Below the pieces are notes generated by a model. That model worked only from the letters and a program-made list of their open reading frames with translations, did not search any database and had not been told where the DNA came from. The position numbers were made by a program, and so were the translations under genes. This document shows, one piece after another, positions 1 through 51,426 of a stretch of DNA of 51,426 nucleotides. This DNA is from Minisyncoccota bacterium (GTDB lineage: Bacteria > Patescibacteriota > Minisyncoccia > UBA6257 > 2-01-FULL-56-20), in the NCBI GenBank assembly GCA_022843285.1, contig JALHNY010000004.1:43596-95021 (forward strand). The letters run 5' to 3'. The first letter of the stretch is position 1, and each line of letters opens with the position of its first letter.

Positions 1-197
1 CGGTCCGTCTCGTAGTCGAAGACGTCGTTCACGCCGTATATCAGGAAGTTCGCGGGAAACAGGAAGTACGCGAACCACGCGAGGAGCAGCGGCCAGTGCC
101 CGAACGATCCCGCCGCGACTGCACCCACGGCGAACGTCCCCGCCTCGTAGAGCCAGAACCTGGGGCGGGAGATGCGGAGAGCCTGGCGCAGCGTCAC
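1..197 (-). CDS. UbiA-family prenyltransferase, N-terminal part (cut by left edge)
   Basis: About 66 residues are visible. They begin with a basic stretch leading into SRPRFWLYEAG, a hydrophobic helix follows, and the segment ends in NFLIYGVNDVFDYETD. The NDxxDxxxD element is the first Mg-prenyl-diphosphate binding motif of UbiA membrane prenyltransferases, which attach isoprenoid chains to aromatic or carotenoid acceptors. The acceptor cannot be told from this fragment. The GTG start is chosen because an extended -10 (TGgTACCAT, box at 204-209) ends 6 nt before it, the arrangement seen at many starts here. It is divergent from the SIMPL gene. The family call is firm; substrate and full length are unknown. 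Confidence 0.85.
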   Translation of the reverse strand, partial: MTLRQALRISRPRFWLYEAGTFAVGAVAAGSFGHWPLLLAWFAYFLFPANFLIYGVNDVFDYETD

Positions 198-203
198 CAG
201 GCG

Positions 204-239
204 ATGGTACCACCCGCGCCGCAGCTGATGTAGTACACT
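204..239. promoter_or_regulatory. Divergent leaderless promoters for UbiA and SIMPL genes
   Basis: The minus strand carries TACCAT (204-209) with an upstream TGg, ending 6 nt before the GTG at 197. The plus strand carries TACACT (234-239), ending 6 nt before the ATG at 246. With transcription starting about 7 nt after the -10, both mRNAs would begin at their start codons. Confidence 0.6.
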
Positions 240-245
240 GACCCC

Positions 246-1025
246 ATGGAAACCATTAAGAACAACCCCAAAAACCTCCTGTACTGGGTGGCCGCGGGAG
301 CGCTGGCCATCGGCGCCCTCTCGGTACTCTGGTACGTCAGCGCGTACGCGCGCACCACGCGCCCCGAGTCCGCCTGGAACACCTTTACGGTGTCAGCCCA
401 GGGCGATGCCGTCGGCATCCCGGACGTGGGCGAGATCTCCTTCTCCGTGAACACGGAGAGCGGCCGCGACCTCAGCGCCGCCCAGGCGGAGAACACCAAG
501 AAGATGAACGAGATCACCGAGTTCCTGAAGGGCCTCGACATCGCGTCCGAGGACATCAAGACAACCTCGTACAGCATCTCCCCCAGGTACCAGTACTTCC
601 CGTGCACCGGCGCGTCGTGCCGCCCGGCTGAGACGGTCGGGTACACCATCTCGCAGACCGTGCAGGTGAAGCTCCGCGACATCGCCAAGAGCGGCGAGGT
701 CATCTCCGGCTCCGTGAGCCGCGGCGCCAACGGCGTCACCGGCCCGAACTTCGTGGTGGATGACACCACCGCGGTCGAGGACGAGGCGCGCGCCGAGGCC
801 ATCGAGAAGGCTCAGGCCAAGGCGAAGACCATCGCCGAGCAGAGCGGCTTCCGCCTCGGCAAGCTCATCAGCATCAGCGAGGGCGACATGGGCATGCCGT
901 ACTACGAGGGCAAGGTCATGGACATGGGCATGGGCGGCGGCGCGCAGTCTGCGCCCACCCCGAACTTCCAGCCGGGCTCGCAAGAGGTGCGCGTGAACGT
1001 CTCGCTCACGTACTCCATCCGCTAG
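246..1025 (+). CDS. SIMPL-domain (DUF541) membrane-anchored protein
   Basis: 259 aa. A short polar N-terminus is followed by one membrane segment (about residues 11-33), then an extracytoplasmic SIMPL/DUF541 domain. Typical family signatures are the VSAQGDAVGIPDVGEISFSV start, the region around TTSYSISPRY, and a helix rich in A/E/K (EARAEAIEKAQAKAKTIAEQSG). Two cysteines (CTGASC) could form a disulfide. SIMPL proteins are widespread and have no single agreed function. The gene is monocistronic, with a leaderless-type promoter in front and a strong terminator hairpin at 1041-1067 behind. Confidence 0.85.
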   Translation: METIKNNPKNLLYWVAAGALAIGALSVLWYVSAYARTTRPESAWNTFTVSAQGDAVGIPDVGEISFSVNTESGRDLSAAQAENTKKMNEITEFLKGLDIASEDIKTTSYSISPRYQYFPCTGASCRPAETVGYTISQTVQVKLRDIAKSGEVISGSVSRGANGVTGPNFVVDDTTAVEDEARAEAIEKAQAKAKTIAEQSGFRLGKLISISEGDMGMPYYEGKVMDMGMGGGAQSAPTPNFQPGSQEVRVNVSLTYSIR

Positions 1026-1040
1026 CAGGAGGGAAACGAG

Positions 1041-1067
1041 AAAGGCGCCCGCAGTGCGGGCGCCTTT
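1041..1067. terminator. Bidirectional intrinsic terminator
   Basis: Perfect 12-bp stem (AAAGGCGCCCGC paired with GCGGGCGCCTTT) with a 3-nt loop, located between two convergent genes. T runs flank it on both strands. Confidence 0.85.
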
Positions 1068-1084
1068 CCTTGCTGCGACAACGC

Positions 1085-1558
1085 TCAGATTTCTGAGATC
1101 GTCTCGAAGTTCTCGCGGAGACCAGTCTCCTCCTGCACCGTCCCCCTCTTGATGGCGTAGCCGTCACCCTCCCTGAACGCGCCGAACTCAACGCCGGCGC
1201 CGTTCCAGAGGCAGACCACGCCGGAGACCTCGTTCTCGAGGAGGTCCCACGGCGAGTCCTCGATTGAGGTGCAGACCCCACTCTGCACGCCCATGCTCTC
1301 GCGGCCAGCCGACGTGTACGCGAAGACCTCCGTGGTCGGAGGATCCGTCTCGCTGCCCTCCGTGATCGGACGAATTGCCCAGGTCACGGGTCCACCCACC
1401 TGCGCACCGCGCGGCGGCTGCGTCAGCTCCCCAGAGCCCTGGGGCTGGCTACCCGCGGGGGCGGGGGCCTCGCCGGTGCCACCCGTTCCCGAGAGGAAGT
1501 ACCACGCCACGAAGACGAGCACCACGACCACCGCTGCCGCCAAAAGTTTCTTCTGCAT
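1085..1558 (-). CDS. Membrane-anchored hypothetical protein
   Basis: 157 aa, unrecognised. It has a basic N-terminus (MQKKLL), one hydrophobic segment (about residues 5-21), a Gly/Pro/Ala-rich linker, and an extracytoplasmic domain with two cysteines. A longer in-frame reading overlaps the upstream methyltransferase. I reject it because TACAAT (1565-1570) ends 6 nt before this ATG, and the hydrophobic anchor begins immediately after it. Probably cell-surface exposed; no function is proposed. Confidence 0.7.
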   Translation of the reverse strand: MQKKLLAAAVVVVLVFVAWYFLSGTGGTGEAPAPAGSQPQGSGELTQPPRGAQVGGPVTWAIRPITEGSETDPPTTEVFAYTSAGRESMGVQSGVCTSIEDSPWDLLENEVSGVVCLWNGAGVEFGAFREGDGYAIKRGTVQEETGLRENFETISEI

Positions 1559-1575
1559 GCGGGTATTGTACCCCA

Positions 1576-2157
1576 CTAGCGCTCGCAGACGTACACGAAG
1601 GCCGGCGGGATGTTCGCGGGCACCACGTCCGTCTCCCGGACGACGCTGAAGTGCTCGCCGAGGAGCCTGCGCAGGGTCCTGCCGCGGGGCAGGCGGTTCA
1701 TGGGAAAGTACGCGAGCGTGAGGAACAGGCCTCCCGGCTCGAGAGCCCCCGCGACGCTCGCGAGCATCTCCGCGCACTCCGCCTCCGGCAGCACCGTCCA
1801 CGGCACCCCGGAAATGACCCTGTCGCACGACCCCTCACCTCGCGCGCCGAGGACGGCGGCAATCTCAGATGCGGATCCCTCGTGCACGTCGATGCCCGGG
1901 TGCTCGGCGCGGAGCCGCTCGGCAAACTTCGGGTTGAGCTCCACGGCCACGTAGCGAGCACCCGGCGAGAGGGATTCACGAATGGCACCGGTGAACGCCC
2001 CCGTGCCCGGTCCGAGCTCCACGACGCAGCGCGCGCCCCCGAGGCGCGCGTGCTTCATGACCTCCTGCAGCAGCTGCTTGGAGCTCGGGGCAACCGCTCC
2101 CGTGCTCCGCGGGTTCCTGATTACCTCCCTGAGAAAGTCTCTCCGGGATTCCCGCAC
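1576..2157 (-). CDS. SAM-dependent methyltransferase, phospholipid N-methyltransferase-like
   Basis: 193 aa. The N-terminus (FLREVIRNPRSTGAVAPSS) resembles the PmtA-like / rRNA-dimethylase-like group (COG3963). It is followed by the SAM-binding motif VELGPGTGAF (about residues 45-54), an acidic residue ending the next strand (AVELNP), and the post-motif IISGVPWTVLP-type segment. Family members methylate phosphatidylethanolamine or have unknown substrates, and the substrate here is uncertain. It starts with GTG directly after the ftsX stop (TAGGTG), so it is the last gene of the prfB-ftsE-ftsX operon and probably translationally coupled. Confidence 0.75.
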   Translation of the reverse strand: MRESRRDFLREVIRNPRSTGAVAPSSKQLLQEVMKHARLGGARCVVELGPGTGAFTGAIRESLSPGARYVAVELNPKFAERLRAEHPGIDVHEGSASEIAAVLGARGEGSCDRVISGVPWTVLPEAECAEMLASVAGALEPGGLFLTLAYFPMNRLPRGRTLRRLLGEHFSVVRETDVVPANIPPAFVYVCER

Positions 2158-3069
2158 CTAGTACTTGAGGTACTTGCGAATGGCGAGGAACGACGCGACG
2201 GAACCCAGCGCCACGCCGAAGAGCATCTGGTACGCGAGGAGGAAAATGGCGTTGCGGTAGAAGTAGCCCGTGAGGGAGAACGTCGGTATGAGCGAGTTCA
2301 GGTACGGGTGGATGATGTGGACCACCGGAATCGCGATGATGAAGCTCGCGGCAGCCGCCACGATGCCCGCGAGAATGCCGTGCACCACGTAGGGCCCGCG
2401 GACGAGCGCGTTGCTCGCGCCGACGAGGCGCATGATCATGATCTCCTCGCGGTTCGCGAAGATGGCGAGCCAGATGGTGTTGAAGACCACGAGCGCGCCC
2501 ACGATGGTCAGCACGATGGTCAGCACGAGCACGCCGCGGTTCACGCTGCTCGTGATGGAGTTCAGGCGCTCGATGACCAGCTTGTTGTCGAAGTAGCTGA
2601 TGCTCTCCACGTACTGCGAGATGTTCTCGTTGGAGTTGACGTACTCCGCAATTGCCGCGTACTCGTCCGGGTCCGTGGCCTTGATGTTGAGGTGCGCGAG
2701 GAGCGGGTTGGTGGTCAGCTCGTTGATTGCCTGCGTAATGGTGGGGTCGTTCTGGTGCCGGTCGCGGAAAATCTCCAGGGCCCTGTCCTTGCTGATGAAG
2801 TCCACGCTCTCCACCTCGGGCAGCGTGCGCACCGCCTCGGTGATCGTCGCCATGTCCCCGTCCGGGGTGGCCGACTTGAAGTAGACGCTGATGTCGATCT
2901 TGTCCTCGATTGACGCGATCGTCTGGTTAGCGGTGACCCGGAACAGGATGAGCGTCAGGAAGAGCGAGAGCGCGATGACCAGCACCGCGATGGTGGCGAG
3001 CGACGAGAACCCGTACCGCCAGAAGTTCTGGAAGCCGAACCGGATGATGCGTGAGAAGACGGTGGGCAT
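2158..3069 (-). CDS. ftsX: Cell division protein FtsX
   Basis: 303 aa, the usual length. It has an N-terminal transmembrane helix (about residues 22-46), a large extracytoplasmic loop (about 47-175), then three transmembrane helices in the FtsX/MacB permease arrangement (about 180-205, 225-255, 275-295). The IMRLVGAS segment after TM2 is the typical FtsX coupling motif. FtsX is the membrane partner of FtsE and in other bacteria activates peptidoglycan hydrolases at the septum. Its ATG overlaps the ftsE stop (TAATG). The lytic transglycosylase at 30.3 kb, with its long coiled coil, is a candidate hydrolase partner (inference only). Confidence 0.95.
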   Translation of the reverse strand: MPTVFSRIIRFGFQNFWRYGFSSLATIAVLVIALSLFLTLILFRVTANQTIASIEDKIDISVYFKSATPDGDMATITEAVRTLPEVESVDFISKDRALEIFRDRHQNDPTITQAINELTTNPLLAHLNIKATDPDEYAAIAEYVNSNENISQYVESISYFDNKLVIERLNSITSSVNRGVLVLTIVLTIVGALVVFNTIWLAIFANREEIMIMRLVGASNALVRGPYVVHGILAGIVAAAASFIIAIPVVHIIHPYLNSLIPTFSLTGYFYRNAIFLLAYQMLFGVALGSVASFLAIRKYLKY

Positions 3070-3752
3070 TAGAGGAGGATGTACGAGCCGCGAGCCTCGT
3101 CACGCACGATACGGCCACGGTCCATGGTGATGACGCGGCGCGATAGCGTGTTGATGATCTCCTTGTCGTGGGTGGCGAGGATGACCGTGGTGCCCAGCTC
3201 GTTGATCTTGAGGAGCAGGTTCACGATCTCCCACGTGTGGAACGGGTCGAGGTTTCCGGTCGGCTCGTCCGCGATGATGACCTCGGGCTTGTGCACCATC
3301 GCGCGGGCAATTGCCACGCGCTGCTGCTCTCCGCCGGAGAGCTGGTGCGGGAAGTGGTTCGCCTTGTCGGCGAGACCCACGAGGTCGAGCACCTGCGGCA
3401 CGAGGTCGTCAATCTCCTCGTCCGGGCGGCCCGCCACCTCGAGCGCGAACGCGACGTTCTCAGCAGCGGTCTTGGTAACCAGCAGGCGGAAGTCCTGGAA
3501 CACGATGCCAATGTGCCGGCGAAACTCCGGGAGGTCACGCGTCTTGATCTTGTTCACCTCGTACTGGCCGAAGAAAACGCGCCCGTGCGTCGGGCGCTCC
3601 TCGCCGATAAGGAGCTTGATGATCGTGGACTTTCCCGCACCGGAGCGGCCCGCGAGCGAGAGAAACTCGCCCGGCGCAATTTCGAAGCTGACGTCCTCGA
3701 GCGCCGTGGAGGTCGTGCTGTAAATCTTGGATACGTTCTGGAAAGCGATCAT
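3069..3752 (-). CDS. ftsE: Cell division ATP-binding protein FtsE
   Basis: 227 aa ABC ATPase. It has Walker A GRSGAGKST (about residues 35-43), Q-loop region VFQDFRLL, signature LSGGEQQR, Walker B VIIADEPTG and H-loop ATHD. The ATHDKEIINTLSRRVI ending is typical of FtsE. It forms a complex with FtsX at the inner face of the membrane. The ATG lies 21 nt after the prfB stop with no recognisable Shine-Dalgarno, and prfB-ftsE-ftsX is a frequent bacterial gene order. Confidence 0.95.
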   Translation of the reverse strand: MIAFQNVSKIYSTTSTALEDVSFEIAPGEFLSLAGRSGAGKSTIIKLLIGEERPTHGRVFFGQYEVNKIKTRDLPEFRRHIGIVFQDFRLLVTKTAAENVAFALEVAGRPDEEIDDLVPQVLDLVGLADKANHFPHQLSGGEQQRVAIARAMVHKPEVIIADEPTGNLDPFHTWEIVNLLLKINELGTTVILATHDKEIINTLSRRVITMDRGRIVRDEARGSYILL

Positions 3753-3773
3753 GGGTGGCGCCGCATTGCGGTG

Positions 3774-4806
3774 CTAGTGTCGGGGCAATTGTAGCTCAGC
3801 CTCGATAAACGGGGCAAGGTTGCCACCCAGAACGCCCTCGACATCGGACGTTTCCACGCCCGTGCGGTGGTCCTTCACCATCTGGTACGGCTGCAACACG
3901 TACGAGCGAATCTGGCTCCCCCACTCCGGCTTCGCCTTGCTCTTGAGCGCGTCGAGCTCCTGCGTGTGGTGCGTCTCCATGAGGTGCGCGAGCTTGGACT
4001 TCAGGAGTGACAGGGCGCGCTCGCGGTTCGCCGCCTGGCTGCGCTCCGTGCGCGCGCTGATCACGATGCCGGTCGGCAGGTGCGTGAGGCGCACGGCGGT
4101 CTCCACCTTGTTCACGTTCTGCCCGCCAGGTCCGCCCGCGCGCGAGAACGTCACCTGGAGGTCGCGCTCCGGAATGTCCACGTGCTCGACGTCCACGTCC
4201 GGAATGACCGGCGTGACGTCCACGAGCGCAAACGACGTGTGCCGCGTCTCCTTCGCCCCGAACGGGGAGATGCGCACGAGCCGGTGCACGCCCGTCTCGC
4301 CGCGCAGCATGCCGTACGCCATGCTCCCCTCCACCTCGAGCTCGCGGTGGTTTTCCGCGTCATCGGTGACGCGCACCTTCCACCTCTGCTGCCTCGCGTA
4401 CGCCTCGTACATTTCGGCGAGCATGCGCGCCCAGTCCGCGGCGTCCTCTCCCCCCGCGCCCGGCGTGATGGTGATTACGGCCGGGTGCGCGTCGTACCTG
4501 CCACCCAGCAGCTCGCGCACCTCGAGGTCCGCAATCATCTTGTCCGCCTCGGCGCGCATGGCCTCATCGTCCTCCGCGCGCAGCAGGTCGAAGCGTGCCT
4601 GGAGCTCCGCGAAGGTGTCCAGCACGCCGCGGTGGTCTGCAATCTCGCGCAGCACCGCCTCCGCGGCACGGCGATCATCCCAGAAGGTGGGCTGCGCCGA
4701 CTCCTCCTCCAGGTCTACGAGCTTCTGCTTGCGTCCGTCCAGGTCAAAGCCGCTCGCCCAGCCGGCGAGCAGAGGCCTCGAGCTCCTCGAGAGAACGGGT
4801 TTCCAT
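3774..4806 (-). CDS. prfB: Peptide chain release factor 2 with programmed +1 frameshift
   Basis: RF2 terminates translation at UGA and UAA. The body contains the GGQ loop ([15 protein letters not shown]), which triggers peptidyl-tRNA hydrolysis. The N-terminus is in a different frame: ATG at 4806 encodes 20 codons ([11 protein letters not shown]...), then CTT TGA C at 4743-4749. This is the RF2 recoding site, where the ribosome slips from CTT into the +1 frame (...RL-DLDGRKQ). The CDS is complement(4747..4806) joined to complement(3774..4745), 343 aa. The single-frame reading starting MLPWKP is an artefact. TATAGT (4813-4818) ends 6 nt before the ATG, so the mRNA is predicted leaderless. It heads the ftsEX operon. 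Confidence 0.95.
4743..4749 (-). promoter_or_regulatory. prfB programmed frameshift site (CTT TGA C)
   Basis: The zero frame reads CTT then an in-frame TGA; the +1 frame resumes at GAC. This is the classic autoregulatory site, where low RF2 favours slippage and more RF2. A purine-rich GCGAGCGG precedes it, but the internal Shine-Dalgarno is weaker than the AGGGGG of E. coli. Confidence 0.9.
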
Positions 4807-4831
4807 GGGAGCACTATACCCCGGCTCGGCT

Positions 4832-4859
4832 TTGCTTTGCACCTCCCCTCCTGTATAAG
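4832..4859 (+). promoter_or_regulatory. -35/-10 promoter for the secreted protein at 4918
   Basis: TTGCTT (4832-4837), 16-nt spacer, TATAAG (4854-4859). It predicts a leader of about 50 nt carrying a GAGAGGT Shine-Dalgarno. It is back-to-back with the prfB promoter. Confidence 0.5.
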
Positions 4860-4917
4860 TTCACCTTAGAAGTAACGACGGGCTTGCCCGGAAAACTGAA
4901 TCAAGAGAGGTAATGAG

Positions 4918-5502
4918 ATGAGGACCACATTGGCAGCGTGCTGCCTTTTTCTTTCGGCACTCGCGGCTTTCGCGCAGGAAGCACAGAGCGTCAGCGAAGA
5001 CTACCGGACCGGCAGCTTCGTGGAGAGCCGCTCCTTCCTCAGGAAGGAGCGGGATGCCTTTCACGAGGCGCGCGTGTTTGCGGCGAAGCAGTTCACCAAA
5101 CGCTGGGGCTGGTACGCCACGGGCGACACCTCGGACTTTGACTCGCGCGGATCTGCGGGCGTGACGTACAGACCCACGGCGTGGCTGCGCGTCGGCATCG
5201 GCGGTGGCTTCGACCAGTCCCGGAGACCCATTCGCGGCTCTGCGCTCGTGCAGGTCGTGAAGGGCAGGGTGGACAGCACCACGCTCATAGACTTCGGCAG
5301 CGGGAGGGCACGCGTCACGCACGCGACGCACTACCAGCTCGACGAGGTCACGCGCATCGGCGTGGCGAACGAGCCCAGCTTCGGCTTCGGTCCCCGGATC
5401 GAGCTGAAGCCGGGAAAGCGGGTTGCCATCTGGGGCGGAGCCTTCCGCGACACACGGGCGAAGCGCACGCGGATCGGTCTCGGACTGAAAGCGTACTTTT
5501 AA
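4918..5502 (+). CDS. Secreted protein with outer-membrane-barrel-like pattern
   Basis: 194 aa. There is a clear signal peptide (about residues 1-20, ending AAFAQ). The mature part from about residue 60 is a series of short strands with alternating polar and hydrophobic residues and Gly turns (GWYATG, AWLRVGIGGGF, RVAIWGGAF, RIGLGLKAYF), finishing with a C-terminal phenylalanine, the hallmark of outer-membrane beta-barrels. CPR cells are generally thought to lack an outer membrane, so a soluble surface beta-sandwich is an alternative. The start is supported by GAGAGGT upstream. It is monocistronic, with a terminator at 5512-5540. Confidence 0.6.
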   Translation: MRTTLAACCLFLSALAAFAQEAQSVSEDYRTGSFVESRSFLRKERDAFHEARVFAAKQFTKRWGWYATGDTSDFDSRGSAGVTYRPTAWLRVGIGGGFDQSRRPIRGSALVQVVKGRVDSTTLIDFGSGRARVTHATHYQLDEVTRIGVANEPSFGFGPRIELKPGKRVAIWGGAFRDTRAKRTRIGLGLKAYF

Positions 5503-5511
5503 CCGCAAGCG

Positions 5512-5540
5512 AAGAGGGACTGGCAATGCCAGTCCCTCTT
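5512..5540. terminator. Intrinsic terminator
   Basis: 13-bp perfect stem AAGAGGGACTGGC with a 3-nt loop and T-rich end. It lies between the secreted-protein gene and the convergent tRNA-Thr. Confidence 0.85.
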
Positions 5541-5550
5541 TCACGTTCTG

Positions 5551-5623
5551 AGCCACTTCGGGGATTCGAACCCCGGACCTCTGCTTTACGAAAGCATTGC
5601 TCTACCAACTGAGCTAAAGTGGC
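5551..5623 (-). tRNA. tRNA-Thr (anticodon CGT)
   Basis: The acceptor stem GCCACTT pairs with AAGTGGC. The D arm is GCTC...GAGC, the anticodon loop is TTCGTAA (anticodon CGT, reads ACG), and the T arm GGGGTTCGAATCCCC is perfect. CCA is not encoded. Upstream on the minus strand are TTGACC, a 16-nt spacer and TAACAT. Confidence 0.95.
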
Positions 5624-5676
5624 GATACCGCACCATGTTACCTAGCGCCCGAGGCGGGTCAAGAATGTGATGTATG

Positions 5677-5705
5677 TTGACCGCTCTCTCGGACGAGCGT
5701 ATAAG
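5677..5705 (+). promoter_or_regulatory. Near-consensus -35/-10 promoter
   Basis: TTGACC (5677-5682), 17-nt spacer, TATAAG (5700-5705). It drives the 57-aa membrane protein at 5745. Confidence 0.7.
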
Positions 5706-5744
5706 AGAACTTAGACCCAACCGGGGTACAGGAGAAAACAGCAT

Positions 5745-5918
5745 ATGTTCAACGCGCACAGTGGCGAAAGGTACGACGATGGCTTCACCAGAATCGGCTT
5801 CGGTGGCATTGTCGTCGGTCTGTTCCTGCTCGGCTCGCTCGTCTGGGCGGCTGAGAGCGGAGCGTTCGCTGAGTTCCTGAGCGGCATCGTGTCCCTGGGG
5901 CACCTGGTCGGACAGTGA
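5745..5918 (+). CDS. Small single-pass membrane protein
   Basis: 57 aa, below usual gene-calling limits. It has a polar N-terminus (MFNAHSGERYDDGF), one Gly-rich membrane segment (GFGGIVVGLFLLGSLVWAA, about residues 18-36) and a short amphipathic tail. It is supported as a gene by a near-consensus promoter, a CAGGAG Shine-Dalgarno at 5729-5734 about 10 nt before the ATG, and a terminator directly after the stop. Function unknown. Confidence 0.75.
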   Translation: MFNAHSGERYDDGFTRIGFGGIVVGLFLLGSLVWAAESGAFAEFLSGIVSLGHLVGQ

Positions 5919-5934
5919 GCGAAGCGGGGGCAAA

Positions 5935-5963
5935 CAAAAGGGAGGCGGTGCGCCTCCCTTTTG
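5935..5963. terminator. Bidirectional intrinsic terminator
   Basis: 13-bp perfect stem CAAAAGGGAGGCG with GTG loop and T4 tracts on both strands. It serves the 57-aa gene and the convergent DUF5671 gene. Confidence 0.9.
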
Positions 5964-5976
5964 CGATTTCACCTTG

Positions 5977-6945
5977 CTACATGCGGGGGCCTTCCGACGG
6001 GTACTGCGGGTACCGCTCAGGATCAATCGTGCGATCGAAGCAGGTTTCACCCACGCCGTGACCCCAGGTTACCGGGCCGCCCTTGCTCGTGACGTCGAAT
6101 GGGTACGGCGAGGTGCTGCGCTCCAAGCTCGGCTCCGTGTACTCCGTCTCAAAGTTCGCGCAGATCCGGAAGCTGTACGTGTCCACTGCCTCGAAGCCGT
6201 ACTGCTCTCCCGTCACCGGATCAGACGGCAGCGGCACGGGGTTAGCCGGGTCTACAAGCTCACCGAGGGAAGCTGGCAGGCGCCCCTTCTGCTGCCAGAA
6301 GTTCGTGGTCTGCCACTGAATCTCCTGGAGGTTCGAAATCCGGGTCATGTCGTTGCGCGCGGCGCGCGCGCTGGACGGGCTGCCGGCAACCACGAAGCCG
6401 GCGATGACCGCGGCACCCACCGCCACCGATGCAATGACCGTGATTACCTTGCGCGCCCGCATCGCCGTGCCCGGCTCGCGCCTGAGCAGGAACCAGTGGT
6501 ACGCGAAGACGCCACCCGCCACGGCGGCAACCGCGAGCGCCTTGAGGATGAAGCGGCTCGCGACGTCTCCCCCGAGGAGGGTGTACACGAGGAACACTAG
6601 ATCTCCGAGCAGCGTGACGGCTGCGAAGAAGAGCGTCGCGTAAATAAACCAGCGGCGCACCCAGATGTGCTGCTTTGCCGGCTCACGGTCCACGTCCTTG
6701 CCAATCCACCACATCGAAGCGACGTAGGCTGGGAAGATGATGACGAGGAGCGCGATGGACCAGCGCAGCGCGCTGCTGATTCCCTCTGATCCGTAGTAGT
6801 CGAAGCTCTCCGGGAGCGGGAAGCAGTAGTTAATGAGCTGCCACAGAAGCGTGACGAGGGTTACCGCACAGAAGTACAGTGCCCCTGCGGCGAAGGCGTA
6901 CAGGAAGAAGTCTTTTGGAGACGTCTTTACGGGTGTGTTTTCCAT
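5977..6945 (-). CDS. DUF5671 membrane protein
   Basis: 322 aa. The first half matches the DUF5671 pattern common in Patescibacteria: SPKDFFLYAFAAGALYF, LRWSIALLVIIFPAYV and VRRWFIYATLFFAAVTLLGDLV. It has about five transmembrane helices up to residue 205. The C-terminal extracytoplasmic part (about 215-322) resembles pilin-like C-terminal heads (ISNLQEIQWQ...WQQKGRLPASLGEL...DPVTGEQY) and contains cysteines. TAGAAT (6952-6957, extended TGc) ends 6 nt before the ATG, so it is leaderless-type. A C9 tract sits where a -35 would lie. Confidence 0.8.
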   Translation of the reverse strand: MENTPVKTSPKDFFLYAFAAGALYFCAVTLVTLLWQLINYCFPLPESFDYYGSEGISSALRWSIALLVIIFPAYVASMWWIGKDVDREPAKQHIWVRRWFIYATLFFAAVTLLGDLVFLVYTLLGGDVASRFILKALAVAAVAGGVFAYHWFLLRREPGTAMRARKVITVIASVAVGAAVIAGFVVAGSPSSARAARNDMTRISNLQEIQWQTTNFWQQKGRLPASLGELVDPANPVPLPSDPVTGEQYGFEAVDTYSFRICANFETEYTEPSLERSTSPYPFDVTSKGGPVTWGHGVGETCFDRTIDPERYPQYPSEGPRM

Positions 6946-6973
6946 GCACCCATTCTAGCAGGAAAGTGGACTA

Positions 6974-6982
6974 CCCCCCCCC
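6974..6982. repeat. C9 homopolymer tract
   Basis: Nine consecutive C (G on the transcribed strand) immediately at the -35 distance, 16 nt above the -10 of the DUF5671 gene. Such tracts can change length by slippage. Confidence 0.6.
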
Positions 6983-6996
6983 TCGCAGGCACGGCC

Positions 6997-7314
6997 TTAC
7001 TGCTCTACCGCAGCACCCTCAATACGCTCGATTCTCGTCATCACGAGGCCAAATCTGATATCCAAGTCTACCTCCAAGTTTGCAAATCGCTCGTCAATCC
7101 TTTTTTCAAGGTCCTCAAACCGGGCATTCATTCTTCTTTCAAGATCCTCGAATCTCACATTGATTCTGGACTCGAGATTTTCGAAGCGCGCATTGATTCT
7201 AGACTCGATCTTTTCGAAGCGCGCATCGATGCTAGACTCCAGCTTTTCGAATCTTTGATCAACAGCCGTAAATTTCTGATCCAGGTACGCGGCAAGCTCT
7301 GCGAAGGTGTTCAT
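6997..7314 (-). CDS. Hendecad-repeat coiled-coil protein
   Basis: 105 aa, no membrane segment or signal. Residues 21-86 are six consecutive 11-residue repeats of the form RFExLExRINA (R at 21, 32, 43, 54, 65, 76, with a partial seventh at 87). The 11-residue period (hendecad) predicts a right-handed or nearly straight coiled coil. Base composition is clearly lower in GC than neighbouring genes because of Glu, Phe, Ile and Asn codons. TACGTT (7321-7326, extended TGc) ends 6 nt before the ATG. Function unknown; similar short repeat proteins are often annotated only as hypothetical. Confidence 0.75.
   Translation of the reverse strand: MNTFAELAAYLDQKFTAVDQRFEKLESSIDARFEKIESRINARFENLESRINVRFEDLERRMNARFEDLEKRIDERFANLEVDLDIRFGLVMTRIERIEGAAVEQ
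7057..7254 (-). repeat. Six 33-bp tandem repeats inside the coiled-coil gene
   Basis: In-frame degenerate 33-nt units encode the RFExLExRINA hendecads; adjacent units differ at several bases, so this is not a recent expansion. Confidence 0.75.
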
Positions 7315-7369
7315 GTCGCCAACGTAGCAAGCGCGGATTAAGCCGTGATAAAACCCATGAAAATCTTAG

Positions 7370-7440
7370 TGGACCCACGGAGAATCGAACTCCGGCTTCT
7401 TCCATGCCATGGAAGCGTGATGCCATTTCACTATGGGCCC
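7370..7440 (-). tRNA. tRNA-Ala (anticodon GGC)
   Basis: The acceptor stem GGGCCCA pairs with TGGGTCC and includes the G3-U70 wobble that identifies alanine tRNAs. The anticodon loop is ATGGCAT on a CTTCC/GGAAG stem. CCA is not encoded. Confidence 0.95.
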
Positions 7441-7454
7441 TTTTAAACGAGCGT

Positions 7455-7512
7455 ATGCTACGCCAATACACCGGGGCGCGCAATTGAAGCACAAGACCCT
7501 TTTTGCCATGAT
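7455..7512. promoter_or_regulatory. Divergent tRNA promoters with abutting -35 boxes
   Basis: Minus strand: TTGCGC (7478-7483), 17-nt spacer, TAGCAT (7455-7460) for tRNA-Ala. Plus strand: TTGAAG (7484-7489), 17-nt spacer, CATGAT (7507-7512) for tRNA-Arg. The two -35 hexamers are directly adjacent. Confidence 0.6.
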
Positions 7513-7522
7513 GCGTCCGTCC

Positions 7523-7597
7523 GCCCCCGTAGTTCAACGGATAGAACAAATCCGTCCTAAGGATAAGATGGGAGTTCGATTCTCTCCGGGGGTACCA
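7523..7597 (+). tRNA. tRNA-Arg (anticodon CCT), CCA encoded
   Basis: The acceptor stem GCCCCCG pairs with CGGGGGT. The anticodon loop is GTCCTAA (CCT, reads AGG) and the T arm GGGAGTTCGATTCTC is intact. Discriminator A is followed by a genomic CCA, unlike the other tRNAs in the window. Confidence 0.93.
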
Positions 7598-7621
7598 GCC
7601 AAACGGCAGCCGGCACGAAAA

Positions 7622-7643
7622 GTGCCCCGCAAAAGCGGGGCAC
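7622..7643. terminator. Hairpin terminator
   Basis: GTGCCCCGC / GCGGGGCAC, 9-bp stem with AAAA loop, between tRNA-Arg and the convergent secreted-protein gene. There is no long T tract on either side. Confidence 0.65.
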
Positions 7644-7654
7644 CTGGAACCGTA

Positions 7655-8527
7655 TCAGTACGGGACGTTGAGGACAGACGCGTAGGACTTGTAACAGCCC
7701 GTCGCGGTCACCGCGATCACGTCGTGGTACTGACCTCCTGGCAGTAAATTCTGAGGGTTGGTGACCTCATACGCCGTTGCCGTGCCACCCGCGAAGGGGT
7801 GACCGCCAAACGTGAGACCGGACAAGGAGTCTGTCAGCAGGCTACGGAAGTAAACCTGTCCACTCGCTTGGTACCCGAACAGCCACGCCTTCGCCCCTTG
7901 CCCCCGGTGGGGCAGCGTCGTTTCGAAGACTGATCCGTTCGGGAACTGGGCGGTCACGCCACTGCCTCCCTCCCCGCAAATGCCAATGGGCACCACGGGA
8001 ACAGAGAACGCCTTGATGGACGTAGCCCACCTGCGCTCGTACCGGTACGTGATAGCACTCGGCTCGAACACGAGGTAGTTGAGCACCGAACCATCGGACA
8101 CGGGGCACGCCACAGCAATCCGTGCAGCTTGGGCGGGTGAAATACGGTACTTGCCGTTCCAGCCCTGACCCTGCACCTGCGTCTTGAGGTGACCGTACTC
8201 CGAGACCGCCTGCCAGCTGGTTGAGATGATGGTGAAATCATCTGCAGACGGGGGCGCGCTCGGGTGCTGTGCCGAAATGAGCACACACCCCGCGGGGTTA
8301 TTCAGCGTGACGCTATCCGCGTACGCGTACACCTCTTCGATGACGAGCGTGTCCGATCCGGTGTTCCAGATCCACATCTCGCGCGTCTGAGCACGGGAAC
8401 TGTTCGCCTCGACGCTCGCGACACCCGGAGCGCTCAACGCTACTCCTGGCTCTTGAGCCAATCCAACCGTCATCCCCACAAAAAACAGTGCTGCTGCGAG
8501 CAGCACCACAAATTTCATTTGTCTCAT
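7655..8527 (-). CDS. Secreted hypothetical protein
   Basis: 290 aa. The signal peptide covers about residues 1-23 (MRQMKFVVLLAAALFFVGMTVGLAQ). The mature part is beta-rich with scattered cysteines and aromatic residues, and no recognisable domain. The start at 8527 is preferred over an upstream in-frame ATG because AGAGGA (8535-8540) lies 7 nt in front and the signal peptide then begins correctly. It has a long leader with two hairpins and a TTGAAA-16-TACACG promoter. Probably released or surface attached. Confidence 0.7.
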   Translation of the reverse strand: MRQMKFVVLLAAALFFVGMTVGLAQEPGVALSAPGVASVEANSSRAQTREMWIWNTGSDTLVIEEVYAYADSVTLNNPAGCVLISAQHPSAPPSADDFTIISTSWQAVSEYGHLKTQVQGQGWNGKYRISPAQAARIAVACPVSDGSVLNYLVFEPSAITYRYERRWATSIKAFSVPVVPIGICGEGGSGVTAQFPNGSVFETTLPHRGQGAKAWLFGYQASGQVYFRSLLTDSLSGLTFGGHPFAGGTATAYEVTNPQNLLPGGQYHDVIAVTATGCYKSYASVLNVPY

Positions 8528-8540
8528 ACCGATTTCCTCT

Positions 8541-8593
8541 GCGCACGCCACGTGCGCTACCGCCAGTCTGCTAAACGCATAACCCGCAGACTG
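8541..8593 (-). promoter_or_regulatory. Structured 5' leader with two hairpins
   Basis: Hairpin 1 is GCGCACG/CGTGCGC with a 3-nt loop (8541-8557), directly upstream of the Shine-Dalgarno. Hairpin 2 is CAGTCTGC/GCAGACTG (8564-8571 with 8586-8593, 14-nt loop). No known riboswitch class is recognised. Confidence 0.5.
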
Positions 8594-8611
8594 AAAGGTC
8601 GTCCTCTGAGG

Positions 8612-8639
8612 CGTGTACCTCTCGCCAGGTAAATTTCAA
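8612..8639 (-). promoter_or_regulatory. -35/-10 promoter of the secreted-protein gene
   Basis: TTGAAA (8634-8639), 16-nt spacer, TACACG (8612-8617), giving a leader of about 75-80 nt. Confidence 0.45.
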
Positions 8640-8692
8640 AGAACACCGAGAACTTATGGCAGCGGGGTGCCCGCGTCAAGGAGGCTGGCGAT

Positions 8693-8721
8693 TGCCTGGC
8701 CCCTCCTCCCTGGGCTAGGAT
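8693..8721 (+). promoter_or_regulatory. tRNA-Ser promoter
   Basis: TTGCCT (8693-8698), 17-nt spacer, TAGGAT (8716-8721), ending 10 nt before the first tRNA base. Confidence 0.55.
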
Positions 8722-8731
8722 TCCCCTGCCC

Positions 8732-8818
8732 GGAGGCGTGCCAGAGCGGTTGAATGGGACGCACTCGAAATGCGTTATACCGGAAACGGTATCGGAGGTT
8801 CGAATCCTCCCGCCTCCG
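8732..8818 (+). tRNA. tRNA-Ser (anticodon CGA)
   Basis: The acceptor stem GGAGGCG pairs with CGCCTCC. It has a long variable arm (ACCGGAAACGGT), anticodon loop CTCGAAA on ACGCA/TGCGT, and G73 as in serine tRNAs. It reads UCG; CCA is not encoded. Confidence 0.95.
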
Positions 8819-8861
8819 CACCAGAGCTGAGACACCCTCTCTTTCGTATACAATCTTTCAC

Positions 8862-10373
8862 ATGCCCCCCGCCGTAGACCGCTTCCTCAACGGGACCACC
8901 ATGTACCGGGTCGTCCTGTACGCGCTCTTCTCGCTCGCCGGGGTCGCCATCATTCTCGCGAGCCTGGGGCTCATCTCGCAGAGCCCGGTTGGCATGGTGA
9001 TCTCGCTCCTGCTGCTCACCGCCACCTGCTACTTCGCAAACGACGTTCTGGCAAAGCTCTTCCACGCCCCGTCGAACCCGGAGTCGTCGTCCATCACGGC
9101 GCTCATCCTGTTCTTCATTCTCGCCCCGGCGTCCACGGTCCTCGACGGGGGCATCGCGGTCTTCGCCGGCACCATCGCCATGGCGAGCAAGTACTTCATC
9201 GCGCGGGGCAAGCAGCACATTGTGAACCCCGCCGCCTTTGCCGCGGTCGTGGTGGGCATTCCCACCGGCGCCGCGCTCTGGTGGGTGGGCACGCCGTACA
9301 TGCTCCCCTTCACGCTCATCGCCGGTGGGCTCATCGCGCGCAAGGTTCGCCGCGTCCAACTGGTCCTCGCCACGATTGGCGCGGGTCTCGTCGCGTTCAC
9401 CGCATACGGAATCTTCGCCGGCGGCGACCTCACCCCGACCATCGCAAGCTTCTTCCTCTCGTGGCCCATCGTGTTCTTCGCGAGCATCATGGTCACGGAG
9501 CCCATCACGGCACCCGGCACCCGAAAGGCGCAGCTCCTGTACGGGTCACTCGTGGGCATATTCTCCGGCATTCCGCTCCACGTCGGCGCCATCTACTCCA
9601 CCCCCGAGCTGACCCTCACCGTCGCGAACATCGCCTCCTTCACGCGGGGGCTGCGCCGCCGCCTCATCATGAAGCTCACATCGGTGCGCGAGGTGGCCCG
9701 CGAGACGTACGAGTTTTCGTTCGAGAAGCCGGAGGGCGTCGCGTTCAAGCCGGGCCAGTACCTGGAGTGGACGCTCGCGCACGACAAGCCGGACCTCCGC
9801 GGCATCCGCCGCTACTTCACCATCGCCTCGTCCCCCACCGAGGAGGACATCAAGATTGGCGTCCGCATCGGCGAGAAGCGCAGCAGCTTCAAGGAACGCC
9901 TCCACTCGCTGCAACCCGGCGATGAGATTGTGGCGGGCGTGCGCGGCGGCACGTTCACCCTGCCCGAGGACCGCGGAGAGAAGCTCGCCTTCATTGCCGG
10001 CGGCATCGGCATCACGCCGTTCCGCAGCATGGTCCGCCACCTCATTGACACCGAGCAGGAGCGCGACGTGGTTCTCCTCTACGCCTGCCGCACGTACGCG
10101 GACGTCGCGTACGCGGACCTGTTCGCCGAAGCGAAGGAGGCGTTCGGGCTGCGCACGACGTACGTCCTCAGCGAGAGCAGGGAGGGTGCGCCAGGAGACG
10201 CCGAGAAAGGCTTCGTTGACGGGCCAATGCTCGCGCGCGTCGCCCCGGACTTCAGGGACCGCACCTGGTACCTGTCCGGCCCCGATGCCATGGTGCAGGC
10301 GTACCGCAAGCTCCTCCGCGGCGAGGGCGTGAGCCCGGCGCGCATCCGCACGGACTACTTCCCCGGCTTCTGA
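8862..10373 (+). CDS. RnfD/NqrB-like membrane domain fused to FAD/NAD(P)H oxidoreductase
   Basis: 503 aa. Residues about 15-255 form a multi-helix domain with NQR2/RnfD-type landmarks: NPESSSITALILFFILAP, GKQHIVNPAAFAAVVVG and VTEPITAPGTRKAQLLYG. Residues about 265-503 are a ferredoxin-reductase-like module: FAD site RYFTIASSP, NAD(P) site GGIGITPF, and the YLSGPDAMV motif near the end. The predicted role is to take electrons from cytosolic NAD(P)H through FAD into a membrane flavin carrier. TACAAT (8849-8854) ends 7 nt before the ATG and fixes the start. Its stop overlaps the apbE start (TGATG). A true Rnf or Nqr complex would have five or six separate subunits, which are absent here. Confidence 0.8.
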   Translation: MPPAVDRFLNGTTMYRVVLYALFSLAGVAIILASLGLISQSPVGMVISLLLLTATCYFANDVLAKLFHAPSNPESSSITALILFFILAPASTVLDGGIAVFAGTIAMASKYFIARGKQHIVNPAAFAAVVVGIPTGAALWWVGTPYMLPFTLIAGGLIARKVRRVQLVLATIGAGLVAFTAYGIFAGGDLTPTIASFFLSWPIVFFASIMVTEPITAPGTRKAQLLYGSLVGIFSGIPLHVGAIYSTPELTLTVANIASFTRGLRRRLIMKLTSVREVARETYEFSFEKPEGVAFKPGQYLEWTLAHDKPDLRGIRRYFTIASSPTEEDIKIGVRIGEKRSSFKERLHSLQPGDEIVAGVRGGTFTLPEDRGEKLAFIAGGIGITPFRSMVRHLIDTEQERDVVLLYACRTYADVAYADLFAEAKEAFGLRTTYVLSESREGAPGDAEKGFVDGPMLARVAPDFRDRTWYLSGPDAMVQAYRKLLRGEGVSPARIRTDYFPGF

Positions 10374-11242
10374 TGCAGCCCCGCTCCTTCTCGTACGAGT
10401 CCATGGGCTCACGCTGGGAGGTCACGGCGTGGGGCGAGATCTCCGATGCTGACTTCGGCGCGATCCGCGACGAGGTCACCGCGGCGTCTAACCGGTTCGA
10501 CGAGACGTTCTCGCGCTTCAAGCGGGACTCGCTGGTCTGGCACATGGCGGGCGCGCCCGGGGTGCACGAGGTGCCCCGCGACCTCACGTCCATGCTCCGC
10601 CTGTACGAGAAGCTCCACGAGCCCTCCAACAGAAAGCTCAACCCGCTCATCGGGTTCACAATCAGCGACCTCGGGTACGACGACGCGTACACCCTCATCC
10701 CAAAGGAGCGCGTCCGCAGCACGCCCGACTTCTCCGCTATCCGCGTCACTGATGACACGCACGTCGAGCTCACCGAGCCCGCTCTCCTCGACCTCGGCGC
10801 GCTGGGCAAGGGGTTCTTCGTGGACCGCATCGGCGAGATGCTCGAGGCGCGCGGCGTGGAGCGCTACCTCGTGGATGGCAGCGGCGACATCCTGTACCGC
10901 GGCAGCGAGCCCATCGCGGCCGGCCTCGAGCACCCCGGGGACGCGTCCAAAGTCATCGGCAGGATTGAGGTCACCGGTGGCGCGCTCTGCGCATCCGGAA
11001 CGAACCGGCGCCGCTGGGCGGACCTGCACCACATCATCGATCCCAGCGACTCCAAGCCGACGAGGGGCATACTCGCGTCCTGGGCGCTCGCCGACACCGC
11101 CGCCATGGCGGACGGCCTCGCCTCGTGCCTGTTCTTCGCGGACCCAGAAACGCTGAGGACGCAGTTCCCTTTCGAGTACTGCGTCCTCTACGAAGACTTC
11201 ACCGTCGCCCGCTCTCCGGGCTTTGCAGCTGAGCTGTACTAG
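10373..11242 (+). CDS. apbE: FAD:protein FMN transferase (ApbE)
   Basis: 289 aa. ApbE transfers FMN from FAD onto a Thr/Ser of FMN-binding domains using Mg2+. Family features are LGALGKGFFVDRI (about residue 140), VDGSGDI (about 165), the HHIIDP motif (about 220) and a late Thr/Ala-rich segment (ALADTAAMADGLA). The protein starts with MQPRSFSYES and shows no signal peptide or lipobox, although ApbE usually acts outside the cytoplasmic membrane; this is unusual. It is translationally coupled to the reductase gene and adjacent to its likely substrate at 11239-11733. The two genes' stops overlap as CTAG. Confidence 0.88.
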   Translation: MQPRSFSYESMGSRWEVTAWGEISDADFGAIRDEVTAASNRFDETFSRFKRDSLVWHMAGAPGVHEVPRDLTSMLRLYEKLHEPSNRKLNPLIGFTISDLGYDDAYTLIPKERVRSTPDFSAIRVTDDTHVELTEPALLDLGALGKGFFVDRIGEMLEARGVERYLVDGSGDILYRGSEPIAAGLEHPGDASKVIGRIEVTGGALCASGTNRRRWADLHHIIDPSDSKPTRGILASWALADTAAMADGLASCLFFADPETLRTQFPFEYCVLYEDFTVARSPGFAAELY

Positions 11243-11733
11243 GAAGCCTGGGTCGGGTTAACCGCCTGCGCCTGAATCTTCACGATTGCATCCATGAAGC
11301 CCTTCGGGGTCAGGGACGAGCCGTTGACCACGGTGAGCGAAACCTCGTCGATGCTCTTGCCCACCACCATCTCGCGGTACCCCTGGCTGAACTGGCTCTG
11401 CATGCGAACGCTCGCGGGGTTCGTCGCGTTGCCGCTGAACGTGATATCCGAGATGACGTCACCGGCGAGCGTGAGCGAAACGTTCACGGTCTCCGCGCCC
11501 GCGGGCGAGGTGTACGAGCCACCTGCCGAGTACGAGCCGTCCGCGTACTTGGTCTGCGGAACCTGCTCGGTGGGAACGGTGCCGTTGCCAGCTGCGTTCG
11601 GGTTGGAAGCCTCCTGCTGATTTGCGGGGTCCTTACCCACGCCCGTGACCCAGGCCACGAGCGCGCCGATGACCGCAATGCCCAGGAGGGCACCTACGAT
11701 GAGCGGGGTTTTTGAGCGATTTTCGTTGTTCAT
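11239..11733 (-). CDS. Membrane-anchored FMN-binding (RnfG/NqrC-like) protein
   Basis: 164 aa. The N-terminal anchor is about residues 10-29 (PLIVGALLGIAVIGALVAWV), then a Asn/Gln/Pro-rich linker, then an FMN_bind domain: YADGSYSAGGSYTSPAG, LTLAGDVISDITFSGNA, and near the end VVNGSSLTPKGFMDAIVKI. The last corresponds to the S-G-A-T flavinylation motif (here S-S-L-T), with the Thr expected to carry FMN. TAGAAT (11741-11746, extended TGc) ends 7 nt before the ATG. Convergent to apbE. It would be the extracytoplasmic electron acceptor of the locus. Confidence 0.82.
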   Translation of the reverse strand: MNNENRSKTPLIVGALLGIAVIGALVAWVTGVGKDPANQQEASNPNAAGNGTVPTEQVPQTKYADGSYSAGGSYTSPAGAETVNVSLTLAGDVISDITFSGNATNPASVRMQSQFSQGYREMVVGKSIDEVSLTVVNGSSLTPKGFMDAIVKIQAQAVNPTQAS

Positions 11734-11755
11734 GGGGCATATTCTAGCACGGACG

Positions 11756-11783
11756 TTGTAATATGCGACGGGCGCTATATGAT
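11756..11783 (+). promoter_or_regulatory. tRNA-Ala(TGC) promoter
   Basis: TTGTAA (11756-11761), 16-nt spacer, TATGAT (11778-11783), 10 nt before the tRNA. Confidence 0.55.
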
Positions 11784-11793
11784 GTCGCCACGA

Positions 11794-11866
11794 GGGCCGT
11801 TAGCTCAGTTGGTAGAGCACCTCATTTGCAATGAGGGGGTCATCGGTTCGAATCCGATACGGTCCA
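11794..11866 (+). tRNA. tRNA-Ala (anticodon TGC)
   Basis: The acceptor stem GGGCCGT pairs with ACGGTCC with the G3-U70 alanine determinant. The anticodon loop is TTTGCAA on CCTCA/TGAGG, and the T arm TCGGTTCGAATCCGA is intact. CCA is not encoded. Confidence 0.96.
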
Positions 11867-11910
11867 CAGCAAGACTCGCCACCCACCCTCCCCCGAGGTA
11901 AGGTTCATGT

Positions 11911-13158
11911 ATGCACCGCGTCTCCAAGCAGCCACTCGGCAAGTCTGATGCCGCCATTGCGCGGCTCATTGCCGAAGAAGCTGCACGCCAGGAGGAGGGC
12001 ATCGAGCTCATCGCATCGGAAAACTACGTGAGCCAGGCGGTCCTCGAGGCGGTGGGCTCGATCCTCACGAACAAGTACGCGGAGGGGTACCCTGGCAAGC
12101 GGTACTACGGCGGCTGCGAGGTCGTCGACAAAGTGGAGCAGCTCGCCATAGATCGCTGCAAGAAGCTCTTCGGGGCAGAGCACGTGAACGTGCAGCCGCA
12201 CAGCGGATCTCAGGCGAACGATGCAGCCCTCGCCGCCATCCTCGAGCCCGGTGACAAGATTCTCTCTCTCGAGTTCAGTCACGGCGGCCACCTCACGCAC
12301 GGGCACCCGCTCAGCTTCTCCGGCAAGCGGTACCGGGTCGCGCACTACGGCGTCGATTCCAAGACCGAGGTCATCGATTACCAGAAGCTGCAGAGCATCG
12401 CCAACGAGGAGAAGCCCAAGGCCATCATCTGCGGCGCATCCGCGTATCCACGCACCTGGGACTTCGCGCGCATCCGCACGGCCGCTAACTCGGTGAAGGC
12501 GTACATGGTGGCGGACATTGCCCACATCGCGGGGCTCGTCGCCACGGGCCTGCACCCGTCCCCGTTCCCCCACGCGGATATTGTGACCACCACCACGCAC
12601 AAGACCCTCCGCGGCCCGCGCGGCGGAGTCATCATGTGCAAGCAGGGGCTCGCGGATGCCGTGGACCGTGCGGTCTTCCCGGGCGCGCAGGGTGGCCCGC
12701 TCGTGCACGTCATCGCCGGCAAAGCGGTGGCTTTCGGCGAAGCGCTCAAGCCCGCTTTCACTACCTACCAGAAACGCGTCCTCGCGAATGCCGCTGCCAT
12801 GGCGCAGGCCATCAGTGACGCCGGCGTTCCGATCATCTCGGGTGGCACGGACACGCACCTCTTCCTCGTCAACCTCACGAGCAGCGGGCTCACGGGCAAC
12901 GTCGCCGAAGAGGTGCTCCAGGGCGTGGGCATCACCGTGAACAAGAACGCTATTCCCTTTGACTCGCGCCCGCCGCGCGTGACGAGCGGCATCCGCATCG
13001 GCACACCCGCCATGACGACGCGCGGCATGGGCGTTCCAGAGGCCCGAAAGATTGGCGAGCTCATTGCGCGCGTCATCCTCCACCCCGGGGATAAGAAGGT
13101 TCTGGAGGACACCCGCTCCTCGGTACGGGAGCTGGCCGCCCGCTTCCCCATAGCGTAG
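11911..13158 (+). CDS. glyA: Serine hydroxymethyltransferase
   Basis: 415 aa, normal family length. This PLP enzyme interconverts serine and glycine with tetrahydrofolate and supplies one-carbon units. Signatures are [11 protein letters not shown] at the N-terminus, [34 protein letters not shown], and the PLP lysine in [15 protein letters not shown] weak -10 (TAAGGT, 11899-11904) ends 6 nt before the ATG and the leader has no clear Shine-Dalgarno. It lies 44 nt downstream of tRNA-Ala, so cotranscription with the tRNA is also possible. A terminator follows. Confidence 0.97.
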
Positions 13159-13163
13159 CGAAA

Positions 13164-13186
13164 AGCCGCACCTCACCGGTGCGGCT
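13164..13186. terminator. Intrinsic terminator after glyA
   Basis: AGCCGCACC / GGTGCGGCT, 9-bp stem with 5-nt loop; the T-rich tract after it is short. Confidence 0.65.
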
Positions 13187-13204
13187 CCTCATATGCCGGA
13201 TGCG

Positions 13205-14317
13205 TCAGGGAATCTGCCCCAGCCTCCGGGCTATCTGGTGGTTGCTGTGGTACGCATCACCCGTGACCTCGGTGAAAATCTCAGCGTACCCGGGCGGCAG
13301 CTCGAGCGTCTCGCCCTCCTCGGTGAGCTCTACCTCGAGGTACACGGCACCGATGCGGGGTATGGAATCGAGCTCGTAGTAGCGCCCGTTCCACACGAAG
13401 CAGTGCCGCCACTTCTCGATTTTGCCGCACTCTGGATCTGCCCGCTTGAGCAGCTCGAAGAACGCGCGCTCTGAGATGTTCCGCTCCCACTCGCGGCGCA
13501 CGCCCGGGCGCACGAGCTCTTTGAACGTGTGGTAGTACACAGTGCCCCGCCCCCTGCTCCACGCCCTCACCCTCTCCTCGACGTCGGAATCGTCGGTCTT
13601 GAGGTAGTACTGCTCGATGGCTGCCTGGACGGTGTGAGCCGGGAACGGCGGCAGCCCCTGGTACCCTGGATCTAGCACGAACTTGTGCTCAATCTCGAGC
13701 GGCGCCGGAATCTCAACCGCGTGGCAGATTGCCGCAAACGCCCTGGTGAGCTTGGACTCCAGGCTGTCCGCGTTGTCCACGATGGTCAGGTGGGGATGCC
13801 CCACCCACGCATCGAGCGTCTTCTGGTTGAGCCCCACCGCAGCTCCCACCGTCTCGGTGCGCGCCGCGTTGTTCTCAATCGTGAATAGCTCCGGCTTGTC
13901 CACTGCAACGGACTCCATGAATACCACCGCGTCGTACCGCTTGTCGCAGACGTCCACGATCGTGTACCCAAGCGTGCCGAGCATGCGATCGAACTCGTGT
14001 GCAGCCATGTAGGCTCGCGAGTCCATCGTACCCCTGTCGCACAGGATGACCACTTTCTCGCCGGGATGCGCGAGCGCACCCGCCTTGAAGATATCCTCCT
14101 TCTGCATGATGTAGCGCATGAGCTGCAGCTGGAAGCTCTCCGCGCTAATTTCCCACGGCTTCAGACCGCCCACGATGAACTCCGTGGCTGCCTCTGAAAC
14201 GGTGATGACGGTGAACCCCAGGTCAGCGAGCCGCTGCTGCGCGACGCTGATGAGCGTGGTCTTGCCGCTGCACGGACCACCCGTGATGACTATGACCGGT
14301 ATGTGCCTTCTTTCCAT
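13205..14317 (-). CDS. P-loop NTPase/kinase (AAA_28-like) fused to CYTH triphosphate-binding domain
   Basis: 370 aa. Residues 1-200 are a P-loop domain (Walker A GGPCSGKTT, 13-21; VVILCDRGTMDSRAY around 90-103) of the AAA_28 group related to NadR-type kinases. From about residue 205 a CYTH domain begins with its ExExK motif (E208, E210, K212), followed by many basic and acidic residues (EERVRAWSRGRG, YLEVELTEEGE). CYTH enzymes act on inorganic triphosphate or nucleotide/thiamine triphosphates; the substrate here is unknown. The same domain pair occurs in some eukaryotic proteins. It has AGGAGGAG before the ATG and a TTGCCG-17-TAAGTT promoter, so it belongs to the leadered class. Confidence 0.78.
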   Translation of the reverse strand: MERRHIPVIVITGGPCSGKTTLISVAQQRLADLGFTVITVSEAATEFIVGGLKPWEISAESFQLQLMRYIMQKEDIFKAGALAHPGEKVVILCDRGTMDSRAYMAAHEFDRMLGTLGYTIVDVCDKRYDAVVFMESVAVDKPELFTIENNAARTETVGAAVGLNQKTLDAWVGHPHLTIVDNADSLESKLTRAFAAICHAVEIPAPLEIEHKFVLDPGYQGLPPFPAHTVQAAIEQYYLKTDDSDVEERVRAWSRGRGTVYYHTFKELVRPGVRREWERNISERAFFELLKRADPECGKIEKWRHCFVWNGRYYELDSIPRIGAVYLEVELTEEGETLELPPGYAEIFTEVTGDAYHSNHQIARRLGQIP

Positions 14318-14356
14318 AAACTTTCTCCTCCTCTGAACTTTGAAACCTCTGCCCGC

Positions 14357-14385
14357 AACTTACGTGACTCCCGGTGCCCCGGCAA
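14357..14385 (-). promoter_or_regulatory. -35/-10 promoter of the AAA_28-CYTH gene
   Basis: TTGCCG (14380-14385), 17-nt spacer, TAAGTT (14357-14362). The leader of about 35 nt ends in AGGAGGAG. Confidence 0.5.
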
Positions 14386-14429
14386 CTGTGGTGCGAAAAG
14401 CCCACTCCTGCTAGCCTCTCCGTGACCAC

Positions 14430-14516
14430 GGTGGGGTGTCTGAGTGGTCGAAAGAGACTGTCTTGAAAACAGTTGTACGGGAAACCGTACCGTGGGTTCG
14501 AATCCCACCCCCACCG
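14430..14516 (+). tRNA. tRNA-Ser (anticodon TGA)
   Basis: The acceptor stem GGTGGGG pairs with CCCCACC. It has a long variable arm (GTACGGGAAACCGTAC), anticodon loop CTTGAAA on ACTGT/ACAGT, and discriminator G. It reads UCA. A TAGCCT box lies at 14412-14417. Confidence 0.95.
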
Positions 14517-14522
14517 CCCAAA

Positions 14523-14559
14523 GCAAAACGGAGAGAGGTTCAACCTCTCTCCGTTTTGC
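14523..14559. terminator. Strong bidirectional terminator
   Basis: 17-bp perfect stem GCAAAACGGAGAGAGGT with a 3-nt loop, between tRNA-Ser and the convergent VOC gene. Confidence 0.88.
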
Positions 14560-14572
14560 GATCAGTGATTCC

Positions 14573-14995
14573 CTACTTGGCGCTCGCAATATCCACCATC
14601 CACGGCACGCCGTACCTGTCCTCACACGCCCCGAAGTAGTCTCCCCAGAACATGTCCTGGAGCGGCATGGTGACCGTACCCCCGTCAGAGAGCTTCGCGA
14701 ATAGCTCGTCCGCGTGCTCGCGGCTGTCCGGGGTGATGGTGATGGACATGTTGTTGCCCATCACGAGCTTCTGCCCCATGGACTCGAGCGCGTCGGTTCC
14801 CATGAGCGCCGTGCCGCCCGGGAGCGTCAGCGAAACGTGCATGACCTTCTCCTGGTCTTCGGGTGAGAGCTTGTCCCCATCAGGCGTGTCCCTGAAGCGG
14901 GACACTTCGGAGAGCTCGCCGGCGAAGATGGACTGGTAGAAGCGGAAAGCCTCCTCGGTATTCCCGGGAAAGTTCAGGTAGACGTCTGCCCGCAT
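14573..14995 (-). CDS. VOC (glyoxalase/PhnB-like) superfamily protein
   Basis: 140 aa. PhnB-type features are YLNFPGNTEEAFRFYQSIFAGE at the N-terminus, a central HVSLTLPGGTALMGTDA segment, and the ending WGDYFGACEDRYGVPWMVDIA. These small metal-dependent or ligand-binding proteins have varied, often unknown substrates. The ATG at 14995 is preceded at 6 nt by TACGAT (15002-15007, extended TGa). An alternative GTG at 15001 overlaps the superoxide dismutase stop (GTGA) and would allow translational coupling. Placement behind sod suggests a stress-related role, by inference. Confidence 0.78.
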   Translation of the reverse strand: MRADVYLNFPGNTEEAFRFYQSIFAGELSEVSRFRDTPDGDKLSPEDQEKVMHVSLTLPGGTALMGTDALESMGQKLVMGNNMSITITPDSREHADELFAKLSDGGTVTMPLQDMFWGDYFGACEDRYGVPWMVDIASAK

Positions 14996-14997
14996 GC

Positions 14998-15600
14998 TCA
15001 CATCGTATCACTCTCGTACCGCTCCTGCGCGTGCTGCCAGTTAGCCACGTTCCACCACGCCTTCACGTAGTCCGCGCGCTTGTACGTGAAGTCCACGTAG
15101 TACGCGTGCTCCCAGACGTCGAGCCCGAGGATGGGCTCGGGGCGCCCCTCGGCAACCGGCGTGTCCTGGTTGGGGGAGGTCTCAATGGACAGGTCCGGCA
15201 TCAGCCAGGACCAGCCGGACCCGAAGACGCCCAGCGACTTCTCCGTGTACGCGTCCACGAAAGCCTGGAAGCTGCCGTACCTGGCCACGAGGCCGTCCAT
15301 GAGCGGACCGGAGGGCTCTCCCCCGCCGTCCGGGGACATCCACTGCCAGAAGAGCGAGTGGTTGTAGTGCCCGCCGGCGAGGTTGCGCACCGCGGGCTTC
15401 ACCGCCTCCGGCACGGACTGGTACGAGCGGACGAGGTCCGCGACCGGCATGGCGAGCAGCTCCGGGTGATCCGCGAGCGCGGCGTTGAGCTTCTCGACGT
15501 ACAGCCTGTGGTGCTGCGCGTGGTGCAGCTCCATGATGTTCTTGCTCAGGTACTTGCCGAGCGCATCGTACGCGTACGGGAGTTCGGGTAGCTTGTGCAT
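14998..15600 (-). CDS. sodA: Superoxide dismutase (Fe/Mn family)
   Basis: 200 aa. Metal ligands H26, H81, D161 and H165 are all in place (ELHHAQHH, GGHYNHSLFW, DVWEHAYYVDF). The GGHYNH and PNQDTP segments resemble the Mn-type more than the Fe-type, but metal use cannot be decided from sequence alone. It detoxifies superoxide in the cytoplasm. TAGGAT (15607-15612, extended TGg) ends 6 nt before the ATG. The downstream VOC gene overlaps its stop. Confidence 0.95.
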   Translation of the reverse strand: MHKLPELPYAYDALGKYLSKNIMELHHAQHHRLYVEKLNAALADHPELLAMPVADLVRSYQSVPEAVKPAVRNLAGGHYNHSLFWQWMSPDGGGEPSGPLMDGLVARYGSFQAFVDAYTEKSLGVFGSGWSWLMPDLSIETSPNQDTPVAEGRPEPILGLDVWEHAYYVDFTYKRADYVKAWWNVANWQHAQERYESDTM

Positions 15601-15617
15601 GCAGCTATCCTACCAGA

Positions 15618-16175
15618 CTAGAGAGCCCGCGCGGCGAGGCCCACGAGCAGGATGCCGAGGGCATTGAACGCGAACGAGATGAGCATGAAGTAGCCGGTCT
15701 TCATCTTCGAGGCGCCGAGCAGCGTCACGGCGAGCTCATCCGGCAGGGGCGAGGCGATGAGCAGGCCGCCCAGGATCCACGAGAACCACCTCGTGGACTT
15801 TCTCATCAGGAGCTCCGCCAGGCGCTCCGTGCCACCAGCCAGCTTGAGGTACTCCATGAGGTGATCAGAGAGGCGGTCCCGCACGAAGCGGAAGATGACC
15901 ATGTCGCCCACCATCGCGCCGAGGCCGCCGAGGGCAGCCACCTCAAGGAGGCTCCCCGCGCGCGCCAGCTCGCCGAGCGTCGCCGTGGCGGGCGCCACCG
16001 TGAAGGTGGAGGTGAAGAACATGCCGGCAATGAAGCTGCCGAGGAGCGCCAGCTCGTGGGTGCGTCCGAGGATGGAGATCAGGACGTCCGTGCGGACGAG
16101 AATGACGGCGACCCCGACGGACACGGCAATGATGGCCGCGTCCCAGAAGATCATCTGCTGCCTAGGCGTGAGCAT
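15618..16175 (-). CDS. VTT/DedA-like small integral membrane protein
   Basis: 185 aa with about five hydrophobic segments. It carries a conserved-looking AMVGDMVIFRFVRD turn and an ASPLPDELAVTLLGAS re-entrant-type motif, as in VTT/DedA-like proteins. The start overlaps the upstream ATPase gene by 14 nt; the longer in-frame reading into the ATPase gene is rejected. It is similar in size and motif layout to the protein at 29791-30351. Transport or lipid-scrambling roles are known for the wider family, but none is assigned here. Confidence 0.6.
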   Translation of the reverse strand: MLTPRQQMIFWDAAIIAVSVGVAVILVRTDVLISILGRTHELALLGSFIAGMFFTSTFTVAPATATLGELARAGSLLEVAALGGLGAMVGDMVIFRFVRDRLSDHLMEYLKLAGGTERLAELLMRKSTRWFSWILGGLLIASPLPDELAVTLLGASKMKTGYFMLISFAFNALGILLVGLAARAL

Positions 16176-18771
16176 GGCGGAGGTGCCTGGGGCGGAAGAG
16201 CCACTTGCCGAACTCGACCAGCGCGACGCTCGCGAGGCCGACCGCGAAGACGCCGCCCACCCACGGGAGCGAGAGCGGCACGGTATCAAAGATTCTCTGC
16301 AGCGGCGGCAGGTAGATCACGGCGGCCATCATGGCGAAGCCGATGCCCGTTCCCACGACGAGGTACCGGTTGGAGAGGAGCGGGTACGAGACCACGCTCG
16401 CGCGGAGGCTCCGCACCGCGAAGACGAGGAACAGCGTGTACACGCCGAAGCTCGCGAAGATGAAGGTGCGCACGTACTGCGGGTCAAAGTCCAGGCGCAG
16501 CAGCAGCACGTACAGTGCGAACAGGAGCGCGCTCGTGATGGTGCCGATGACGAGCACGAGGAACTTGAGCTCCGCGTCGAACAGGTTCCGGTGGATGCGC
16601 ACCGGGCCGCGCCCCACATCGCCACGGTTCTCCTCGAACGCGAGGGCCATGGCCGGGAAGCTGTCCGTGAAGAGGTTCACCCAGAGGATCTGCAGCGTGT
16701 TGAGCGGCAGCGGGATGCCGAGGACCATCGAGCCGCCGATGAGCAGGAGCCCGTCGAAGGCGTTCGAGAGCGTGTACGCGATGACCTTGCGAACGTTCTG
16801 CAGCACGTTCCTCCCCTCCTCGATGGCCGCCACGATGGTCTCGAAGTTGTCATCCAGGATGACCAGATCCGCGCTGGACTTTGCCACGTCGCTGCCCGAG
16901 CCGACGGCTACGCCGATGTCCGCCTCGCGCAGCGCGGGCGCATCGTTCACGCCGTCCCCGGTCATGGCGACGACCTCACCGAGCGCCTTGAACGCGCGGG
17001 CGATGCGGAGCTTGTGCTCCGGCGTGGTGCGGGCAATGACGCGCGCCACCTTCAGCCGCTCGCGCAGCTCGTCATCTCCGAGCGAGTCGACCTGCGGACC
17101 GGTCAGCACGGACCCGTCCACGTCGGTGGGAATGCCCACCGCGTGCGCCACCGTGAGCGCGGTACCCGCGTGGTCGCCCGTGACGATGAGCGTGCGCACG
17201 CCCGCCGCCTCGACGCGCGCGATGGCGTCCCGCACGCTCGGGCGGATCGGGTCGCGGAAGGTAATGAGCCCCAGGAACTCCGCGCTCCGCGACTCCACGT
17301 GGGACGCGAGGGACCCGCCACCCGCGAGCTGCGCGGCTGCCACCGCGAGCACGCGCGCGCCCCCGGATGCCAGCTCGTCCACGCGATCCGTGGCCAGCTT
17401 CGCGAGCTCCGCGTCTGCCCTGCTCCGCGCGAGGAGCGCCTCGGGCGCGCCGAAGAGCACCACGTACGCCTCGCTCTCCCGGCGCACGACGCTCGCCGCG
17501 TACTTGTTAGAAGAGTTGAACGGCAGGCGCTCGACCACCTCGAAGGAGGACCGGACCGTGGGCAGGTGCACGCCGAAGCGCGCGGAGCCTCGCGCGAGCG
17601 CCACCTCCACCGGCCTCCCCACCACCTGCCAGGACTCCGGCGCCTCCTCGGGGTTCTCGATGAGGACGTCACTGTGCGAGACGGCGAACTCGAGCAGCTC
17701 GGCCTCGGTGCGGCTCTTGGAGAACGGCAGCACGGACTCGAGCTCCATCTTCGCCTCGGTGAGCGTGCCCGTCTTGTCCGTCATGACCACCGTGGTGCTG
17801 CCGAGTGTCTCGGCCGCGAGCAGCTTCCTGACCACGCCCTTCTTGCGCGCGAGGCGCTCCACGCCGATTGCGAGAATGACCGTGAGGGCAACCGGGAGGC
17901 CCTCCGGCACCGCCGCCACAGCCGTCGCCACGGAGATGAGGAACATCTCGAGCGGCGAGCGGCCCGAGTAGATGCCGTACAGGAACAGGACGGTCGTCAA
18001 CACGGAGAGCACGATGGTGGCGCGGTACGTGAAGCGGAGCAGCGCCTTCTGGAGCGGCGTCTGCTCGCGGTGCGCCTCGGCGATGAGCGTCGCGATGCGG
18101 CCAATCTCGGTCGCCGTGCCGGTACCCGTGACCACCGCGGTCGCGTACCCCTGCACCACGGTGGTGCCGCTGTACGCGACGCTCGCGCGGTCTCCGAGCG
18201 GCACGTCCTCGCCCACCGGATCGGTGCCCTTATCAACCGGGAGCGACTCTCCGGTCAGGATGGACTCATCCACCTGGAGGTCCGCCGCCGCGATGAGGCG
18301 CACGTCCGCGGGCACCCGGTCTCCCTGGTTGAGCTGCACGACGTCACCCGGCACGAGCTGGCTCGCCTCGACGAGGCGCTCGCGGCCGTCGCGCAGCACG
18401 CGCGCGCGATCTTTCACGTACGTGTTCAGGAGCGCGAGCGTGTTCTCTGCCTTCGCCTCCTGGTACAGGCCGAGGAGCGCGTTGACGAGCACCGCGCCGA
18501 GGATGACCGCCGAGTCCCCCCACTCGCGGAGCAGGAGCGTCACCGATCCCGCGATGAGCAGGATGAGGAGAATCGGGCTCTTGAACTGGCTCAGGAAGAT
18601 GCGGAGCAGGCCGAGCCTACCCGCCTGTGGGAGCGTGTTCGGGCCGAACTGCGCGAGGCGCTCCGTAGCAGCTGCGGAGGCCATTCCCCGGGAATCCGCC
18701 CCGAGGCCCTCGAGCACCGCGCTCGCGGGCTGTGCCCAGGGTGCGCGCGTGCCGCCGTGCTCGGCTCTCAT
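16162..18771 (-). CDS. Cation-transporting P-type ATPase (Ca2+ ATPase-like, type II)
   Basis: 869 aa. In order: a cation-ATPase N-terminal domain (QFGPNTLP, about residues 41-48), actuator loop LTGES (172-176), PEGL in TM4 (289-292), phosphorylation site DKTGTLTEAKM (D332), the ATP-binding domain, hinge GDGVNDAPALREADIG, and six C-terminal helices. The VPEGLPVALT context and overall length fit SERCA/PMR1-like calcium pumps; Na+ or Mn2+ are alternatives. TAGTGT (18778-18783, extended TGg) ends 6 nt before the ATG. It forms an operon with the overlapping membrane protein. Confidence 0.93.
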   Translation of the reverse strand: MRAEHGGTRAPWAQPASAVLEGLGADSRGMASAAATERLAQFGPNTLPQAGRLGLLRIFLSQFKSPILLILLIAGSVTLLLREWGDSAVILGAVLVNALLGLYQEAKAENTLALLNTYVKDRARVLRDGRERLVEASQLVPGDVVQLNQGDRVPADVRLIAAADLQVDESILTGESLPVDKGTDPVGEDVPLGDRASVAYSGTTVVQGYATAVVTGTGTATEIGRIATLIAEAHREQTPLQKALLRFTYRATIVLSVLTTVLFLYGIYSGRSPLEMFLISVATAVAAVPEGLPVALTVILAIGVERLARKKGVVRKLLAAETLGSTTVVMTDKTGTLTEAKMELESVLPFSKSRTEAELLEFAVSHSDVLIENPEEAPESWQVVGRPVEVALARGSARFGVHLPTVRSSFEVVERLPFNSSNKYAASVVRRESEAYVVLFGAPEALLARSRADAELAKLATDRVDELASGGARVLAVAAAQLAGGGSLASHVESRSAEFLGLITFRDPIRPSVRDAIARVEAAGVRTLIVTGDHAGTALTVAHAVGIPTDVDGSVLTGPQVDSLGDDELRERLKVARVIARTTPEHKLRIARAFKALGEVVAMTGDGVNDAPALREADIGVAVGSGSDVAKSSADLVILDDNFETIVAAIEEGRNVLQNVRKVIAYTLSNAFDGLLLIGGSMVLGIPLPLNTLQILWVNLFTDSFPAMALAFEENRGDVGRGPVRIHRNLFDAELKFLVLVIGTITSALLFALYVLLLRLDFDPQYVRTFIFASFGVYTLFLVFAVRSLRASVVSYPLLSNRYLVVGTGIGFAMMAAVIYLPPLQRIFDTVPLSLPWVGGVFAVGLASVALVEFGKWLFRPRHLRHAHA

Positions 18772-18845
18772 GGTGCTACACTACCACACGTAGCGGGTGC
18801 CCCGAAGCGGCGTAACGGGGCGCTCACGAGAACGTCTGTAACTTC

Positions 18846-19775
18846 ATGCAGAACCAATCGCGGTCTACCGCACTGCTGGTCGTGGCGGGCGTTGCCCTGG
18901 CAGCCTTGGCGGCGATCATCGCGTACAAAATTGGCGCGGGCGACCCGCCGCGCGTCACCTCTTTCGACGAGTGCGTCGCCGCCGGCTTCCCCGTCATGGA
19001 GAGCTACCCGGCGCAGTGCAGCGACGGCACGCAGACGTTCGTCCAGAACGTCGTGCAGACAGAGTCGGTCTCCGAGAGCGGCAACGTCCGCGTCACCGAG
19101 CCGGCGTCCGGGGGCACGGTGGGGTTGCCGCTCGTCATTCGCGGCCAGGCGCGCGCTTTCGAGAACAACGTGAACTGGAGGCTGCGCGACCAGGACGGGA
19201 CGACGCTCGCCGAGGGCTTCGCCACGGCTGACGCCCCCGACGTCGTGCAGTTCGGCGCGTTCAGCGTCACATCCAGCTACTCGCAGCCCCGCGGCACCCG
19301 CGGCACCGTCGAAGTGTTCACCACCTCCGCAGAAAACGGCAGCGAGCAGGACCGGGTCTCCATCCCGGTCTCGTTCGACGCGGATGCTGCCTCCAGCGTG
19401 CGCGTCTTTTTCTCCAGCACCACCAGCGACCCCAACACGGAGCGCTGCGAGATCACGTACCCCGCGACGCGAAGAATCGGCACCACGAGTGCGCCCGCGC
19501 GCGCTGCCATCGAAGAGCTCCTGAAGGGTCCGAGCGACTCCGAGCGTGCAGCCGGGATGCTCACCAGCCTCCCAGGGGGCGTGCGCCTCCTCGGCATCAC
19601 CATCAGCGGAGGCGTGGCGCGCGTGAACTTCAGCGACGAGCTCCGCGCCGCTGCGGGTGGCTCCTGCCGCGTCGCAGCCGTGCGCTCGCAAATTGAATCT
19701 ACCCTGAAGCAGTTCTCCACCGTCTCGAGCGTGGTGATTCTGGTGAACGGGCAGGGCGACGTCCTGGAGCCGTAA
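18846..19775 (+). CDS. Gmad2 plus GerMN domain surface protein
   Basis: 309 aa. It has a membrane anchor (about residues 8-27), a short Cys-containing region (SFDECVAAGFPV...PAQCSDG), a Gmad2 immunoglobulin-like domain (about 78-180: GNVRVTEPASGGTV, PLVIRGQAR, GTVEVFTTS), and a GerMN domain (about 185-305: RVFFSST, EELLKGPSDSE, GGVARVNFSDEL). These domains are named from spore germination proteins but are common in non-sporulating CPR. No Shine-Dalgarno and no clear 6-7 nt -10; the start is the first ATG before the anchor. Confidence 0.87.
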   Translation: MQNQSRSTALLVVAGVALAALAAIIAYKIGAGDPPRVTSFDECVAAGFPVMESYPAQCSDGTQTFVQNVVQTESVSESGNVRVTEPASGGTVGLPLVIRGQARAFENNVNWRLRDQDGTTLAEGFATADAPDVVQFGAFSVTSSYSQPRGTRGTVEVFTTSAENGSEQDRVSIPVSFDADAASSVRVFFSSTTSDPNTERCEITYPATRRIGTTSAPARAAIEELLKGPSDSERAAGMLTSLPGGVRLLGITISGGVARVNFSDELRAAAGGSCRVAAVRSQIESTLKQFSTVSSVVILVNGQGDVLEP

Positions 19776-19779
19776 AAAA

Positions 19780-19800
19780 CGCCGCCCAAAGTGGGCGGCG
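19780..19800. terminator. Intrinsic terminator
   Basis: CGCCGCCC / GGGCGGCG, 8-bp stem, 5-nt loop, preceded by A6, so it can act on the minus strand as well. The following 19801-19920 stretch holds no gene I can support. Confidence 0.7.
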
Positions 19801-19920
19801 GTCTACTCGCGAAAACAGGAGGAGAGGTTCTTATCCTGCGGCTGGTCCGACGAGCGGAGAGCCGACAATTACCCTTTTAAGGAGCGGAGCTCCACCTAGC
19901 TGCTTTCGCCACGTTGCGGT

Positions 19921-20154
19921 TTAGCTTTTAGCTGAATCGAGCGACGCGAGAAACTCATCGGTGAGCTCTTGCACAATCTCTCTCATCAAACTAAAAACGG
20001 TTTCCTCATCAATGTTCGGGTCAATCGCCTTGAGCTGCGCGAGCGCGTTTCCGATGTTGCGCTTTTCGGACTCGTAGCGAATGCCCTCTTTCTTGAGAGT
20101 CAGTTTCAGGAACGCGCGCAAAACTGCGTGCTCCTTCTGCATTTTGTCTGACAT
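19921..20154 (-). CDS. Small cytoplasmic hypothetical protein
   Basis: 77 aa, highly charged and helical (EKRNIGNALAQLKAIDPNIDEETVF; EIVQELTDEFLASLD). No membrane segment. The start MSDKMQK is chosen over an ATG 21 nt upstream because a perfect AAAGGAGGT lies 8 nt before it, inside the longer reading. It is driven by TTGACT-17-TATAAA with a palindrome over the promoter, so it is probably regulated. Lower GC than neighbours. Function unknown. Confidence 0.7.
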   Translation of the reverse strand: MSDKMQKEHAVLRAFLKLTLKKEGIRYESEKRNIGNALAQLKAIDPNIDEETVFSLMREIVQELTDEFLASLDSAKS

Positions 20155-20201
20155 ACTTTCAGACCTCCTTTTCAAAGTATTGCCAGCGAACTGGCGACTA
20201 C

Positions 20202-20230
20202 TTTATATCATATTTTGATATAAAAGTCAA
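20202..20230 (-). promoter_or_regulatory. Promoter with overlapping palindromic operator
   Basis: TTGACT (20225-20230), 17-nt spacer, TATAAA (20202-20207). A perfect 9-5-9 palindrome, TTTATATCA/TGATATAAA (20202-20224), covers the spacer and the -10, the usual position for a repressor site. Confidence 0.65.
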
Positions 20231-20274
20231 TAATCCCAAGGAAAACTGGGCCCGCGTTCTGGTACACTGACGCC

Positions 20275-21311
<1,037 letters not shown>

Positions 21312-21315
<4 letters not shown>

Positions 21316-22301
21316 TACACGTACCAGTCCACCAGCTTTCCCGACGCGTCGAGCAGCAGGACGCGGTCGTGGAGCGGGTCGAGCAGGTCCCTGCCGGACC
21401 AGACGTTCCACACGTTCGTCAGGAAGTCCGGGCTCGCCTGCTCGCGCTCGACGCAGCCCTCGTAGTTGATCTTGGACACGAAGGCGCGGCACGAGCTGTC
21501 GCTCGCCGGGATCCTGCTGTCTCCCGAGTTGCCCTCCTCGCAGCTGCCCATGCGGAGAATGTACTCCTGGCAGGCACCCGAGAACGTGGCAATCTCGCCC
21601 TTGGTCGAGCGCTCGCAGGTGCCAATGAGCTTCGGCTTGAAGGTGTAGCGCGCGTTGAGGTACCCCATGCAGCGGTTGCCCATGAAGTTGGCGTTCACGG
21701 GGCTCGCGGAGCTGATGATGAGCGCGGACTGCCCGTTGGCGAGCGCCACGTTCGTGAGCCCGGCGCCGGACGTCTTGTACACCTTCGCGGCGCGCGGAAT
21801 GAGGAACGTCTCCGAGTTGGACTGCACGCGCATGCCCGTGAGGTTCACCGCCGCGTCGCCGCTCCCGATGTTCTCCTTTATGGTGATGATCTGCGCATCG
21901 TTGGGGTAGCGGGTCGTGTCGACGCGCTTCACGGCCGTGATGCGCACTTTGCGAAAATTGGGCGACAGGTCCCGCTCGGAGTACCCCGCGGGCAAGTTGC
22001 CCGCGCTCCCCGATCCGGACGAGAGCCACGTCGGCAGGAGCCCCCCGCCCGTGGAGCCGGACGAGCCACTGCCGCTCGCATCGGGTGCGGGCGGAGCCTG
22101 GTTGGGATCCTGCGGCGGGTTCCAGCCCGGGTAGTCACCCGGGTTCACGTACACGGTGGTCTCGCTGCCCGTGAGCATGGAGGTCTCGCGCGCCGTGTTG
22201 CGCTCCGCCACGAGCATCCAGATGGCGTACGCGAAGATGAGGAGAGCCGCCAGAACACCCAGGACTACCAGGACCGTGACGCGGCGAGACTCGCCAAACA
22301 T
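21312..22301 (-). CDS. Membrane-anchored surface protein, lamin-tail-domain-like
   Basis: 329 aa. It has a short basic start, one membrane helix (about residues 8-32), a Gly/Ser/Pro-rich linker (about 50-100), then a beta-rich segment (VRITAVKRV, NLTGMRVQS, ETFLIPRAAKVYKTSGAG, NGQSALIISS) that resembles lamin-tail (LTD) domains. A Cys-rich C-terminus with eight cysteines suggests disulfides. TATAAA (22308-22313, extended TGc) ends 6 nt before the ATG and contains the leuS stop codon. The C-terminal stop overlaps the convergent protease stop (CTAG). Confidence 0.6.
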
Positions 22302-22307
22302 GCCCAA

Positions 22308-22313
22308 TTTATA
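22308..22313 (-). promoter_or_regulatory. -10 box fused to leuS stop codon
   Basis: TATAAA includes the leuS TAA (22309-22311) and ends 6 nt before the next ATG. Confidence 0.55.
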
Positions 22314-24750
22314 GCACGAAATTGATGATGCGTCCCGGCACGTACACGACGCGCTGCGGCTCGCTGCCACCCATGAACCCCCTCACCCGCTCCGAGGCGA
22401 GCGCCGCGCGCTCCACCTCTTCCCGCGTGGCTCCCACGGGCACCTCAACTTCCTCGCGCGTCCTGCCGCTGATCTGCACGGCGATGCGCACGGTCTCCTC
22501 GGCGATTTCGCCTGCGGCCACCTCGGGCCACGGCGCCGCGTGGACGGACCCCTCCTTGCCGAGCTTCGCCCACAGCTCCTCCGCGAGGTGCGGGGCGAAC
22601 GGGGCGAGCGAGCGCAGGAACATCTCCCACGCCTCCTGCGGGACGACGTCCGCCTTCATGGCCTCGTTGCTCCACACCATGAGCGCGGACACGGCGGTGT
22701 TGAAGGACATGCTCTCGATGTCGTCGCTCACCTTCTTCGCAGCGCGTTTCGCCGCGCGCACGAGCGATTCGTCGCCCCCCGGCGCAATCTCCTTCTCGTG
22801 CCCGATTGCGTGGACGCGGGAGAGGAAGCGGTGCACGCCCTCGATGCTCTTGCTGTCCCAGGGAATCGCCTGGTCGAACGGACCCATGAACATCTCGTAC
22901 GTGCGCAGCGTGTCCGCGCCGTGGCTCGCCACCACGCTGTCCGGGTTCACGACGTTGCCCTTGGACTTGCTCATCTTCACGCCTCCCCCGCCGAGCACCA
23001 TCCCCTGCGACGTGCGCTTGGCGTACGGCTCGGCGCACGGCACGAAGCCCTGGTCGTGCAGGAAGTGGTTCCAGAAGCGCGAGTACAGGAGGTGCAGCGT
23101 GGTGTGCTCCATGCCGCCGTTGTACCAGTCCACGGGCATCCAGCTCTTCAGCGCCTCCTCGCTCGCGAACGCCTCGCCGTTCTTGGGGTCCACGTAGCGC
23201 AGGAAGTACCAGGAAGATCCCGCCCACTGCGGCATGACGTCCGTCTCGCGGCGCGCGGGAGCGCTGCAGCTCGGGCAGGTGGTGGCAATCCAATCCTCCA
23301 CGGACGCGAGCGGCGACTCGCCGTCGGCACCCGGCTTGTACTCCTCAACATCGGGCAGCACCACGGGGAGCTGGTCGTCTGGAACCGGCACCCAGCCGCA
23401 CGCGCCGCAGTGCACCATGGGTATGGGCTCCCCCCAGTACCGCTGGCGAGAGAAGACCCAGTCCCGGAGGTGGTACGAGACGGTGCGCCTGCCCCACCCC
23501 TGCTCCTCCATGTGATCCATGGCGAGCTTCGTCGCCTCGTGGATGTCCTTTCCGTCCAGGAACCCTGAGCGCACCATGGTTCCCGATTCCTCCTGCACCT
23601 GCTCGGGGCGGGTAATCTCGGACGTGTCCCCGTCTGCGCCCACGACCACGCGCACGACGTCCAGGTCGAACGCCCTCGCGAACTCAAAGTCGCGCAGGTC
23701 GTGGCCGGGCACGCCCACGAGCGCTCCCGTCCCCACGCCGTCCAGGACGAAGTCGCTGACGTAGATGGGCATGCGGCGGTCCGTGAGGTGGTTGATCGCG
23801 TACGCGCCGGTGAAGACGCCCGTCTTCTCCTTTGCCTCTGCGCCGCGCGCGTCGGCTCTCTTGGACTGCGCCTCCGCGACGTACGCCGAGACGGCGGCGG
23901 CCTGCTCCGGCGTGCTGATTTTCTCCGCGAGCGGGTGGCGGGGCGAGAGAGCCACGAAGGTCGCGCCGAAGTTCGTGTCCGGGCGCGTCGTGAAGACCGT
24001 CACGGTCTCGCCGCCCCCCTCGACGGGGTACGTAATCTCGATGCCCTCCTTGCGGCCAATCCAGTGCTCCTGCTGCGCGCGAATCTTGTGCAGGTAGTCC
24101 ACGGTGTCGAGCCCGGCGAGCAGCTTGTCCGCGTACTCGGTGATGCGCACCATCCACTGCTCCTTCTCGCGCTGCTCCACGGGAGAGCCGCAGCGCTCGC
24201 ACGCGCCGCCCACCACCTCCTCGTTCGCGAGCCCCACCCTGTCCACCGGGCACCAGTTGATGAAGGACTTGCCCTTGTACGCGAGCCCTGCCCTGAAGAA
24301 GCGCGTGAACATCCACTGCGTCCAGCGGTAGTACCCGGGATCGGTGGTATTCACCTCGCGATCCCAGTCAAAGGAGAAGCCCAGGCTCTTGAGCTGCCGG
24401 CGGAAGGTGTCCGTGTTGTCCTTCGTCACCTTCGCCGGGTGGATGCCCGTCTTGATCGCGTAGTTCTCCGTCGGCAGGCCGAACGCGTCCCAGCCGATCG
24501 GGAAGAGGACGCGGTACCCCTGCATGCGGCGCTTGCGCGCCACGACGTCCATGGCCGTGTAGCTCCGGACGTGGCCGACGTGCAGCCCATCTCCGGACGG
24601 GTACGGGAACTCGACGAGCACGTAGTACTTCTCTCCGCTCCCCGAATCTTCCGCGCGGTTCGCGCCAGACTCTTCCCAGGTTTTCTGCCACTTGGGCTCA
24701 ATCTCTGCGGAACGGTACCGGGCGCGCGGTGGCTTCTGCTCTGGGCTCAT
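22309..24750 (-). CDS. leuS: Leucyl-tRNA synthetase
   Basis: 813 aa class I synthetase. It has the HIGH-type motif (YPSGDGLHVGHVRS, near residue 50), a CP1 editing domain (TRPDTNFGATF), zinc-ribbon cysteines (CERCGSP; CGACGW), KMSKS as MSKSKGNVV, and an anticodon-binding C-terminus. An ATG four codons upstream is the first in frame, but TACAAT (24761-24766) overlaps it. The ATG at 24750 (MSPEQKPP) is therefore the likely start, leaving a leader of only about 3 nt. Confidence 0.97.
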   Translation of the reverse strand: MSPEQKPPRARYRSAEIEPKWQKTWEESGANRAEDSGSGEKYYVLVEFPYPSGDGLHVGHVRSYTAMDVVARKRRMQGYRVLFPIGWDAFGLPTENYAIKTGIHPAKVTKDNTDTFRRQLKSLGFSFDWDREVNTTDPGYYRWTQWMFTRFFRAGLAYKGKSFINWCPVDRVGLANEEVVGGACERCGSPVEQREKEQWMVRITEYADKLLAGLDTVDYLHKIRAQQEHWIGRKEGIEITYPVEGGGETVTVFTTRPDTNFGATFVALSPRHPLAEKISTPEQAAAVSAYVAEAQSKRADARGAEAKEKTGVFTGAYAINHLTDRRMPIYVSDFVLDGVGTGALVGVPGHDLRDFEFARAFDLDVVRVVVGADGDTSEITRPEQVQEESGTMVRSGFLDGKDIHEATKLAMDHMEEQGWGRRTVSYHLRDWVFSRQRYWGEPIPMVHCGACGWVPVPDDQLPVVLPDVEEYKPGADGESPLASVEDWIATTCPSCSAPARRETDVMPQWAGSSWYFLRYVDPKNGEAFASEEALKSWMPVDWYNGGMEHTTLHLLYSRFWNHFLHDQGFVPCAEPYAKRTSQGMVLGGGGVKMSKSKGNVVNPDSVVASHGADTLRTYEMFMGPFDQAIPWDSKSIEGVHRFLSRVHAIGHEKEIAPGGDESLVRAAKRAAKKVSDDIESMSFNTAVSALMVWSNEAMKADVVPQEAWEMFLRSLAPFAPHLAEELWAKLGKEGSVHAAPWPEVAAGEIAEETVRIAVQISGRTREEVEVPVGATREEVERAALASERVRGFMGGSEPQRVVYVPGRIINFVL

Positions 24751-24855
24751 TGCAAGAGGCATTGTACGCCCGAAAACGCTGGAATCCTACCTTGACCGGC
24801 CTCAGAAATAGGGCTTTAATGGCTCTTAGACCCCGCAGTTTGAGGTTCAGTTGAT

Positions 24856-24866
24856 AATTTAATACG
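24856..24866 (+). promoter_or_regulatory. AATTTAATACG motif upstream of Shine-Dalgarno
   Basis: The identical 11-mer occurs at 42449-42459, also 18-20 nt before a start codon and just above a Shine-Dalgarno. It may be a -10 region or an mRNA element. Confidence 0.45.
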
Positions 24867-24884
24867 CACAGGAGAAAGAAAATT

Positions 24885-25769
24885 ATGAGTACAGTAGCAG
24901 CCGCTGAAGCATCAGCGGCACAAACAATGCCGTCTTCCAACGGCTCGGTGATGATGACCAAAACAGTCGTTGAGCAGTCAAACGCTCTCGACCTGCTCTT
25001 GCAGAACGCATTCAAGAAGAAGTTCGGCGACACCACGTCGAGTGAGCCCTGGCGGCGCAAGTTCGCCTACGCGCTCAACGGGTGGGAAATTCTCATTGAT
25101 GAATTCCCGCGTCTCTTGCAGGCAACCCGCTCGACCCACGCGTCCTCCGCAACGACGCTCTTGATGAACGAGCTGATCAAGGAAGAAATGGGCTGGGATG
25201 AAGAAACCAAAACCTTCATCCAGGCACAGTCGCACTCGGCACTCTTCCGCGAACTGACGTTCGCCATGCTCAAGCAGACGGACCCGACTGAGCGTGAGCG
25301 GCACCTCGCCGCCATGAGCATCTACTCCGCGCTCAAGCCACTCGTCGAGTGGGCAGCCTCCGAACCGGTGTACGGGCTCGCGGTCATCTACGCGATGTAC
25401 CGCACCTACGACACCGTCAAGGACAACCTGCTCAAATCGGCGAACGCCCTGAACCTGACCGTTCTCGGCAAACCGGAGTTCGTCACCAGCCACGAGACCG
25501 ATGACATCCACACGACCATGGACAGCGACGAGAATCGCAACGCCCCGGTCGCCGCGGATGCCCACGTTCTCAAGGCAGAAGACGCGATGTACTTCTCAGC
25601 ACACCAGAGCGTGGTCCTGCAAATGGACGACGTGCTCGCCATGATCGGCAACGAAATGGCGACGTGCTCCAAGTGTGACGAGAAGACCATCATCCTCGTC
25701 TTCGAGCAGCTCAAGCACCTGCTGATGCTGACGTTCGATCTGCCGATGGCAAAGGCGGCTCACGCCTGA
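24885..25769 (+). CDS. Orphan helical protein, weakly heme-oxygenase-like
   Basis: 294 aa, all-helical, soluble, no signal. An Ala/Ser-rich N-terminus (about 1-30) precedes a helical core. The stretch NELIKEEMG (about 95-103) followed by SHSALFREL (116-124), E155, and AMYFSAHQSVVLQMDD (234-249) loosely recalls the Glu/His pattern of heme-oxygenase-like iron enzymes. Spacing is not canonical, so this is only a suggestion. A CSKC pair lies near the C-terminus. It has an AGGAGA Shine-Dalgarno, an AT-rich upstream region and its own terminator. GC is lower than in neighbours and it is flanked by unrelated housekeeping genes. Confidence 0.7.
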   Translation: MSTVAAAEASAAQTMPSSNGSVMMTKTVVEQSNALDLLLQNAFKKKFGDTTSSEPWRRKFAYALNGWEILIDEFPRLLQATRSTHASSATTLLMNELIKEEMGWDEETKTFIQAQSHSALFRELTFAMLKQTDPTERERHLAAMSIYSALKPLVEWAASEPVYGLAVIYAMYRTYDTVKDNLLKSANALNLTVLGKPEFVTSHETDDIHTTMDSDENRNAPVAADAHVLKAEDAMYFSAHQSVVLQMDDVLAMIGNEMATCSKCDEKTIILVFEQLKHLLMLTFDLPMAKAAHA

Positions 25770-25800
25770 TCATCACCCTTTCTCACTCAAGCAAACGGAA

Positions 25801-25826
25801 AAACGGAGACCCTCGGGTCTCCGTTT
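25801..25826. terminator. Intrinsic terminator
   Basis: AAACGGAGACC / GGTCTCCGTTT, 11-bp stem, 4-nt loop, between the orphan gene and convergent tatD. Confidence 0.85.
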
Positions 25827-25832
25827 CCACGT

Positions 25833-26660
25833 TCACACCCCGAAGATTCTCCTCACGTTATCCCGCACCTGCCCCGCCACCTCGTCCGCGCCGACCCCCT
25901 TCAGCTCGGCGATTTTCTTGACCACCTCGACGACGTACGCGGGCTCGTTGCGCCGGCCGCGGTACGGCACCGGCGCCACGTACGGCGCGTCCGTCTCCGT
26001 GACGGTCCGCTCCAGCGGCACGTACCGTACGACCTCCTCGTACTGCCTGGCGAACGTCACCACTCCCCCGAACTGCAGGGAGAAGCCCAGGTCCATGAGC
26101 TCTCTCGCGTCCCCCACCGTGCCGGTGAAGAAGTGAATGGTTCCCGGCTCGGGCAGCAGGAGCTCGCGCTTCTCCTTGAAGACGGCAACGAGGTCGGCAA
26201 AGGCATCGCGGCAGTGGATGGTGAGGGGCTTGCCCACGTCACGCGCGAGCTCCATCTGCGAGACGAGAGCAACTCTCTGCAAATCAGAGGACTCGGCGTC
26301 GCGGCGGAAGTAGTCCAAGCCGCACTCCCCAATTGCCACGACCTTCGGGTGCTCGGCGAGCGCGCGGTACCGATCCGGATCGAACACCTCCGCGCCGCGC
26401 GGTACCGCTCCCGGGCCGAACTCTCCGGTGTCCACGGGGCTATGCGCCACCGCGTGCGTGGGGTGCATGCCGATTGCCGCCCAGACTCCAGACTCGAACT
26501 GCTCCGCGAGCGCAACGGCGCCTGCCGACGTCCCGTGCTCCGTCCCGACGAGAATCATCTCGACGCCCGACTCCAGGGCGCGCTCCACCACCGCGCGGGA
26601 CTCGCCTCCGTACGCGGGGAAGTGCGCGTGGGCGTGCGCATCAAAAAACTTCGGCTGCAT
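25833..26660 (-). CDS. tatD: TatD-family metal-dependent deoxyribonuclease
   Basis: 275 aa. Metal-site residues of the family are present: HAHAH at the N-terminus (H9/H11), GECGLDYF, TIHCRDA, IHFFTG and TETDAPYVAP. TatD proteins are cytoplasmic 3'-5' nucleases linked to DNA repair and turnover. A longer frame begins 96 nt upstream, but TACCCT (26668-26673) ends 7 nt before this ATG and homologues start at the strand containing FDAHAH. This start is therefore preferred. Confidence 0.92.
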   Translation of the reverse strand: MQPKFFDAHAHAHFPAYGGESRAVVERALESGVEMILVGTEHGTSAGAVALAEQFESGVWAAIGMHPTHAVAHSPVDTGEFGPGAVPRGAEVFDPDRYRALAEHPKVVAIGECGLDYFRRDAESSDLQRVALVSQMELARDVGKPLTIHCRDAFADLVAVFKEKRELLLPEPGTIHFFTGTVGDARELMDLGFSLQFGGVVTFARQYEEVVRYVPLERTVTETDAPYVAPVPYRGRRNEPAYVVEVVKKIAELKGVGADEVAGQVRDNVRRIFGV

Positions 26661-26693
26661 GGGACGCAGGGTACCCCAGGGCCGGGGTGGAAT

Positions 26694-26723
26694 AAAAGCC
26701 CGACGCAAGCGCCGGGCTCTTTT
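26694..26723 (-). terminator. Hairpin, probable terminator
   Basis: GCCCGaCGC / GCGcCGGGC imperfect stem with A4 and T4 flanks. On the minus strand it follows the downstream end of the permease gene at distance; 26725-26819 contains no gene I can support. Confidence 0.55.
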
Positions 26724-26819
26724 CTTTGAGAAGACCAGGAGTCCTCGCGGTGGCACGGGGTGCCGGTGCGATGCGTCTGATCTCCTAGAACTTAACCCAC
26801 CTGCCAGCTCAGGGCAACC

Positions 26820-27839
26820 CTACCCGGGCAGCGGGATGCGGTCCGCGGCTGCGCGCCTGCGGTGCCGCGTCACCTCTTCGAGCGCTTCCTGCACCACGGC
26901 GGCGAGCGGCACGGCCGCGAGCGTGCCCATGATGCCGGCCAGCTGGTAGCCGAGGAGGAGCGCCGCGATGACCACCACCGGGTGCAAGCCCACCGCCTGG
27001 CGCGTCAGCAGCGGCACGAGCACGTTCGCCTCAATCTGGTGGATAGCAAAGAAGACGAGGAACACCCAGATGGCGGAGAGCGGGGCCGTCACGAGCGTCA
27101 CGCCCACCGCCACGATGCCGGCAACGATGGGACCGAGCATCGGCACGAGCTCGGCGATGCCCGCGAGGAGACCAAAGATTGCCGCCTGCTCCACGCCGAT
27201 CATCCAGAGGCAGAACCAGGTGAGCGTTCCCACGAGCACGCCGAGGACCACCTGCGTGCGGAACCAGTTGCCAATCTTCTTGCGGCTGCGGCGGTACACG
27301 CGTAGCACGGACTCCTCGTACGACGCCGGAAACACCGTCCTGATGAAGCTCTCGATGCCGTCACGGGAGAGCGAGAGGTAGAAGGCGGAGACGAGAATGG
27401 TGGCGAGGACGGCTATGGGCTCGAAGCTCGCGGCCGCGGCCTGGAAGCCCTCGCTCCCGCCGCTCAGGAGCTTGGAGGAGAAACCCGAGAACAGTCCCGA
27501 GAGGCTCTTCGGAGACTCCAGCGGCACCAGCCACGTCTCGGCGAGCTCCTCATCAAACGCGCTCACCATGGTGACGAGGTCTCCAATGATTGCCGGGATG
27601 ATGGTGTACGCGACGACCACCAGGATTGCGGCACCGGACAGGAAAATCGCGATTACCCCCAGGGCGCGCGGCAGCCCCCGCCTCTCGAGCCAGTCCACCA
27701 TGAAGTCCAAGCCAGCCGAGATCACGATGGCGAGGAAGAGCGCCAGGAGGATCTGCCAGGACATGACGGCAAGCAGGGCAACGAAGCCCACGGCGACAAT
27801 CCGCCAGAGCGAAGCCCAGGAGATGTCCAGCTGCGTCAT
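26820..27839 (-). CDS. AI-2E/PerM family membrane protein
   Basis: 339 aa with about eight transmembrane helices in the PerM/YdiK arrangement: two at the N-terminus, a loop (about 95-140), and later helices containing IGVEQAAIFGLLAGIAELVPMLGPIVAG and the LLTRQAVGLHPVVVIAALLLGYQLAG motif typical of the family. Members include AI-2 exporters and Na+/H+ antiporters; the substrate is unknown. TAGACT (27846-27851) ends 6 nt before the ATG and contains the stop codon of the upstream peptidase gene. Confidence 0.9.
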   Translation of the reverse strand: MTQLDISWASLWRIVAVGFVALLAVMSWQILLALFLAIVISAGLDFMVDWLERRGLPRALGVIAIFLSGAAILVVVAYTIIPAIIGDLVTMVSAFDEELAETWLVPLESPKSLSGLFSGFSSKLLSGGSEGFQAAAASFEPIAVLATILVSAFYLSLSRDGIESFIRTVFPASYEESVLRVYRRSRKKIGNWFRTQVVLGVLVGTLTWFCLWMIGVEQAAIFGLLAGIAELVPMLGPIVAGIVAVGVTLVTAPLSAIWVFLVFFAIHQIEANVLVPLLTRQAVGLHPVVVIAALLLGYQLAGIMGTLAAVPLAAVVQEALEEVTRHRRRAAADRIPLPG

Positions 27840-27845
27840 GCCTAC

Positions 27846-27851
27846 AGTCTA
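27846..27851 (-). promoter_or_regulatory. -10 box fused to M16 peptidase stop codon
   Basis: TAGACT includes the peptidase TAG (27849-27851) and ends 6 nt before the permease ATG. Confidence 0.55.
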
Positions 27852-29126
27852 CCGCAGCTTGAGCAACTTGCGGAACTGGGCATCCGAGAAGTTCGGGCCG
27901 ATGCCCGCCAGGTTGAGAGCGTCCTCGCGGATGACGGACCGGGCTACGCGCCGAATGTCCTCCGGCGTGACCGCCCGCATCGCGGCGAGCGTCTCGCGCA
28001 CCGGCACCACCCTGCCGCGGAGCAGCAGGTTCGTGCCGTGGTGCGTGGCGACGGCATCCGAGGACTCGAGGCCCATGAGGAACCCGCCGATCTGGTAGTC
28101 CCGGGCACGGCGGAGCTCTCTCACGTCTACCAGCTCGTCCGCGAGCCTCGCGTACTCGCCCATGACCGCGGAGACGACCTCGGCTGCCTTGCCGACGTTG
28201 GCACCCACCGAGACGCCCAGCGCGCCGTGGTCCACGGAAACGTCATTCCAGGCGTGCACGTAGTACGCGGCTCCCAGCTCCTCGCGAATCTTCTTGAAGA
28301 GGCGCGAGCTCATGCCGCCACCGAGAACCGTGGCGAGCAGCGAGAGCGCGTGCTCGCGGCGATCTCCCAGCTTGAACCCGCGGAAGCCCACGACCAGGTG
28401 CGCCTGGTCACCGGGGCGGCTCACGAGCTTCAGCCCCGGCCTGGCCTGAACCTCTCTTGTGCGGGGCTTGGGCGCAGCTCTCCTGCCGTCGAGCCCCGCA
28501 AAGCGCTCGCGAATGAAGCGCGCGACCTCCGCCGCATCGAAGCCGCCCGCGAGAGAGACGACCGTCTCCGGGGCGCGGTACCTTCCCGCGCGGTACGCGG
28601 CGATCTGCTCGCGGCTCAGGCTGCGGATGTTCTCCTTGGGTCCCGCGATGGGGCGGCCCGCCGGCTGGTCCTCGCCGTACAGGAGGCTCCCCCACACGTC
28701 GTACACCTTCCGGTTCGGCATGTCGTCGTACATGGCAATCTCCTCAATCACCACGCCCCGCTCGCGCTCAATCTCGGAAGCATCCAGGAGCGGGTCGAGG
28801 TGCAGCTCCGAGATGACCTCGAGCAGCTTTCCCGCCTTCCCTGACTGCGCCTTCGCCCAGTACGCCGTGTGAGACTCCGCGGTCCACGCGTTCGTCTCCG
28901 CGCCCATGCCCTCGAGCACCTCGGAGACCTGCCCGACCTTCGGGTACCGCTTGGTCCCCTTGAAGACGAGGTGCTCGAGGAAGTGCGAGACGCCGTTTTG
29001 CTCCCTGGTCTCGTACTCCGATCCCGCGCGCACCATCACCACCGCCGTCGCGGTCAGCGCATCCGCCTGCGGGGCGAGCACGACCCGGAGGCCGTTGGGG
29101 AGGCTGAAAACGCGGGGCTGCTTCAT
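27849..29126 (-). CDS. M16-family zinc peptidase
   Basis: 425 aa, the size of processing-peptidase-like members with one active and one companion domain. The inverted zinc motif HFLEH (H48, E51, H52) and the downstream ligand Glu in GVVIEEI (E128/E129) are present, as are SHTAYWAK and the C-terminal GGGMSSRLFKKIREE segment. No signal peptide, so cytoplasmic. A much longer reading frame extends upstream but overlaps the divergent HD gene; TACCCT (29134-29139, extended TGg) ends 7 nt before this ATG. Confidence 0.93.
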   Translation of the reverse strand: MKQPRVFSLPNGLRVVLAPQADALTATAVVMVRAGSEYETREQNGVSHFLEHLVFKGTKRYPKVGQVSEVLEGMGAETNAWTAESHTAYWAKAQSGKAGKLLEVISELHLDPLLDASEIERERGVVIEEIAMYDDMPNRKVYDVWGSLLYGEDQPAGRPIAGPKENIRSLSREQIAAYRAGRYRAPETVVSLAGGFDAAEVARFIRERFAGLDGRRAAPKPRTREVQARPGLKLVSRPGDQAHLVVGFRGFKLGDRREHALSLLATVLGGGMSSRLFKKIREELGAAYYVHAWNDVSVDHGALGVSVGANVGKAAEVVSAVMGEYARLADELVDVRELRRARDYQIGGFLMGLESSDAVATHHGTNLLLRGRVVPVRETLAAMRAVTPEDIRRVARSVIREDALNLAGIGPNFSDAQFRKLLKLR

Positions 29127-29189
29127 ACGGGCAAGGGTACCAGAGCTGTGGATGGGCAGCGAGTCGCGGGGAGCCGTATACTGTCCCAC

Positions 29190-29789
29190 ATGGAGCTCGG
29201 GCGTATCTTTGCGTTCATGGGACTGCTGAGCCAGTTCCAGCGCATAGACCGCCAGATCATGCGGCACGGCGAGGATCGCCTGGAGAACGACGCGGAGCAC
29301 TCGTACCAGCTCGCCATGGCCGCCTGGTACATCAACGACTCGGAGCAGCTCGGCCTCGACGCGAGCCGGCTCGTCCGGTACGCGCTCGCGCACGACCTCG
29401 TGGAGGTCTACGCGGGAGACACCTTCGCGTACGCGAGCGCCGAGGAGCGCGCCTCCAAAGAGACCCGCGAGGCTGCAGCTGCGGAGCGCATCGCGCGGGA
29501 GTTCCCAGAGTTTTCCGACCTGCACGCGATCATCCACGAGTACGAGTCGCGCGCGAACCGGGAGGCGCGCTTCGTGTACGCGCTGGACAAGCTGCTCCCG
29601 GTCATCAGCATCTACCTCGACGAGGGGCGCACGTGGCACCTCAACGGCGTGACGCTGCAGATGATCCGAGACCACAAGACCGAGAAGATTGCGCTCTCCC
29701 CCGAGGTCGAGCCCTACTTCGCGGAGCTCGTCTCGGTGCTCGAGTCGCAGCCGTCCCTGTTCCCGCGCAAGCTGGACGGCGCCTCCTGA
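29190..29789 (+). CDS. HD-domain hydrolase, YfbR-like 5'-deoxynucleotidase family
   Basis: 199 aa. HD-superfamily ligands are H37 (ENDAEHSYQ), H68-D69 (LAHDLVEVYAGDTF), and a late Asp in YALDKLLP. The ENDAEHS/HDLVE/GDTF pattern is that of YfbR/HDDC2-like proteins, which remove phosphate from deoxynucleoside monophosphates. TATACT (29177-29182) ends 7 nt before the ATG. The next gene follows its stop after 1 nt. Confidence 0.85.
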   Translation: MELGRIFAFMGLLSQFQRIDRQIMRHGEDRLENDAEHSYQLAMAAWYINDSEQLGLDASRLVRYALAHDLVEVYAGDTFAYASAEERASKETREAAAAERIAREFPEFSDLHAIIHEYESRANREARFVYALDKLLPVISIYLDEGRTWHLNGVTLQMIRDHKTEKIALSPEVEPYFAELVSVLESQPSLFPRKLDGAS

Positions 29790-29790
29790 C

Positions 29791-30351
29791 GTGCGGCGCG
29801 CGCGAGGCTGGGCGGCGGTAGCGGCAATCGTGCTCATCCTCGCCGGCGCGAGCGCGGGCATCGCCCTGCTCGGACCCGAGGCAATCGTGGCGCGCATCGG
29901 GGTCACGAACGCGTACCTGTCCGTCTTCCTCCTCGCGGTCATCGGCGGACTCTCCACGCTCACGAGCACCTCACTCTTCACCGCCATTGCCACCTTCTCG
30001 GTTGGCGGCGCGCACCCAATCCTCCTGGGCCTCTTCGCCGGCACGGGCATCTTCATCAGCGACACCGTCTTTTTCCACGCGGCACGGTACGGCAAAACGT
30101 CGCTCCCCGCTCACTGGGAGCAGCGCGTGGCGGGCATCTTCTCCTGGCTGCACACGCTCCCGCGGTGGGGTGCCATGGCGCTCATTCTCGCCTGGGTTGG
30201 CTTCTCGCCGCTCCCCAACGACGTCCTCATGGTCGCGCTCGCCGCTGCCGGGTACCGCTACGCGCAGGTAGCCCCACTGCTCTTGGCAGGAGGCCTGTGC
30301 ATCGCGACGCTCATCGCGTACCTGGCGCGCGCTGGCGCCAGCATCTTCTAG
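29791..30351 (+). CDS. VTT/DedA-like small integral membrane protein
   Basis: 186 aa with about five membrane segments. Conserved-looking elements are FAGTGIFISDTVFFHAARYG and VGFSPLPNDVLMVALAAAGYRY, the SPLPxD/E motif also seen at 15618-16175. GTG start 1 nt after the HD gene stop; the longer frame reaching into the HD gene is rejected. Its stop overlaps the convergent transglycosylase stop (CTAG). Transport or lipid role cannot be specified. Confidence 0.65.
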   Translation: MRRARGWAAVAAIVLILAGASAGIALLGPEAIVARIGVTNAYLSVFLLAVIGGLSTLTSTSLFTAIATFSVGGAHPILLGLFAGTGIFISDTVFFHAARYGKTSLPAHWEQRVAGIFSWLHTLPRWGAMALILAWVGFSPLPNDVLMVALAAAGYRYAQVAPLLLAGGLCIATLIAYLARAGASIF

Positions 30352-31766
30352 CGGCCCTCGAGGAGGTCGATGTCGTCCTGGAAGCGGTTCGCCCGGTCCA
30401 CGACGGCCTGGCCGTACGTGTTGAGGAAGCGCGCGTAGTTGCCACCGGCGTAGTACTTCGCCGCGGCAATGCGCTCTGACTGGATGTTGCCCGCGACCGC
30501 GCCCGCGTCCTTCATGTACAGGGCGGTGGCCGTGACGGCGTCCATGTTGTTCCACGGGGACGGCGGGCGGCGCCCGGTGACGCTCGAGATGCGCGCCTTG
30601 TACATCTGCCAGGTCGCCGGCATGAACTGCGCGGGCCCCATGGCTCCCCCGTACGCGCCGTCCGAGAGAATGGCGCACGAGACCATGACCGAATCCGGAT
30701 CGATGCCGAGCTCCTTCGTGATCTCCAGGTAGATGGGCTGCTGCGTCGGGCTCATGGAGCTCTTGTAGTTGCAGCGGCCCACGTTCGCGCCCAGCGCGGA
30801 CTCGCGATCGAGCACGGCGAGGATGAGCGCCGGGCGCACGCCGGTCGCCTCGCCCGCGGTCTTCGCCAGCTGGTACGCGTCACCGAACTGCATCTGCCCG
30901 CCGCCGAGGAACGAGAAGAGGCGGGCGCGAATCTGCGCGGCGCGTGCCTGCGTGTCCTTGAGGAGCGACACGTACTTGGACTCCTGGCCCTTCGTCTGGT
31001 TCAGGAGTGCCCGCTTCTGGCGCGCCACCTCGTCGGCGCGGGCCTTCTGCTGCGCCTGGTACTGCTGCGCGCGCTGCGCGTCCGTGAGCGCCTCGCCGAG
31101 TTCAGCCTTGTGCCCCTCGAGCTGCCCCTTGAGAGAGGAGATGGTGCCTATGGTCTCCTTCACCGTGCCCTGCAGCTCCTGGATGGAGTTCACGTCCGTG
31201 AAGAACTCGGAGAGCTGCTCGTGCTTGAGCATGACCTCGAGGAGGGACGCCTGGTCCGCGATGTACGCCTTGCGCACGAGCTGCGCCAGCACCTCCTGGT
31301 TCTGCTCCAGGGTGCTCTTGGTCGCGCTGATCTCAATCTCCGTTCCCGCAATCTTGCGGTCCAGGAGCGACATGTTCACCTGCAGCGCGCGAATCTGCGC
31401 GTTGAGCGAGGAAACCGTGGCATTGAGCTTGCCCACCTCGGCGCCGAGCGTCCTCCCCTGCGCGCGGTACGAGTCGATCTGCGCCTGGTGCGCGTTCATC
31501 TCAGCCTCGAGCTGCTTGAGCTGGGCCTCGAGCTGGGCGCGCTCCTCCGCGGGGACCTGCGCGAACGAGACGTTGGCGGGCGCGTACGCCGAACCGGCCA
31601 CGAAGCCCCCAATGGATGCGAGCACCACGAGCCCCTTCACCGCCGTGAGCCAGTACCCGGAGCGCCGGCGGCGCACCGATGCCAGGGACACGTGCGGGGC
31701 GGCTCCCCTGAAGGTGCTCTGCCCCGAACGCTGTACGTCAGCTGTGTTGCGTGGTTTCTGCTGCAT
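30348..31766 (-). CDS. Coiled-coil lytic murein transglycosylase
   Basis: 472 aa. It has a basic N-terminus, one membrane anchor (about residues 38-58), a long coiled coil (about 72-275, EnvC/CwlO-like), then a lysozyme-fold transglycosylase domain (about 300-472). The probable catalytic Glu is in AVLDRESALG, and GAMGPAQFMPATW is the family signature. It cleaves peptidoglycan glycan strands outside the membrane. The coiled coil is of the type that FtsX engages elsewhere, so activation by FtsEX is a reasonable inference. ATG at 31766 is preferred to a TTG one codon earlier. It lies 36 nt after rplY and may be cotranscribed. Confidence 0.88.
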   Translation of the reverse strand: MQQKPRNTADVQRSGQSTFRGAAPHVSLASVRRRRSGYWLTAVKGLVVLASIGGFVAGSAYAPANVSFAQVPAEERAQLEAQLKQLEAEMNAHQAQIDSYRAQGRTLGAEVGKLNATVSSLNAQIRALQVNMSLLDRKIAGTEIEISATKSTLEQNQEVLAQLVRKAYIADQASLLEVMLKHEQLSEFFTDVNSIQELQGTVKETIGTISSLKGQLEGHKAELGEALTDAQRAQQYQAQQKARADEVARQKRALLNQTKGQESKYVSLLKDTQARAAQIRARLFSFLGGGQMQFGDAYQLAKTAGEATGVRPALILAVLDRESALGANVGRCNYKSSMSPTQQPIYLEITKELGIDPDSVMVSCAILSDGAYGGAMGPAQFMPATWQMYKARISSVTGRRPPSPWNNMDAVTATALYMKDAGAVAGNIQSERIAAAKYYAGGNYARFLNTYGQAVVDRANRFQDDIDLLEGR

Positions 31767-31802
31767 CAACCTGAATCCTGAGACGGACGAAGTCCGGGCA
31801 GG

Positions 31803-32435
31803 TTACGACTCGTTCTGCTTCGCCTCTTCGGCGCGCTTCTCCTCGCCCTCGACGATGACCTCATCGACGCTGGTCTCGTCCGCTACCTCCTCTTCTGTGA
31901 GATCGCCAATGGAGACGATGACCGTGTCCGGCGCGGTCTCGAGCGTGACGCCCGCGGGGAGCTTCACGTCTGAAGCGTGAATCGCGTCGTGGAGCGCGGC
32001 GAGTCCGCTGATGTCAATCTTGATGTCGTGCGGGAGCTTCTCGGGAAGCGCCTCAACCTCGAGCTCGTGAAGGTTTTTCACGAGGGTGCCGAGCTTCTCC
32101 TTGATGGCGGGTGCCTCTCCCTCGAAGACGAGCGGAATGCCGGCCTGGATCTTCTCTCCGGCTTTCACCGCGTAGAAGTCCACGTGCTCAATGTCACCGG
32201 ACTGCGTGCGAGTCCAGTCGTGCGCGAGCACCTTGGTCTCCTTGCCGCCGACGCTGAGGACGATGATGCCCGTGTGGCCGGTCTCGTGCAGGACCTTCGC
32301 GAGGTCCTTGTGCGATACGCTCACGTGCTCGTTTTTCTTGCCGTGCCCGTACACCTCTGCTGGCACGAAGCCGTCCCGCCGGAGCCGGGAGACCTTTTTG
32401 CCGAGTATCGTACGTGTTTCTGCTGCAAGTTTCAT
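31803..32435 (-). CDS. rplY: Large-subunit ribosomal protein bL25 (CTC/TL5 form)
   Basis: 210 aa. The 5S rRNA-binding L25 domain spans about 1-90 (LGKKVSRLRRDGFVPAEVYG, VLAHDWTRTQSGDIEHVDFYAV). The CTC beta-domain is about 95-185, and there is an acidic tail. The long two-domain form is the stress-protein CTC type. TATAAT (32442-32447), a consensus -10, ends 6 nt before the ATG, the clearest leaderless example in the window. Confidence 0.96.
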   Translation of the reverse strand: MKLAAETRTILGKKVSRLRRDGFVPAEVYGHGKKNEHVSVSHKDLAKVLHETGHTGIIVLSVGGKETKVLAHDWTRTQSGDIEHVDFYAVKAGEKIQAGIPLVFEGEAPAIKEKLGTLVKNLHELEVEALPEKLPHDIKIDISGLAALHDAIHASDVKLPAGVTLETAPDTVIVSIGDLTEEEVADETSVDEVIVEGEEKRAEEAKQNES

Positions 32436-32496
32436 GGTCCCATTATAACCAACGAGCCGCCCCCTGGCGACGGCTCAAAACCCTGCAAAACGGGGC

Positions 32497-33360
32497 TCAG
32501 CGTCGCAGGAAGAGCTTCGCGCGCGCAATCGCCACCTCGTAGACGGTATCCTCGGCTGCCGCCATCAGCTTGCCCGGGTTCACCTCGTCCGGCGATGCGG
32601 CCAACGCCCTCTCCAGCCCTTTGCGCCAGGCGACGCGCAGCTCGGTGCTGATGTGCACGACGTCGATGCCGCTGCTCACCGCGGCGGTGAGGTCCTCATC
32701 GGGAATGCCCGATCCGCCGTGCAGGACGAGCCCCGTGCCCGTCGCGTCCCTGATTGCCACGAGGCGCGGGATGTCCAATCGCGGGTTCGGCGAAGCCTTG
32801 AGCATGCCGTGCACGTTGCCAATGGCCGGCGCGAAGAGGTCCACGCCCGTCTCGCGCACGAACTCGCCCGCCTGCTCGGGAGACGTCATGGCGTCCGGTG
32901 ACACGGCGGCACCCTCGGGCAGGGCGTCCAGGAGGTTCGAGCCGCTGCCGATGTACCCCACCTCGCCCTCCACGATGACCTCGGGGTTAGCCGCGCGCGC
33001 GACTGCCACGGCAGCCTTCGCCAGGAGCAGGTTCTCCTCGAACGGGAGCTTGCTGCCATCGAAGATGACGGCATCGTACCCCGCGCGCACCGCCTCCTCG
33101 ACGCGCTCCACCGAGTGCGTGTGGTCCGCGTTGAGGTACAGCGGCACGCCCTCCGCGCGGTACGCGCGCACGAGCGCCACCGCGCGGTCCACGCCGATGT
33201 AGTCCCGCTCTCCCTCGCTCGTCCCCACGATGATGGTGGCATCCAAGTCACGCGCGACGCGCGCGACGGCGCGCAGCTGCGCGAGGTCCGTCACGTTGAA
33301 GTGTGGCACGGCGTACCCGCCGAGCTTCGCATCCGTGAGTGCTTCGCGGAGCGTCTTCAT
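32497..33360 (-). CDS. fba: Class II fructose-bisphosphate aldolase
   Basis: 287 aa. Zinc and substrate motifs are present: AVPHFNV, YLNADHTHS (Zn His), VEGEVGYIGSGSN, AIGNVHGM and LHGGSGIP. It condenses dihydroxyacetone phosphate with glyceraldehyde 3-phosphate (or tagatose/sedoheptulose analogues). The ATG overlaps the stop of the PfkB kinase (TGATG), so kinase and aldolase are coupled. Confidence 0.93.
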   Translation of the reverse strand: MKTLREALTDAKLGGYAVPHFNVTDLAQLRAVARVARDLDATIIVGTSEGERDYIGVDRAVALVRAYRAEGVPLYLNADHTHSVERVEEAVRAGYDAVIFDGSKLPFEENLLLAKAAVAVARAANPEVIVEGEVGYIGSGSNLLDALPEGAAVSPDAMTSPEQAGEFVRETGVDLFAPAIGNVHGMLKASPNPRLDIPRLVAIRDATGTGLVLHGGSGIPDEDLTAAVSSGIDVVHISTELRVAWRKGLERALAASPDEVNPGKLMAAAEDTVYEVAIARAKLFLRR

Positions 33361-34349
33361 CAGAGCGCGCGTGGCAGGTAGTCGGCGGGTGCGTTCGCGA
33401 GGAGCGCCTCGAGGCTGGCGCGATCGAGCAGACCCTCCTGCGCGCCCACCTTCTGCACCACGGACATCGAGTTCACCGGGCCCCAGCGGAGCGCCTGGTC
33501 CACGGGCAGCCCGAGCGCGAGCGCCGCAATCACCGTCGAGGAGAACGCGTCCCCCGCCCCGGTGCGCTCGTACGGGGGCGCCGGGTCTGGGTACGGCGGC
33601 ATGAACCACGCGCCGTCCGCGCTACCCGCGTACGCGCCCTCGGGGCCGTCCGTGATGATCGCAACCTTCGGCCCGAGCGCGCGGATGCCATCGAGGAGCG
33701 CGCGGATGTCCTCGGTGCCCGCGCCGAGAATGCGCCCGGCTTCGTCCCGATTGCAGAAGAAGACCTCCGTGCGCTCGTAGATGCCCCGGAGCGCCTCCAC
33801 GCCGAGCTTCATCTGGAACGTTCCAGGCTGGAACGCGAGCTTCGTGTCGGGGTTCGCCTCGAGGTACGTCGCGATCTCGGCGTGGAACGCCGCCGCGTGC
33901 TCGCCAAGCGAGGACAGGTACAGCCAGCGCGGCGCCCCGAGGACCGGCATGGCGTACGGGAACGCTTCGTGCTTGATGAGAATGGTGCGCTCGTCCTCGT
34001 ACCAGAGCACGTAGTGGTAGTTCGTCGGAATCCCCTCGTGCTGCGCGACGTACTCGGTCATGACGCCGTTCCCCCTGAGCGCCGCGAGGCAGTCCTCGCC
34101 GTTGCGGTCTTTCCCCACCGAGGTGACGAGACCCGAGGTGAGGCCCAGGCGCGCCGCGGACACCGCCGCGTTCGCCGAGTTGCCCACCGCGGGGATGACG
34201 TACGCCGCCTCAAAGGGCACCTTGTCCCCGAACCGCATGCACAGCTCGCAGTCCTGCCGGTTGATGTTGCAGTGCACGGAGGCGTCCTTGAGGCGGATGA
34301 ACGCGTCGACCACGGTGTCGCCAATTGCGACGAAGTCAGGGGAGCTCAT
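33360..34349 (-). CDS. PfkB-family sugar kinase
   Basis: 329 aa ribokinase fold. The N-terminal motif is AVGNSANAAVSAARLG and the C-terminal catalytic motif is ERTGAGDAFSS (Asp base). A short Cys-containing insertion (HCNINRQDCELCMRFG) near residues 27-42 is atypical. Because it is coupled to a class II aldolase, phosphorylation of fructose 6-phosphate or a related sugar phosphate is likely but unproven. TACACT (34357-34362, extended TGc) ends 7 nt before the ATG. Confidence 0.87.
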   Translation of the reverse strand: MSSPDFVAIGDTVVDAFIRLKDASVHCNINRQDCELCMRFGDKVPFEAAYVIPAVGNSANAAVSAARLGLTSGLVTSVGKDRNGEDCLAALRGNGVMTEYVAQHEGIPTNYHYVLWYEDERTILIKHEAFPYAMPVLGAPRWLYLSSLGEHAAAFHAEIATYLEANPDTKLAFQPGTFQMKLGVEALRGIYERTEVFFCNRDEAGRILGAGTEDIRALLDGIRALGPKVAIITDGPEGAYAGSADGAWFMPPYPDPAPPYERTGAGDAFSSTVIAALALGLPVDQALRWGPVNSMSVVQKVGAQEGLLDRASLEALLANAPADYLPRAL

Positions 34350-34384
34350 GAGCAGAAGTGTAGCAGAGGCAGGCCAAGCTCCCT

Positions 34385-34413
34385 TTGACAGTGCTCCCCG
34401 CTTCACGTACTAC
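34385..34413 (+). promoter_or_regulatory. Promoter with consensus -35
   Basis: TTGACA (34385-34390), 17-nt spacer, TACTAC (34408-34413). It drives the 87-aa gene at 34455. Confidence 0.6.
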
Positions 34414-34454
34414 TGCGAGCAGCAAGAGCGCCACTGCGCAACGAGGAAAAACCT

Positions 34455-34718
34455 ATGAGAGAAACACCGTTCGATGGATCCTTCCGGGGGCACATCGCGC
34501 ACCAGGGCAGGAACGCGGTCCTGACGGACACGGGCTGTCTGCTCGTCGCCACCGATTCTGAGTCGCAGTTCCTCCTGGACCTGCTCGCCACCGGAGACGA
34601 GGTGCGCGGGTACGCCAGGGAGGTGTCACGGGACCGGGACCGCGTCGAGGTTCGCCTGCTCTCCTTCATCGCCGAGGGTGCGGTGATCGAGCGACGCTAC
34701 GGGAAGCGGGCGACGTAG
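34455..34718 (+). CDS. Small hypothetical protein
   Basis: 87 aa, soluble, beta-rich in the first half (GHIAHQGRNAVLTDTGCLLVATD) with a charged second half (REVSRDRDRVEVRLLSFIAEGAV). No family recognised. Supported by a consensus -35 promoter, a GAGG Shine-Dalgarno 8 nt before the ATG, and a terminator after the stop. It is monocistronic between two leftward operons. Confidence 0.65.
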   Translation: MRETPFDGSFRGHIAHQGRNAVLTDTGCLLVATDSESQFLLDLLATGDEVRGYAREVSRDRDRVEVRLLSFIAEGAVIERRYGKRAT

Positions 34719-34736
34719 CCTGGCACAACAAGCCGG

Positions 34737-34760
34737 AGGGGCTCTCAGCTGAGAGCCCCT
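34737..34760. terminator. Bidirectional intrinsic terminator
   Basis: AGGGGCTCTC / GAGAGCCCCT, 10-bp stem, 4-nt loop, then TTTC. It also lies at the end of the transketolase operon. Confidence 0.8.
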
Positions 34761-34765
34761 TTCGA

Positions 34766-35758
34766 TTATCTCTTCCGCTCGATGACCTTCTCTGCTGCCC
34801 GCGCGATGTGCGGCGCGTCCATGCCGTACTTGGCAATGAGCTCGTCCGGCTGGCCGCTCTCGCCGAACGTGTCCTGCATGCCGATGAACTCGACCGGGGT
34901 GGGCTGCCTGCGGGCGAGCACCTCGGCAACCGCGCTGCCCAACCCCCCGAGCACGTTGTGCTCCTCCACCGTGACCACCGCGCCGCAGGCCTTCGCCCAC
35001 TTCACGACGGCTTCCTCGTCGATGGGCTTCACCGTGTGTAGGTTCACCACCACCGACCCGATGCCGTCCGCCTCGAGGTGCTTGGCGGCGAGGAGCGCCT
35101 GGAACAGCAGCGAGCCGCAGCCGAAGATGGCGACCTGCGGCTTCTTGGACTGCCAGAGCACGATGCCCACGCCCGGCGTGAACGGCGTCTCCGCCGTGCT
35201 CATGACCGGCGTCTTCTCGCGCCCGAAGCGCAGGTACACCGGGCCGTGCATGTGGGTCGCGGCGAGGGTTGCCTTCTCCGCCTCCACCGAATCCATGGGC
35301 ACGATGACGCGCATGTTCGGCATGGAGCGCATGGTGGCGATGTCCTCGATTGCCTGGTGGGTCGCGCCGTCCGGACCGACCGAGATGCCCGCGTGGTGAC
35401 CAGCCACCTTCACGTTCGCGTCGTTGTACGCCGCGGTGGTGCGAATTTGCTCCCAGTTGCGCCCCGGCGAGAACGTCGCGTAGCTCGCGATGAAGGCGAT
35501 CTTTCCCGCCTCGGCGAGGCCCGCGGCGATGGTGGCCATCCCCTGCTCCGCTACCCCCACCTCAATGAAGCGGTCCGGGTGCTTCTTCGCGAACGCCTCG
35601 GTCCGCGTGGATTCGGTGAGGTCCGCGCAGAGCGCCACGACGTTCGGGTTGCGGTCTCCGGCGAGCACGAGGCCGGTGCCGTACCCGTCACGGGTCGGCG
35701 CCTGCTCCACGTCCTTCGTGAAGAGCTTCGGGTTGAGGTGCGCTGCTCTGTTAATCAT
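34766..35758 (-). CDS. Transketolase, C-terminal subunit
   Basis: 330 aa. It carries the pyrimidine-binding and C-terminal domains of transketolase as a separate polypeptide: VALCADLTEST, EVGVAEQGMATIAAGLA (catalytic Glu), SYATFSPGRNWEQIR, and GHHAGISVGPDGATHQ. It pairs with the N-terminal subunit encoded just upstream; start and stop overlap as ATGA. Split transketolases are common in archaea, CPR and some thermophiles. Confidence 0.95.
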   Translation of the reverse strand: MINRAAHLNPKLFTKDVEQAPTRDGYGTGLVLAGDRNPNVVALCADLTESTRTEAFAKKHPDRFIEVGVAEQGMATIAAGLAEAGKIAFIASYATFSPGRNWEQIRTTAAYNDANVKVAGHHAGISVGPDGATHQAIEDIATMRSMPNMRVIVPMDSVEAEKATLAATHMHGPVYLRFGREKTPVMSTAETPFTPGVGIVLWQSKKPQVAIFGCGSLLFQALLAAKHLEADGIGSVVVNLHTVKPIDEEAVVKWAKACGAVVTVEEHNVLGGLGSAVAEVLARRQPTPVEFIGMQDTFGESGQPDELIAKYGMDAPHIARAAEKVIERKR

Positions 35759-36615
35759 TGGTGCTCAGAGCGAATGGAGTCCCGGAGCGTGCGCAGCTCG
35801 TGGAGCGCGAGGCGCACCTGGTCCGGCTTCATGACCTTGGAGTGCCACTCGAAGCGGTTCTCCATGAAGTCCACCCCGCGGCCCGGGGTCGTGTGCGCGA
35901 TGATGACCGTGGGCTTCTCCCAGGTGGCCTTGGCTTCGGTGAACGCGGCCACCAGCGCGCGGACGTCGTGCCCGTTCACCTCGAGCACGTTCCAGTTGAA
36001 GGAGCGGTACTTGTCCGCGAGCGGCTCGAGCGGCATCACGTCCTCGGTGAAGCCATCAATCTGAATCACGTTGCGGTCCACGATCTGCACGAGGTTGCTC
36101 AGGCGGTTCTTGCCCGCCACGAGGACCGCCTCCCAGTGGTTCCCCTCCTGGTGCTCGCCGTCTGAGGTCATGCAGTACGTGCGCCACTTGGCGCCGTCCA
36201 TGCGCGCGGCGAGCGCCATGCCCACCGCCTGGGCGAGGCCCGAGCCCAGCGGCCCCGACGTCGTCTCTACGCCCGGCAGCGCGCCCCGGTGCGGGTGCCC
36301 CTGCAGGCGGCTGCCCAGCTTGCGGAGCGTCTTCAGCTCCTCAACCGGGAAGTACCCGGCGTGCGCGAGCGAGGCGTACAGGATGGGGCAGGTGTGGCCG
36401 TTGCTGAGCACGAACCGGTCACGGTCGTGCCACTTCGGGTTCTTCGGGTCGTGGCGGAGCGTCTTGAAGTACAGCGTCGCCATGATGTCCGCCATGCCGA
36501 GCGGCCCGCCCACGTGGCCGCTACCCGCCTCCACGAGCATGTGAATGACCTCCTGGCGCAGCAGGTTCGCCACGCCCTCGATCTTCAGGACCTCATCGTC
36601 CGTGATTGAATCCAT
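35755..36615 (-). CDS. Transketolase, N-terminal subunit
   Basis: 286 aa. TPP-binding half: SGHVGGPLGMADIMATLYF, GSGLAQAVGMA, CMTSDGEHQEGNHWEA (the GDG-type TPP motif, here SDG) and IVDRNVIQIDG (the N of the motif). Together with the C-terminal subunit it moves two-carbon units between sugar phosphates. The ATG overlaps the rpe stop (TAATG), yet TACAAT (36623-36628) also ends 7 nt before it. The gene may therefore be both cotranscribed and separately started. Confidence 0.95.
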   Translation of the reverse strand: MDSITDDEVLKIEGVANLLRQEVIHMLVEAGSGHVGGPLGMADIMATLYFKTLRHDPKNPKWHDRDRFVLSNGHTCPILYASLAHAGYFPVEELKTLRKLGSRLQGHPHRGALPGVETTSGPLGSGLAQAVGMALAARMDGAKWRTYCMTSDGEHQEGNHWEAVLVAGKNRLSNLVQIVDRNVIQIDGFTEDVMPLEPLADKYRSFNWNVLEVNGHDVRALVAAFTEAKATWEKPTVIIAHTTPGRGVDFMENRFEWHSKVMKPDQVRLALHELRTLRDSIRSEHQ

Positions 36616-37280
36616 TACACAGATTGTAGCGCAGTCAGCGCGCTCGCGGGATCCGAAGACGCGAACACCGCGCTCGCGGCAACTGCCGCGGTCGCCCCCG
36701 CATCGCGCGCGCGCAGGATCGTCTCCCCGTTCACTCCCCCGTCCACCCAGATGGGCACCTCCTCGAACGCTTCGCGGATTGCTGCCACCGTGCCGAGCGC
36801 GGCATCCTGCATCTCCTCTCCGGAGCGCCCGGGGGTGACGGCGAGCACGAGGAACCCGTCCGCGTACGCGCGGTGCGCGACGAGCGTCCGCGCACCGAGC
36901 GACGCGGCTCCCGCGAGCAGGAGCTCCACGCCCGCGGCGTGGCAGGCATCACGGAGGCGCGCGAGCCTCGCGACCGCCGCTTCGCCACCGGCCGCTTCAG
37001 CTGCCACGAGCGGGTCCAGGTGCACGATGACGCTCACCGGGGCAATTCCCAGCCAGCTGGCGAGCACCTTCTCGGGCTCGGCAACCATGAGGTGCACCTG
37101 CACGGCGCGGCTACCCGCGATTGCCCTGAAGCGCGCCGGGTCGGACCAGCTCACGTTGCCGGTCATGGTGCCATCCGCGACATCGAGGTGAAAAGCCTCG
37201 GCAGCTGGAACGGCTCCGAGCTGCGCGCGCAGGTTCTCCTCGTCCCCCTCTGCGACGTTGAGCGCCGGCAGGACCTGCAT
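36615..37280 (-). CDS. rpe: Ribulose-phosphate 3-epimerase family protein
   Basis: 221 aa TIM barrel. Family motifs are FHLDVADGTMTGN (metal H and D), QVHLMVAEPE, a phosphate-site segment AVTPGRSGEE, and WVDGGVN (catalytic Asp). It is somewhat divergent from typical Rpe (for example HLDVADG in place of HxDVMDG), so another pentose-phosphate epimerase activity is possible. The ATG overlaps the rpiB stop (TGATG), placing it in an operon with rpiB and transketolase. Confidence 0.85.
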   Translation of the reverse strand: MQVLPALNVAEGDEENLRAQLGAVPAAEAFHLDVADGTMTGNVSWSDPARFRAIAGSRAVQVHLMVAEPEKVLASWLGIAPVSVIVHLDPLVAAEAAGGEAAVARLARLRDACHAAGVELLLAGAASLGARTLVAHRAYADGFLVLAVTPGRSGEEMQDAALGTVAAIREAFEEVPIWVDGGVNGETILRARDAGATAAVAASAVFASSDPASALTALQSV

Positions 37281-37726
37281 CAGCCCAGCTGGTCCAGCGC
37301 GTCGCGGCGGCGCACGTAGCGCTCTTCCTGCGAAGCAAACGGCGCGTCGACGAGCGCGTCGATCATGCCCCTGATGCCCGTCGGGTCCGAGAAGTCCGCG
37401 GAGAGCACGAGCACGTTCACGTCGTCGTCGTGGCGGGACACCGCGACGTGCGTGGGGTTCATGCCGAGCACCGCGCGGATGCCCCCGAACCGGTTGGCGG
37501 CGATGGCCATGCCCGTGCCAGACCCGCACGCGAGAATGCCCCGCGCGCCGTCTGCGCCGCGCATCGCGTCCACGAGCTTCGCGGCGATGTCGGGGTAGTC
37601 GTCGCCCTCAACGAGCGAGGGGGTGACGTCCACGACGTCGAGGCCACGCTCACGTGCGTACGACTCGGCTTCTTCCTTGAGGCCGTACCCCCGGTGATCT
37701 GCTGCTAGGTAGAGCACGTTTCCCAT
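37280..37726 (-). CDS. rpiB: Ribose 5-phosphate isomerase B
   Basis: 148 aa, normal RpiB length. AADHRGYGLK at the N-terminus, EGDDYPDIA, the catalytic Cys in ACGSGTGMAIAANR, and SRHDDDVNVLVLS are all present. It interconverts ribose 5-phosphate and ribulose 5-phosphate. First gene of the rpiB-rpe-tkt operon. TATACT (37734-37739, extended TGg) ends 7 nt before the ATG. Confidence 0.96.
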   Translation of the reverse strand: MGNVLYLAADHRGYGLKEEAESYARERGLDVVDVTPSLVEGDDYPDIAAKLVDAMRGADGARGILACGSGTGMAIAANRFGGIRAVLGMNPTHVAVSRHDDDVNVLVLSADFSDPTGIRGMIDALVDAPFASQEERYVRRRDALDQLG

Positions 37727-37784
37727 GCGGTGAAGTATACCAGTAGCGCACGCGCACCGAGTTCGTAGTACCATTACCGGACAC

Positions 37785-38459
37785 ATGCGCACCGTACTCA
37801 TCACGGGCACGAACAGGGGCATCGGCCGCGCGCTCGCGGAGAAGTTCCTGGCAGAGGGCTGGCGCGTCATCGGCACGTACTACAACGGCGAGGAGCCGAT
37901 CCAGCACGAGCACTTCACGCTCATCAAGATGGACCTCCGCTCCCCGGAGAGCATCGCGGCGTGCGCCAGGGAGATTGAGGATGCCGGGCACGAGTTCGAG
38001 GTTGTCATCAACAACGCCGGCGTCCTCCTCGACGAGCCGGAGACCCGCGTCAAAATCCCCCTGCTGCGCGAGACCCTCGAGGTCAACCTCGTCGGCACGG
38101 CAGACTTCACTGAGCGCATCACCCCGCGCATCAAACCCGGCGGGCACCTCATTTTCATTTCCTCCACGGCGGGCTCTCTCGAGCGTGCCGGCCTGGGGCT
38201 GAGCCACGTCCCGTACCACTACCCCGCGTACAAAATCTCCAAAGCTGCGCTCAACATGTACGGGCGCACGCTCGCGCACGAGCTCGAGGAATCAGAGGTC
38301 ACGGTGTCGCTCGTGCACCCGGGCTGGGTGCGCACGCGCATGGGCGGCCAGGAGGCAGACCTCAGCCCTGCCGAAGCGGCGGAAGACATACACAGGCACG
38401 CGCAGACCCGTCCTGAGACGGGCCTGTTCTGGTTCCGGGGCGAGCACCTCCCCTGGTAG
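37785..38459 (+). CDS. Short-chain dehydrogenase/reductase
   Basis: 224 aa. NAD(P)-binding TGTNRGIG (about residues 8-15), NNAG, catalytic Ser in ISSTAGS, and YPAYKISK (catalytic Tyr and Lys) are present; the C-terminus is short. Substrate unknown. Divergent from rpiB. A -10-like TACCAT lies 10 nt before the ATG, leaving a leader of about 3 nt. Confidence 0.9.
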   Translation: MRTVLITGTNRGIGRALAEKFLAEGWRVIGTYYNGEEPIQHEHFTLIKMDLRSPESIAACAREIEDAGHEFEVVINNAGVLLDEPETRVKIPLLRETLEVNLVGTADFTERITPRIKPGGHLIFISSTAGSLERAGLGLSHVPYHYPAYKISKAALNMYGRTLAHELEESEVTVSLVHPGWVRTRMGGQEADLSPAEAAEDIHRHAQTRPETGLFWFRGEHLPW

Positions 38460-38651
38460 CTACTCCGCAGTGACGCGCGGCGCGTACAGCTGATCCAGGA
38501 GCCGGCTGTGCTCCTGCGACGCGCGCACCGCCTGGCGCTGCGCGTGCGTGGTGGAGACGAAGTAGTACACGTAGCCCATCAGAATGAGGGGGCCGCCAAT
38601 GCCGACAACCATTGCGGCACGGAGGTACGCCGGGTGGTGCCTGCGTAGCAT
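38460..38651 (-). CDS. Small single-pass membrane protein
   Basis: 63 aa. A basic N-terminus (MLRRHHPAYLR), one membrane helix (about 11-32) and a charged C-terminal tail. It starts 1 nt after the gap stop (TAGCATG), so it is cotranscribed with gap. Function unknown. Confidence 0.6.
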   Translation of the reverse strand: MLRRHHPAYLRAAMVVGIGGPLILMGYVYYFVSTTHAQRQAVRASQEHSRLLDQLYAPRVTAE

Positions 38652-38652
38652 G

Positions 38653-39678
38653 CTAGGCAGCAGCAGCCGTCTGCACGTGGCGGGCGAGCGTCGAGACGTA
38701 CCCCGCCTCGTTGTCGTACCACGCGACCACCTTCACAAGCGTCCCGTCCACCACCTTCGTGAACGCGGGGTCGACGAGCGCGCCCACAGGCATGCCGATG
38801 ATGTCCGAGGACACGAACTGGTCTGAGGCGATGCCGAGGACTCCAGCGAAGCGCTCCGTAGCTGCGGCGGCGGCGAGCGCCGCGTTCACCTCCCCCGGGG
38901 TCGTCGCGCGGGACGCCACGAACGTGATGTCCGAGAGCGAGCCGGTCGGGACCGGCACGCGGTACGCGAGGCCATCGAACTTGCCGGACAGGGACGGCAC
39001 GACGCGCCCGACGGTGGCGGCGGCACCCGTGGTGGATGGCGAGATGTTGATGCCCGCGGCGCGCCCGCGGCGGAAGTCCTTCCCGCCTCGCACCGGAGAG
39101 TCCGTGAGGCTCTGGGTGCCCGTGTACGCGTGCACGGTGCCGAGCATGGCCCGCTCGATGCCGATCGCCTCGCGCAGCACCTCGATGACCGGCGCAGAGG
39201 CGTTCGTCGTGCAGGATCCGTTCGAGGTCAGGTTCGTCGTCGCGATGTCCGCATCGTTGATGCCCATGAGCACGGTGCGGCCGCCCGCGGTCCCCTCCGG
39301 ATCCTTCGCGGGTGCGCTGATCACCACCTTCCTGGCGCCCGCCCTCAGGTGCGCGCTCGCGCCCTCGAAGGACTCGAAGAAACCCGTGGACTCGACCACG
39401 ACGTCGATGCCGAGCGTCCCCCACGGCAGGAGCGCCGGGTCCTTCTCCTGGAGCACGGCCACCTTCCGCCCGCCCACGACGAGCGAGTGGGACGCCTCGT
39501 CCACCGACACGTCCTGCGCGAACGTGCGGTACACGGAATCGTACTTCAAGAGGTACGCCAGGTTCTCGAGGTCTCCGAGGTCGTTGATGGCGACCACCTC
39601 GACATCAGCTGCACCTTCCAGCTGCCTGAAAAGGAGGCGGCCGATGCGGCCGAAACCGTTAATGGCGACCCGCTTCAT
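38653..39678 (-). CDS. gap: Glyceraldehyde-3-phosphate dehydrogenase (type I)
   Basis: 341 aa. NAD-binding INGFGRIGR, D33 (favours NAD+), catalytic C156 in SNGSCTTNA, the catalytic His in TVHAYTGTQ, and the C-terminal WYDNEAGYV. It oxidises glyceraldehyde 3-phosphate to 1,3-bisphosphoglycerate. The start overlaps the stop of the upstream coiled-coil protein gene (TAATG). Confidence 0.97.
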   Translation of the reverse strand: MKRVAINGFGRIGRLLFRQLEGAADVEVVAINDLGDLENLAYLLKYDSVYRTFAQDVSVDEASHSLVVGGRKVAVLQEKDPALLPWGTLGIDVVVESTGFFESFEGASAHLRAGARKVVISAPAKDPEGTAGGRTVLMGINDADIATTNLTSNGSCTTNASAPVIEVLREAIGIERAMLGTVHAYTGTQSLTDSPVRGGKDFRRGRAAGINISPSTTGAAATVGRVVPSLSGKFDGLAYRVPVPTGSLSDITFVASRATTPGEVNAALAAAAATERFAGVLGIASDQFVSSDIIGMPVGALVDPAFTKVVDGTLVKVVAWYDNEAGYVSTLARHVQTAAAA

Positions 39679-40487
39679 TACGGGGTCGCGGGCGCTGGTG
39701 CCTGGATGGCGGTCCCGTTGACCGAGGTCACGGTCAGCAGGGTCGAAACCGGAGCGTGCGTGCCCGAGAGCTCAACCTCCGCGCCCACGAGCGGCGAGAG
39801 CGCCGCCGCGACAGCCGCGTTCGTCGCGTTGGCCACGGTCAGGACGATGTCGCGGTTCGTGCGCAGCGTGTACACGTTCGCGGTCGTCGTCGAGAGCGTG
39901 CCGCGAATGGTGAGCGGGACCGTCTGCTCGGACGAGTTCTTGAAGATGCCGAGCTGGTTCTCGAGATCGGTGACCGTGGTCGTCAGCGAGGAGACCTGCC
40001 CCTGGAGCTGGTCGCGCTCCTGCTGCAGCGTCGAGAGCTGCTGGCTCGCGCTGCTCTGGTCCGTGACGGTCGGGAGGTCTGCGGAGCCGCCCATGAAGAA
40101 CGCGTACACGATGCCGCCCACGATGCCGATCGCGAGAATCACGCCCACCAGGATGAAGAGCCAGGCCATGGACTTCTTCGGAGCGATGGCGATGCTGCCA
40201 TCGACCGGGGTGGAGCCGGTCGTCGAGAAGAACGATGCCGGGGTCACCGAGCTCGTGGAGGCTGCGGGAGACGACGCGGCGTAGCTCTGCTCGACCACGG
40301 GCTGCGCGGGCGCAGAAGCTGCCGGAGAGGTTGCCGCGGTCGCACGCTGCGCGACGACCTCGCTTACTGCAGCGTCGACGTCCGCCTGCATCCACCCCGC
40401 GCCGATGAGTGCCTGTGCGATTGCGTCACGCGACACGCCCTTGTCGAGCTGCGCGGTGACGTACGCGGTGAGTTGTGAGTTGGCCAT
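39678..40487 (-). CDS. Membrane protein with UBA-like N-terminus and coiled coil
   Basis: 269 aa. Residues about 5-45 resemble a short helical UBA-like motif (LTAYVTAQLDKGVSRDAIAQALIGAGW) that recurs in CPR membrane proteins. Then come an Ala/Ser/Pro-rich linker, one membrane helix (about 104-128), a coiled coil (about 140-180), and an extracytoplasmic beta-rich domain (about 185-265). TACAAT (40494-40499, extended TGc) ends 6 nt before this ATG, which rules out a TTG two codons upstream. Coupled to gap; relation to glycolysis unknown. Confidence 0.7.
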   Translation of the reverse strand: MANSQLTAYVTAQLDKGVSRDAIAQALIGAGWMQADVDAAVSEVVAQRATAATSPAASAPAQPVVEQSYAASSPAASTSSVTPASFFSTTGSTPVDGSIAIAPKKSMAWLFILVGVILAIGIVGGIVYAFFMGGSADLPTVTDQSSASQQLSTLQQERDQLQGQVSSLTTTVTDLENQLGIFKNSSEQTVPLTIRGTLSTTTANVYTLRTNRDIVLTVANATNAAVAAALSPLVGAEVELSGTHAPVSTLLTVTSVNGTAIQAPAPATP

Positions 40488-40500
40488 GCGCAAATTGTAG

Positions 40501-40525
40501 CACAGCCCCGCGGTGCGGGGCTGTG
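40501..40525. terminator. Intrinsic terminator
   Basis: CACAGCCCCGC / GCGGGGCTGTG, 11-bp stem with GGT loop, downstream of the secreted Ig-like gene on the minus strand. Confidence 0.75.
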
Positions 40526-40548
40526 TCTAAGTCCGAAATGCTCCGGGG

Positions 40549-42180
40549 CTAGAGCGCGGGCCGCACGGAAACGTACGTGCTCGCGGATCCGACGCCCTCG
40601 ACGTGGCCCACCACCTCGAAGCGCTGCGCCGTCGCGACGTCCGCGCTGGCGTGCGCATCAATGTCGTGCTCGAAGGTCCAGGACTTCTTCCCTCCCGCAT
40701 CAATCGTCACCGAGGTGAGCGCCATCATGCACAGCTGCACGCTGCGGAGCGAGAAGCCGGGCAGGACGTCGTAGCTAGCCTGGCAGCTGTTCGGGAAGAC
40801 AATCGTCTTCGCCTCCTTGGTCTCGTTGGTCGCCGTGACGGTGATTTTCATCGTGTCCGAGGAGCGGTACGTACGCCTGTCCGTCTTCACGGATACCTCG
40901 ATGCCGTCCGTGTCGTTCCCCTGCGTCTCAGAAACGGTGATGAGGAGCGGCAGGTAGGCGGAGCGACCCTTCGCGTCCGTTACCTGGAGGGTAGCCACGT
41001 AGCGCCCCGCCATTGTCGGCGTTCCGCTGATGCTCGCGGAGGAGGTGTCCGCCTGCGGGCACGGGGTCGTGATGCAGTTGATCACCCCAGCGGTCACGAG
41101 TTCCATGCCGGGCGGCAGGCCGCGGGTGGCGCCGAGCGGCGGGTAGATGACCCGGTTCTTGGCAATCGCCCAGGTGTACGGCGCGACGCTCGAGGTGCCG
41201 CCGACGCCGAAGCTCATGGACGCGGCTTTTCCAACCGTCAGAATCGGAGAGCTCACGCCCGTGGACTTGATGACGAAGCCACCCTCTGAGGCCAGGCGGG
41301 TCATGTCGCGGACCACCTGCGCGGTGACCTCGGCAGCCTTGCGGCTCTTCATGGTGCCGTACACGTTGATGGTGTCACCGATTGCAATCTCCTTGCGGTT
41401 CAGGGGCTGGCGGTTCGCGTCGACGACCTTCGCCGATGCGGGCACCGTGATCTGGTACACGCGGCTGTCATCGTAGAAGCGCAGGGCAGATGCCTGCTCG
41501 CCGCGGAGTGAGGAGCGGACGGTCTCGAGCGGCTGCGTGCCCTCCGGGCACGGGAACGCGAGGCGGCCGCCGCCGACGTACTCGTAGCAGGGACCCGCGG
41601 TGCGCGAAGCGGTGATGACGAACTGCCCCGACGCGTCGCTCACGCCGATGACCTGGAGGTCCTCGAGCTGGACGGTCATGCCAGCAGCGGGCTTGTCGAG
41701 GTCGCGCACGACGCGCGCATCAATCTGGCCGCTCGCCACGTCCATGAGGCCGAAGACGTTGATGCGGTCTCCCACCTCAATTTCGCCGAGGGCCAGAGCC
41801 TTGCGGGCGCGGTCCATGATCTTCGTGTTGTACATCACGCGCACCTGGTACTCCGGAACCATGATCCTGGAGCACGCGAGCGGAGCGGCGCTCGTTTCGG
41901 TGGCGAAGCGGGTGCACGTGCCGACCGTCGGGCTGACGGTCAGAATGGCCTGGAGCCCGCTCGGGGCGAAGCTGCCATCCGGGCCGCCCTGGATGGTGGC
42001 GAGGTGGTCGACGCGGTTGACGGTGAGGTTCGGGATCTGGACGTACTCCTTTTTACCCTGAGACGTGATCTCAGCAGGAATGGAGCCAGTCGTCTGACCA
42101 AAAACCGCACCCGGGAGGGAGGCGAGCAGCACGGCGCTGGAAATCAGCGCTGCCGAAGCCTTTTTAGAGAATGGGGACAT
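40549..42180 (-). CDS. Secreted multidomain protein with OB-like repeats, Ig-like and BsuPI-like domains
   Basis: 543 aa. The signal peptide is about 1-28 (ending GAVFGQ). Two related segments, GEIEVGDRINVFGLMD...QIDARVVRDL (about 135-165) and KEIAIGDTINVYGTMK...EVTAQVVRDM (about 262-295), look like DUF5666/OB-type units. A putative Ig domain (SISGTPTMAGRYVATLQVTDAKG, about 390-420) and a C-terminal BsuPI-like beta-sandwich (KTDRRTYRSSDTMKITVTATN) follow. Probably cell-surface or released. TATACT (42188-42193) ends 7 nt before the ATG. Confidence 0.75.
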   Translation of the reverse strand: MSPFSKKASAALISSAVLLASLPGAVFGQTTGSIPAEITSQGKKEYVQIPNLTVNRVDHLATIQGGPDGSFAPSGLQAILTVSPTVGTCTRFATETSAAPLACSRIMVPEYQVRVMYNTKIMDRARKALALGEIEVGDRINVFGLMDVASGQIDARVVRDLDKPAAGMTVQLEDLQVIGVSDASGQFVITASRTAGPCYEYVGGGRLAFPCPEGTQPLETVRSSLRGEQASALRFYDDSRVYQITVPASAKVVDANRQPLNRKEIAIGDTINVYGTMKSRKAAEVTAQVVRDMTRLASEGGFVIKSTGVSSPILTVGKAASMSFGVGGTSSVAPYTWAIAKNRVIYPPLGATRGLPPGMELVTAGVINCITTPCPQADTSSASISGTPTMAGRYVATLQVTDAKGRSAYLPLLITVSETQGNDTDGIEVSVKTDRRTYRSSDTMKITVTATNETKEAKTIVFPNSCQASYDVLPGFSLRSVQLCMMALTSVTIDAGGKKSWTFEHDIDAHASADVATAQRFEVVGHVEGVGSASTYVSVRPAL

Positions 42181-42259
42181 GGTTCTAAGTATAGGGGTTA
42201 CGCCTTATGCAACGTGGGCATAAGCCCCCTCTTACGGTTGCGTTTCCTCCCTCGGTGGC

Positions 42260-42265
42260 TACAAT
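42260..42265 (+). promoter_or_regulatory. -10 box of tRNA-Asp
   Basis: TACAAT, 11 nt before the first tRNA base. Confidence 0.55.
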
Positions 42266-42276
42266 TGCAGCGCTGA

Positions 42277-42350
42277 GCGGGCGTAGTTCAGCTGGTTAGA
42301 ATGCCACACTGTCACTGTGGAGGTCGCCGGTTCGAGTCCGGTCGCCCGCG
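42277..42350 (+). tRNA. tRNA-Asp (anticodon GTC)
   Basis: The acceptor stem GCGGGCG pairs with CGCCCGC. The anticodon loop is CTGTCAC on CCACA/TGTGG, the T arm CCGGTTCGAGTCCGG is intact, and G73 is as expected for Asp. CCA is not encoded. Confidence 0.96.
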
Positions 42351-42364
42351 CAAAGGAAAACGAG

Positions 42365-42389
42365 AGGGCCCCGCCAAGTGCGGGGCCCT
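42365..42389 (+). terminator. Terminator after tRNA-Asp
   Basis: AGGGCCCCGC / GCGGGGCCCT, 10-bp stem, 5-nt loop, followed by ATTATT. Confidence 0.8.
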
Positions 42390-42393
42390 ATTA

Positions 42394-42421
42394 TTGACAA
42401 AACTTCCAAATAGTTTAGAAT
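42394..42421 (+). promoter_or_regulatory. Consensus -35 promoter for the orphan gene at 42480
   Basis: TTGACA (42394-42399), 16-nt spacer, TAGAAT (42416-42421), giving a leader of about 50 nt. Confidence 0.6.
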
Positions 42422-42448
42422 ATAACTTGCTAGAGATAGCGTTTTACA

Positions 42449-42459
42449 AATTTAATACG
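42449..42459 (+). promoter_or_regulatory. AATTTAATACG motif, second copy
   Basis: Same 11-mer as at 24856-24866; here 20 nt before the ATG, just above AAAGGAGGT (42463-42471). Confidence 0.45.
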
Positions 42460-42479
42460 AGTAAAGGAGGTGCCTACAA

Positions 42480-43268
42480 ATGGCCCCAAACACTGGTGAC
42501 GCTGCAACACCGCAAAAAGAGCAGCACGCAAACGTTGATGTCTTGGCAATCGTAACCGGAAACTACCGGTGCTCAGCTAAAAAAGGCGCGGAAGCCGTGA
42601 ACCTCATCCTGTCGCAAACCGACCGGGTGGCACAGCTCGCCACGCTGGCTGACCTGTTCGCTTTCTGGGAGATGCCGAAATCACCGAACGCCGATCAAAT
42701 TCCGGGACACGTCCACAGCATGGATAAATCGGAAGCGGAGTTCGAGGGACTCGAGGTGGCAATGTTCCTGACCTCGGTTGTTAGCAAGAGCGGAGTCCCC
42801 GACCGTTCGATGGCAGAATCGGGACCGGAAGGTTTCGACACGTTCATCGGACAGGTTCTCGACCTGCTGCTGCAAGTGACCGCCAAAGGGCAGAGCCAGC
42901 TCAGATCGGGAAGCCTCGTGATGGCGCAGGCGATGCTTTTGCTCAAAATGCTCGAGGACGGATCGCTTCACCGCGAAGTCCCCGAATACGCTGAGCATGA
43001 TGCCGAAGCTGCGTTTAACCTCATCGTGCAAAACCCGGAGACCTTCCGCTCCGTGGACGCAATGATGAACGGGAACGTCTCGTCGGTGAATGTCATCGGC
43101 TACATCCTCAGCCAGAATCTCGACAATGAAACGAAGAACGCGTTCATCGCGCTCGTCGTCTCGTCGCTTCGCCAAAACTCCAGCCAGAGTTTCGGGGGAA
43201 TCGAGATTTTCAGCGGGATGGGCGAACTCGACGGACTCGACCTGCTGTCGCAGCTCCTGCGTTTGTAA
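42480..43268 (+). CDS. Orphan helical protein
   Basis: 262 aa, soluble and mainly helical, no signal or membrane segment. The N-terminus is Pro/Gln/Thr-rich (MAPNTGDAATPQKEQ) and no domain is recognised. A perfect AAAGGAGGT lies 8 nt before the ATG, with a TTGACA promoter in front and its own terminator behind, suggesting strong and separate expression. Lower GC than most of the window. The leader shares an 11-nt motif with that of the other orphan gene at 24885, but the proteins show no clear similarity by eye. Confidence 0.75.
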   Translation: MAPNTGDAATPQKEQHANVDVLAIVTGNYRCSAKKGAEAVNLILSQTDRVAQLATLADLFAFWEMPKSPNADQIPGHVHSMDKSEAEFEGLEVAMFLTSVVSKSGVPDRSMAESGPEGFDTFIGQVLDLLLQVTAKGQSQLRSGSLVMAQAMLLLKMLEDGSLHREVPEYAEHDAEAAFNLIVQNPETFRSVDAMMNGNVSSVNVIGYILSQNLDNETKNAFIALVVSSLRQNSSQSFGGIEIFSGMGELDGLDLLSQLLRL

Positions 43269-43300
43269 TCCTTCCAGCGAGCTCAACGCTCAAAGAAAAG

Positions 43301-43327
43301 AACGACCTGCACAAGCGGGTCGTTTTT
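43301..43327 (+). terminator. Intrinsic terminator
   Basis: AACGACC / GGTCGTT stem with T5 tail. Confidence 0.8.
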
Positions 43328-43361
43328 CATTGGGGCTTGACCCGAGGAGTATGATGGGGGC

Positions 43362-43916
43362 ATGAACACCCGCACCGCGATTCTCGGGGGAGGCTGCTTC
43401 TGGTGCGTCGAGCACGACCTCCGGGCCCTGCCGGGCGTGCTGGAAGTCGTTTCCGGCTACTCGGGTGGCCACCTCGAAAATCCAACCTACGAGGACGTCC
43501 TCACCGAAACCACGGGGCACCGCGAGGTCGTCGAGGTCACCTACAATGCCGATTTGCTCTCGTACCGGCACCTCCTGCAGTTCTTCATTGACCACATCGA
43601 CCCGACCGATCCGACCGGGCAGTTCGCCGATCGCGGGGAGAGCTACACGCCTGCCATTTTCTACGCCAACGCCGGAGAGCAGGCTGCTGCCGAGTCCGTG
43701 CTCGAAGAGCTAGACGCGAGCGGCGTGTACAGCTCGCCATCGGTCGTAGCCGTGCTGCCCCGCGCCCCCTTCTACCCCGCCGAGGAGTACCACCAGAACT
43801 ACTCTCAAAAGAACCCCGGCCACTACGCCGCGTACCGATCTGGATCAGGACGAGAGGGTTTCGTGCAGAAAACCTGCACGATTCGTCAGGACAAGAAAAT
43901 CACCTGGCGCGACTAG
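43362..43916 (+). CDS. msrA: Peptide methionine-S-sulfoxide reductase MsrA
   Basis: 184 aa. The catalytic motif GGGCFWCVE (Cys12), the GYSGGHLENPTYEDV region, and the C-terminal HQNYSQKNP are typical. It repairs oxidised methionine. TATGAT (43350-43355) ends 6 nt before the ATG. Its stop overlaps the stop of the convergent STAS-like gene (CTAG). Confidence 0.96.
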   Translation: MNTRTAILGGGCFWCVEHDLRALPGVLEVVSGYSGGHLENPTYEDVLTETTGHREVVEVTYNADLLSYRHLLQFFIDHIDPTDPTGQFADRGESYTPAIFYANAGEQAAAESVLEELDASGVYSSPSVVAVLPRAPFYPAEEYHQNYSQKNPGHYAAYRSGSGREGFVQKTCTIRQDKKITWRD

Positions 43917-44191
43917 CGGCTAAGCGAAATTTCTTCCAGAGCCTTAAGTGTCTCCTGCACTGCTGGTGCAGTGTTAATGACTACAACTCGATTAGAGCCA
44001 TATTCTGAACGCAGTGTGCTGAGCAGCTCGCCAGCATAAGATGGGGTTAAAACTTCAACACCCTCAAAATCTAGTGTGACTATCTCTCCGGGTGGCAACC
44101 CGTGCAGGATCTGCTGCATCCTCAAAAAAGCCTCTCGCGCCTGAGGGCGTCCGTTGAGAACCTTGTCGAATTTGGAGAGAGAAATGGTCAT
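43913..44191 (-). CDS. STAS-like protein (DUF4325)
   Basis: 92 aa. VTLDFEGVEVLTPSYAGELL is the DUF4325 signature, a STAS-fold element with a Ser in the position phosphorylated in anti-sigma-antagonist proteins. It follows the GHKL ATPase gene after 4 nt with no promoter between, so the two are one transcript. GC is far below the window average (near 50 percent by eye), pointing to horizontal gain. Confidence 0.85.
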   Translation of the reverse strand: MTISLSKFDKVLNGRPQAREAFLRMQQILHGLPPGEIVTLDFEGVEVLTPSYAGELLSTLRSEYGSNRVVVINTAPAVQETLKALEEISLSR

Positions 44192-44195
44192 TGCT

Positions 44196-45017
44196 TCATT
44201 CGTAGTTTACCACGAATGAAGCTAGCGTTCCCAACACGGGATGGACACTCTCTCGCTCCTTGCCAACCCCACTTACCACCACCAATCCATCTCCAGATTG
44301 AACCCGAAATTCACCCCTGAACTTGTTGACGGCCCACTCCTGGATAAGGAGCAGGCCGTTGCCTCGATCCTCATTGACTCTTCCGGTCACACCGCTCAAA
44401 CCCAGTAGTATTGCTTCCACTGCATTGGAAATTTCGGGATTCGTCGGTGATAGAGATCCAAGAAAGCCGATGCCTGGATCGGCAACAACTACGTGTGCCT
44501 GTCTCAATTTTGGATAGTACTGAGCCAAAATGAATGCGCCACCAATATTGGTGGGCCACTGTCCCTCATTGTGGTCATACACATTGTTGCCCATTTCCCC
44601 AATCAGCGCAGTGGTCATAGCTTCAGCATCTCCGCTCATGCCAAAGCCAATCAACATCCTACGAATTCCACCCTTGAGTCGTGCATCGAATTCATCCCTA
44701 TATTTGCACCAGATGATTTCCTGAACTCCAGGATTGTCTCGTTCATTCATCTCGATTGCTGCAAGAGGTTTGAGAAAACTCTCATAGCCTAGTTCGCGCA
44801 TTATCTGGTCAAAGTGCATGCGCTTGAGGTAACTCAGGACTTCTGCACTCTTTGGCAAAATCAGATTTCTATCATTAAAATCTTTGAATTCAACTGCCTT
44901 CAGGCATGCCAATCCAATAGCCCAGGGATCACACCAAGTGCAATCACTGAGGTCGATGGTGTGGTTGGGAAAGCAACTAGTTGCCTTGGTCCTCATAGTC
45001 TCGAAGCGGTAGTCCAT
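44196..45017 (-). CDS. GHKL-type ATPase with STAS-like N-terminus
   Basis: 273 aa. The N-terminal half (HTIDLSDCTWCDPWAIGLACL) resembles a STAS-like strand-helix unit. The C-terminal half has Bergerat ATPase boxes: N-box ALIGEMGNNVYDH, G1 VVADPGIGFLG and G2 EDRGNGLLLIQEW. Paired with the DUF4325 gene, it resembles partner-switching (anti-sigma/STAS) modules. Such pairs occur in accessory regions; the target is unknown. TAACAT (45024-45029) ends 6 nt before the ATG. Codon use and GC are unlike those of ligA next door. Confidence 0.83.
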   Translation of the reverse strand: MDYRFETMRTKATSCFPNHTIDLSDCTWCDPWAIGLACLKAVEFKDFNDRNLILPKSAEVLSYLKRMHFDQIMRELGYESFLKPLAAIEMNERDNPGVQEIIWCKYRDEFDARLKGGIRRMLIGFGMSGDAEAMTTALIGEMGNNVYDHNEGQWPTNIGGAFILAQYYPKLRQAHVVVADPGIGFLGSLSPTNPEISNAVEAILLGLSGVTGRVNEDRGNGLLLIQEWAVNKFRGEFRVQSGDGLVVVSGVGKERESVHPVLGTLASFVVNYE

Positions 45018-45045
45018 ATACTGATGTTAACCTACTGTGATGAAT

Positions 45046-47103
<2,058 letters not shown>

Positions 47104-47109
47104 CTACCC

Positions 47110-47127
47110 CGCCCGCGCTCGCGGGCG
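47110..47127. other. GC-rich hairpin between HIT gene and ligA
   Basis: CGCCCGC / GCGGGCG with GCTC loop; no T tract, so a weak terminator or processing site at most. Confidence 0.4.
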
Positions 47128-47131
47128 ACCC

Positions 47132-47596
47132 CTAGGCGAACGGCTCGAAGACCTTCACGTCCACGTCCCAAGCCCCCTCCTCACTGCCCACGTCACCCTG
47201 CCCGTCCGGGCGCGGGTACGCGTGCAGGTGGAGGTGCCTGAGCGAAACCTTTGCGGGGTCGAGGGCAACCCGGTGCCGCCAGGAAAACACGAGGTGCCCG
47301 CCGAGCGCGGGCTTTTCTCCCACGATGCCCGACTCCCGGTACGCACGCTCCACGCGCGACGTGAGCTCGGAGAGTCCGGCGAGTTCCTCCGGGGTCAGCT
47401 CGGAGAAGTCCTCGACGTGGCGCTTGGGCACCAGGAGCGTGTGGTACTTCCGGTACGGGAACGCGGCGAACACCCACTTCCAGAGCGGGTACTCACCCAC
47501 GTCCAAATCCGCGGACATGGCGCAGAACGCGCACGCGCCCTTCAAATCGGCGACGTGCCGGTCGTACCCATCAGCTGCTGGACGCAACAGCTCCAT
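47132..47596 (-). CDS. HIT-family hydrolase/nucleotidyltransferase-like protein
   Basis: 154 aa. An N-terminal CAFCAM pair (possible Zn site), the core FPYRKYHTLLVPKRHV, and the histidine triad SLRHLHLHAYP near residue 130. The length and Cys pair suggest the GalT/HIT branch acting on nucleotide-linked substrates. It lies 3 nt after the pilin-like gene stop without a promoter or Shine-Dalgarno, so it is transcribed with that cluster. Confidence 0.85.
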   Translation of the reverse strand: MELLRPAADGYDRHVADLKGACAFCAMSADLDVGEYPLWKWVFAAFPYRKYHTLLVPKRHVEDFSELTPEELAGLSELTSRVERAYRESGIVGEKPALGGHLVFSWRHRVALDPAKVSLRHLHLHAYPRPDGQGDVGSEEGAWDVDVKVFEPFA

Positions 47597-47599
47597 TGC

Positions 47600-48043
47600 C
47601 TAGTTCGCCGGAGCTCCGTCGCAGTTGTCCAGGATGCAGAACGCGCGCGCGACGTTCCCGCTCCTGCCGAGTGCCTTGATGGTAATTGTCTGGTTCGGGT
47701 TGCAGTCCGCAACCGCGGCGCCGGCATCGTCCAGGCACTCCACCGTCACGGTGGCGCCGTTCCGGAAGGTCGGCAGCTCCGGATCCGGGCACGGCTGCTT
47801 GGTCGGGTCCTCCGCGCAGAGCAGGTTATACAGCCCCCACTCGATGCCGGCGTCCGCGGCGAACACGGCACGCGCAGAGTGGTTAATGTCCGAACCCTGC
47901 CTGATCTGGTACAGCATGAGCAGGCCCGCGATGGTGGTCGCCCCCATGAGCGCGCCGCCGAGGGTGAGGACGGTGAGCATCATCACCTGCCCTCCCCTCT
48001 CACCCCCGCTACTGCGGGAGGATTTCGATGCGAGTCGTGACAT
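47600..48043 (-). CDS. Prepilin-like (PilX-type) protein
   Basis: 147 aa. A basic N-terminal leader with GERGGQ is followed by a hydrophobic helix (VMMLTVLTLGGALMGATTIAGLLMLY), then an ADAGIEWGLYNLL segment and a Cys-containing head. This matches the PilX-like minor pilins found with CPR type IV pili. The start is uncertain: the ATG at 48043 overlaps the upstream adhesin gene by 35 nt, while a GTG at 47986 follows a GAGGGGAGGG Shine-Dalgarno. A still longer frame is rejected. Confidence 0.68.
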   Translation of the reverse strand: MSRLASKSSRSSGGERGGQVMMLTVLTLGGALMGATTIAGLLMLYQIRQGSDINHSARAVFAADAGIEWGLYNLLCAEDPTKQPCPDPELPTFRNGATVTVECLDDAGAAVADCNPNQTITIKALGRSGNVARAFCILDNCDGAPAN

Positions 48044-50489
48044 CAAAGACGCGGACGCGGAGGTCGTCGACGAACGCCCCGTTGCCACAGTTGAGCTCGT
48101 ACGTCGTGCTCTCGGCGGGGCGATCCTGCAGCGAGCCCGCCTCGTTGCCCGTGCCCACCTGGCGGCTGCGGGTGACGTTGGTCACGACGCAGCTCGTGGG
48201 CTGGTCGCAGCTCCACGAGAGCGTGGTGGCGCGCAGCGGCGGGATGAAGAGCGACATCGGGTTCGCGGTGAACGTGCAGCTCAGCCCAGACCCGCGCACG
48301 GTGAGCCCGGCGGTCGCGCTGACCGTGCTGCCCACGAACCCGGGCAGGTCGTACGTGGCACGGACGGTGCCGCTACCCGGCACGAGCCCGGTGTAGCGCC
48401 CGCTGCCGTCATTGCTCGCGACCGTTCCCGAGAAGCTCCAGGCCGAGGCGTTCGTCACGTTCGTCTCGCCGCTGGGGCCCGAGCCATCCGGATCGAAGTA
48501 GGCGCCGTACGTCGCGGACTGGCCGACGTCAACCGTCGCGGAGCCAGGCCGCACCTGGAGGGTCGGGGTGCCGGACGGGGTGCCCGTCACGTCGATGCTC
48601 GCGTTCGCGCTCAGGCTGAGGTACGTCGCGCGGATGGTGCCGCTGCCCGGGGAAACCCCCTCGAAGCGGCCGGCACCCAGAGGGTTGGCAGAAGCGGTCT
48701 GGGAAGACCACACGGTGGCCGTGTTGGCCGTCACGTCCTGCTCCGGCGCGGGGCCGCTGCCGTCCGGATCGTAGTGGGCGCTGTACGTGACCTGGTCACC
48801 GACGTCCACCTGCGCGGTGTCCGGGCGGACGTCTAGGGTCGCCGCACCACCCGCACCCTGCACCACGAGCAGGCTCGTGCACGTGGAGCTGGCTACGCCC
48901 GGGGCGGTCGCCGTGAAGGTAATCGTCGAGGTGCCAGCGGGCGTCGAGGCCGCGGTCATGATGGGCACGATGCCAGACGTGGAAGATCCCGCGGCGAGCG
49001 TGAGCGTCGCGCCGGGAGACGTCGCGCCGGAGGGCATGCCGGAGGGCGTGACCTGCACCTGCCCCGCGAAACCGCCGAGGCTCGAGACCGAGACGGCGTA
49101 GCTAGCCGTCTGCCCCGCCTGCACGGTGAGCTCCGCGACCGGGCAGCTGATGCCCACGCCCGCGCTGCCACCGCCGATCGTCACCGGAACGTTCGCGACC
49201 TCTCCGAAGAACCCCTGCGCGTCCGTTCCCGCGGACGGGCCGTCCGTCTTCACCATGCGGAACCGCAGCGTGTATTCCCCGTTCGCGGGCGGCGTGGTGA
49301 ACGTGCCGATCGGGAACGTCCCCACGGCTGGTGCCACGATTGCGGAGCCGGGCGTCTCGGTTACCACCTCCACCCACTCCTCGTACGGGATGCAGGTCGG
49401 CTCAATCGGGGGCTCATCGATGGGCATCTCAACGTTGGCACTGGCGACGCTGATGCCGAGCGGGTTGTCCACGCGCGAGTTGAGGATGACCGGACCGCCC
49501 CCGCCTGGGTTGGTCGGGTACTGGTACTCGCAGAACGTGATGAGCACCGAGCTGTGCCTGACCTGCACCTCGCGCTCGTACGAGAGGCGGACCGGCGCCG
49601 TGCCGAAGTTGAACGGCTCGCTGTCGATGCGCTGGAGCTTCACGTTCGGGGAGGTCATCACCTTCGTGTACGTGCAGTCTTCCTCATCAGGACCCGGCTC
49701 GTAGCCGTCACAGTTGCCGGTGCGGCGCACCTCCTGCGTGGACTGCCACGTGTGACCCGTGTTGCGCATGAGCACGCGGAAGTTGCTCGCACCCGTGTAC
49801 TGGGTGCCGGCGGTGAGCGTCTGCCCGCTCAGGTTGCTGCCCTCAGATGCAGCGTTGTAGGGCGCCACGGCCGAAGCCTCGAGCGCGATACGCGCGCAGC
49901 CCGGATCGTTGTCCCTCGCGCCACCGTACGTCCAGTTGGACTCCGGCTGGCTCTGGCTCGCCCACTGCATACCCCCCGACGCGCCGCAGCTGCCGCCGTC
50001 CGGCAGCTCGTACCACTGGATGCCGACGCGGACGTTCTCAATGTAGCCGCCAGCCGCGAGGGGGCGCGACTCGGTCCAGATCTGCATGTAGCCAATTGCC
50101 CAGTCGTACGTGCTGGTGCGCGTCTGGATGGGCCCCCCGCCCTCGCTCGCCCACGGCGTGCAGCGCGTGGTCTCGTCCCAGCCGGAGCCGAGGCTGAAGC
50201 ACACGCGGAAGTCGTCCGTGTACCGGCTCGCCGGATTGGTGATGCGCACCTTGGCGCAGTCCGAGTTGTCGTTGTTGATGGTGTCGCGCACCCAGGTCCC
50301 CCAACCGAAACGCTGGCCTGCACCCTGGCAATCTCCGGGCAGGTTGGGGCTGTTGGCACCGGTGTCCACCATGTAGAGCTCCAGTGACGGCGCGGACTCG
50401 CTCGGCTGCGCGAACGAAGTCAGGACGGGAAACGCCGTCGCGATGACCACGCCCGCGATGGCGATGGAGAAAATCTTCTTGATCTGCAT
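48009..50489 (-). CDS. Large secreted adhesin-like protein with Ig-like repeats
   Basis: 826 aa. The signal or anchor segment is at about 1-27. An N-terminal Cys/Trp-rich region (about 35-200) includes WTYGGARDNDPGC. Then come beta-rich Ig-like segments, and two tandem Big-type repeats (about 565-650 and 655-745) sharing VRPxxAxVDVGxxxTY, the acidic DPDGSGP loop and PGSGTxRATY. A final Cys-pair domain closes the protein. Acidic DxDGSG loops may bind Ca2+. It starts 1 nt after the stop of the 160-aa gene (TAGCATG), inside a prepilin operon, so a pilus-associated tip adhesin is a reasonable inference. Confidence 0.75.
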   Translation of the reverse strand: MQIKKIFSIAIAGVVIATAFPVLTSFAQPSESAPSLELYMVDTGANSPNLPGDCQGAGQRFGWGTWVRDTINNDNSDCAKVRITNPASRYTDDFRVCFSLGSGWDETTRCTPWASEGGGPIQTRTSTYDWAIGYMQIWTESRPLAAGGYIENVRVGIQWYELPDGGSCGASGGMQWASQSQPESNWTYGGARDNDPGCARIALEASAVAPYNAASEGSNLSGQTLTAGTQYTGASNFRVLMRNTGHTWQSTQEVRRTGNCDGYEPGPDEEDCTYTKVMTSPNVKLQRIDSEPFNFGTAPVRLSYEREVQVRHSSVLITFCEYQYPTNPGGGGPVILNSRVDNPLGISVASANVEMPIDEPPIEPTCIPYEEWVEVVTETPGSAIVAPAVGTFPIGTFTTPPANGEYTLRFRMVKTDGPSAGTDAQGFFGEVANVPVTIGGGSAGVGISCPVAELTVQAGQTASYAVSVSSLGGFAGQVQVTPSGMPSGATSPGATLTLAAGSSTSGIVPIMTAASTPAGTSTITFTATAPGVASSTCTSLLVVQGAGGAATLDVRPDTAQVDVGDQVTYSAHYDPDGSGPAPEQDVTANTATVWSSQTASANPLGAGRFEGVSPGSGTIRATYLSLSANASIDVTGTPSGTPTLQVRPGSATVDVGQSATYGAYFDPDGSGPSGETNVTNASAWSFSGTVASNDGSGRYTGLVPGSGTVRATYDLPGFVGSTVSATAGLTVRGSGLSCTFTANPMSLFIPPLRATTLSWSCDQPTSCVVTNVTRSRQVGTGNEAGSLQDRPAESTTYELNCGNGAFVDDLRVRVFDVTTRIEILPQ

Positions 50490-50490
50490 G

Positions 50491-50973
50491 CTAGTAGGTT
50501 GCTGGTGACTGCACCGCCGTGACCGTTACCGAGGTGCCGCTCTCACTGCCCGAGAAGGAGCAGAGCAGCTGGCGCCCCTCCCGCTCCGCGAGGAAGGCGG
50601 CGTACCCGGTCGCCTCCTGGCGATCCAAGATGACCCAGCCATTGGCGTTCGCGTACTCCTCGTACGCGGCCAGCTCTTCGGGAAGCGGGCGGGCAGACTC
50701 GTACGCCTGCGTACCCTGCACCTCTCCGCCGCGAGCTACCTCGAAGCTCTGCGTGATGCGCGCGTCGATTGGCACCGGCAGGCTCGCCGGCAGCACCGCT
50801 GACGGATCGTCGGCGCCGAGGTTCACGCGGCCATTTTCCGAAACCAAATTTGGGGTGTTGAGCGAGGTGACCCTGTTGCCCGTGATGCGCGCGTAGGCGA
50901 GCCAGCCCACGACCACCAGCACCACAAGGCTCGCGAGCGGCAGGGCTACTTCGCGGAGCGTTGAGCGGTTCAT
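50491..50973 (-). CDS. Membrane-anchored hypothetical protein of the pilin cluster
   Basis: 160 aa. One membrane helix (about 9-28) is followed by an extracytoplasmic domain with the segments SLPVPIDARITQSFEV, LPEELAAYEEYANANGWVIL and LLCSFSG. No family recognised. TACAAT (50980-50985) ends 6 nt before the ATG, so it can be transcribed separately from the prepilin gene 12 nt upstream. Confidence 0.65.
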   Translation of the reverse strand: MNRSTLREVALPLASLVVLVVVGWLAYARITGNRVTSLNTPNLVSENGRVNLGADDPSAVLPASLPVPIDARITQSFEVARGGEVQGTQAYESARPLPEELAAYEEYANANGWVILDRQEATGYAAFLAEREGRQLLCSFSGSESGTSVTVTAVQSPATY

Positions 50974-50985
50974 GCCCGAATTGTA

Positions 50986-51426
50986 CTACGTCCCTATGTT
51001 CCTGGCACTGACGGTGGTCTGGATCCGCACCACGCTCGTATCCACGCCGATTTCCTGGGGGGACACCGAAACCATGACCGTGATGCGGGCCGGGTAGTCG
51101 TCATCCCCAATGAACTGGCCCAGAAACTCTAGGCTGCGGACGGCCACGTTCTCGGACGTGAGGGGGCGGGGCGTGTTGTTACCCACGGTCCGGATAATGG
51201 ACTCGGTCGCGGCATCGTGCTGGTACGTCACCACCTCTCCCCTGCCGTTGGTGAAGCTCAGGGTGTTGCCGGAAGCCTGCGTGAAGTCTCGCCCGACGCG
51301 AATCTCGCGCGCCATCTGCTCCAGGACGAGCGACACGTTGCTGTTGGCGGACGCGAACGAGACGAGCTGGCGCTGGGTGCGCAGCGCGCGGATGAAAGCT
51401 CCCGTGGCGATGGCGAGCACGATTGA
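50986..51426 (-). CDS. PulJ/PilW-type prepilin, C-terminal part (cut by right edge)
   Basis: About 146 residues are visible, open at the right edge. IVLAIATGAFIRALRTQRQLVSFASANSNVSLVLEQMAREIR is the hydrophobic helix end and following amphipathic helix of PulJ-like minor pilins; the QMAREIR element is typical. The cleavage motif (G-F/T-L-E) must lie beyond the window. The beta-rich head contains TLSFTNGRGEVVTYQ. It belongs to a type IV pilus or competence-like minor pilin set. Confidence 0.8.
   Translation of the reverse strand, partial: SIVLAIATGAFIRALRTQRQLVSFASANSNVSLVLEQMAREIRVGRDFTQASGNTLSFTNGRGEVVTYQHDAATESIIRTVGNNTPRPLTSENVAVRSLEFLGQFIGDDDYPARITVMVSVSPQEIGVDTSVVRIQTTVSARNIGT

Follow-up and report, generated by a model that had tools for sequence, protein, structure and literature searches.

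Patescibacteria are thought to live by fermentation, and a locus in one of them that looks equipped to carry reducing power out of the cell raises the question of what this gene set is and where the flavin on the outside would be attached. We analysed a stretch of 51,426 nucleotides from a Minisyncoccota genome (hereafter the window), in which an initial annotation had recognised three adjoining genes and read them as a very compact device for exporting reducing power. That reading is supported by our results, but the device is not new: the window locus is a new member of the published NQR/RNF-like system, and the idea of a compact exporter was therefore already in print. The initial annotation was silent on the missing export signal of the ApbE protein, and it is this missing signal that puts the covalent attachment of FMN in question.

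Organisation of the locus

A combination of Pfam, hhalign and VIA-align bore out the three genes, which encode a fusion protein, an ApbE and an FMN-bind protein (Table 1), although both outer boundaries needed revision. The reading frame of the fusion opens at 8754, inside a tRNA-Ser gene (8732-8819), and its start is likely the ATG at 8862, giving 503 aa, rather than 8849; at the other end, 11746 lies 13 bases beyond the ATG of the FMN-bind gene at 11733. The coupling of apbE to the fusion was upheld, with the apbE ATG at 10373 overlapping the stop codon of the fusion by one base. The FMN-bind gene is convergent with apbE, and four bases are common to it and the apbE 3' end. A promoter and terminator scan returned two promoter-like matches and no terminators.

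Table 1. Features of the three-gene locus, with positions counted from the first nucleotide of the window
Feature	Position	Strand	Length or basis
NqrB/RnfD-like + FAD/NAD(P)H reductase fusion	8862..10373	+	503 aa
Membrane domain of fusion, NqrB/RnfD-like	about residues 1-262	+	homology and AF2 model
Ferredoxin-reductase-type FAD/NAD(P)H reductase domain of fusion	about residues 265-503	+	homology and fold
ApbE FAD:protein FMN transferase	10373..11242	+	289 aa; Pfam, catalytic triad
FMN-bind (NqrC/RnfG-like) protein, membrane-anchored	11239..11733	-	profile and structure match
Core motif KQHIVNPAA, NqrB/RnfD domain	9210..9236	+	aligns with QNPFNPA of RsxD
Core motif MVTEPITAP, NqrB/RnfD domain	9489..9515	+	aligns with LTDPVTAS of RsxD
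RRYFTIASSP, FAD-binding motif of fusion	9807..9836	+	both R in 40/40
IAGGIGITPF, NAD(P)H-binding motif of fusion	9993..10022	+	GG, G, TP in 40/40
Predicted FMN acceptor Ser140 in VVNGSSLTP	11314..11316	-	alignment of FMN-bind partners
Sigma-70-like promoter match just 5' of ATG 8862	8827..8854	+	consensus match only

The three-gene set is bounded by the tRNA-Ser gene and a tRNA-Ala gene (11794-11867), and six single tRNA genes stand between genes around the locus, within 9 kb (5550-14520). Also nearby are genes for an iron/manganese superoxide dismutase (14998-15600), which suggests contact with oxygen, and a P-type cation ATPase (16162-18771). Further along the window, two open reading frames of 543 aa (40549-42180) and 826 aa (48009-50489) had no Pfam match at 1e-5.

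The membrane-reductase fusion

The reductase part of the fusion matches the Pfam family NAD_binding_1 (PF00175) at 1.9e-16 and has no 2Fe-2S domain. The membrane part scores 22.4 bits against NQR2_RnfD_RnfE (PF03116), under the Pfam cut-off of 27.7. Its assignment was upheld by a profile of 40 Patescibacteria fusions, which aligned with E. coli RsxD at an hhalign probability of 96.8% with the core motifs in register, and by an AF2 model (pLDDT 90.7, pTM 0.83) that superposed on Azotobacter RnfD (8rbq_D) with a VIA-align Z of 23.8 over 246 residues at 3.6 A. The same model matched NqrF reductase domains with Z of about 25-26. Few rows of the fold lists test the membrane part, because ferredoxin-reductase chains fill them and RnfD 8rbq_D is the main row for that part. 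The initial annotation had looked to structure prediction and superposition as a check on its reading, and the models retained the FAD and NAD sites of the fusion as well as the FMN-bind fold of its partner.

In the alignment of fusions, the H, N, P and last A of KQHIVNPAA are invariant in 40/40 sequences. The RsxD segment holding the flavinylation site, which lies between the two core motifs, is a gap in the fusion. This segment contains SQATPL, to which the flavinylated Thr of RnfD belongs. The initial annotation had also stated that no other Rnf/Nqr subunits are present, and this stood for the two families searched genome-wide: neither a second NqrB/RnfD gene nor a match to the NqrD/E-RnfA/E family (PF02508) was found in the 782-kb genome, which is 94.8% complete.

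The FMN-bind protein and its acceptor motif

The FMN-bind protein has a predicted N-terminal anchor helix (residues 13-31), a disordered linker and a single FMN-bind domain (residues 64-164), and its model becomes confident at about residue 60. Neither Pfam nor NCBIfam returned a match, and a PF04205 search of its own genome missed it. Nevertheless, a family profile matched the FMN-bind domain 8p2a with a sequence E of 1.7e-13, and the model superposed on 8p2a with a VIA-align Z of 10.4 (2.2 A over 87 residues) and on NqrC with a Z of 8.2, in agreement with the initial description of a membrane-anchored FMN-bind protein beside the other two genes. IscU-like folds came first in Foldseek; VIA-align ranked 8p2a first, and the IscU-like assignment was rejected.

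The flavinylation-type motif proposed earlier (SSLTPKG) held in part. Among 52 aligned FMN-bind partners, the acceptor position is Ser or Thr in all 52 and Gly occupies position -2 in 51. The motif in the window, TVVNGSS, is relaxed, with only Gly138 and the acceptor Ser140 kept of the published D-x-x-[S/T]-G-A-[S/T]. According to published work on this motif, replacement of the Asp has minor effects, changes to the Gly or Ala roughly halve flavinylation, and Ser is less favoured than Thr.

The sequence features of the protein suggest that its domain would be exported to the extracytosolic side. All FMN partners that we examined have a hydrophobic N-terminal anchor or, in many Actinobacteria, a lipobox-like sequence. 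An inverted topology is disfavoured by the basic N-termini and the lipobox-like relatives. One locus (L075, 5000-5947) encodes a 315-aa partner in which two FMN-bind repeats can be seen by eye in the alignment.

ApbE and its localisation

The ApbE of the window matches the Pfam family at 2.2e-36, is homologous to solved ApbEs and keeps the catalytic residues Ser208, His220 and Asp247 of the published triad (PMC12052999). It has no signal peptide, lipobox or transmembrane segment, and only 10 residues precede the start of the conserved domain. A mis-called start was considered and rejected, as no earlier start codon follows the preceding stop in this reading frame and its relatives agree.

This property extends well beyond the window. 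Using a hydrophobicity measure, not SignalP, we found a hydrophobic N-terminus in 0/75 ApbEs from fusion or NqrB-like loci of Patescibacteria, Chloroflexi, Actinobacteria and Proteobacteria, a set in which a few species are present in both sequence collections. The highest 12-residue mean hydropathy among these 75 was 0.97 vs 2.68 for E. coli ApbE, the positive control; long ApbE frames reaching into an upstream fmn gene were cut beforehand to the part outside fmn plus 60 bases. In addition, none of 10 Patescibacteria ApbEs encoded away from a fusion had a hydrophobic N-terminus.

The own genome holds a single ApbE gene, and no TatC, FAD synthetase or flavokinase was recognised in its 782 kb (94.8% complete); searches for FAD synthetase in relatives gave sub-cut-off matches only. 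With neither flavin enzyme recognised, flavin cofactors would have to be obtained ready-made. FAD must then be scavenged, and could be at hand inside the cell or outside it.

Distribution and gene order

An NqrB-like match was found in 73/380 Patescibacteria genomes; in about ten of these 73 the protein is a distant or split form, roughly 270 aa long. The co-occurrence in related genomes on which the initial reading had been staked was recovered: among 79 full-length fusion loci, an FMN-bind partner lies within 4 kb in 59 and all three genes are present in 46. In 40 of these 46 loci the order is fmn, apbE, fusion on one strand, with apbE adjoining fmn. The order in the window (fusion and apbE on one strand, followed by fmn on the other) occurs once in that set. 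The three genes were also found in Ktedonobacteria, Anaerolineaceae, Mesorhizobium and many Actinobacteria. Across the loci, there was no conserved fourth gene naming an electron acceptor.

Four loci (L095, L096, L097 and L099) encode a split NqrB-like protein, about 260-290 aa long, that has no reductase domain. These split forms adjoin apbE and lipobox-like FMN-bind proteins, and the ApbE is again leaderless.

Proposed mechanism and alternative readings

In the mechanism that we propose, FAD in the cytosolic FNR-type domain would be reduced by hydride transfer from NAD(P)H. Electrons would next reach a flavin bound non-covalently in the NqrB/RnfD-like membrane part of the fusion, then the FMN on Ser140 of the anchored FMN-bind protein, which lies outside the membrane in this scheme, and from there a further acceptor. 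ApbE would attach the FMN while the precursor of the FMN-bind protein is still in the cytosol, and Sec would then export the flavinylated chain. The path from NAD(P)H through FAD and a membrane carrier to extracytoplasmic FMN, as given in the initial annotation, is supported and coincides with the published NQR/RNF-like proposal (PMC8238504, PMC11334425); electron flow itself is, as in the published members, a proposal. Our results show the gene identities, folds, cofactor motifs and linkage and the loss of the NqrB/RnfD flavinylation segment; from there we infer the flow, its direction and the occupancy of the flavin sites.

That the locus is an NQR/RNF-like unidirectional electron exporter is highly probable. 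Since the single ApbE found carries no export signal, we infer cytosolic attachment before Sec as the most economical reading of its localisation, and hold this step to be about evenly balanced. Taken together, an exporter with cytosolic attachment is probably the best explanation of the locus. In favour of this step, a tag of seven residues is enough for ApbE to modify, and the enzyme is active in the cytosol if it is coexpressed in that compartment (PMC12052999). Against it, an ApbE knockout in an early study was not complemented by cytosolically expressed ApbE. Somewhat more tentatively, we suggest that in NQR/RNF-like systems, perhaps across Patescibacteria, a cytosolic ApbE flavinylates an extracytosolic flavoprotein before it crosses the membrane. 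If this is true, the usual order, export first and flavinylation afterwards, would be reversed.

The leaderless ApbE could instead serve another, cytosolic target, leaving the FMN-bind protein with non-covalent FMN or without covalent FMN. There is precedent in Klebsiella, where, according to a 2025 review (PMC12052999), a leaderless ApbE serves the cytosolic fumarate reductase; the relaxed motif in the window fits this reading as well. An ApbE is not recognisable in 15/57 fusion genomes. Two of these (L036 and L044) still encode an FMN partner whose acceptor is intact, and the system may therefore not depend on covalent attachment. However, the adjoining of apbE and fmn in most three-gene loci speaks against a separate target, as does the acceptor conserved in every aligned partner, and ApbE is likewise missing from every one of the 13/57 genomes whose fusion locus has no FMN partner. 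We regard a different target as unlikely.

We give still less weight to an exporter of the same kind in which ApbE is secreted along some pathway that needs no classical leader and, in the manner of periplasmic ApbEs, modifies the FMN-bind domain there. Where exported FMN-bind proteins have been characterised, the ApbE that modifies them is exported as well (PMC12052999), and external FAD may be available to a genome with no flavin-activating enzymes, but an N-terminal signal was seen in 0/85 ApbEs examined and no TatC was recognised. We know of no leaderless export route for ApbE.

A comparably small chance attaches to the fusion being a general membrane NAD(P)H oxidase or ferric reductase, with the FMN-bind protein one of several partners and a cupredoxin taking its place in some lineages. 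Both ApbE and an FMN partner are missing from the surroundings of 19 full-length fusion loci, five of which carry a cupredoxin-domain gene within 1.5 kb. Such a gene was found in 5/20 loci without an FMN partner vs 1/59 with one (Fisher p 0.003, the hypothesis coming from the same loci). The full H-C-H-M copper site is seen by eye in only three of the five (L039, L088 and L090), gene orientations vary, and the window, which has an FMN partner, is not directly touched. The remaining two (L087 and L091) lack the copper-ligand Cys by eye, and L056 is a further cupredoxin-bearing fusion locus. Because these loci themselves prompted the hypothesis and the Cys is missing in two of the five, the cupredoxin association is only a lead.

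Comparison with known systems

The NQR/RNF-like system is defined by an N-terminal PF03116 and a C-terminal PF00175 in one protein with linked flavinylation genes, and most of its reported occurrences are in Actinobacteria and the candidate phyla radiation (Meheust 2021 eLife, PMC8238504). A 2024 mSystems paper models it and notes the absence of the NqrB-type flavinylation site (PMC11334425). The window locus shares the NqrB/RnfD-PF00175 fusion, the anchored NqrC/RnfG-like partner, the linked apbE and the occurrence in the candidate phyla radiation. The fusion is followed by apbE and then the FMN-binding gene, where the definition asks for either of them within five genes; the partner carries an anchor helix and a Ser acceptor, its export being predicted; and the membrane subunit lacks the flavinylation site. 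The locus differs in gene order, with fmn reversed at the end rather than leading on the same strand. Its FMN-bind and NqrB parts fall under Pfam cut-offs, and a Pfam-based screen could thus miss it. In the published screen, genes lacking both a signal peptide and a lipidation site were discarded, and candidate phyla were reported as strikingly underrepresented; in our survey 73/380 Patescibacteria genomes have an NqrB-like match, and the ApbEs carry no signal. Among the papers listed in our literature search, none joined Patescibacteria and flavinylation, and we found no functional test of the system, to which the window is a well-supported addition.

Na+-NQR and RNF have homologous NqrB/RnfD and NqrC/RnfG domains and an NqrF-type FAD/NAD domain. 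In contrast to them, no NqrD/E-RnfA/E family gene was found in the 782-kb genome, the fusion lacks the flavinylation segment and the 2Fe-2S domain, and the published NQR/RNF-like model has one-way flow and no ion pumping. The closest likeness for the ApbE is an intracellular one: the 2025 review (PMC12052999) gives examples from Klebsiella and trypanosomatids, with fumarate reductases as substrates. Like the window protein, the ApbE of Klebsiella pneumoniae has no signal peptide; its substrate is a soluble, cytosolic fumarate reductase, whereas the linked substrate here is predicted to be exported. Unlike the classical exported ApbE lipoprotein, the window ApbE has no N-terminal signal or lipobox, and this placement sharpens the question of where an outside flavin is attached.
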